This document shows positions 1-35,086 of a DNA stretch of 35,086 nt, piece by piece. Under the pieces are notes generated by a model. It did not search any database. It saw only the letters and a program-made list of their open reading frames with translations, and had not been told where the DNA came from. Position numbers and translations under genes: made by a program. Origin of the DNA: Anaerolineaceae bacterium (GTDB taxonomy: Bacteria > Chloroflexota > Anaerolineae > Anaerolineales > Anaerolineaceae); assembly GCA_017417055.1 (NCBI GenBank), contig JAFPZX010000170.1:1-35086 (forward strand). Direction: 5' to 3'. How positions within the stretch are numbered: the first letter of the stretch is position 1; each line of letters begins with the position of its first letter.

Positions 1-552
1 GCAAGGCAGACCAGGTGCGCTCACATATGCAATGGCGGGGGCTGCTACGAGATCGAAGGGACGCGCACAACTGTGCAGTCTTGCCGTGCGGGCGGAACCG
101 CACCGGCAAGGCAGACCAGATGCGCTCACATATGCAATGGCGGGGGGCGCTCCGAGATCGAAAGGCCGCGCACTACTGTGCAGTCTTGCCGTGCGGGCAA
201 AGCCGCACCGGCAAAGCAGACCAGGTGCGCTCACGTATGCAATGGCGAGGGGCCGCTCCGAGATCGAAGGGACGCGCACAACTGTGCAGTCTTGCCGTGC
301 GGGCGAAACCGCACCGGCAAGGCAGACCAGGTGCGCTCACGTATGCAATGGCGGGGGCCGCTCCGAGATCGAAGGATCGCGCACAACTGTGCAGTCTTGC
401 CGTGCGGGCGAAGCCGCACCGGCAAGGCAGACCAGGCGCGCTCACGTATGCAATGGCGAGGGACCGCACCGAGATCGAAAGGCCGCGCACTACTGTGCAG
501 TCTTGCCGTGCGGGCAGAACCGCAGCGGCAAGGCAGACCAGGCGCGCTCATA
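1..552. repeat. Tandem 105-106 bp repeat array (5 full units plus a partial one)
   Basis: Units begin with GCAAGGCAGACCAG or a close variant at about 1, 106, 211, 317 and 422, with a partial unit at 528-552. The array probably continues left of the window. Each unit holds two dyads: GCACA-AC-TGTGC, and a longer imperfect stem CTTGCCGTGCGG / CCGCACCGGCAAG. Units differ at scattered positions, so this is an older array. There are no spacers, so it is not CRISPR. Several frames stay open across it only because the units contain few stops and the period is close to a multiple of three; no frame has a convincing ribosome binding site. It ends just upstream of the giant surface-protein gene. Function unknown; a structured RNA or nucleoid/recombination site is possible. 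Confidence 0.9.
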
Positions 553-595
553 AATATGGATAATGAACCGAAAAGATAACGCAGGGAGAGAGTGG

Positions 596-3500
596 ATGAT
601 GAAGATGAAAATGAACGTATGGAAAGTATGGATGATCGTGATGGTGCTGCTGGTTCTGCCGGGGATGGCGGGACGGGTGATGGCGGAGGACTGGATCGAT
701 CCGACCAGACTGCCAACAAGTGGCGGAGTTTACCGCCTGACCACGGATGTGACCATGAGGGATTGGTCCGTCAACGGCTATTCTGCAAGCCTTGACCTCA
801 ACGGGCACACGGTAACCATTACCGGCGGAAACGGCATTGGCGTTCAGATGGATGGCATGCTGCAGATCACAGATGCAAAGGGCGGAGGGATCATCCGTTT
901 TACCGGTTCCGGAGCGCTCAAAGTCACAAAAGGTATACTGAACCTTGACAGCGGGACCATTGAAGGAAATATCCATTTAACGCCGATCGGCTTTCAATCC
1001 AGCTCGGTTTATGCGCGGCTGTCAGGCGGCACAATTCGTGGCTCTGTGTATTTTGAACAGGGGCAGAGTTATTCTGGGAATGATTGGAATGCGAGAATGG
1101 AAATGCTGGGCGGGACTATCACCTGCTCAAACGATTCCTGTGTCCAAATGAATGACAAAAATGCTGTCTTTAATATGAAAGGCGGCTCCATCAAGGCAGA
1201 CAGAGTTGTCCGGACAGTGAATATTCTCTCCGGGACTTTCCGCCAGTCCGGCGGGGAAATTTCCCTTGCACGAAATATTACAAATGGAACAGAAGGCGTC
1301 GTGTTGGGTAACGAAAGCACAGCCGCCGAGGACGGCAGCTTTCTCATCACCGGCGGCTCTATCCGCGGATTTACCGGCGTTTCCGGTATAGACAGCGGAT
1401 ACGCGGTGTATCTGTATAACGGAGGCAGCGTCACCATGACCGGCGGCGAGATCTCCGGCAATGGCGTCGGCGTCAGACTGGACCAAAACGGCGCTTTTAC
1501 CATGACCGGCGGGACGGTCAGCGGAAACAGCGTCGGTGTTTTTGTCTCGTACAATGCCAAAGGACTGAACATTTCCGGCAGTCCGAAGATCACGGGAAAC
1601 AGCGGCATGAATGTCAGGTTTCTCCCGAACAATCAGAAGATCAACATCAGCGGCAGCGGTCTGAACAGCGACGCCCGCATCGGCTTCTGGTCGGAACAAA
1701 TCAGCGGTACTCCCGTCAACGGCGTATTTACCTCGGGATTGAACGGAAATTACACCCCGGGCGTCTTCACCAGCGACGTGAACGGATACAGCGTCGGGAT
1801 GAACGCGGATGGCGAGATGATCTTCGGAAAGAGCATCTATGTACGCTTTAATGTCGGCGGCAAGATACAATCCCAGAACCTGCCCACCGGCAGCCTGATC
1901 AAGGATCTGCCGCAAATCACTGTACCAGCGGACAAGGTCCTGGACGGCTGGTATCTGAGGAATAATTATACAGGTGATAAATTTAACTTTGACAGGGATA
2001 CTGTCTATTCTTCGAATGATAATCTGAACCTCTACGCCCGGATCATGGATGCGGCGGCGGCCATCGGGGAGACGAAATACGCCACCCTGCCCCAAGCTCT
2101 GGAAGCGGCACAGCCATCCGAAACCGTCACGCTGCTGCGGGATGTGACGCTCGACGCGCCGATTGAGATCAAATACCCAATCACAACACCCATCACCCTG
2201 GACCTCAACGGCAAAACCCTGACCCGCGGACTCACAAGCCCTACCGAAAACGGTCATGTGATCCACATCACCGCTGCCCGCACGCTCACCATCAAGGACA
2301 GCAGCGCGGCGCAAACCGGGCGCATCACCGGCGGCAATACCACCGGGAACGGCGGCGGCATCCTGATCGGAGAGCGCGGGTCGCTCGTCCTCGAAGGCGG
2401 CGAGATCAGCGGCAACACGGCAGCCGGGAAGGGCAGCGGTGTGTATAGCGGTGTGTATATAGCCAACAATGCCTGGCCACTTGTCGTCCGCGGCGGGAAG
2501 ATCATCAACAACACAAGCACCAACCTTTACCTCGAAAGCGGAAAAACGATTTCGATCCATCAGGCTCCCGCCGACGGCACGAACATCGGCGTCACCCTTG
2601 CGGATGGTGAGGGTGTCTTTGCCGAAAGCACCGGCGGCTACAACAGCGGGAGGCTCAGTGCCGCTGACGTGAAAGGCTTCGTATCAGATAACAGCGCTTA
2701 TGCCGCCGGGGTAAAGGCGGACGGCAAGGCGTATCTCGGCGCACCCGTGACGGTCACCTTTAACACTGCCGGACAGGCACCGGCGCCCGCGGCGCTCTCC
2801 GTACCCACCGGCAGTCTGATCACCAGACCGGAGCTCACTGTTCCTTCTGGAATGGCCTTCTCCGGATGGTACAAGGAAAGCAGCTTCACCAACAAATGGA
2901 ATTTCAACAGCGATACCGTTGACGCGGCACTCACGCTGTACGCGAAAATCGTGGACGCGGAACCGGTCGCGGCTATCGGCACCACGAACTATAACACAGT
3001 CCAGGACGCGCTGGATGAAGCGGTGAGCGGTGACACGGTCACACTCCTGAAGAACGTCGACATTGACGAGACGCTGCATCTCGCTACCGGGAAGAACATC
3101 ACCCTGGATATGGCGGAGTTCAGGATCGCACAGGACGGCTCCGGCCGCATCATCCAAATTGATGGCGGACTGACCCTCACCGGGAACGGCACGCTCACGG
3201 GCGGCAGCAGCTCCGATAAGGGCGGCGCGGTCTATCTCTACGGCGGCAGCCTGACTTTGATCTCCGGCACCATCACCGGCAATTCATCCGGACGGGGCGG
3301 CGCGGTTTACGCGGAAAACAAAGCGGTCTTCACCATGGAAGGCGGCACCATCAGCGGCAACAACGCAGACAGCGGCGGCGGCGCTGTATATCTGAATATC
3401 GGCGGGAATGATACCGCCAGCGGCAGCAGCTTCCTCTTGAAGGGCGGGACCATCAGCGGGAATACCACGGCAGGCACCGGTGGCGCGGTTTATGCCAACA

Positions 3501-6500
3501 TAAGCACTGTCACCATGGAAGGCGGAATGATCTCCGGGAATACGGCCTCTTACGGCGGCGCGGTGTATCTGCGGGGATCTTCCGGTTATGCTTCCTTTAC
3601 CCTGAAAGACGGAGAAATCAGCGGTAACACAGCCACGACCGGCAGCGGCGGGGCGGTCTATACCAATCCCAATTCGGAATTCATCATGGAAGGCGGCACG
3701 CTCAGCGACAACGAAGCCGCTCAGCATGGCGGGGCGGTCTATGCCGCGAATGGAACGGGTAACGATTATTTTTCCTTCACTATGAAGGGCGGGACGATCA
3801 GCGGCAACACAGCCGGCGGAAAGGGCGGCGCACTTGCCTTTTCTTATGAGGGCAGCGCCGTCATCGAAGGCGGTACGATCAGCGGCAACAGCGCGGGTGA
3901 AAGCGGCGGCGGCATTTATGCCCACGATGTGAATAATAACTCCAATGTCCCGGCCAACCCGCTCACGATCCGCGGCGGGTCCATCACCGGCAACACGGTG
4001 AGCGGTGCGGCAAACAACGTCTATGTCCCCGCCGGGAAATATCTGAGCCTGGCGGACTCCCTCCCCGCCGGTACCTCCATCGGCATCATCATGGAAAACG
4101 GCAGAGGCGTTTTCGGACAAGGACAGGGTGAAAATGGCAAGGTTAATTTCAACCCGGCGGATTATTTCAGCGCCGATGACAGCTCCTATGGCGTCGGGTT
4201 CGGCAGCGGCCTTGATAATGAAAAGGCCGTGCTCGGGTATAAAGTGAGCTTCGATCCCAACGGCGGGAGCGGTACGATGGCTGACCTGGTTGCCTCGGAT
4301 CCGAATGTCTTTTACGGCCTTCCCGAAAACCAGTTCACCCGTGAGGGATATGCCTTCGGCAGCTGGAACACGGCAGTTGACGGCAGCGGCGAGAGCTACG
4401 CAGCCACGGATATGGCCAAATTCCCTCAAAGCATGACGCTCTATGCCCAGTGGCTGACGGTCTGGCAGTGGGTACAGGCCCAGCTGGACGCGGGTGTGAC
4501 ATCCATCACCCTGCCTGGGAATGCCACAGCGGGCCCGGATGACCAGGCGCTGACGACAAAACCCGGTACAGCGGTCACCATTAACCTGAACGGCTTCACC
4601 CTCGACCGCGGGAATCCGGATTATTCAACAGATTTCGGCGGCGGCGTGGTGAGAACCAATGACGGCAGCGTGATCGTTGCCAAAAGTAACCTGACCCTCA
4701 CCGGCCCCGGCACCATCACCGGCGGGAATAAAGACGGCAACGGCGGCGGCATCCGGGTCGAAGCCGGCAATCTGACGATCGGCGCAGACGTCACCATCAG
4801 CGGCAACAAAGCCTCCGGCAGCGGCGGCGGGATCTATATGAATGCCGCAGGCAGCAGCCTTTCCCTGACCATAGCCACCGTGAGCGGCAACAGCGCGGGA
4901 AACGGCGGCGGAATCTGTCTTGACGCTGCCTCTTCCGCCAGTATTTCCGGGAGTACGATCAGCGGCAATACAGCATCGGACAGCGGCGGCGGGATCAACG
5001 CGGCAGCTGCCGTGGATTCGCTCAGCATTGATTTCGGTTCGCTTATTGAAAATAATATAGCCAGAACCGGTGATGGCGGTGGTATCTATTCCGATGCCCA
5101 AAATACCACAATCGGAAATTTCGAATCGATGATTGCTGTGGGCAGTCCGTTATCAGCCACAGATCCCACTGTTATCCGCGGCAATGCTGCACAGAATAGG
5201 GATTTCTCGGATGGCGGCGGCATTTACACCTACAGCGGATCCCTGAAGATCGATAAGTTTTGCGTGATTGAAAACAACAGTGCCGCATTAGAAGGCGGCG
5301 GCATTTATACGGGTGCGAACAGTAATTTCGTGATGGAAGGCGGATCGATCACAGGGAACAGCACCGGAAATGGCGGCGGCGGTGTTTACGCCGTAAAATC
5401 TTTCACCATGAGCGGCGGATCGATCACCGGCAACAGCGCTGTTTCCGAAGGCGGCGGTGTATATGCATATACAAAAAACACTTTCCAGCTCAGCGGGAAG
5501 GTGCAGATCAATGGGAACACCATCGGGGATTCACCGAATAATGTTTATTTGTACCAGAACCTCATGATCAACGTCGGCGGTTCGCTGGAAGGGGCCTCAG
5601 TCGGGGTCCATATGAGTTCCCCGCGTGTCTTCACCTCCGGGCTTCCGGGCAATGGGGATAACAGCAATTTCTTCAGCGATTATGAAAATTACGCGGTCGG
5701 ACTGACCGGCGCGGGAGAGGCAACACTGACCGAATCCTATACGGTGCGCTTTGACGTCGGCAGTTCCGGCATTACAGCACCTGCCGATCAGATCCTCGGC
5801 AGCGGCGTAAATGTCACGGAACCGACGCTGAGTTCGGAGGACTGGTTCTATGTGGAAGGCTGGTACAAAGAAGCGACATTCCAGAACAAATGGGACTTTG
5901 CCACCGATACCGTGAGCGGGAACATGACGCTTTACGCGAAGTTCCTGACCGTCTGGCAATGGGTGCAGCATGAACTGGACAAGGGAACGACCCCCATCAC
6001 CCTGCCGGGAGATGCGGCGGCGGGTACGTCCGACGGACCGCTGACGATCCATTCCGGCACAACAATCGACCTGAACGGCCACAACATCGACCGCGGCCTT
6101 TCGGACGCTGCCGCTGTGGCAAACGGCAATGTGATCACCGCAAACGGTGATCTGACCCTTACCGATAGTGCCGGCGGCGGGACCATCACCGGCGGTAACA
6201 ACACGGGGAATGGCGGCGGTATCGTCATGAATTCCGGTTTTCTGACGCTCTGGGATGTGACCATCAGCGGCAATAAATCCGAGCGTCATGGCGGCGGTAT
6301 TTATTTCGCTGTAAATGGTGGTTATCTGTGGATCGAGGCAAATGCTGTTATTGAAAGCAACTCTGCACGCGGATCTGGCGGCGGAATTTATGCAGAGAAT
6401 GTGTCAATACAAAAGACTGACATCAGACAGGCCATCATCAGGAAGAATTCAGCTTCCATGAATGGCGGAGGAATCTATTTCAAGGGGACGACCGAAGGAT

Positions 6501-9500
6501 TTTACATCAGGAATATAACGATCTCTGAAAATTCTGCAGGGATTGGCGGCGGAATTTATATTGAGACTGATGGCCCTATCACTTTAGGCCTCGCAGAAAT
6601 CACAAAGAACAAAGCCGAAGACAGCGGCGGAGGGATATTCATTGAACAGGCAGGAGATTTTACCATTCATACTGTCACGGTCAATGAAAATACAGCCAAA
6701 AATAACGGCGGCGGTATATATCTCAATATGAATATCAACAGCCCATCTGTCATCACCGGTGAAACATCCATTCAATCCAATACAACGGAAAACGGCAATG
6801 GCGGCGGAATCTATTTTGATAATCAAATGAATGTCGGTATCAGCGGTAAATTTCTGGTCAGCGGCAATAGATCTAACAGCAAAGAAAATAATATCTATCT
6901 GACCAGTCATTCGAAATTCAATATCTCCGGCACGCTGGATCCTGATACTCGAGCAGGCATCAGCATGGAGAACCCCGGCGTCTTTACGAACTCACTTCAT
7001 CCCAGGACGGAAAAAGTCAGCTGCTTCTTCAGTGACGACCCGGCATACGCCGTCGGGTTGAATTCAAGGGGTGAAGCGTATCTGGGTCTGGCATGGACGG
7101 TTACATTCAAGCTGGACAAGGGCGGGACCTCCGTGGAGGATCCGGCGGCGATAACGGCCGCGGATGGGTCAAGAATCATCGCGCCAACAGTTGGGAACAT
7201 CCCTTATGGTTATGGTCTCGAGGGCTGGTACACGGACAATACCTACAATACAAAATGGAACTTCGGCGACACCGTGAACGGGAACATGACCCTTTATGCC
7301 CGCATCCGGGAAGCGGTGGCTTCGCTCACGTTTCAACAGAATACGACACTCTATACCTCTGTTCAGGATGCGATCAACGCCGGTCCGACACTTATGGAAC
7401 AGTTTGAAGTTACTCTGCTGCAGGATGTTACGCCTGAGGAATCTATAACAATTGATTCTAAAGGGGTGCACTTCGATCTTGCCGGACACACCATTCACGG
7501 AACCAGCGGGAATTTGGATGCTGCTGTTATTGAAGTAGGAAATGGAGGCTTTTTGGTCCTCAGGGACAGCAGCTCCGGACAAACCGGAAAAATTGTCGGC
7601 GGAGCGGCTGACACTCACGGGATCTACATAAATTCCGGTGCCACGAGCCGTAGTATATTCACAATGGAGGGCGGCACGATTGAAAGCTGCAATTTCCCGG
7701 CGGTCTTTGTGCAGGGAAATGTCGATATTACCATGTCCGGCGGCAGGATTATCCAGAATAGCGCAGCAAGTGGTTCTGATCACTCCGGCGGGATATATAT
7801 TGCCCCGGATGGTTTTGGTGGGGAATTCACGCTGGCAGGCGGAAACGGAGCCGTTTCCGGCAACACGAACGGCGACGGCAAACCATCAAACGTATATCTG
7901 CCAGGAGGTTTGGTCATCGAGGTTACCGCTCCCCTCACCGGTGCGGAAGGTTCCATCGGCATCACGATGGAAAACGGCGCCGGTGTGTTCGCACGGGCGG
8001 CAGACACATACAACGGCGGCAAACTCACCGAAGCGGACGCGGCTATCTTTTTCAGCGACAACCCGGATTACACCGTCCGCCTGAACGGGAACGGTGAGGC
8101 CGAACTGGTCCGTGCCTATACGGTGAACTTTGACGTGGCGGGACACGGCACAGCGCCTGACAGCCAGAAAGTTGTCTCCGGCGAAACGGTCACGGAACCC
8201 GTTTACACCGCGCCGAAGGAATACATCTTGACCGGCTGGTACACGGACAATACCTACACGATCCCGTGGAACTTCGGCAGCGATACAGTCACGGACAATC
8301 TCACCCTTTTCGGGAAAGTCGAAGAAGCTGCCGCCGCGATCGGTGAGACGGGTTATCTCACGGTTCAGGCTGCGGTGGACGCCGCACAGACCGGGGAGAC
8401 GGTCACACTGCTCAAAGACGTGACCATCAGCGCACCGGTTATGATCGCTTCCGGGAAAGAACTCACCCTGGATCTCTCGGGTCATACCCTTGACCGCGGA
8501 CTTTACGGACTATCCCCGGTGGATGGCGGAAACGTCATCACCGTCAACGGTACACTGACCCTCACAGACAGCGCCGGCGGCGGCAAGGTGACCGGCGGTA
8601 ATAACAGCAGTTTGAATAAAGACGGCGGCGGTGTGATCGTCAATGGCACGTTCACGCTGAAGAGCGGGGAAATCACCCTCAACAGCGCACTCAATGAAGG
8701 CGGCGGTGTTCAAATCAACGACGGCGGCACCTTCTTTATGGAAGGCGGTACGATTTCCAAAAATGGTGCCACAGGTTCAAGTCTGTTGAGCCGGCAGGGC
8801 GGCGGTGTCTCGGGCAGCTCAGGCAGCAGCTTTACCATGACCGGCGGTACCATCTCCGAAAATACGGCTTATTACGGCGGTGGTGTATTTATGGGAGCGA
8901 ACTTCACCATGACCGGCGGCACCATCACCGGAAACAGCGCCTGCATGGGCGGCGGTGTCCGCATTACTGACGGAACCGTTTCCCTCGAAGGCGGCAGTAT
9001 CAGCAGCAATACCGTGCTTTCCACGATTTGTGATACGTCCAGACATACACCTGTCGGTTCCGGCGTCGATTTCAGTTCCGGAAATTTGAGTCTTAAGGGT
9101 ACGATCCAAATCAAGGAGAACAGCGGAGATAATTTGTATATCCCATCCGGAAGATGGGCAAAAATAACAGCAGCTCCGCAAGAAGGTGCTTCTGTTGGTG
9201 TTACCCTGGCAAACGGTTCCGGTGAATTTGCCCGCGGTTCCGGACACACCCTTTCCGATGCGGATAAGGCTTATTTCTTCAGTGACGACACGAAGTACGT
9301 TGTCGGGCTGAACGCCGACAAACGGCTGTTCCTGGGGAAGAGTTATACTGTGAGTTTCCATTTCAACACCACGGACCCGGTGACCGGCGCCATGGCGGAC
9401 CAGACCTTCATCGAGGGTGAGCAGCAGGCGCTGACCGCGCACGCTTTCCACCGCACGGGGTACGGCTTCACCGGCTGGAACACGGAACCCTCTCCGACGA

Positions 9501-12500
9501 CAGAGAATCCGGGTACCGCTTACGATGACGGGGAAGAGATCACCGTCACGGGCGACCTCACGCTCTACGCGCAGTGGGCGCTGAACAAGCATACGGTGAC
9601 CTTTATCGCCAACGACAGCGAAGGCAGCATCCGGGCGGAAGGCGAGATGCACGCCGAACAGTTCGATTATGGAACCACGCAGGAACTGACGGAAAATGCC
9701 TTCACCCGCACGGGTTACGAATTTAAGGGCTGGAACACGGTGGCTGCTCCGACCGCGGAAAACCCCGGTACACCCTATGCCGACAAGGCCTCCGTCACCA
9801 TCGAGGATGACATCAAGCTCTACGCGCAATGGGAGATCATCACTTATACGATCACCTATGAGCTGAACAGCGGCGAGCTGCCGGAGGGACAGACCAATCC
9901 GGCGAGCTATACCGTCGAGACCGACGACTTCACCCTGGTGAACCCGGTCCGCACCGGCTATACCTTTACAGGCTGGAATGACGGGACAGCTGTGGCGCAG
10001 TCCGTTGTTATTGTCAAAAACAGCACCGGAAATAAGACCTGCACAGCTGAGTGGACCGCGAATAACTATACGATCCGCTATGAACCCAACGGCGGCAGCG
10101 GCACAGCCCACAGCGAAGACTTCACTTATGACAGCGAACAAGTTCTGGCCGGATGGAACCTCAGCGGAGATCCCTTTGAGCGTACAGGTTACCGCTTCAC
10201 CGAATGGAACACGGCGGCAGACGGCAGCGGCACGGGCTATACCATGCATGAGAAGGTTAAAAACCTGACCGCTGAGCCGAACGTCACGGTCACGCTGTAC
10301 GCGCGGTGGGAACCAATCACCTATACCGTGCATTTTGAAGCCAACACCACGGACCCGGTGACGGGCAGCATGGCGGATCAGACCTTCACCTATGACGTAT
10401 CTCAGGCGCTGACGGCGAATGCCTATGAACGCTCCGGTTACAGCTTCGTGGGCTGGAATACAGCAGCGGACGGAACCGGCACCAATTACACAGATCAGGA
10501 AGAACTGAAAAACCTGAGCAACACGCAGGGTGCCGTCATCACGCTTTACGCAAAATGGACACTGATCCCCATTCACACCGTCACCTTTAACCCCAACGGC
10601 GGAACAGGGAATGTCTATACCCAGAACGTAGAGGAAGGCACGCCAACCTCTCTCACGCCGAACACCTTTACCCGCGAAGGCTGGACTTTTGCGGGCTGGA
10701 ACACGGCAGCGGACGGCAGCGGGACGGCATACGCCGACAAGGCAGCCGTCACACTGAGCGCGGACCAGACGCTTTACGCGCAGTGGGCCGCGGTCACCTA
10801 TTCCATCACCTATCATCTTGCGGGCGGCAGTGTGAGCGGGACGAACCCGGATGAATACACCCCGGCGGACGCGGCTATCACCCTCATCAACCCCACCCGC
10901 ACGGGCTATAGCTTCAGCGGCTGGCAGGGTACGGGGCTGAGCGGCACGGTCCTTTCCGTGACCATCCCGACCGGTTCCACCGGCAGCCGGGAATATACCG
11001 CGGTGTGGAGCGCGGTGCGCTATCAGGTGAGCTATGACAAGAACAGCGGGGAAGGCACCATGGGCGTGCAGTCCTTCACTTATGACACTTCACAGAACCT
11101 GTGGCCGAACAGCTTCACCCGCACCGGCTTCACCTTCCTCGGCTGGAACACAGCCGCGGATGGATCCGGCACGAGCTACGGGGACGGGGAGTCCGTGAAC
11201 AACCTGAGCAGTACCGATGGCGCTGTGGTGACGCTCTATGCCCAATGGACACAGAACCCCACCCGCACCGTCACCTTCGATGCCAATGACAATTCCTCCC
11301 GGACGAATACGCAGTCCGTGGTGGAGGGCGTGGCTTCACAACTGAGTCCGAACCAGTTCAGCCGCACGCATTACACGTTCAGCGGCTGGAACAGTGCGGC
11401 GGACGGCAGCGGTGATGAATATGCCGATGAGGCGACGGTCACGCTTTCCGCTGACATGACGCTGTATGCCCAATGGACCCCGGTGAACTACACCATCCGC
11501 TTCCACGCCAACGGCGGCGATGGAACCATGGCGGATCAGGTGGTGGCCTATACCCCGGGAGTTACGCAGCTCAACGCGCACAGCTTCACCCGTGAAGGAT
11601 ACGGCTTCGACCGCTGGAACACCGCTTCCGATGGCTCCGGAAAGTTCTATAATGACGGGGCGCTGATGGACATCACGGAGGATCTGGATCTTTATGCCCA
11701 GTGGGTCGCCAACGTCCACACCGTCACCTTCCTGCCCAACGGCGGGGCGGGGACCATGGATGCCGAGCGCTTCCCCTACGGTTCTGTGCAGACGCTGCGC
11801 ATGAACGCCTTCGAACGTGAGGGCTATGAATTCACCGGCTGGAAGGACGCGGGCGGCACCGACTATACAGACGGTCAGTCCGTTACCATCAGCGCCGACC
11901 TGGCTCTCACCGCGCAGTGGTCGCTGATACCTTATACGATTATTTATGACCTGGCCGGAGGGACAATTTCTGGGACGAATCCGGGAACTTATACCGTCGA
12001 GAGCGCTGCCATCACGCTTATCAATCCCACCCGTACGGGCTATACCTTCAGCGGCTGGCAGGGTACGGGGCTGAGCGGCACGGTTCCCTCCGTGACCATC
12101 CCGGCCGGTTCCACCGGGGACCGGGACTATACCGCGGTCTGGACTGCCAATACCTACACGGTTGCCTTTGTTTCCAACGGCGGCACGGGCAGCATGGCGG
12201 ACCAGAACTTCACTTATGATGTTCCGCAGGCCTTAAGCCCGCTCGGCTTCACCCGCGAGGGCTTCACCTTCGTCGGCTGGTACACCAACCCCGACGGGAC
12301 CGGTACTTCTTATGAGGACGGGGAATCCGTCCACAACCTGACGGACCGGAATGGGGTCACCGTTTCGCTTTATGCCGTCTGGACGGAAAAGCCCACCCAG
12401 ACCATCACCTTTGAACCCAACGGCGGGGCGGAAGCTGCCTACCATCAGAAGGTGATCCGTGGCAGCGGCACTGCCCTTTCCCCGAACCAGTTCACCCGCG

Positions 12501-15500
12501 TGGGCTATACCTTCAGCGGCTGGAACACCGCCGCGAACGGCAGCGGCACACCCTTTGCCGAAAATTCCTCCGTCATCCTGGTCAATGATATGACCCTTTA
12601 CGCGCAGTGGGAACCGATCCCGCTGACGGTGAGCTTTGACACCAACGGCGGGACAGGATCAATGCCGGACCAGACCTTCGCCTATGAGGTCCCGCAGGCG
12701 CTGAACGCGCATGCCTTTGAACGGGAAGGGTTCGGCTTCACCGGCTGGAACACTGCCGCGGACGGCACGGGTACGGGCTATACCGACGGACAGACCATCA
12801 GCATTACCGCTGACCTGACACTTTACGCACAGTGGAAAGCCAACGTCCACACCATCACATTCATCGCCAACGGCGGCGCTGGCAACATGGACGCGGAGGA
12901 ATTCGACTTTGGCACGACGATGAACCTGACGGCGAACGCCTTCACCCGTGAGGGCCATCGCTTCACCGGCTGGAACACTGCCGCGGATGGAAGCGGTACA
13001 GCCTATGCAGACAGCGCGTCCGTCACGATCAACACCGACCTGACGCTTTATGCGCAGTGGGAGGCTTACACTTACACCGTGCGCTTTGATGCCAACGGCG
13101 GCGCAGGCAGCATGGGTGACCAGAGCTTCACCTATGGCGTTTTCCAGGCCCTTTCCGCTCACAGTTTCACCCGCGAAGGGTACGGTTTCACTGGCTGGAA
13201 CACGGAGCCGGGCGGTCTCGGCGATTCCTTCACCGACGGGCAGTCGATCTCCGTCACGTCCGATTTGACCCTTTATGCTCAGTGGTCCGCCAATGTCCAC
13301 ACGGTCGCCTTCATCTCCAATGGCGGCAGCGGCACCATGGACGCGGAAAGCTTTGACTACGGTCAGACGCTGACTCTGACGGCGAATGCGTTTACCCGTT
13401 CGGGTTATGAATTTACTGGTTGGAACACCGCAGCCGATGGCAGCGGAACGCCTTATGGAAACGAAGCAGAGGTGACGATCAGCGAAGACCTGACGCTTTA
13501 TGCCCAGTGGACGGCTGTCGTTTACCGCCTGAGTTACAATTTAGAAGGGGGAAGCCTGGACGGCTCTAATCCGGCTTCCTACACCATGGAGAGTGAGGAT
13601 ATCACCCTCATCAACCCGACCCGTGACGGCTATACCTTCGCCGGCTGGCACGAATCCGTCTCCGGAAAGACGGAGCTGACCGTCACCATCGCGAAAGGCT
13701 CCACCGGGAACCGGGTCTATACCGCCCGCTGGACCGCTGTCAGTTATACGGTGCACTTTGACGCCAACGGCGGGGAAGGTACCATGGCGGACCAGAGCTT
13801 TACTTATGACGTTTCCCAGGCGCTGACGCTGAACAGCTATAAGCGCACGGGGTACAGCTTCCTTGGCTGGAACACGGAAGCGGACGGCTCCGGCACCAAT
13901 TACAGTGACGGGGAATCCGTCCACAACCTGAGCAGGACCGACGGGGCTGTGGTGATGCTTTATGCGTGCTGGACGCAGAATCCGACGCATACGATCACCT
14001 TTGATGCCAATGACGGCAGCGGGGATCAATATCAGCAGACCGTTGAGGATTCCCTCCCGACCACGCTCACGCCGAACATGTTCGAACGGACAGGCCATGA
14101 ATTCACCGGCTGGAATACGGCTGCTGACGGAAGCGGTGAGGATTACGCTGACGGCGCATCCGTCACGCTCACGGAAGACCTGACGCTCTATGCGCAATGG
14201 GAGGTCTTCACCTATACCGTGCGCTTTGATGCCAACGGCGGTGAGGGCAGCATGTCCGACCAGAGCTTTACCTATGGTGTTCCCCAGTCACTCAGCACCC
14301 ACAGCTTCACCCGTGAAGGCTATGGCTTCACCGGCTGGAACACTGCCGCGGACGGCACGGGTACCGGCTATACCGACGGGGAGACGATTTCTGTCACCTC
14401 TGATATGACGCTTTACGCGCAGTGGGCAGCCAACATCCACACGGTCACCTTTATCGCTAACGGCGGTGAGGGAACCATGGCGGCGGAGAATTTCTCCTAC
14501 GGTACCACCCGGAACCTGACCATGAACAGCTTTTTCCGCACAGGTTACAGCTTCAGCGGCTGGAACACCAAAGCCGACGGAAGCGGTGACGCTTATGCCA
14601 ATGGCGCTTTCGTTAAAATTACGGTAGATTTGACGCTTTACGCGCAGTGGACAGCCAACGTGCACACGGTCACCTTTATCGCCAACGGCGGCGAGGGTAC
14701 CATGGCGGCGGAGACTTTTGAATACGGACAGACACTGAACCTGACAGCGAATGTCTTCACGCGAGCCGGATATTCCTTCACCGGCTGGAATACAGCAGCT
14801 GACGGAAGCGGTGACGCTTACGCCGACGGCGCATCCGTCACGATCACGGAAGATTTGACACTCTATGCGCAGTGGACGGTCTTCACCTATACCGTGCGCT
14901 TTGATGCCAACAGCGGTGAGGGCACCATGTCCGACCAGAGCTTTACCTATGGCGTTCCGCAGTCACTCAGCACCCACAGCTTCACCCGTGAAGGGTACGG
15001 CTTCACCGGCTGGAACACTGCCGCGGACGGCACGGGTACCGGCTATACCGACGGGGAGACGATTTCTGTCACCTCTGATATGACGCTTTACGCGCAGTGG
15101 GCAGCCAACGTCCACACGATCACCTTTATCGCCAACGGCGGCGAGGGTACCATGGCCGCGGAGAATTTTGAATACGGACAGACGCTGAACCTGACAGCGA
15201 ATGCCTTCACGCGAGCCGGCTATACCTTTACCGGCTGGAATACGGCTGCTGACGGAAGCGGTGATGCTTACGCCGACGGCGCATCCGTCACGATCACGGA
15301 AGACCTGACACTCTATGCGCAGTGGACAAAGAGCAGTTTCAATATTTCGATCACAGCGGGTGAACACGGGACTGTTCAGGCTCTGAGCGGCGGAACCCCG
15401 GTTCAGTCCGCTTTGCCGGGTGAGGAAATCACGCTGATCGTCACACCGAATGAGGGATATGAGCTCCATTTGATTCGAGGAATGGCCGGCAGTCAGGAGA

Positions 15501-16969
15501 TCCCGCTCACAAAAATTGATGAGAACACCTATATCTTTTTCATGCCGGCGGAGGCTGTTACGATTGAAACGGTCTTCGTCAGCGCCGACCCCGAAGCCGC
15601 AGTAATCAAGTCTGACCCGCAGGGAGCGGATGATCTGGTTTATACCGGTGAAATCCAGGATCTGCTTTTGGAAGCGGGCGAAGTGGAGGGCGGTACCATT
15701 CTTTACAGCGTCAACGGCGGACCGTACACTGCCGAGCTGCCGCAGGGACTGGATGCCGGAACCTACACCATCACCTGGTATGCCATGGGTGACGAGAATC
15801 ACAAAAACAACGGCAGCCCGGATGACCCAATCGAAACGCTGACGATCACGATCGCGCCCAAACCCGTCACCGTCACAGCCGATGACAAGAGCAAAATCGA
15901 GGGGCAAGCGGATCCGGAACTGACCGCCACGGTCGAGGGCTTGATCGGATCCGATATCATCTCCTACACCCTCTATCGGGAACCCGGGGAAACAGCCGGG
16001 ACCTACGACATCATTCCGCTGGGAGAAAGCAGCCAGGGAAATTATCTCGTGACCTTTGTCACCGGGGAATTCACCATCACTCCGGTGGGTTCCGCGGTGA
16101 TCATCACCTATCCACAAGGGGCTGTTGACCTGAGCTTCACCGGCCATCCGATGTTCCTGCTCTCAGAAGCAGGCGAAGTAGAGGGTGGTACCATCCTTTA
16201 CAGCGTCAACGGCGGACCTTACACCACGGAGCTGCCGCAGGGCATTGAGACCGGGAATTACACCATCACCTGGTATGTGGCGGGGGATGAAACGCACGGG
16301 GATCTGGGCAGTCCGGAGGAACCCTTCGGGACGATTACCGTCACGATTTCCCCGGCAGACGGTCCCAAGGAGCCGATGGACCTGCCGGTGAAGATCTATT
16401 TCATCAAAAAGGACGGTTCGCGCGGAGTTCCGGAGGATATCGATGAAATCACGCTGAATCTTACGCTGAAACTGAAAGGTACAGGCGGATCCGCGAAATC
16501 AGAAGCGATCCGTGTGGAAGTGAACGGCGGCATGCGGGATATCGAACTGGATGCGGTTGCTTTTGATGATACCCCGCCGGGACTTTTGAGCGAATACGAG
16601 GTCATCGTGGAGGGTCTGCCTGCTTCGGTCCATGGAAAGGCGCCTGTGAACCAGCGGTATCGCCTGACAGCCCACGCCTGGGTGAATAATCTGGACGGGA
16701 TCACTATCGAGATATTCTGGGATGACGGGAAGTATCATGGTCCGGAAGAGCCGTATTTCTTCCCGCTGCCGGAGGATGAGATCGGTGCCTATAAGCAGGA
16801 TCCGTGGGGGAACAAGACCTATCTGCTGTTCCATACCTATGAGATCTGCATGCGCTGGCTGGGCAGTGATGAGCTGTGCTCGGGCTATGAGCGCTGCTTC
16901 CACAAGGAGCTGCCATATGTCTATGACAAGGATAAGATCCGCGTAGGTTACGACTGGGTGACGCCCTGA
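596..16969 (+). CDS. Giant secreted beta-helix / InlB B-repeat protein
   Basis: A protein of about 5457 aa. I prefer the start at 596, because AGGGAG at 583-588 lies 7 nt upstream and the product begins directly with a signal peptide (hydrophobic core VWMIVMVLLVLPG, probable cleavage after VMA before EDW). An ATG at 563 in the same frame has no ribosome binding site. Domains in order: seven right-handed beta-helix blocks (residues about 45-2920) of GGTISGN-type and GGAVY-type rungs, linked by single divergent B-repeats; 26 tandem InlB/Listeria-Bacteroides B-repeats (motifs GYxFTGWNTAADGSG and LYAQW; about 2920-4910); one Bacterial_repeat-like domain (about 4910-5000); MBG-like repeats (about 5000-5260); and a C-terminal region with Cys residues. 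I see no LPXTG motif, sorting helix, SLH domain or autotransporter barrel, so the mode of surface attachment is unclear. Role is inferred to be adhesion or cell-surface matrix. A hairpin at 17001-17026 ends the unit. Confidence 0.93.
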   Translation: MMKMKMNVWKVWMIVMVLLVLPGMAGRVMAEDWIDPTRLPTSGGVYRLTTDVTMRDWSVNGYSASLDLNGHTVTITGGNGIGVQMDGMLQITDAKGGGIIRFTGSGALKVTKGILNLDSGTIEGNIHLTPIGFQSSSVYARLSGGTIRGSVYFEQGQSYSGNDWNARMEMLGGTITCSNDSCVQMNDKNAVFNMKGGSIKADRVVRTVNILSGTFRQSGGEISLARNITNGTEGVVLGNESTAAEDGSFLITGGSIRGFTGVSGIDSGYAVYLYNGGSVTMTGGEISGNGVGVRLDQNGAFTMTGGTVSGNSVGVFVSYNAKGLNISGSPKITGNSGMNVRFLPNNQKINISGSGLNSDARIGFWSEQISGTPVNGVFTSGLNGNYTPGVFTSDVNGYSVGMNADGEMIFGKSIYVRFNVGGKIQSQNLPTGSLIKDLPQITVPADKVLDGWYLRNNYTGDKFNFDRDTVYSSNDNLNLYARIMDAAAAIGETKYATLPQALEAAQPSETVTLLRDVTLDAPIEIKYPITTPITLDLNGKTLTRGLTSPTENGHVIHITAARTLTIKDSSAAQTGRITGGNTTGNGGGILIGERGSLVLEGGEISGNTAAGKGSGVYSGVYIANNAWPLVVRGGKIINNTSTNLYLESGKTISIHQAPADGTNIGVTLADGEGVFAESTGGYNSGRLSAADVKGFVSDNSAYAAGVKADGKAYLGAPVTVTFNTAGQAPAPAALSVPTGSLITRPELTVPSGMAFSGWYKESSFTNKWNFNSDTVDAALTLYAKIVDAEPVAAIGTTNYNTVQDALDEAVSGDTVTLLKNVDIDETLHLATGKNITLDMAEFRIAQDGSGRIIQIDGGLTLTGNGTLTGGSSSDKGGAVYLYGGSLTLISGTITGNSSGRGGAVYAENKAVFTMEGGTISGNNADSGGGAVYLNIGGNDTASGSSFLLKGGTISGNTTAGTGGAVYANISTVTMEGGMISGNTASYGGAVYLRGSSGYASFTLKDGEISGNTATTGSGGAVYTNPNSEFIMEGGTLSDNEAAQHGGAVYAANGTGNDYFSFTMKGGTISGNTAGGKGGALAFSYEGSAVIEGGTISGNSAGESGGGIYAHDVNNNSNVPANPLTIRGGSITGNTVSGAANNVYVPAGKYLSLADSLPAGTSIGIIMENGRGVFGQGQGENGKVNFNPADYFSADDSSYGVGFGSGLDNEKAVLGYKVSFDPNGGSGTMADLVASDPNVFYGLPENQFTREGYAFGSWNTAVDGSGESYAATDMAKFPQSMTLYAQWLTVWQWVQAQLDAGVTSITLPGNATAGPDDQALTTKPGTAVTINLNGFTLDRGNPDYSTDFGGGVVRTNDGSVIVAKSNLTLTGPGTITGGNKDGNGGGIRVEAGNLTIGADVTISGNKASGSGGGIYMNAAGSSLSLTIATVSGNSAGNGGGICLDAASSASISGSTISGNTASDSGGGINAAAAVDSLSIDFGSLIENNIARTGDGGGIYSDAQNTTIGNFESMIAVGSPLSATDPTVIRGNAAQNRDFSDGGGIYTYSGSLKIDKFCVIENNSAALEGGGIYTGANSNFVMEGGSITGNSTGNGGGGVYAVKSFTMSGGSITGNSAVSEGGGVYAYTKNTFQLSGKVQINGNTIGDSPNNVYLYQNLMINVGGSLEGASVGVHMSSPRVFTSGLPGNGDNSNFFSDYENYAVGLTGAGEATLTESYTVRFDVGSSGITAPADQILGSGVNVTEPTLSSEDWFYVEGWYKEATFQNKWDFATDTVSGNMTLYAKFLTVWQWVQHELDKGTTPITLPGDAAAGTSDGPLTIHSGTTIDLNGHNIDRGLSDAAAVANGNVITANGDLTLTDSAGGGTITGGNNTGNGGGIVMNSGFLTLWDVTISGNKSERHGGGIYFAVNGGYLWIEANAVIESNSARGSGGGIYAENVSIQKTDIRQAIIRKNSASMNGGGIYFKGTTEGFYIRNITISENSAGIGGGIYIETDGPITLGLAEITKNKAEDSGGGIFIEQAGDFTIHTVTVNENTAKNNGGGIYLNMNINSPSVITGETSIQSNTTENGNGGGIYFDNQMNVGISGKFLVSGNRSNSKENNIYLTSHSKFNISGTLDPDTRAGISMENPGVFTNSLHPRTEKVSCFFSDDPAYAVGLNSRGEAYLGLAWTVTFKLDKGGTSVEDPAAITAADGSRIIAPTVGNIPYGYGLEGWYTDNTYNTKWNFGDTVNGNMTLYARIREAVASLTFQQNTTLYTSVQDAINAGPTLMEQFEVTLLQDVTPEESITIDSKGVHFDLAGHTIHGTSGNLDAAVIEVGNGGFLVLRDSSSGQTGKIVGGAADTHGIYINSGATSRSIFTMEGGTIESCNFPAVFVQGNVDITMSGGRIIQNSAASGSDHSGGIYIAPDGFGGEFTLAGGNGAVSGNTNGDGKPSNVYLPGGLVIEVTAPLTGAEGSIGITMENGAGVFARAADTYNGGKLTEADAAIFFSDNPDYTVRLNGNGEAELVRAYTVNFDVAGHGTAPDSQKVVSGETVTEPVYTAPKEYILTGWYTDNTYTIPWNFGSDTVTDNLTLFGKVEEAAAAIGETGYLTVQAAVDAAQTGETVTLLKDVTISAPVMIASGKELTLDLSGHTLDRGLYGLSPVDGGNVITVNGTLTLTDSAGGGKVTGGNNSSLNKDGGGVIVNGTFTLKSGEITLNSALNEGGGVQINDGGTFFMEGGTISKNGATGSSLLSRQGGGVSGSSGSSFTMTGGTISENTAYYGGGVFMGANFTMTGGTITGNSACMGGGVRITDGTVSLEGGSISSNTVLSTICDTSRHTPVGSGVDFSSGNLSLKGTIQIKENSGDNLYIPSGRWAKITAAPQEGASVGVTLANGSGEFARGSGHTLSDADKAYFFSDDTKYVVGLNADKRLFLGKSYTVSFHFNTTDPVTGAMADQTFIEGEQQALTAHAFHRTGYGFTGWNTEPSPTTENPGTAYDDGEEITVTGDLTLYAQWALNKHTVTFIANDSEGSIRAEGEMHAEQFDYGTTQELTENAFTRTGYEFKGWNTVAAPTAENPGTPYADKASVTIEDDIKLYAQWEIITYTITYELNSGELPEGQTNPASYTVETDDFTLVNPVRTGYTFTGWNDGTAVAQSVVIVKNSTGNKTCTAEWTANNYTIRYEPNGGSGTAHSEDFTYDSEQVLAGWNLSGDPFERTGYRFTEWNTAADGSGTGYTMHEKVKNLTAEPNVTVTLYARWEPITYTVHFEANTTDPVTGSMADQTFTYDVSQALTANAYERSGYSFVGWNTAADGTGTNYTDQEELKNLSNTQGAVITLYAKWTLIPIHTVTFNPNGGTGNVYTQNVEEGTPTSLTPNTFTREGWTFAGWNTAADGSGTAYADKAAVTLSADQTLYAQWAAVTYSITYHLAGGSVSGTNPDEYTPADAAITLINPTRTGYSFSGWQGTGLSGTVLSVTIPTGSTGSREYTAVWSAVRYQVSYDKNSGEGTMGVQSFTYDTSQNLWPNSFTRTGFTFLGWNTAADGSGTSYGDGESVNNLSSTDGAVVTLYAQWTQNPTRTVTFDANDNSSRTNTQSVVEGVASQLSPNQFSRTHYTFSGWNSAADGSGDEYADEATVTLSADMTLYAQWTPVNYTIRFHANGGDGTMADQVVAYTPGVTQLNAHSFTREGYGFDRWNTASDGSGKFYNDGALMDITEDLDLYAQWVANVHTVTFLPNGGAGTMDAERFPYGSVQTLRMNAFEREGYEFTGWKDAGGTDYTDGQSVTISADLALTAQWSLIPYTIIYDLAGGTISGTNPGTYTVESAAITLINPTRTGYTFSGWQGTGLSGTVPSVTIPAGSTGDRDYTAVWTANTYTVAFVSNGGTGSMADQNFTYDVPQALSPLGFTREGFTFVGWYTNPDGTGTSYEDGESVHNLTDRNGVTVSLYAVWTEKPTQTITFEPNGGAEAAYHQKVIRGSGTALSPNQFTRVGYTFSGWNTAANGSGTPFAENSSVILVNDMTLYAQWEPIPLTVSFDTNGGTGSMPDQTFAYEVPQALNAHAFEREGFGFTGWNTAADGTGTGYTDGQTISITADLTLYAQWKANVHTITFIANGGAGNMDAEEFDFGTTMNLTANAFTREGHRFTGWNTAADGSGTAYADSASVTINTDLTLYAQWEAYTYTVRFDANGGAGSMGDQSFTYGVFQALSAHSFTREGYGFTGWNTEPGGLGDSFTDGQSISVTSDLTLYAQWSANVHTVAFISNGGSGTMDAESFDYGQTLTLTANAFTRSGYEFTGWNTAADGSGTPYGNEAEVTISEDLTLYAQWTAVVYRLSYNLEGGSLDGSNPASYTMESEDITLINPTRDGYTFAGWHESVSGKTELTVTIAKGSTGNRVYTARWTAVSYTVHFDANGGEGTMADQSFTYDVSQALTLNSYKRTGYSFLGWNTEADGSGTNYSDGESVHNLSRTDGAVVMLYACWTQNPTHTITFDANDGSGDQYQQTVEDSLPTTLTPNMFERTGHEFTGWNTAADGSGEDYADGASVTLTEDLTLYAQWEVFTYTVRFDANGGEGSMSDQSFTYGVPQSLSTHSFTREGYGFTGWNTAADGTGTGYTDGETISVTSDMTLYAQWAANIHTVTFIANGGEGTMAAENFSYGTTRNLTMNSFFRTGYSFSGWNTKADGSGDAYANGAFVKITVDLTLYAQWTANVHTVTFIANGGEGTMAAETFEYGQTLNLTANVFTRAGYSFTGWNTAADGSGDAYADGASVTITEDLTLYAQWTVFTYTVRFDANSGEGTMSDQSFTYGVPQSLSTHSFTREGYGFTGWNTAADGTGTGYTDGETISVTSDMTLYAQWAANVHTITFIANGGEGTMAAENFEYGQTLNLTANAFTRAGYTFTGWNTAADGSGDAYADGASVTITEDLTLYAQWTKSSFNISITAGEHGTVQALSGGTPVQSALPGEEITLIVTPNEGYELHLIRGMAGSQEIPLTKIDENTYIFFMPAEAVTIETVFVSADPEAAVIKSDPQGADDLVYTGEIQDLLLEAGEVEGGTILYSVNGGPYTAELPQGLDAGTYTITWYAMGDENHKNNGSPDDPIETLTITIAPKPVTVTADDKSKIEGQADPELTATVEGLIGSDIISYTLYREPGETAGTYDIIPLGESSQGNYLVTFVTGEFTITPVGSAVIITYPQGAVDLSFTGHPMFLLSEAGEVEGGTILYSVNGGPYTTELPQGIETGNYTITWYVAGDETHGDLGSPEEPFGTITVTISPADGPKEPMDLPVKIYFIKKDGSRGVPEDIDEITLNLTLKLKGTGGSAKSEAIRVEVNGGMRDIELDAVAFDDTPPGLLSEYEVIVEGLPASVHGKAPVNQRYRLTAHAWVNNLDGITIEIFWDDGKYHGPEEPYFFPLPEDEIGAYKQDPWGNKTYLLFHTYEICMRWLGSDELCSGYERCFHKELPYVYDKDKIRVGYDWVTP
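690..9340 (+). repeat. Seven beta-helix blocks within the giant protein
   Basis: The coding sequence repeats short rungs, with Gly-Gly-Thr/Ser-Ile-Ser-Gly-Asn alternating with Gly-Gly-Ala-Val-Tyr or Gly-Gly-Gly-Ile-Tyr, typical of pectate-lyase-like or Pmp-like parallel beta-helices. Six single divergent B-repeats (ending LYARI, LYAKI, LYAQW, LYAKF, LYARI, LFGKV) separate seven blocks; they begin near nt 1849, 2755, 4243, 5740, 7100 and 8118. Most blocks restart with a strand-helix segment such as IGETKYATLPQALEAAQ, while blocks 4 and 5 restart with LTVWQWVQ, suggesting these two arose by duplication. Confidence 0.85.
9341..15330 (+). repeat. Array of 26 tandem InlB-type B-repeats (about 75 aa each)
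   Basis: By hand count there are 26 consecutive units of about 72-85 residues, each with a start like TVTFxANGG, a central GYxFTGWNTAADGSG and an end LYAQW. The units fall into about five subtypes. One subtype contains NPxxYT, ITLINPTRTGY and GSTG. It recurs four times (near nt 9843, 10797, 11931 and 13518) and marks a higher-order repeat. The last units are the most alike in DNA: the stretch starting near 14205 recurs near 14880 (offset 675 bp, exactly 225 codons), indicating recent expansion at the 3' end. Confidence 0.88.
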
Positions 16970-17000
16970 TTTTAGACGTATGACATATGACGTAAAAGAT

Positions 17001-17026
17001 GGGGACGGTTCGGACGAACTGTCCCC
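17001..17026 (+). terminator. Hairpin after the giant gene (GGGGAC/GTCCCC family)
   Basis: GGGGACGGTTC pairs with GAACTGTCCCC across a GGAC loop (one G-T pair), 31 nt after the stop codon, followed by ATTTACG. There is no long T run, so its efficiency as an intrinsic terminator is uncertain. The palindrome belongs to a family scattered through the window. Confidence 0.6.
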
Positions 17027-17089
17027 ATTTACGTTCCGTGAAGAGTAAATCCGGACTGAACTGGCGGGAGACGGGTGAGGCGAACTTTC

Positions 17090-17118
17090 TTTACAAAAGA
17101 GTTATTTTCTGCTAAAAT
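17090..17118 (+). promoter_or_regulatory. Sigma70-type promoter for the peptide importer operon
   Basis: TTTACA at 17090-17095 and TAAAAT at 17113-17118, separated by 17 nt. It lies 63 nt upstream of the binding-protein start, so transcription would begin near 17125 and include the hairpin at 17131-17159. Confidence 0.7.
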
Positions 17119-17130
17119 TTATCCATCAAC

Positions 17131-17159
17131 ATAACGCATCTTTGAAGACGATGTGTTAT
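17131..17159 (+). promoter_or_regulatory. 5' UTR hairpin upstream of the binding-protein gene
   Basis: ATAACGCATC (17131-17140) pairs with GATGTGTTAT (17150-17159), a 10-bp stem with one G-T pair and a 9-nt loop. It lies between the predicted transcription start and the GGAGG at 17170. It may stabilise the 5' end of the mRNA or be a protein-binding operator. Confidence 0.5.
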
Positions 17160-17181
17160 GAAAATTTTATGGAGGAAGTAC

Positions 17182-18741
17182 ATGAAGAAAGTTTTATTAG
17201 CGTTGTTTGCTGTCGTCATGGCAGCCGTCTTCGGTTTCTCCGGCGTGCTCGCTGAAGGGATCAAGGACGATCTCGTTATTGGTGTCGCTCAGGAAATCAA
17301 TGAGCTCAACCCGATGATGCAGAATGACCAGATCAATAACAACTGTTTCGCACTGACGCATGAACGTCTGGTGTTCCTGGACAACGGCCATGGATATGAA
17401 ATTTATCCGGAAATCGCCGAATCCTGGGAATGGACCGACGAAACTCATCTGGTTTTCCATCTGAATCCGAACGTGAAATTCAACAACGGCACACCGCTGA
17501 CCGCCGACGATGTGGTCTTCACGCTCAACCGCGCCCGCAGCGATGATCCGACCCTTTCCAAGGTTTCCGGTCAGCTGGGCCTGGTCACCGATGTCAGCAA
17601 GATCGATGATTACACTGTTCAGGTTACCACCTCTGCTTACAGTAATGAACTGATCTACAACTTCGGTTCCTATCCGCTGGCTATCCAGTCCAAGGCCGCT
17701 TATGAAGACGCGAACAACACCGAACCGTGGCTTGTCGGTTCCGGTCCGTATATCTTCAAGGAATGGCAGGAAGGCCAGTATGTGACATTCGCCAAGAATG
17801 AGGACTACTGGAACAAAGAAGCCCGCCCCAGCTATGCGAAAGAAATCACTTTCAAGTTCCTGCTTGAAGCTTCCCAGCGTGCCATCGCCCTGCAGAACGG
17901 CGAAATCGACGTTTGTGTTGATCCCCCTGTGACCGATCTGCGCTTCCTGGAAGAAGACGAAAACGTTGTCGTCCACACCCAGGCCGGTACCAGACTGTTC
18001 TACCTCGGCTTCAACGTCGCGAAGGAACCTTTCACCAACCAGAAACTCCGCCAGGCCGTTTCCGCCGCTGTTGACAAAGAAACCATCATCGCCATCGTCC
18101 TTGACGACCTCGGCAAATGGCAGACCTCCGTCCTGAACCGCGGTGCCTGGTCCTTCCTCGACAACGACCAGATCGAGGGCGGCTACACCTACGATGTGGA
18201 ACGCGCGAAGTCCCTCCTGGAAGAATCCGGTTACAAACCGGGTGAACTGACCGTCGAACTCTTCACTCCGACCGACGATCCCTACAAGACCATCGCCCCG
18301 ATCATCCAGGCCAACCTTAAGGAAATCGGCATCAACGTCGACATCAAATCCATGGATCAGGCTACCCTGAAATCCGAATGTGCAGCCGGCCATCAGCAGA
18401 TGTTCCTGTGGCGCTGGAACATCGGTGCCCGCGTGGATGAAACCTACCGCGAACTGTTCTACACCGGATTCCCGACCAACTATGCCCAGCTGAGCGACCC
18501 GGTCGTCGACGATCTTGCCGACAAGGTCCTCACCGAAATGGATCAGGACAAGCGCCTGCAGTACAGCTACGACTACCAGAATTATATGGCTGAGACCGTT
18601 TACCAGGTCCCGCTCTATGTTCCGGATCTCGTGATTGCCTACAACAAGGGCCTCGTTGTTTCCGATTCCTATGATGATGCGGGTGTTCTGTTCGCCGGCG
18701 GCGGTAACCACTTCTGGGCCCGCGCTTACGTTGAACTCTAA
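17182..18741 (+). CDS. Peptide ABC transporter substrate-binding protein (SBP_bac_5)
   Basis: 519 aa. The start at 17182 follows GGAGGAAGTAC, and the product then begins with a classic signal peptide (MKKVLLALFAVVMAAVFGFS). An in-frame ATG at 17158 would put eight extra residues before it and lies inside the hairpin. The mature part has the family-5 extracellular solute-binding pattern: AESWEWTDETHLVFHL, then FNNGTPLTADDVVFTLNRA, then a long two-lobed body with LRQAVSAAVDKETI, and a C-terminus near 519 aa, normal for the Opp/Dpp family. No lipobox cysteine is present, so the protein looks like a signal-peptidase-I product rather than the lipoprotein usual in monoderm bacteria. It captures oligo- or dipeptides (or a related ligand) for the permease encoded just downstream. 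Ligand cannot be told from sequence. Confidence 0.93.
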   Translation: MKKVLLALFAVVMAAVFGFSGVLAEGIKDDLVIGVAQEINELNPMMQNDQINNNCFALTHERLVFLDNGHGYEIYPEIAESWEWTDETHLVFHLNPNVKFNNGTPLTADDVVFTLNRARSDDPTLSKVSGQLGLVTDVSKIDDYTVQVTTSAYSNELIYNFGSYPLAIQSKAAYEDANNTEPWLVGSGPYIFKEWQEGQYVTFAKNEDYWNKEARPSYAKEITFKFLLEASQRAIALQNGEIDVCVDPPVTDLRFLEEDENVVVHTQAGTRLFYLGFNVAKEPFTNQKLRQAVSAAVDKETIIAIVLDDLGKWQTSVLNRGAWSFLDNDQIEGGYTYDVERAKSLLEESGYKPGELTVELFTPTDDPYKTIAPIIQANLKEIGINVDIKSMDQATLKSECAAGHQQMFLWRWNIGARVDETYRELFYTGFPTNYAQLSDPVVDDLADKVLTEMDQDKRLQYSYDYQNYMAETVYQVPLYVPDLVIAYNKGLVVSDSYDDAGVLFAGGGNHFWARAYVEL

Positions 18742-18769
18742 TCTGCAGCCTTTGAACCTTTAAATAGAT

Positions 18770-18802
18770 CCGGCGGGCCTCAAAAACCCGCCGGTCATTC
18801 AT
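18770..18802 (+). terminator. Terminator between binding-protein and permease genes
   Basis: CCGGCGGG (18770-18777) pairs with CCCGCCGG (18787-18794) around a 9-nt loop, followed by TCATTCATTTTT. It lies 28 nt after the stop codon. Partial termination here would give more binding protein than permease, as is common in binding-protein-dependent importers. Confidence 0.75.
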
Positions 18803-18824
18803 TTTTACGATTCAGAAGCTCATC

Positions 18825-18902
18825 GGGGACTGTCCCTTTATGGGACTGTCCCCATTGTTCAGAAAAAAACAGTCGGGACTGTCCCATAAAGGGACAGTCC
18901 CC
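18825..18902. repeat. Pair of GGGGACxGTCCC palindromes in inverted order
   Basis: Two 28-29 bp imperfect palindromes, 18825-18853 (GGGGACTGTCCC TTTAT GGGACTGTCCCC) and 18875-18902. The second is almost the reverse complement of the first, so the pair also forms one large inverted repeat with a 21-nt centre. It lies just before the ribosome binding site of the next gene. The same palindrome recurs at 25756-25784. This arrangement resembles REP/BIME units mobilised by REP-associated transposases, but no such transposase is in the window. Confidence 0.8.
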
Positions 18903-18919
18903 AATAAGGAGCACAGTTT

Positions 18920-19855
18920 ATGTTCCGATACATTCTCAAACGGATCATTATCCTGATCCCGACCCTGCTCGCCACATCTCTGCTCATCTTTTGGGCAATG
19001 GACCTGGCAGGCGGGGATCCCGTGGATCAGATCCTTCCGGAAAACGCCACATTTGAACAAAAGGCCGCTCTGAGGGAAGAAATGGGGCTGAACGATCCCT
19101 TTTTCGTCCGCTATTTCCGCTATATCGGCGGGATCCTGAAAGGCGATATGGGCGAATCCTACATCACCCATCGTGACGTTTTCCAAACCTTTATGGGACG
19201 TCTGCATATGACGCTCCTGCTGGGAGGCAGCGCACTGATTTTTGCCTGCATCATCTCCATCCCGCTGGGGATCTATACCGCGCTGCATCAAAACACCTGG
19301 AAAGATACAGCTGCCATGATCATCGCGCTGTTCGGTGTTTCCATGCCGAACTTCTGGCTGGGCCTGATGCTGATCCTGCTGTTTTCCCTGAAACTGGGCT
19401 GGCTGCCCTCCGGCGGTACCGGCGGATTCAGATACCTGATCCTGCCCGCTGTCACGGTTGGGCTGGGTCTGGCCGCTTTGCTGACCCGCACCACCCGCAG
19501 CGCCATGCTGGACGTGCTGCGTCAGGATTACATGACAACCGCAAAAGCCAAAGGCGCTTCCCGCAACCGGGTCATCTATAACCACGGGCTGCGCAATGCC
19601 ATCATCCCGATCATCACCGCCATCGGTATGCAGTTCAGCTACGTCATGACGGGTTCCGCTCTGGCAGAGACGGTGTTCGGCTGGCCCGGCATTGGCCGCC
19701 TGGTGGTTGATTCCATCAATAAGCGCGACACGCCGATGGTCACAGGATCCATCATCCTCTGCTGTGTGCTGATGGCCGTTATCAACCTGGCCGTGGATAT
19801 TATCTACGCGTTCTGCGACCCGAGAATCAAAGCGCAGTACTCCGGAAAGGGATAA
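18920..19855 (+). CDS. Peptide ABC transporter permease (DppB/OppB type)
   Basis: 311 aa, a usual length for this family. The N-terminus MFRYILKRIIILIPTLL is the conserved first membrane helix of DppB-like permeases, followed by a periplasm-facing loop containing GDPVDQILPENAT and further membrane helices. The EAA loop that docks onto the ATPase reads YMTTAKAKGASRNRVIYNHG followed by LRNAIIPIITAIG. AAGGAG lies 8 nt before the ATG. It forms the transmembrane channel with the next gene's product. Only 4 nt separate its stop from the next start, so the two are surely co-translated. The subfamily substrate (dipeptide, oligopeptide or nickel) is not resolved, so no symbol is given. Confidence 0.94.
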   Translation: MFRYILKRIIILIPTLLATSLLIFWAMDLAGGDPVDQILPENATFEQKAALREEMGLNDPFFVRYFRYIGGILKGDMGESYITHRDVFQTFMGRLHMTLLLGGSALIFACIISIPLGIYTALHQNTWKDTAAMIIALFGVSMPNFWLGLMLILLFSLKLGWLPSGGTGGFRYLILPAVTVGLGLAALLTRTTRSAMLDVLRQDYMTTAKAKGASRNRVIYNHGLRNAIIPIITAIGMQFSYVMTGSALAETVFGWPGIGRLVVDSINKRDTPMVTGSIILCCVLMAVINLAVDIIYAFCDPRIKAQYSGKG

Positions 19856-19859
19856 GGCT

Positions 19860-20750
19860 ATGCAACTGTTCAACAAGAAAAAATCAGACGGCACCGAAAT
19901 GATCGGCCGCTCTATGGGACAGGAAACCTGGCGCCGGCTCAAGAAAAACAAAGGCGCCATGATGGGTATCGCTTTCCTTATCCTTCTTTTTATCGGGACG
20001 GCGCTCGCCAGCATCTTTTATGATTACGACAAAGACATCATCGGCATGACCCGAGACCGCTTTATGGCCCCCAGCTGGCAGCATCTCTTCGGAACCGATA
20101 ACATGGGACGGGACATCTTCGCCCGGGTGATTTACGGTGCGAAATACTCCCTCTTCATCAGTTTTGGTTCCACACTGATCGGGCTGATCGTGGGTCTGTT
20201 CCTTGGTGCGGCAGCCGGGTATTACGGCGGGCTGGTCGATAATATCATCATGCGCCTCACGGATATCTTTTATTCCATCCCCTACATCATGATCGCTGTG
20301 GTAGTCGTTTCCATTCTCGGCACCAGCATGTCGAGCCTGCTTTTCGCCATGGCACTGGGGACGTTCTGCAACTTTGCCCGTATCGGCAGAGCTTCCGTAA
20401 TGACGGTCCGCGACATGGAATTTGTGGAAGCCGGACGCGCCATCGGTCTGCCGACCTGGAAAATCATCCTCAAGCACATCCTGCCGAACTGCCTTTCCGC
20501 AATCATCGTGCAGACCACGCTGAAAGTGGGCTCCAACATTATTTCCGCATCCTCTCTCAGCTTTCTGGGAGTCGGGATCACGCCGCCGACACCGGAATGG
20601 GGCGCCATGCTTTCCGATGGACGTTCCTACATCCGTTCCTCCGGCTGGATGTGCCTGTTCCCGGGGCTTGCGATCATGCTCACCGTTCTGGCCCTGAACC
20701 TTCTGGGCGACGGTCTGCGTGACGCTATGGATCCAAAATTGAAGCGCTAA
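19860..20750 (+). CDS. Peptide ABC transporter permease (DppC/OppC type)
   Basis: 296 aa. It has the OppC_N-like start (TWRRLKKNKGAMMGIAFLIL), the family pattern HLFGTDNMGRDIFARVIYGA at about residues 77-96, then five further hydrophobic helices. The EAA loop FVEAGRAIGLPTWKIILKH followed by ILPNC contacts the ATPase subunits. The C-terminal LNLLGDGLRDAMDPKLKR is the standard ending of DppC proteins. It starts 4 nt after the previous stop and ends 9 nt before the next start, so it belongs to the same operon. It pairs with the DppB-type protein to make the membrane channel. Confidence 0.94.
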   Translation: MQLFNKKKSDGTEMIGRSMGQETWRRLKKNKGAMMGIAFLILLFIGTALASIFYDYDKDIIGMTRDRFMAPSWQHLFGTDNMGRDIFARVIYGAKYSLFISFGSTLIGLIVGLFLGAAAGYYGGLVDNIIMRLTDIFYSIPYIMIAVVVVSILGTSMSSLLFAMALGTFCNFARIGRASVMTVRDMEFVEAGRAIGLPTWKIILKHILPNCLSAIIVQTTLKVGSNIISASSLSFLGVGITPPTPEWGAMLSDGRSYIRSSGWMCLFPGLAIMLTVLALNLLGDGLRDAMDPKLKR

Positions 20751-20759
20751 GGGGGGGAA

Positions 20760-21761
20760 ATGATGGAAAATGTATTGGAAGTAAAAGACCTTGTTGTCCG
20801 CTTTGATACGGATGACGGCATCGTGCGCGCCATCAACGGCATCTCTTTCAATATCGGGAAGGAACGTACACTCGGGCTGGTGGGTGAAACCGGCGCGGGT
20901 AAAACAACGACCGCACTCTCCATCCTGAACCTGGTGCCGGACCCGCCGGGCGTGATTTCCAACGGATCGATCGTCCTGGATGGGAAAGAAATCCTGAAAA
21001 TGAGCGAAAAGGAACTGGAGCATATGCGCGGCAATGATGTCGCCATGATTTTCCAGGACCCTATGACCGCCCTGAACCCGGTGATAACTGTTGGTGAGCA
21101 GATCGCGGAAGCGGTGATGCTGCATGAAAATCTGAGCAAAGAAGAGGCCATGGAGCGGGCAAAAAAGATGCTGGAAATGGTCGGCATCTCCGGTTCCCGA
21201 GCCACGGACTATCCGCACCAGCTTTCCGGCGGGATGAAACAGCGTGTCGTGATTGCTATCGCGCTGGCCTGCCATCCCTCCCTGCTGATCGCTGACGAAC
21301 CGACTACCGCGCTGGACGTCACCATTCAGGCACAGGTGCTGGCCCTCATTAAAGAGTTGATCGACAAGAATCAGATGTCCATGCTGATGATCACCCATGA
21401 CCTGGGCGTGGTGGCGGAAGTCTGCGATGATGTGGCTGTGATGTATGCCGGACGCATTGTTGAGATCGGTACGGCGGATGAGGTGTTCAACCACACACTG
21501 CACCCCTACACGGAAGGCTTGTTTGATTCCCTGCCGAACCTCCGCAAGCGCGGGGAGGATCTGGTGCCGATCAAGGGACTGATGCCGGACCCGATGCACC
21601 TGCCGGAGGGCTGCAGCTTCAACCCCAGATGCCCGTATGCAGCCGAGGAATGTCAGAAAAAATTACCGGAGCTGAAGCTCGTGAATGGAACTCATTATGT
21701 TGCCTGCGGCCGATACGCGGAACCGCAATTCCGCATCAGGAGGAACCCGGATGGAAAATGA
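20760..21761 (+). CDS. Peptide ABC transporter ATPase (DppD/OppD type)
   Basis: 333 aa from 20760 (a second ATG follows immediately at 20763), preceded by a G-rich ribosome binding site. Walker [10 protein letters not shown] at about 42-50, Q-loop Q99, signature LSGGMKQR at 155-162, Walker B LLIADEP at 175-181, and a switch histidine in MLMITHDLG. The C-terminal oligopeptide_HPY region has cysteines in [14 protein letters not shown] and ACGRY, as usual in OppD/DppD proteins. It hydrolyses ATP as one half of the motor of this importer. Its 3' end overlaps the next gene by 11 bp, pointing to translational coupling. Confidence 0.95.
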
Positions 21762-22716
21762 TGTGATCCTTGAGGTGAAGAACCTCACCAAATATTTTGA
21801 TACCCCGAAAGGGAAACTTCACGCGGTGGATGACGTCAGCTTCACGATCAACCGCGGGTCCACCCTGGGCATCGTGGGAGAATCCGGCTGCGGAAAGTCC
21901 ACCACCGGCCGAACGATCCTGAAGCTGATCGAACCGACCAGCGGCCAAATCATCTTCAACGGCACGGATATCACCAAATACAAAGACCGCCAGATGCGCA
22001 AGCTGCGCACGGATATGCAGATCATCTTCCAGGATCCCTTCTCCTCTCTGGATCCGCGGCAGAACGTCATGCAGCTTATCAGCGAGCCGATCAAAGAGCA
22101 TCATATCTGCAAATCGAAGGAAGAGGTTCAAAAACGTACCCTGGAGATCATGGATACGGTCGGTCTTGCCCGCCGCTTTGTCAATTCCTATCCGCATGAA
22201 CTGGACGGCGGACGCCGTCAGCGTATCGGCATTGCCCGTGCGCTTTCGGTCAACCCGAAGCTGATCGTCTGCGATGAACCGGTTTCCGCACTGGATGTTT
22301 CTATTCAGGCACAGATCCTCAACCTGCTCAAGCAGCTGCAGCGTGATATCGGTCTGACATATATCTTCATTACGCACGACCTCAGCGTCGTCCGCTATTT
22401 CTCCGACGATATCGCGGTGATGTACCTGGGACAGATGGTGGAAAAGTCACCGTCGGACAAGCTGTTCGAGAACCCGATGCATCCCTATACCCGGGCGCTG
22501 CTCTCTGCCATCCCGCTGCCGATTGTCGGGAAGGAAAAACCGAAACGACAGTTGATCAAGGGTGAAGTGACCTCTCCGGTGAACCTGCCGGACCGCTGCC
22601 GATTCCTGCCGCGCTGCAGTGAGTGTCTGGAAAAGTGTCCGAATGCTTCGTCACCGCAGCTGGTCGAGGTTGAGCCGAACCATTTCGTCGCCTGCCATAA
22701 ATATAGTCAGAAGTGA
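21751..22716 (+). CDS. Peptide ABC transporter ATPase (DppF/OppF type)
   Basis: 321 aa with the start at 21751, chosen because CAGGAGGA lies about 8 nt upstream and the product then begins [16 protein letters not shown] as in OppF proteins. An ATG at 21685 in the same frame would lie deep inside the previous gene. Walker [10 protein letters not shown] at 43-51, then [13 protein letters not shown] (Q-loop), signature region [16 protein letters not shown] (an LDGGR form of LSGGQ common in this subfamily), Walker [13 protein letters not shown], and switch FITHDLS. The C-terminal cysteine region ([15 protein letters not shown], then ACHKY) is present. It is the second half of the ATPase pair and the last gene of the importer operon. 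Confidence 0.95.
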
Positions 22717-22830
22717 CGTAAAACGTATGATGTATGGCGTAAGATGAATAACTTTACTCAGAACGCTGCACACTGCTCACTTCTGCCACCTGACATCTGA
22801 TACCTGAATTTTCATGTAAAAGCAGTACGA

Positions 22831-22876
22831 AGGCGCACACAAGGCATATCGTCAAATCCTGTGTGCGCCTTTTTTT
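22831..22876 (+). terminator. Intrinsic terminator of the importer operon
   Basis: AGGCGCACACA (22831-22841) pairs with TGTGTGCGCCT (22860-22870), an 11-bp perfect stem followed by a run of T. It lies about 115 nt after the last importer gene and 13 nt before the end of the convergent minus-strand gene, so it may help terminate both. Confidence 0.88.
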
Positions 22877-22882
22877 GTGAAT

Positions 22883-23269
22883 TTACATTTCCAGGAATTT
22901 ATACAGGATCCATTCCAGACTTTCATCCTCAAGAAGACGCATAATTTCAAGAAGTCCTCCGGCACTTTCTACCCAGATCGATTGATCAGCTGTGCTCATG
23001 TACCAGGGATTGGATGCAGCGGGAAGGAAATTGATCCACCGGAAAAAAGCTTTATTGGGAATATCAACCCGGTATCCCCAGGCATCCGGGCCGGATTCCC
23101 TCACATAACAATCGCGTTCTTCCCGTGTATAGGTTTCTCCTTCAAAGATGAACTGCGAGTCACTCAAAAAATCAAAGGTTTTCGGTAATGCGCCGATATA
23201 CCCATAATGCTGTATACTCGTTTCCGGTGCGTACAGCGGTTCCCACATATTTTCAAGATCTTCAAACAT
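22883..23269 (-). CDS. Hypothetical protein, 128 aa
   Basis: The start is set at 23269 because AAAGGAGG lies just upstream on the minus strand; the frame is open further upstream to 23359 but has no such site, and that extension runs over a copy of the dispersed palindrome. The product begins MFEDLENMWEPLYAPETSIQ and is rich in aromatic residues (several Trp and Tyr), with one internal Cys in ERDCYVRESG and a C-terminal helix containing LLEDESLEWILYKFLEM. There is no signal peptide or membrane helix, so it is presumably cytoplasmic. I do not recognise the family. It is convergent with the importer operon and shares the terminator at 22831-22876. Confidence 0.75.
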   Translation of the reverse strand: MFEDLENMWEPLYAPETSIQHYGYIGALPKTFDFLSDSQFIFEGETYTREERDCYVRESGPDAWGYRVDIPNKAFFRWINFLPAASNPWYMSTADQSIWVESAGGLLEIMRLLEDESLEWILYKFLEM

Positions 23270-23379
23270 AATATTGTCCTCCTTTTTTGAGTCATATGGA
23301 GCGGGGTCTTTCGCAGTTTCCTTCATTCCTCGGGAGAACTGTCCCCGAACCTCAATCAATGAGTGTTTTCTTAGCTTGT

Positions 23380-23423
23380 TAACGAATCAGGGTGAATCTT
23401 GCGGGCTCAGATCTGATTCGTTA
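23380..23423. promoter_or_regulatory. Perfect 11-bp inverted repeat, possible operator or hairpin
   Basis: TAACGAATCAG and CTGATTCGTTA are separated by 22 bp. A TATAAT lies 14 bp beyond the right arm on the plus strand. The position between two divergent genes fits an operator, but no particular regulator is suggested. Confidence 0.4.
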
Positions 23424-23734
23424 GCGTTGTTTTATATATAATATGGCCTTTGAAAAATTTTTATCCATTATTTTTTTTGCCGGTTTTCAAAAAGACAGCT
23501 GTACCGTTTATATTTCATAGGACATACCAGTGACAATTTACGATGTGTTCCGGGTTGAATAAAAATTGGGTGGAAAAAAAAGTAAACAGGGCGATAGTAT
23601 ATATTGTACACGGCCAAACTTCCGGAAAATGTCCGCTGGGTGCCGGGTAAATCCGGTGCAAAGAGAACCTTGAGAATCGAATAAAAATCGGAAATATCGG
23701 CATACAGAGACGAGTAATTTAATAAAAAAAATTG

Positions 23735-23829
23735 GTAACTGTTTAGAGCATACGCAGCCGGGTGATTCGGTCAGTCCCCTTCGGCTCAAAAACGAGTCTG
23801 CAATGACAGTCCCGATACTGGACAGTTAC
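23735..23829 (+). mobile_element. 95-bp dispersed element A, copy 1 (MITE-like)
   Basis: The element begins GTAACTGTTTAG and ends CTGGACAGTTAC, giving 12-bp terminal inverted repeats with 10 matches. It is flanked by a perfect 8-bp direct repeat AAAAATTG (23727-23734 and 23830-23837), as left by transposition. The interior has a conserved block GGTGATTCGG and a small hairpin GGCTC/GAGTC. The same element occurs at 30307-30401 (opposite strand, also 95 bp) and, without its right end, at 34500-34585. It lies 35 nt before the ATG of the AAA+ gene in sense orientation. Confidence 0.85.
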
Positions 23830-23864
23830 AAAAATTGCTTATAAAGCGTGAGGAGGTGATTTTT

Positions 23865-25073
23865 ATGAGCAGAAAAAAACTTTTTGAACTGTTGGAGCGT
23901 ATCGCAAAGGAAAAACCGGAGCTTTGCAAAGAAATTGAGGATTTTGCCAAAAGGGTCATTGCCTGCGGCGGAGAACTGGAAGAAACGAATCTGCTTGCGG
24001 AATTCAAAAGCGCTCACCCTGAAATCGCGGGTATACTGGCTGATTTTGAAAGTGAGACTGCAGAATGCGGGGATGGAAAAATATTCCCGGTTCATAAAAC
24101 CTTCTCTGATGAAATTCGTCAGCGAATCAAACTGGCAAAGGAGAATGACCATTATGCCAACTGGGCGAACGCGATCAAGTCGATTCCGGCCTTTACCCTT
24201 CCACTGCCGGTCGTTGACTCCGCTTTTCTGAGCCGGGCGAAGGAGATTTGGAAAGAGAATGTGTATGGAAATGATGAGATCTTGCGGGTGCTGCTCCGTC
24301 ATTGTATCGAGTACAGCAAGCATGGAAAAACCATGCCGATCCTGCTGCTCGGCGACCCGGGAATCGGCAAAACGCTTGTGGCGAGGACCTATGGAAAGAT
24401 TATGAACCTTCCTTGCAGCTTCCTTTCCGGTCCGTCGGCTGCATCGGGCCGCGGACTCGCCGGGGCACCGAACCTTTATTCGGGAGCGGGTGTGGGGGCT
24501 GTTGTCCAGGCGATGATCGACCATAAAGCCGGCAATCCGGTGCTTTGCATTGATGAGCTTGATAAGGCGGTGGAATCTTTCAGGAAAGACAGTGTGTTTC
24601 AGAATGAGCTGCTTTCTTTGCTGGATGAGAGTGGTGAGACCTGGTACGACAATTTTCTCGAAATTTCTGTGGACGCCAGTCACCTCATCTGTGTGATGAC
24701 CGCTAATGAGATCAATGAGATTTCCCGGCCGCTGCTGGACCGGATGGAAATTATCCGTATGGAAGCGCCTGACAAAGAAACGATGCATAACATCACGAAG
24801 AAAATGACGCTGCCGGAAGTGCTGCGTGTATATGAAGAAGATCGTGTTTGTTTCCCGGAGCGGGAGCTGGACCTGCTGGTGGACATGCTCTGGGATGGAG
24901 GAAATCACAGCTGCCGTCCTTATCAGAAGGCTGTCTCATTGCTGGTGAGCGACGCCTATCTGGCAGCAGTCGAAACAAACAGCAATGTTTGTATCTCTGA
25001 GGAGAATGTAAGGAAAACCGCTGCTATGTGGTCGCGGAAGAAAAGCTGCAGCGGGATTGGTTTTGTTGCATAA
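23865..25073 (+). CDS. AAA+ ATPase, Lon/MoxR-like, no protease domain
   Basis: 402 aa. The start at 23865 is fixed by a perfect AGGAGGTGA at 23851-23859. The N-terminal 120 residues are helical with no recognised domain. The AAA+ core follows: Walker A GDPGIGKT at 163-170, Walker B VLCIDE at 226-231 followed by LDKA, sensor-1 Asn 281 in MTANEIN, and an arginine-finger candidate R293 in LLDRMEII, then a helical lid with a possible sensor-2 Arg at 351. The core looks like the ATPase module of Lon, but there is no Ser-Lys protease domain. It should be a cytoplasmic ATP-driven remodeller or a DNA- or protein-acting factor; the partner is unknown. It is followed after 14 bp by the YbjN-like gene, probably one operon. 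Element A (copy 1) forms part of its leader. Confidence 0.88.
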   Translation: MSRKKLFELLERIAKEKPELCKEIEDFAKRVIACGGELEETNLLAEFKSAHPEIAGILADFESETAECGDGKIFPVHKTFSDEIRQRIKLAKENDHYANWANAIKSIPAFTLPLPVVDSAFLSRAKEIWKENVYGNDEILRVLLRHCIEYSKHGKTMPILLLGDPGIGKTLVARTYGKIMNLPCSFLSGPSAASGRGLAGAPNLYSGAGVGAVVQAMIDHKAGNPVLCIDELDKAVESFRKDSVFQNELLSLLDESGETWYDNFLEISVDASHLICVMTANEINEISRPLLDRMEIIRMEAPDKETMHNITKKMTLPEVLRVYEEDRVCFPERELDLLVDMLWDGGNHSCRPYQKAVSLLVSDAYLAAVETNSNVCISEENVRKTAAMWSRKKSCSGIGFVA

Positions 25074-25087
25074 AAGGAGTGTATATT

Positions 25088-25735
25088 ATGTCTGATTATT
25101 CTCATGAACTTGAAAATGTGATCCGGGAAACCCTGGATCATGAAGAAATTCATTATGATTTTGAAAAGGATAAGGGATATTTTCGCTTCGGCATCTCGCT
25201 GCCGGGGAAAATCAAACGGGTTGACGTTATCATTGACGTCAAGATGGATAAATTTGTCACTTACGCGATTTGTCCGCTTTATGCTGATTATGAAAATGAC
25301 GAGCAGATGGCACGGGCTGCGGAATTTTTCTGCCGTGTGAATTACGGGCTCTTGAATGGAAACTTTGAGCTTGATTTCAATGACGGTGAAATCCGCTATA
25401 AGAGCTTTGTGAACTGCGATGGCGTTGTTCCTTCTGCCACTGTGATCATGGATACGATTCAGTGTGCGGCTGCCATGTATTCCCGTTACGGAAAGGGACT
25501 GCTGCAGATTCTGTTCAATGATTGGGCACCGGAGGATGCGGTCAATTTCTGTGAAAACAAGTTCTCCCCCATTCCTGAGCTCTCTATTGATGATGACGAG
25601 GACGAGAACGATGAAGAGGATACTGACGATGACGATCTTGATACCGAAAATGACGATGAGGAAGACGTGCTGAGCGAGGAGGAGGTATCCGCTCACCTGT
25701 TCGATTTGCTGCATCGTCTGCAGCAGCAGGAATAG
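25088..25735 (+). CDS. YbjN-like domain protein with acidic tail
   Basis: 215 aa. The start at 25088 follows AAAGGAG placed right after the AAA+ gene's stop codon. Residues 1 to about 155 resemble the YbjN / type III chaperone-like fold (alternating strands with GYFRFGISLPG, VDVIIDVKMDKFVTYAICPL, and a helix-rich second half with VNYGLLNGNFELDFNDGEIRYK). These proteins are linked to stress and motility regulation and are thought to act through protein binding. Residues about 165-200 form a very acidic stretch of mostly Asp and Glu, then a C-terminal helix HLFDLLHRLQQQE. No signal peptide. Being downstream of an AAA+ ATPase, it may be its adaptor or substrate-binding partner; this is inference. 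Confidence 0.72.
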   Translation: MSDYSHELENVIRETLDHEEIHYDFEKDKGYFRFGISLPGKIKRVDVIIDVKMDKFVTYAICPLYADYENDEQMARAAEFFCRVNYGLLNGNFELDFNDGEIRYKSFVNCDGVVPSATVIMDTIQCAAAMYSRYGKGLLQILFNDWAPEDAVNFCENKFSPIPELSIDDDEDENDEEDTDDDDLDTENDDEEDVLSEEEVSAHLFDLLHRLQQQE

Positions 25736-25755
25736 CTTCTGCATTGAAGCTCTCA

Positions 25756-25784
25756 GGGGACAGTCCCTTTACGGGACTGTCCCC
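25756..25784 (+). terminator. Perfect GGGGACAGTCCC hairpin after the AAA+/YbjN operon
   Basis: GGGGACAGTCCC and GGGACTGTCCCC form a 12-bp perfect stem with a 5-nt loop TTTAC, 20 nt after the stop codon. It is the best copy of the palindrome family also found at 18825-18902. It has no T run, so it may act as an mRNA-stabilising hairpin as much as a terminator. Confidence 0.65.
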
Positions 25785-26030
25785 ACATCAACGATATGGA
25801 GATAGTTTGAGACATCGCTTAACATATGGTTCATAATAGATTCTGAACAGCAGCAGGAAAAAAGTCCGTTGTTCAGCAGAGAAATTTCAACAGGAATTAT
25901 AATAAAGAAAGAATAATTATTCAGAATCCGGCGGCGCAGCACAGAGAACAGTCACCTGTGTCAGCTTCGCAACAACAGGCTAACTGTCCCCGTGTGCTTC
26001 ATTCTGAGCAGTTATAAAAAGGTAAAAAAC
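25785..26030. other. Intergenic region upstream of the 2H gene
   Basis: No gene is supported here. An inverted repeat CTGAACA / TGTTCAG lies at 25843-25849 and 25870-25876, and a TATAAT at 25898-25903 could be a -10 box for the following gene, though no good -35 is seen. A half copy of the GTCCCC palindrome lies near 25985-25996. Confidence 0.45.
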
Positions 26031-26044
26031 GGCAGGAGAAAACG

Positions 26045-26758
26045 ATGTCTTTAATTTCCGATTTTGATCAAAGAACAGCCTGGAAAAGAGAGCGGATCAC
26101 AGGATGGTTCGGAACCAATCCCAATGTTTTGAATAAAGTTGATCCGGAGGGGCGGTACCGGACATTTCCCGGTACCACTGTTGTTTTTCAGTGCAGTGAG
26201 CCGATGTTTGAAGTCATTAGTCCTCTGCAGGATGAACTGCACTTCCAGCTGGCAGGATCAGAAATGCTGGCGCAGCGCCTTCCCTCTGCTGCCTTTCATA
26301 TGACCCTGCATGACCTGGTCTCACCGGAACAGAAAACCGCTCATTCCCTGCCGGATTACTTTCATGAAATGGATGACAGTTTGAGACGTGCTGTAGAAAT
26401 TGTGAGCAGTTTGCGGGGAAGTTACCGAGGAAAACATATTTCCATGGCTGCCGACCATATTGTCAATATGGTATCTAAATCCATTGTCATGCTCCTGAAA
26501 CCGGTAAGGGAAGAAGACTTTGAGCTTTTGCTGGAGATGTACCATCAGTTTGATGAAATTGTACGGCTGCCCTATCCGCTGACGCCTCACATAACGCTTG
26601 CTTATTTCAAGCCCTGCATGATCGATGGTGATAAATTAGGAAATGTTGTAGTTTCGCTGAATGAGAAGCTCAAATCATTGCCTGTATTTGAATTTCCCAT
26701 AGAAAACCTGACTGCGCAGCGGTTTTTGGATATGAAGACCTATAGTAACGTTTATTAA
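26045..26758 (+). CDS. 2H phosphoesterase-like protein (2'-5' RNA ligase superfamily)
   Basis: 237 aa. AGGAG at about 26033-26037 lies 7 nt before the ATG. Two H-x-T motifs define the 2H fold: H85-M-T87 in AFHMTLHDL and H182-I-T184 in LTPHITLAYF, each preceded by hydrophobic strand residues, 97 residues apart as expected for two pseudo-symmetric lobes. Members of this superfamily open 2',3'-cyclic phosphates or cleave 2'-5' or cyclic oligonucleotide bonds. An N-terminal extension of about 40 residues contains RERITGWFGTNPNV. No signal peptide, so it is cytoplasmic. It is convergent with the HD-RyR/TIR operon and separated from it by a 31-nt hairpin. A role in removing a nucleotide signal made or sensed by that operon is an inference. 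Confidence 0.8.
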   Translation: MSLISDFDQRTAWKRERITGWFGTNPNVLNKVDPEGRYRTFPGTTVVFQCSEPMFEVISPLQDELHFQLAGSEMLAQRLPSAAFHMTLHDLVSPEQKTAHSLPDYFHEMDDSLRRAVEIVSSLRGSYRGKHISMAADHIVNMVSKSIVMLLKPVREEDFELLLEMYHQFDEIVRLPYPLTPHITLAYFKPCMIDGDKLGNVVVSLNEKLKSLPVFEFPIENLTAQRFLDMKTYSNVY

Positions 26759-26775
26759 TTCCTATGAAAGCGGGA

Positions 26776-26806
26776 GGACAGTTCTGCGCTTCGCGCAAAA
26801 CTGTCC
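26776..26806. terminator. Bidirectional hairpin between convergent 2H and TIR genes
   Basis: GGACAGTTCTGCGC (26776-26789) pairs with GCGCAAAACTGTCC (26793-26806), a 14-bp stem with one mismatch and a TTC loop. Its outer part belongs to the GGGGACAGTCCC palindrome family. It lies in the 83-bp gap between two convergent genes, so it can end both transcripts. Confidence 0.7.
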
Positions 26807-26841
26807 CCGATACTCAATTAATAGGTGACTTTAATTCGTGT

Positions 26842-28167
26842 TTACTTAGTATATGCCTGAAATCCAAGATTTTTCTGTCGAGCGTATTTTTCCGTGTAGC
26901 TGCCGGGGACCCCAATGAGGGTGACGCCGCTGTCTGCATCAAATGCGTCAATGTCGATAAGAACTTTTTGAGCAGGAATCGTGACAGATTTGAGGGCAGG
27001 CGTATTGGTGAAGGTTCCGATTGGTAGGAAGGTAAGCGCTTCCGGGAAAATAACGCTTTCAAGCTGCTCACAGCCGTTAAATACATTCGTGTTCAGTGTA
27101 TTAAATGATTCCGGCAGTGTAAGACTGACGAGTCCGCTTTCCATGAAAGCTTCGTCTCCGAGATAGGTAAGAGTATTGGATAAAGTGACTTCCCGCAGGT
27201 TGATACATCCGGCAAAAGCGTCGAGATCAATGAAATCAACCGTGTCAGGGATAATAACCTTTTGAATTTCTGTGTTGTCTTCAAAGCAGGACGCTCCAAT
27301 TCCTGTGACCGGTAGTCCATCGACGATTTCAGGAATAATGATTTCTGTAGTTCCCACTTCATTGTATTTTTCAAGGCGGATCGTGTTGTCATCTAACATG
27401 GCAATAAGGTAATCATCAGCGTTTGGTGATTCATACTCTGTTGAAAAGTAATAGAATTTGTCATCAAGGACGACCCATTTCTGGATTTGACTGAAATCCA
27501 TTTTTCGGATATCTTCTCCCGTGTAGGTTGTGACTCCCTGGCGGATCAGTTCTTTTAATTCAGGATCTACAGCTGTTTCTTCGGCGATTGAGTTTGAGAA
27601 AATCCCGCGGCTGTAAAGAAAACCGGCTATTCCGATAATCAAAAAGAGTGCGATCAGGAGAGCTGTAAGACGAGATTTGGAAAAGGGTGACTTTTTGTTT
27701 CCGGATTTTCCGGCGGAAGTTTCAGAATTTTTGTGTTTCGGATCAGCAGCGTTATCAGCTTTATTATTTTGGCTGCTTTGTTTTGTGCGGACAAGCTGAA
27801 GCAGTTCGTCGAGAGAAGCATCCCTGTTGTCGGAGCAGTTCAGCCAGTGCAGCGTGGAAAGGTAATACTGCATACTGCCGGTGAGTGTGCAGTCATCGCA
27901 TTTGAAGGGAATAATTTCTTTTTTGAAGTCCACCGACAAACCAACCTCCCGCAGTACCTGGACAGAGGTGTTGGAATTTTCGGTGAAAATCAGGACTACC
28001 ATTCTGCAATCCTGCAGCGCTTTTGTAATGGTATCTGCCCATTCCTTGCCGGGCCGGATGTCCCGGGGAGCATACCAGCAGCTGATGCCTGCGGATTCGA
28101 GTTTATTTACAACGGCTTCCCGGATGTCACTGTCTTTATGTGAGTAACTGATGAATACATCGCGCAT
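26842..28167 (-). CDS. TIR domain - transmembrane - BspA-type LRR protein
   Basis: 441 aa. Residues 1 to about 125 are a TIR_2 domain: start MRDVFISYSHKDSD, then GISCWYAPRDIRPGKEW, and NTSVQVLREVGLSVDF, with E74 in the place of the catalytic glutamate of NAD-cleaving TIRs. A Lys/Asn/Ser-rich linker (about 128-165) leads to one membrane helix at about 167-185 (LTALLIALFLIIGIAGFLY). The rest, after the helix, is outside the membrane if positive-inside holds; residues about 265-425 are BspA-like leucine-rich repeats (VIIPDTVDFIDLDAFAGC, LREVTLSNTLTYLGDEAF). It starts 14 nt after the upstream gene's stop, so the two form an operon. The order TIR-TM-LRR is the reverse of an animal Toll receptor. 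Likely a sensor or effector membrane protein; whether it cleaves NAD is untested. Confidence 0.9.
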   Translation of the reverse strand: MRDVFISYSHKDSDIREAVVNKLESAGISCWYAPRDIRPGKEWADTITKALQDCRMVVLIFTENSNTSVQVLREVGLSVDFKKEIIPFKCDDCTLTGSMQYYLSTLHWLNCSDNRDASLDELLQLVRTKQSSQNNKADNAADPKHKNSETSAGKSGNKKSPFSKSRLTALLIALFLIIGIAGFLYSRGIFSNSIAEETAVDPELKELIRQGVTTYTGEDIRKMDFSQIQKWVVLDDKFYYFSTEYESPNADDYLIAMLDDNTIRLEKYNEVGTTEIIIPEIVDGLPVTGIGASCFEDNTEIQKVIIPDTVDFIDLDAFAGCINLREVTLSNTLTYLGDEAFMESGLVSLTLPESFNTLNTNVFNGCEQLESVIFPEALTFLPIGTFTNTPALKSVTIPAQKVLIDIDAFDADSGVTLIGVPGSYTEKYARQKNLGFQAYTK

Positions 28168-28181
28168 AGATGGATCCTTGT

Positions 28182-30257
28182 TTATTCGGAAAGGCTGTAG
28201 ATTCTGAGCCCGTCAAATTGTCTGATCAGTTTGAGCATGCTGTTGAAAGGCATATAGTCTTTTTCCTGATCGGATTCAGTCAACAGATGGTAATGTTCAT
28301 GGATCATTTCGGAGGATGGATCGCCTGCCATCATCAGTTCATGCGTGCGGAATTGTTCGCGGAGGGATTTACGCACCTCTTTTTCACTTTGCCCTTCAGA
28401 AAGGGCAAGTTTTTCCACAGGGATCGTCCGATGGATGTCGTTGTACTGCCAATCCATGTTTTGTTTTTCATGGATCCAGCGTTCGTGTTCCAGCGCTCCG
28501 ATGATATCGGTCTGTTCTTCTGTGAAGTGTGTAACCATGCTGAAGTCCACCGGTTTGTCCGTATAAAAGCAGTTGATATGGTTCAGATAGCGTGAAAAAC
28601 TTTTCGCCTGGTTGATGTTGGAGAGCTGATATTCCAGGGAAAGGCTGTCAAATTCTGCTTCAAGCGTTTCCGCGGGAATTTTTTTTTCATCGTCCTGGTG
28701 GGCATAGCGTCCGTTGAGCGCGACAGCGAAGTCGTACAGATGGAGGAAGCTGCTGGTGGAAAGGAAGGTCTTTTTCGCTTTGCGGTCAGCTTTGCGAATG
28801 TCCACTTTTACCGTGAGCGGCATATTTGATGTGTCCACGATGGATTCAATTTCCCGGGCGAAGCTTTGTTCTTTTTCAGACATGTCGCTGTATTCTTTGA
28901 GACGGGGCGGTTTCCCCTGTTCGCCGGATTCTTCCCACTGTTTATAAACGCGCTTAAAATCGTCGATTTTTTCTTGTTCTTCACTGTCATAGATATAGGT
29001 GATGGCGAGGGCGTTCCCGCTGAGGTCCATCTCAACACCCATGGGATGCATTTCCTGTCGAGTGTTCCGTCCATAAGCGGTGCGGTCCCAGCATTGCAGC
29101 TCATCGCAGATAAAGAGAAGCCAGGCCAGCGGGAAAGTTTCCATCGGCAGCGGCGCTTTGCGGACGTTCGGATCCTTTGATTTGAAAAAAGCGATGGAAT
29201 GTTTGTAAAGGCTGTTGTGCAGCAGAATGGCGGCGAGCGCATCCATGTGTTTTTCCGAAAGATACGGCAAAACGTTCGGCATGTTGATGAGCTGTTTGTA
29301 CAGAATGAGTGCGCTGAAATATCCATGGTCAATGTGGAAATTGAAGGCTTCCGGATGTGTTGGTTTGTTCGTGATTACCGAATGGATATGAGCTTCCGAG
29401 AATCCATATTGATCAGTGAGTTTTTGGGAAACTACAAAAGCAAAGAGTTCTTCAATGGTCTCGAAGGTTCGGTGATAGAGCTTTTGAAAATGCTTTTTTT
29501 CTTCATCACTGAGTTCGATCAGGGATTTCATGTTTTTGTATGCGAGATAAGGATTATTTTTCCGGTCCGGGTCGCTTTCGGTAAAATAGGAAGCGACCTG
29601 TTCAAAAGGAATCTCAAAGGGATAGCCGATGTCATGCAGAAGGGCTGTCATTCCCCAGAAAGCCAGAAACGTATGGGCTGCTTTGCGGTCTTCTTCCCGG
29701 TTGTTTTCGTCCGTGCTGAAGCCGTAGAAAGATTTGAAAGATTCACGGAAATGTTCATTGGATTCATAAATCGCAAGGCCCAGCGTGAAGACATAAACAG
29801 AGTGGGAGTAGTGATCGCGGTGTTTCATCAGCAGGGAGCTGGCGTTGGATTCAAATTCCGAAAGCAGTTCGATCACTTTCTTGGACTTGGAGTAGCGGCT
29901 GACAAAAAAGATTTCAAAATAACTGTAATAAACAGTGTAAGCGTCTTCCGCGCTGCCGGAATCGATAAAGGATTCCAGTTCCCGTTCCAGACAGAGCCGG
30001 TTGAGATCCATCTGCATGTTGTAGGGAATCTGCCCTTCTTTGATTCCGACTCCCTGACAGGTTCCGGTTTTTTCTTCTTCCTGTTCAATATCCGGGTTGA
30101 ACCGAAGGCCTTCACAGCGGTCGTGCAAAAAACGCAGCGCCGCGGATTTCATGTCTGAGCCGGATGTCCCGTGAAAAGCCGGCTGCTTTGGTCCGTAACC
30201 GAAACCGTATTTTGTTTCATTTTTCTTCCGCATGTTCTCAATAGCTGTGTAACTCAT
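28182..30257 (-). CDS. HD-domain phosphohydrolase fused to a RyR domain
   Basis: 691 aa, starting at 30257 with GGAGG about 5 nt upstream. Residues about 140-395 form an HD fold: candidate metal ligands are H152 (in HYSHSVYV), H208-D209 (LLHDIGYPF), H311 (in HIDHGYFSAL), H347 (ILLHNSLYKHS) and D385 (FICDELQCWDR), in the H-HD-H-H-D order of active enzymes. Residues about 583-685 look like a RyR (ryanodine receptor repeat) domain: IIGALEHERWIHEKQNMDW near its start and LLTESDQEKDYMPFNSM near its end. HD enzymes usually hydrolyse nucleotide phosphates or cyclic nucleotides; bacterial RyR domains are thought to bind nucleotide-like ligands. The N-terminal 130 residues are unassigned. It is cytoplasmic and the first gene of an operon with the TIR-LRR gene. 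Element A copy 2 lies 49 nt upstream in sense orientation. The RyR call is by eye and less sure than HD. Confidence 0.82.
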   Translation of the reverse strand: MSYTAIENMRKKNETKYGFGYGPKQPAFHGTSGSDMKSAALRFLHDRCEGLRFNPDIEQEEEKTGTCQGVGIKEGQIPYNMQMDLNRLCLERELESFIDSGSAEDAYTVYYSYFEIFFVSRYSKSKKVIELLSEFESNASSLLMKHRDHYSHSVYVFTLGLAIYESNEHFRESFKSFYGFSTDENNREEDRKAAHTFLAFWGMTALLHDIGYPFEIPFEQVASYFTESDPDRKNNPYLAYKNMKSLIELSDEEKKHFQKLYHRTFETIEELFAFVVSQKLTDQYGFSEAHIHSVITNKPTHPEAFNFHIDHGYFSALILYKQLINMPNVLPYLSEKHMDALAAILLHNSLYKHSIAFFKSKDPNVRKAPLPMETFPLAWLLFICDELQCWDRTAYGRNTRQEMHPMGVEMDLSGNALAITYIYDSEEQEKIDDFKRVYKQWEESGEQGKPPRLKEYSDMSEKEQSFAREIESIVDTSNMPLTVKVDIRKADRKAKKTFLSTSSFLHLYDFAVALNGRYAHQDDEKKIPAETLEAEFDSLSLEYQLSNINQAKSFSRYLNHINCFYTDKPVDFSMVTHFTEEQTDIIGALEHERWIHEKQNMDWQYNDIHRTIPVEKLALSEGQSEKEVRKSLREQFRTHELMMAGDPSSEMIHEHYHLLTESDQEKDYMPFNSMLKLIRQFDGLRIYSLSE

Positions 30258-30306
30258 TTTTCCTCCGGTTTTTTGATGAACAGGTTTGAATTTTTTTTCA
30301 TTAATT

Positions 30307-30401
30307 GTAACTGTTCAGTCCCGGGACGGAACCCTTCGACTCAATAATGAGTCTAAGGGGACTGTCCAAATCACCCGGATGCGTATGATCTGAAAAGTTA
30401 C
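30307..30401 (-). mobile_element. 95-bp dispersed element A, copy 2 (MITE-like)
   Basis: Read on the minus strand it begins GTAACTTTTCAG and ends CTGAACAGTTAC (12-bp terminal inverted repeats, 11 matches). It has the same length and the same internal blocks as copy 1, including CATACGCATCCGGGTGATT and a perfect hairpin GACTCA-TTAT-TGAGTC. The flanking 8-mers (CATTAATT and CACTAAAC) match at 5 of 8 positions, a possible decayed target duplication. It is oriented toward the HD-RyR start codon. Confidence 0.85.
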
Positions 30402-30409
30402 CACTAAAC

Positions 30410-30415
30410 ATTATA
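30410..30415 (-). promoter_or_regulatory. Candidate -10 box for the HD-RyR/TIR operon
   Basis: TATAAT on the minus strand, 8 nt outside the start of element A copy 2. A transcript would begin at or near the first base of the element, so the whole element would be 5' leader RNA. No good -35 hexamer is seen at the right distance. Confidence 0.4.
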
Positions 30416-30499
30416 CACTAATGTCTGTTATGAAACTTATCTTGATGTAGTTTATAAAAAAGAAAGTTTACTTTCCGTCTTTTTTTTCTTTTTCTACTT

Positions 30500-30505
30500 T
30501 ATAAT
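30500..30505 (+). promoter_or_regulatory. Candidate -10 box for the secreted Ig-like repeat gene
   Basis: TATAAT in a T-rich context, 33 nt before the start codon at 30539. No clear -35 box at the usual spacing. Confidence 0.4.
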
Positions 30506-30538
30506 AGAAAATCAGAGAGTAAGAAAAAAGGAGCATTT

Positions 30539-32041
30539 ATGAACCAAAAACCGATGATTTTTATATTATGTGTTTTGATCCTGTTTATTTTGATGACCGG
30601 CAGTGTTGTGAATGCGTCACCTTTATACCAGGATGAGGGCGAAATTGAACTGATATTGCCGGAAGAGCAGGAAGATGAAGCGATATCGGAAACCTCAGCG
30701 GATGAGACAATAACCCTGGTGACAGAAAAAGATTCCGAAGATGGTGAAGTAATTGTTATAAAAAACGATAAATCAGATTCATCAGAAACAACTGAAGAAA
30801 GCACTGAAGATATAACCGTTCCCGGTTTACCCATTCCTGAGAACCCGGAGGGCAGTTTTTCGTCCCATGCCATGGGTTTTTACTGGACTCCTTCTGAAAA
30901 TACGGATCGTTACGAAGTATTTTGGCGGAATGACAAAGGAAATCAGGATACACTTGAGCTGGAAAATGATGACTGGACTTGTCAGATGAACCGCTGCATT
31001 GTTTATACAGAGCTGCCGTCAGACGGTAATTACACCTGGACAGTGACTGCGTTCAATGAAAAAGGAGACACGAAAACGGATGAAGTGAATTTTACTGTCA
31101 AGACGCCTGTTCCTTCTCCGGACGCGTATCGACCGAATACCGCGCTTGACGGACAGAGACCATTGACTTTTGAATGGGAGGATCTCGGTTCTGATGTGAC
31201 GGATTACCGTATTCAAATTGTTGATTCAACAACTGATATGATATATTTTGATAAATTGTACGGTGCTGATGCTGCGCGGCATATCAACGGTGAATGTTAT
31301 CTGGAAACGGATGAATATCTTTCCGAGGGAGCGTATCAATGGCGGGTTCAGGGTGTCAATGGATCTGCAGTCTCTGAGTGGTCCTCATGGGTGTCATTCA
31401 GTATTACCTGCGCCTCATGCAGCAGCGGAGCCTATCAGAATTCCACCTCCGCAGTGCTTTATCCAAAAGGTATTGCGCTTGATGTGAATCCGCGTTTTGC
31501 ATGGAAAGCTCTGACCGGCGCCTTGAGCTATCAAATTGACATAAAGGATTCCAATGGAGACCTGATTGTCTCGGAAGAAGTCCTGCCGACCAGCTGCCTG
31601 ATTGAAATCTGTTCCTATGTGCCGGAAAGATCACTCACTCCGGGTGAGTTGTATACCTGGACGATTGGCGCTTATGGCTGGAACGGCAGTTTTTGGGGAG
31701 CTGATGATGACGCATTTGTTGTTGCTCCAGTTCCTGTAATGAAAGACTTTTCCTTTGTCGGACCTGAAAGCAATGCTTCGCTCGATCCGGACAATCAGCA
31801 GATCATCTGGACCGACCCGGGTGTGAATACGCCTGTTTTCCGTCTTGGGATTCGTGATGAAAATGATGAATGGCAGTTTATCACCGATTTGACCCGTGAA
31901 GAAGCCTGGTGCGACAGCGTTACCTGTTCGATACAGTTCCAGTCGATTCCTGTGGGAGAGAATTACGAGATCGTTCTTATTCCTTATTCTGAGTTTAATA
32001 CGCCGGGTGCAGCCGTTACACTGACGTTTGATAATAAATAA
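30539..32041 (+). CDS. Secreted protein with Ig/fibronectin-III-like repeats
   Basis: 500 aa, with AAGGAG 5 nt before the ATG. Signal peptide at 1-26 (IFILCVLILFILMTGSVVNA, then SPLY). Residues about 30-95 are an acidic Glu/Asp/Ser/Thr linker. Then come about four beta-sandwich repeats of about 95-100 aa, each with a Trp-containing strand (FYWTPSENTDRYEVFW, FEWEDLGSDVTDYRIQI, FAWKALTGALSYQIDI, IIWTDPGVNTPVFRLGI), in three cases a C-(3-4)-C pair (CQMNRC, CLIEIC, CDSVTC), and a final strand such as GNYTWTVTAFNEKGD. The paired cysteines suggest disulfides in an extracellular setting. The repeats have no catalytic motif, so a surface or matrix binding role is most likely. The pattern is one I associate with Anaerolineae, from memory rather than from a search. 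Confidence 0.82.
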   Translation: MNQKPMIFILCVLILFILMTGSVVNASPLYQDEGEIELILPEEQEDEAISETSADETITLVTEKDSEDGEVIVIKNDKSDSSETTEESTEDITVPGLPIPENPEGSFSSHAMGFYWTPSENTDRYEVFWRNDKGNQDTLELENDDWTCQMNRCIVYTELPSDGNYTWTVTAFNEKGDTKTDEVNFTVKTPVPSPDAYRPNTALDGQRPLTFEWEDLGSDVTDYRIQIVDSTTDMIYFDKLYGADAARHINGECYLETDEYLSEGAYQWRVQGVNGSAVSEWSSWVSFSITCASCSSGAYQNSTSAVLYPKGIALDVNPRFAWKALTGALSYQIDIKDSNGDLIVSEEVLPTSCLIEICSYVPERSLTPGELYTWTIGAYGWNGSFWGADDDAFVVAPVPVMKDFSFVGPESNASLDPDNQQIIWTDPGVNTPVFRLGIRDENDEWQFITDLTREEAWCDSVTCSIQFQSIPVGENYEIVLIPYSEFNTPGAAVTLTFDNK

Positions 32042-32114
32042 ATGCTGAGTGAACTGTGCTGACACTTTGGAGTAACGTGTTTTGAACAGTACAATAATTG
32101 AAAGGAGACTTAAA

Positions 32115-32843
32115 ATGGAAAATAAACTTATTTTATTATTAACGATTGTTTTTACGTTTTGTTTTGGCTGTATCGCTTCGGCTGAAAACAGCGGAGCCAT
32201 GATCGATTTGCGTGAATCAGATCTGTTCACACAGGAGGAAATGGCAGCAGCAGTGGACGTTATTCTTGAAGAATTCACTAAATGGGAAGGCTGCGAAATG
32301 CATCTGATCACTTATGCGGGTGACGATGTGAGTCAGCATGAAATGGAATCTGTCAGGAAGTTGGATCCGGATGTTTATGATGAATGTGCCGTGTTTTATT
32401 CCGCTTTCCGCTCCCCAAAAGAAGCCTATGGTGCCTGGCAGGCAGATGAAGAATATACATACAGCTGGACACTTGCTCGTAAAGACAAGGGGGAATGGTC
32501 TCTGCAGAATTTCGGCTGGGCTGAAGATTATCTGGAATCTCAGCAGTACACAATGGATGATATGACTGCCGCGGTAAACGCGATCCATGCCGAGGTTGAC
32601 AGGATGGAAGGCGTGAAAATGCGTTTTATCCGCTATAGAGGTGATGAATACAGCAAGGGAGAACTGGAATACGTCAACAGCCTGGAACGCGGCATTTTTG
32701 ATGAATGTGCCGTGTTCGAAGTCTGGTTCATCTCTCCGAAAGAAGCCTACGGTGCCTGGGAACCGGATATGCTTTACACCTGGAGTTTTTACCTTGCCCG
32801 TGCGGAAAAGGGTGAGTGGAACATCTTGACTTACGGTTATTAA
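32115..32843 (+). CDS. Secreted protein with two tandem copies of an unknown domain
   Basis: 242 aa from 32115, chosen over an in-frame ATG at 32082 because AAAGGAG (32101-32107) fits it. Signal peptide MENKLILLLTIVFTFCFGC then IASAEN; cleavage after ASA is likely, although FGC could be a weak lipobox. The mature part consists of two copies of an about 100-residue domain (about 47-139 and 145-242). Shared motifs are EEMAAAVDVI / DDMTAAVNAI, DECAVF, SPKEAYGAW, TYSW / TWSF and KGEW near each end. I do not recognise the family. It follows the Ig-like gene by 73 bp on the same strand and may be co-transcribed with it. Confidence 0.82.
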   Translation: MENKLILLLTIVFTFCFGCIASAENSGAMIDLRESDLFTQEEMAAAVDVILEEFTKWEGCEMHLITYAGDDVSQHEMESVRKLDPDVYDECAVFYSAFRSPKEAYGAWQADEEYTYSWTLARKDKGEWSLQNFGWAEDYLESQQYTMDDMTAAVNAIHAEVDRMEGVKMRFIRYRGDEYSKGELEYVNSLERGIFDECAVFEVWFISPKEAYGAWEPDMLYTWSFYLARAEKGEWNILTYGY

Positions 32844-32849
32844 TTATAT

Positions 32850-32878
32850 GGGGTCTGTCTCATAAAAGGACAGGCCCC
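32850..32878 (+). terminator. GGGG-CTGTC/GGACAG-CCCC hairpin after 32843
   Basis: GGGGTCTGTC pairs with GGACAGGCCCC apart from one internal mismatch, with loop TCATAAAA, 7 nt after the stop codon. It is a variant of the dispersed palindrome family and seems to be the transcript end of the secreted-protein genes. Confidence 0.55.
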
Positions 32879-32905
32879 GTTGTGTCCCCATGATAAGGAG
32901 ACGAA

Positions 32906-33385
32906 GTGAACAAATTCCGGGAATTTTATTCGGCAGATTTAGCACGGTATCAGCAGGTTTCTTTCTGGATGCGGTGTTTTCATTTGTTTTTGCGAAAGAC
33001 GCAGACATGCGGAAATTCGCTGCTGAAAGGTTTGTATCATTTCTGTTTCCGGGTGGTCAGCGACCGGCATCGGATGGAAGTTTCCTATGGTGCGAAAATC
33101 GGAAAAGGTTTTTGCCTGCGGGATCCGTTTACTGTCACAATTAATTCCAACGCGGTTTTGGGAGAGAATGTCACGCTGGGAAAAAATGTAACTATTGGCA
33201 AGCAAAACCGGGGACAACGGAGCGGCTCTCCGACGATTGGGAATGATGTGGTGGTTGGTGACAATGCGGTTATTGCCGGGAAAATCACAATTGGAAATCA
33301 TGTAAAAATTGCAGAAAATGCTTATGTCAATCGGGATGTACCAGATAATGTGGAAGTTTTCGGAAATCCCGCTGTTATGAGATAA
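32906..33385 (+). CDS. Left-handed beta-helix acyltransferase-like protein (CysE-related)
   Basis: 159 aa. It starts with GTG at 32906, with AAGGAG (32895-32900) 5 nt upstream. The N-terminal 55 residues (FREFYSADLARYQQVSFW) are helical as in bacterial serine acetyltransferases and related polysaccharide O-acetyltransferases. The hexapeptide-repeat helix follows (INSNAVLGENVTLGKNVTIG, then TIGNDVVVGDNAVIAGKITI), and it ends VFGNPAVMR. In CysE proteins a catalytic His sits in the HP-x-GIVI and H-x-VTIG positions; here they read DPFTVTI and KNVTIG, so I do not see the usual histidines. It may acetylate another acceptor by a different arrangement or be inactive. The length is short for CysE, closer to capsule or exopolysaccharide acetyltransferases. 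Confidence 0.78.
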   Translation: MNKFREFYSADLARYQQVSFWMRCFHLFLRKTQTCGNSLLKGLYHFCFRVVSDRHRMEVSYGAKIGKGFCLRDPFTVTINSNAVLGENVTLGKNVTIGKQNRGQRSGSPTIGNDVVVGDNAVIAGKITIGNHVKIAENAYVNRDVPDNVEVFGNPAVMR

Positions 33386-33389
33386 AAAA

Positions 33390-33471
33390 GTAACTACTCA
33401 GAATAAGTCAAATTAAACTGTTTTCGATGACTTAGACTTGAGTCAACAGAACAGGCTCTATTGACTCGTTA
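33390..33471 (-). repeat. Dispersed element B, copy 1 (about 82 bp)
   Basis: Read on the minus strand it matches 34406-34488, most strongly over CTGTTCTGTTGACTCAAGTC, and both copies end in AGTTAC. The plus-strand start GTAACTACTCAG resembles the terminal repeat of element A. It fills most of the gap between the acetyltransferase-like and methyltransferase genes. Confidence 0.7.
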
Positions 33472-33523
33472 TGGCAGGGTATATACAACACAGTAAAGAA
33501 AACACCATAGGGAGATGATTGAA

Positions 33524-34153
33524 ATGGATAATTATCGCACACAATATGAAAAGTTTTACGAGTCCGATGACTATTACTGGGGTACGGAGCCGGCTGATTT
33601 TTTGAAGCTTTTGATCAGCCTGAAAGCGCCTCGTCCGGGTATGAAAATTCTTGATATTGGATGTGGAGAGGGGAAAGATGCTGTTTATATGGCAAAACGC
33701 GGGTATACCGTTACGGCATTTGATCTTACGGAATCCGGAATTGCCAAAACAAAGCGTCTGGCGGAAAAATCAGGCGTTCGGGTCAAAGCGTATGTCGACG
33801 ATATCAATACCTTTGAAACGGATGAGCGCTTTGATATTGTCTATTCCAGCGGCACGCTGCAGTATCTGTTTGAGGATAAGATTGATGATTTTTTCAGGAA
33901 AATTGAGAAAATAACAAATCCTCACGGGCTGAATTATTTCAATGTTTTTGTAGAAAAACCATTCCTTGAAAAAGCTCCGGATTGGGACCGGGAAGAAAGC
34001 TTATGGAAAACCGGGACACTGCTTGCGAAATACAGTGACTGGAAAATCCATTATGTTGACCAGACAATCTTTCAATGTTCCAGCGGTGAAGTACCGCATT
34101 TCCATTGTATGGATTCTGTTCTCGCGGAGAAAATGATTTACAGAAAGGGATGA
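33524..34153 (+). CDS. SAM-dependent methyltransferase, TehB-like
   Basis: 209 aa from 33524; AGGGAG at 33509-33514 is 9 nt upstream, whereas an in-frame ATG at 33515 touches that site. Class I Rossmann methyltransferase: motif I ILDIGCGEGKDAVYMAKRGY at about 43-62, acidic ribose-binding residue D in VTAFDLTESGI, motif II-like VDDINTF, and post-motif FDIVYSSGTLQYL. The pattern closely follows TehB/tellurite-resistance and thiopurine-type methyltransferases. C-terminal strand region FQCSSGEVPHFHCMDS. Cytoplasmic; substrate not predictable beyond a small nucleophile such as a metalloid, thiol or amine. It stands alone between two non-coding gaps. Confidence 0.88.
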   Translation: MDNYRTQYEKFYESDDYYWGTEPADFLKLLISLKAPRPGMKILDIGCGEGKDAVYMAKRGYTVTAFDLTESGIAKTKRLAEKSGVRVKAYVDDINTFETDERFDIVYSSGTLQYLFEDKIDDFFRKIEKITNPHGLNYFNVFVEKPFLEKAPDWDREESLWKTGTLLAKYSDWKIHYVDQTIFQCSSGEVPHFHCMDSVLAEKMIYRKG

Positions 34154-34258
34154 TTCACAATCACCGATGTGAGTAAAGAATCTGAGCCATTCGATAGACG
34201 ACCGACTCATTTTCTAATTTTCCTGATTATATCTTCAGAACCTTCGTTTCGTACAATG

Positions 34259-34290
34259 GGGCAGGCCTTCGGGCCTGTCCTATTTTATGC
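34259..34290 (+). terminator. Terminator with a UUCG tetraloop
   Basis: GGGCAGGCC (34259-34267), loop TTCG, then GGCCTGTCC (34272-34280), followed by TATTTTATG. The stable C(UUCG)G loop and the following T-rich stretch indicate an intrinsic terminator for the methyltransferase transcript, about 105 nt after its stop. Confidence 0.75.
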
Positions 34291-34342
34291 AGGAGGATGG
34301 GGAATAATTGTCATAATATTTTAGAATTTTTATAAATTTTCA

Positions 34343-34370
34343 TTGACTTTTTAGTTCTTTTCTATATAAT
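34343..34370 (+). promoter_or_regulatory. Sigma70-type promoter for the last gene
   Basis: TTGACT at 34343-34348 and a consensus TATAAT at 34365-34370, spacer 16 nt. Transcription from here would pass through elements B and A before the start codon at 34607. Confidence 0.72.
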
Positions 34371-34405
34371 AACAAGCAGGATAGTAAATTTCTAATTATG
34401 ATTTT

Positions 34406-34488
34406 GAATGAGTCAAAGCAACCTGTTCTGTTGACTCAAGTCTGAGTTAACAAAAACAAGTCACTATGGCTCGATGTGGAACAGTTAC
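34406..34488 (+). repeat. Dispersed element B, copy 2
   Basis: Same element as 33390-33471 in the opposite orientation. It contains GTTCTGTTGACTCAAGTC and ends GAACAGTTAC, only 11 bp before element A copy 3. That end and the start of element A form an inverted repeat ACAGTTAC / GTAACTGT. Confidence 0.7.
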
Positions 34489-34499
34489 GATATAAGAAT

Positions 34500-34585
34500 G
34501 TAACTGTTAAGAGTATTCGCAGACTGGTGATTCGGACAGTCCTCTCCAACTTGATTTCGAGTTTGCGGTGACAGTCCCGGTATTT
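34500..34585 (+). mobile_element. 95-bp dispersed element A, copy 3 (right end lost)
   Basis: It begins GTAACTGTTAAGAG and keeps the blocks CTGGTGATTCGGACAGTCC and TGACAGTCCCGGTA, but the terminal CAGTTAC is missing, so the right end is decayed or deleted. It lies about 20 nt upstream of the start codon at 34607 in sense orientation, like the other two copies. A TATAAG at 34491-34496 just before it could also serve as a -10 box. Confidence 0.75.
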
Positions 34586-34606
34586 TTGAGAAAGGAGAAA
34601 CTGAAA

Positions 34607-35086
34607 ATGACAATGATGGCGGCAGAAGTAATGAAAAACGCAGTGAATACGCAGCGTGATGTTCCGGCTCCGGCGACTGAAAACCGCGGGATCCTCACGA
34701 ACATCAAGGCCGCCGATCTGCCGGACGAGTCGCTCATTGAGTTCAGCAACGCTCCTTTTGAATTTGAAAGCACCGCGGCGTTATTATGGCAGGACACGCA
34801 GACAGTTTATGTTCACGCCTGCACTGCCAACCGCTTTTCTGAAAATTATCTGACCTTCTGCGGCATGCTGGAAAAAAACATCAAACAGCTCGGATCTTTA
34901 TGCCTGACGAAAGCAGTTTTAGAACAGAACGGCATGTCTTTTCCAAACCTTTCCGAAATGTCCATCAAAGAACTGGTGTGCATGGTCTCCTTCCATCTGC
35001 GCAAAGCTCATGCCGCGCTGGAGGGGATCTATCAGGACAACAGCATTTTGGGGATGACTTACCTGAACTGGGAATTCCGCTGGGCA
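34607..35086 (+). CDS. Unknown protein, 3' end beyond the window
   Basis: A frame of 160 codons without a stop, starting at 34607 after AAAGGAG (34591-34597) and continuing past the window edge. The product begins MTMMAAEVMKNAVNTQ, followed by a Pro/Ala-containing stretch, then a mixed alpha/beta region with FEFESTAALLWQDTQTVYVH and a helix-rich part containing MLEKNIKQLGSLCLTKAVLE and ELVCMVSFHLRKAHAALEG. There is no signal peptide. I do not recognise a family from this part. The promoter at 34343-34370 and the two-element leader make it a possible member of the same regulon as the AAA+ and HD-RyR genes. Confidence 0.75.
   Translation, partial: MTMMAAEVMKNAVNTQRDVPAPATENRGILTNIKAADLPDESLIEFSNAPFEFESTAALLWQDTQTVYVHACTANRFSENYLTFCGMLEKNIKQLGSLCLTKAVLEQNGMSFPNLSEMSIKELVCMVSFHLRKAHAALEGIYQDNSILGMTYLNWEFRWA

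Follow-up and report, generated by a model that had tools for sequence, protein, structure and literature searches.

The pairing of a gene for an HD-RyR protein with a gene for a TIR protein recurs in dozens of bacteria and, as far as sequence can tell, resembles a two-part immune signalling system. The pair described here lies in a window of 35,086 nucleotides (the whole stretch of DNA that was analysed) from the draft genome of an Anaerolineaceae bacterium (4.4 Mb, 85% complete). The most fitting description is that of a TIR signalling unit akin to Thoeris whose partner is unusual, namely an HD PDE-like enzyme joined to a Repeat12 sensor. The reading that we prefer, to which we give not quite an even chance, is that HD-RyR and TIR form a two-component NAD-signalling immune unit, where the TIR signal switches on the HD effector via the RyR domain. 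More tentative is the specific proposal that the cell itself uses the Repeat12 domain to receive cADPR isomers made by TIR and to control a PDE-like HD effector, which would be a class of TIR immunity that we have not found in print. What stands behind the preferred reading is the linkage of the genes, their co-occurrence in genomes, the identity of the domains, the invariance of the HD centre and a RyR pocket that is conserved for the most part.

An action of cyclic ADPR on the ryanodine receptors of animals has long been proposed, but no agreed binding site is known. If the reading is true, the pair would supply a natural receptor, of cellular origin, for the cADPR isomers that TIR proteins make, linked through gene order with a TIR enzyme of its own, and HD phosphodiesterases would join the possible outputs of TIR signalling. 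In the window, the outside-facing LRR sensor and the Repeat12 receptor, whose domain is related to the one that binds dantrolene in ryanodine receptors, would together form a bacterial analogue of a Toll-like receptor pathway, and this would suggest that the sensing of cADPR by RyR-type domains is ancient in immunity. The compact two-gene unit (found, for instance, in L011, L043 and L078) would allow signal, receptor and output to be tested together.

Gene arrangement

The features of the locus are collected in Table 1. The HD-RyR stop and the TIR start are separated by 14 bp, the ends of the 2H and TIR genes by 83 bp, and a GGAGG site precedes the HD-RyR ATG. The three open reading frames, their strands and both gaps had been given in a preliminary description of this DNA and are borne out by the ORF list; the residues that it singled out (E74 in the TIR protein, H208/D209 in HD-RyR) are present as named, and profile searches uphold its TIR and 2H assignments.

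Table 1. Genes and protein features of the HD-RyR/TIR locus, in window coordinates.
Feature	Position	Strand	Details
HD-RyR gene	28182..30257	-	691 aa; leads the two-gene run (ORF list)
HD catalytic core	29103..29813	-	residues 149-385; H149, H208, D209, D310, H311, H347, D385
C-terminal RyR Repeat12-like domain	28185..28760	-	residues 500-691; supposed ligand tetrad H591, W594, H655, D667
TIR-TM-LRR gene	26842..28167	-	441 aa; 14 bp downstream of HD-RyR (ORF list)
TIR domain	27799..28158	-	TIR_2 E 5.8e-23; E74 at the catalytic-glutamate place
Single predicted membrane segment	27613..27669	-	residues 167-185; mean hydropathy 2.58
BspA-type leucine-rich repeats	26935..27303	-	LRR_5 E 2.6e-27; predicted extracellular
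2H phosphoesterase gene	26045..26758	+	237 aa; convergent, judged a chance neighbour

Linkage and co-occurrence of HD-RyR and TIR

A genome scan for HD-RyR gave 111 related stretches, of which 80 loci were kept, with 50 to 63% identity across nearly the full length. They derive mainly from Bacillota MAGs, many with titles that name the ruminant gut, together with five from Chloroflexota and one from Actinomycetota. On the HD-RyR tree the nearest to the window are L011, a Chloroflexi MAG, and L012, a MAG labelled Ruminococcus, followed by a Flexilinea MAG (L018) and two further Chloroflexi MAGs (L021 and L022).

TIR ORFs near HD-RyR were detected with a TIR profile built in this analysis. A TIR is present somewhere in the flank at 51 of the 80 loci and absent from 29; it lies within 200 bp of HD-RyR at 32 loci, within 1 kb at 43 and within 5 kb at 48, the corresponding same-strand counts being 30, 40 and 45. 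Flanks of 2 kb or more on each side are available at 59 loci; 33 of these have a TIR no further than 2 kb away, where chance would give about 0.34, an estimate that is rough since its density (1.05 TIR_2 matches per Mb, 81 in about 77 Mb) comes from 28 genomes without a linked TIR and the numerator from our own profile rather than TIR_2. The adjacency for which the preliminary description had suggested a search is found in other genomes. As assigned by eye, the TIR gene stands in one same-strand run with HD-RyR at 41 of the 51 TIR loci and is otherwise placed at 10. Pfam TIR_2 is matched at E <= 0.001 by 52 of 62 TIR proteins (61 neighbours and that of the window), and the partners vary in build: TIR-TM-LRR, TIR-TIR-TPR, and TIR with beta-propellers. 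Linkage changes 16 times on the HD-RyR tree, at least 13 of these changes being forced by well-supported branches, whereas shuffling the labels gives 24 changes on average; thus linkage is clustered, yet has been gained or lost many times.

The two also co-occur at the level of the genome. Within the window's genus TIR_2 is found in 5/5 genomes with HD-RyR and in 1/9 of the others (p 0.003, ignoring kinship). In the family of G110 the figures are 17/17 for genomes with a full-length HD-RyR and 37/86 for the rest (p 4e-6, likewise ignoring kinship), or 29/30 and 25/73 once divergent matches and partial ones (HD alone or RyR alone) are counted as well.

The pair is also met on what may be mobile DNA. 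CorA-like, HD-RyR and TIR genes stand consecutively in a phage record, the CorA-like gene having a PADLOC match, no Pfam CorA match, and no match when it was sought in other loci. In the phage record MT836912 (unverified, 8.3 kb, from human faeces) HD-RyR and TIR are followed by a Mu-F-like head protein, and on an IMG/VR contig HD-RyR lies close to genes for a MobA/MobL relaxase and for an actin-like partition protein. MT836912 and the IMG/VR contig both fit with travelling cargo. No record in a plasmid collection matched HD-RyR, which speaks against wide plasmid spread.

The TIR-TM-LRR protein

A Lys/Arg-rich stretch precedes the membrane segment of the window's TIR protein, and its N-terminus is, by eye, predicted to lie inside. 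The LRR region also matches the TpLRR structure 6mlx and further LRR structures. The TIR partners in L011 and L012, each encoded directly after HD-RyR, have 56% and 53% identity to that of the window across the alignment. We take E74 to be the catalytic glutamate of the TIR domain. A first count of the glutamate column found it in 37 of 90 domains, the column apparently being shifted in the TIR-TIR-TPR kind; a recount with a loose pattern, where chance matches are possible, found it at 50 of 51 loci. Many of the first-of-pair TIR-like proteins are without it.

The HD centre

The family was aligned with 55 sequences (alignment A1: the window and 54 of the 80 loci). The seven residues of the HD core listed in Table 1 are invariant in 81/81 sequences, the window and all 80 loci, and the H..HD..D metal ligands of HD superfamily hydrolases are present in the family. 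This HD centre looks PDE-like. Against Pfam the window HD-RyR gives sub-threshold matches only, among them HD at E 0.062, and HD is matched, weakly, by 5 of the 55 family members (best 7.5e-4). The Pfam PDE family has no match among the 55, and identity to class I cyclic-nucleotide phosphodiesterases is 7 to 15%. A phmmer search of PDB sequences with the window HD-RyR gave nothing to E 1, and the sole match of the family profile there was human RyR3 at E 0.96. The AF2 model of HD-RyR has a pLDDT of 85.1 and a pTM of 0.90; with the full-length model Foldseek gave no match at E 0.001, and the proteins that it listed are unrelated and in many cases helical or membrane-bound. The 2023 PADLOC models likewise gave no match to E 1 for the window HD-RyR, and none to 0.001 for two relatives.

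The HD domain of the family, with its motifs RDHxxH, HDIGY, DH, HN and CDELQCWDR, also forms the end of an LRR-Roc-COR (Roco) protein in genome G201. An HD domain with the same motif set ends a second large protein, in genome G205; this protein has a P-loop motif by eye and no Pfam match, and TIR_2 has no match in G205. The position of the HD domain at the ends of these two proteins speaks for an output domain and against an eraser of a TIR product.

The RyR Repeat12-like domain and its pocket

The window HD-RyR has no match to PF02026 (RyR) to E 1. PF02026 is, however, matched at E <= 0.1 by 32 of the 55 family members, with a best value of 4.1e-6, by 23 of 32 C-terminal domains of the family, and by the divergent relative L107 at 54.7 bits (cut-off 27.4). 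The predicted model of the C-terminal domain agrees with the Repeat12 fold. The RyR assignment is made because relatives match PF02026 and the predicted fold agrees; the HD-RyR label of the preliminary description thus stands by way of the relatives and the model, whereas the window protein on its own matches neither domain above cut-off.

Much of what can be said of the pocket comes by comparison with the phage protein RyDEP. In a 2026 preprint (PMC13232231) RyDEP is reported to cleave TIR-made 2'cADPR and 3'cADPR via its Repeat12 pocket, where H75 and D117 are the catalytic residues, W78 braces the adenine and H100 is placed near the phosphates. When the RyDEP sequence (gene 78 of MN234187) is aligned with HD-RyR by hhalign, the HxxW segment is the only one aligned, so that H75-x-x-W78 corresponds to H591-x-x-W594 at low probabilities of 26 and 6.6; H655 and D667 were paired with H100 and D117 by motif spacing, in our own alignment. 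On this basis putative counterparts of all four RyDEP ligand residues are found in HD-RyR. With the window and the 80 loci counted together, 51/52 copies that have a TIR in the flank show an unbroken tetrad, versus 23/29 copies that have none (p 0.008). Four of the six broken tetrads among unlinked copies belong to loci cut near the HD-RyR gene, and the contrast is lost on uncut loci (40/41 versus 16/18, p 0.22).

A proposed mechanism and its alternatives

How might the two proteins work together? The TIR protein would be anchored in the membrane, with the TIR domain inside and the BspA-type LRR outside, where it may sense a cue. The TIR domain, to go by its family and E74, would convert NAD+ to a signal of the ADP-ribose type, probably one of the isomers of cyclic ADPR. 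This signal would then occupy the Repeat12-like pocket of HD-RyR, as the predicted fold and the four conserved residues suggest, and its binding would activate the PDE-like HD site such that a nucleotide or nucleic-acid phosphodiester is destroyed and growth or phage replication is halted.

An opposite role, which we consider unlikely though the strongest of the alternatives, is that of an off-switch. HD-RyR would bind the cyclic ADPR signal through its RyR domain, which might also open it, and would destroy the product through its PDE-like HD domain, so that the response is ended or kept low; the effector would then be the NADase of the TIR protein, a SLATT-like pore or the product of another gene. 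That HD enzymes degrade the signal was also the view of the preliminary description. The cleavage of cADPR isomers by RyDEP favours this, as does the finding that its catalytic H/D pair has counterparts in H591 and D667, and by analogy the H/D pair of the RyR domain could itself cleave the signal. Against it, of eight further RyDEP homologues six bound signals and none cleaved them, according to the same preprint (PMC13232231). In its favour again, SLATT-like or CorA-like candidate effectors are present in some loci, and a pore effector may act there. SLATT-like or SLOG-SLATT-like proteins are encoded at 13 of the 51 TIR loci and match DUF4231, a SLATT family, below cut-off only; 11 of 16 are long forms, and that of L060 matches the YAcAr SLOG model, also below cut-off. 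Nine runs, on the other hand, consist of HD-RyR and TIR genes alone, although L065 is cut at its contig end and L081 has a SLATT-like gene further on, and in such two-gene runs HD-RyR and TIR itself are the sole candidate effectors. Also counted for the off-switch, among 28 genomes whose HD-RyR locus lacks a TIR, 24 have TIR_2 elsewhere and 4 do not, yet 54/103 genomes of the G110 family match anyway. The ends of the Roco protein and of the large protein in G205, a genome free of TIR_2, weigh on the other side. Overall, we think the HD domain somewhat less than twice as probable an effector as an eraser.

It is improbable that HD-RyR is instead a general nucleotide-responsive metabolic enzyme, sensing for example ATP, ADP or ADP-ribose, with TIR genes as mere accessory neighbours. 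Such an enzyme would suit the unlinked copies that lie among ordinary genes and the one clade that is mostly TIR-free, and animal Repeat12 domains bind adenine nucleotides, there being RyR3 Repeat12 structures on record with ATP, ADP or AMP-PCP, by their titles. However, TIR adjacency is about 100 times the rough chance estimate, several TIR architectures are linked, and at least 13 changes of linkage are forced on the tree.

There is scarcely any likelihood that all three genes form one pathway with the 2H enzyme degrading the signal, for which the 83-bp spacing and a valid 2H assignment (PF08975, 2H-phosphodiest, E 1.9e-5 and 25.1 bits with a cut-off of 21; two HxTx motifs, HxTL at 85 and 182) can be cited, as the gene is convergent, is found in 0/60 relative genomes, has no close relative in viral contigs and no BLAST match at 1e-4 among the ORFs of 90 fetched HD-RyR loci, many with short flanks and one, L001 (the window's own locus), ending before 2H. 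The 2H gene is judged to be a chance neighbour and best left out. The earlier interpretation, where TIR, RyR, HD and 2H shared one nucleotide-signalling or defence system, therefore loses its 2H member, whereas HD-RyR and TIR remain neighbours far beyond chance, and phage Repeat12 domains are reported to bind cADPR isomers made by TIR (PMC13232231).

Comparison with known systems

The likeness to Thoeris lies in a glutamate-bearing TIR gene that adjoins a gene for a protein with a domain type that can bind cADPR-type signals in phages, and ThsB_TIR is matched at E <= 0.001 by 12 of the 62 TIR proteins scanned. In Thoeris the TIR sensor ThsB makes cADPR isomers and ThsA is the effector, whereas the partner here combines HD and RyR, and the window's sensor is, unlike that of Thoeris, membrane-anchored with an LRR. 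Caspase is a further Thoeris effector domain. The effector domains of ThsA are SIR2-SLOG or macro, according to PMC11204291. SIR2-SLOG, macro and caspase domains gave no Pfam, NCBIfam or PADLOC match in HD-RyR, and because no known ThsA domain was found we do not assign the pair to any of the known types of Thoeris.

With RyDEP the HD-RyR protein shares the predicted Repeat12 fold and the four putative ligand-residue counterparts. RyDEP, however, is a small phage anti-Thoeris protein (138 residues in L101) directed against the host, whereas the domain here makes up the C-terminal part of a bacterial enzyme of 691 aa that is encoded beside a TIR. The preprint notes that cADPR has been implicated in RyR modulation (PMC13232231). 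HD-RyR has no channel, and its RyR-type domain sits in one protein with a PDE-like HD domain.

Nucleotide-centric conflict systems with SLATT, SLOG and TIR were reportedly described by Burroughs in 2015, and the TIR loci with SLATT-like or SLOG-SLATT-like neighbours resemble them. Words beginning RyR or ryanodine do not occur in PMC9503650 or PMC7159879, which cite that work. No description of an HD-RyR/TIR system was found in the literature searched, although an earlier description is possible.

Finally, the TIR-TM-LRR protein is like the Toll-like receptors in that one membrane segment separates an LRR from a TIR inside the cell, a likeness of plan only. It differs from them in that the TIR comes first, in reverse order, that the repeats are of the BspA type, and that it is probably an enzyme.

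Genomic setting of the gene pair

The coding G+C of the window falls from 0.54-0.57 to the left of 23 kb to 0.42-0.47 to the right of 25 kb, and the TIR and HD-RyR genes therefore lie within an AT-richer block. Three palindromes related to the one found next to the TIR gene are present elsewhere in the genome, with 2-3 mismatches. One open reading frame of the window encodes 5468 residues, the first 1679 of which contain matches to Listeria-Bacteroides repeats and Chlamydia PMP repeats, such that the product is probably a giant surface protein. The tail of the 235-residue protein encoded beside the Lon-like ATPase is very acidic, and this protein could be assigned to no family. Apart from the TIR gene of the window, the genome contains only one TIR_2 match, within a 1485-residue open reading frame on an 11.2-kb contig from which an HD-RyR match is absent.

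Coordinates of features in the window and in related loci
Feature	Location	Position	Strand	Remark
5468-aa ORF	window	563-16969
Oligopeptide ABC transporter genes	window	17158-22716		binding protein, two permeases, two ATPases
Overlapping genes for a Lon-like AAA ATPase (412 aa) and a 235-aa protein	window	23835-25735
Palindrome	window	26776-26806		14-bp arms; between 2H phosphoesterase and TIR genes
1485-aa ORF, TIR_2 match	L106 (G000:C46, window's own genome)	4351-8808
Large protein ending in HD domain	L104 (G205:C24)	3267-7157	minus	P-loop motif by eye
Bacterial Roco protein (LRR-Roc-COR) ending in HD domain	L105 (G201:C7)	3735-7487	minus
Five-gene run: TIR-like, TIR, long LRR protein, HD-RyR, SLOG-SLATT-like protein	L107 (G194:C6)	1241-10005
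CorA-like gene, HD-RyR, TIR consecutively, then phage head morphogenesis gene	L094 (phage record MT836912.1)	543-8046

Related loci

The C-terminal HD domains of the Roco protein and of the large protein of L104, which has no Pfam match, belong to the HD-RyR family, with every signature motif present. Runs similar to the five-gene run of L107 are found at two further loci (L060 and L070), and this type of run occurs with the 690-residue and the 600-residue HD-RyR families alike. In the phage record, the CorA-like gene does not match Pfam CorA and is matched by PADLOC CorA with an E value of 1e-48; the locus is an HD-RyR/TIR set carried by a phage, with a third component of membrane type.
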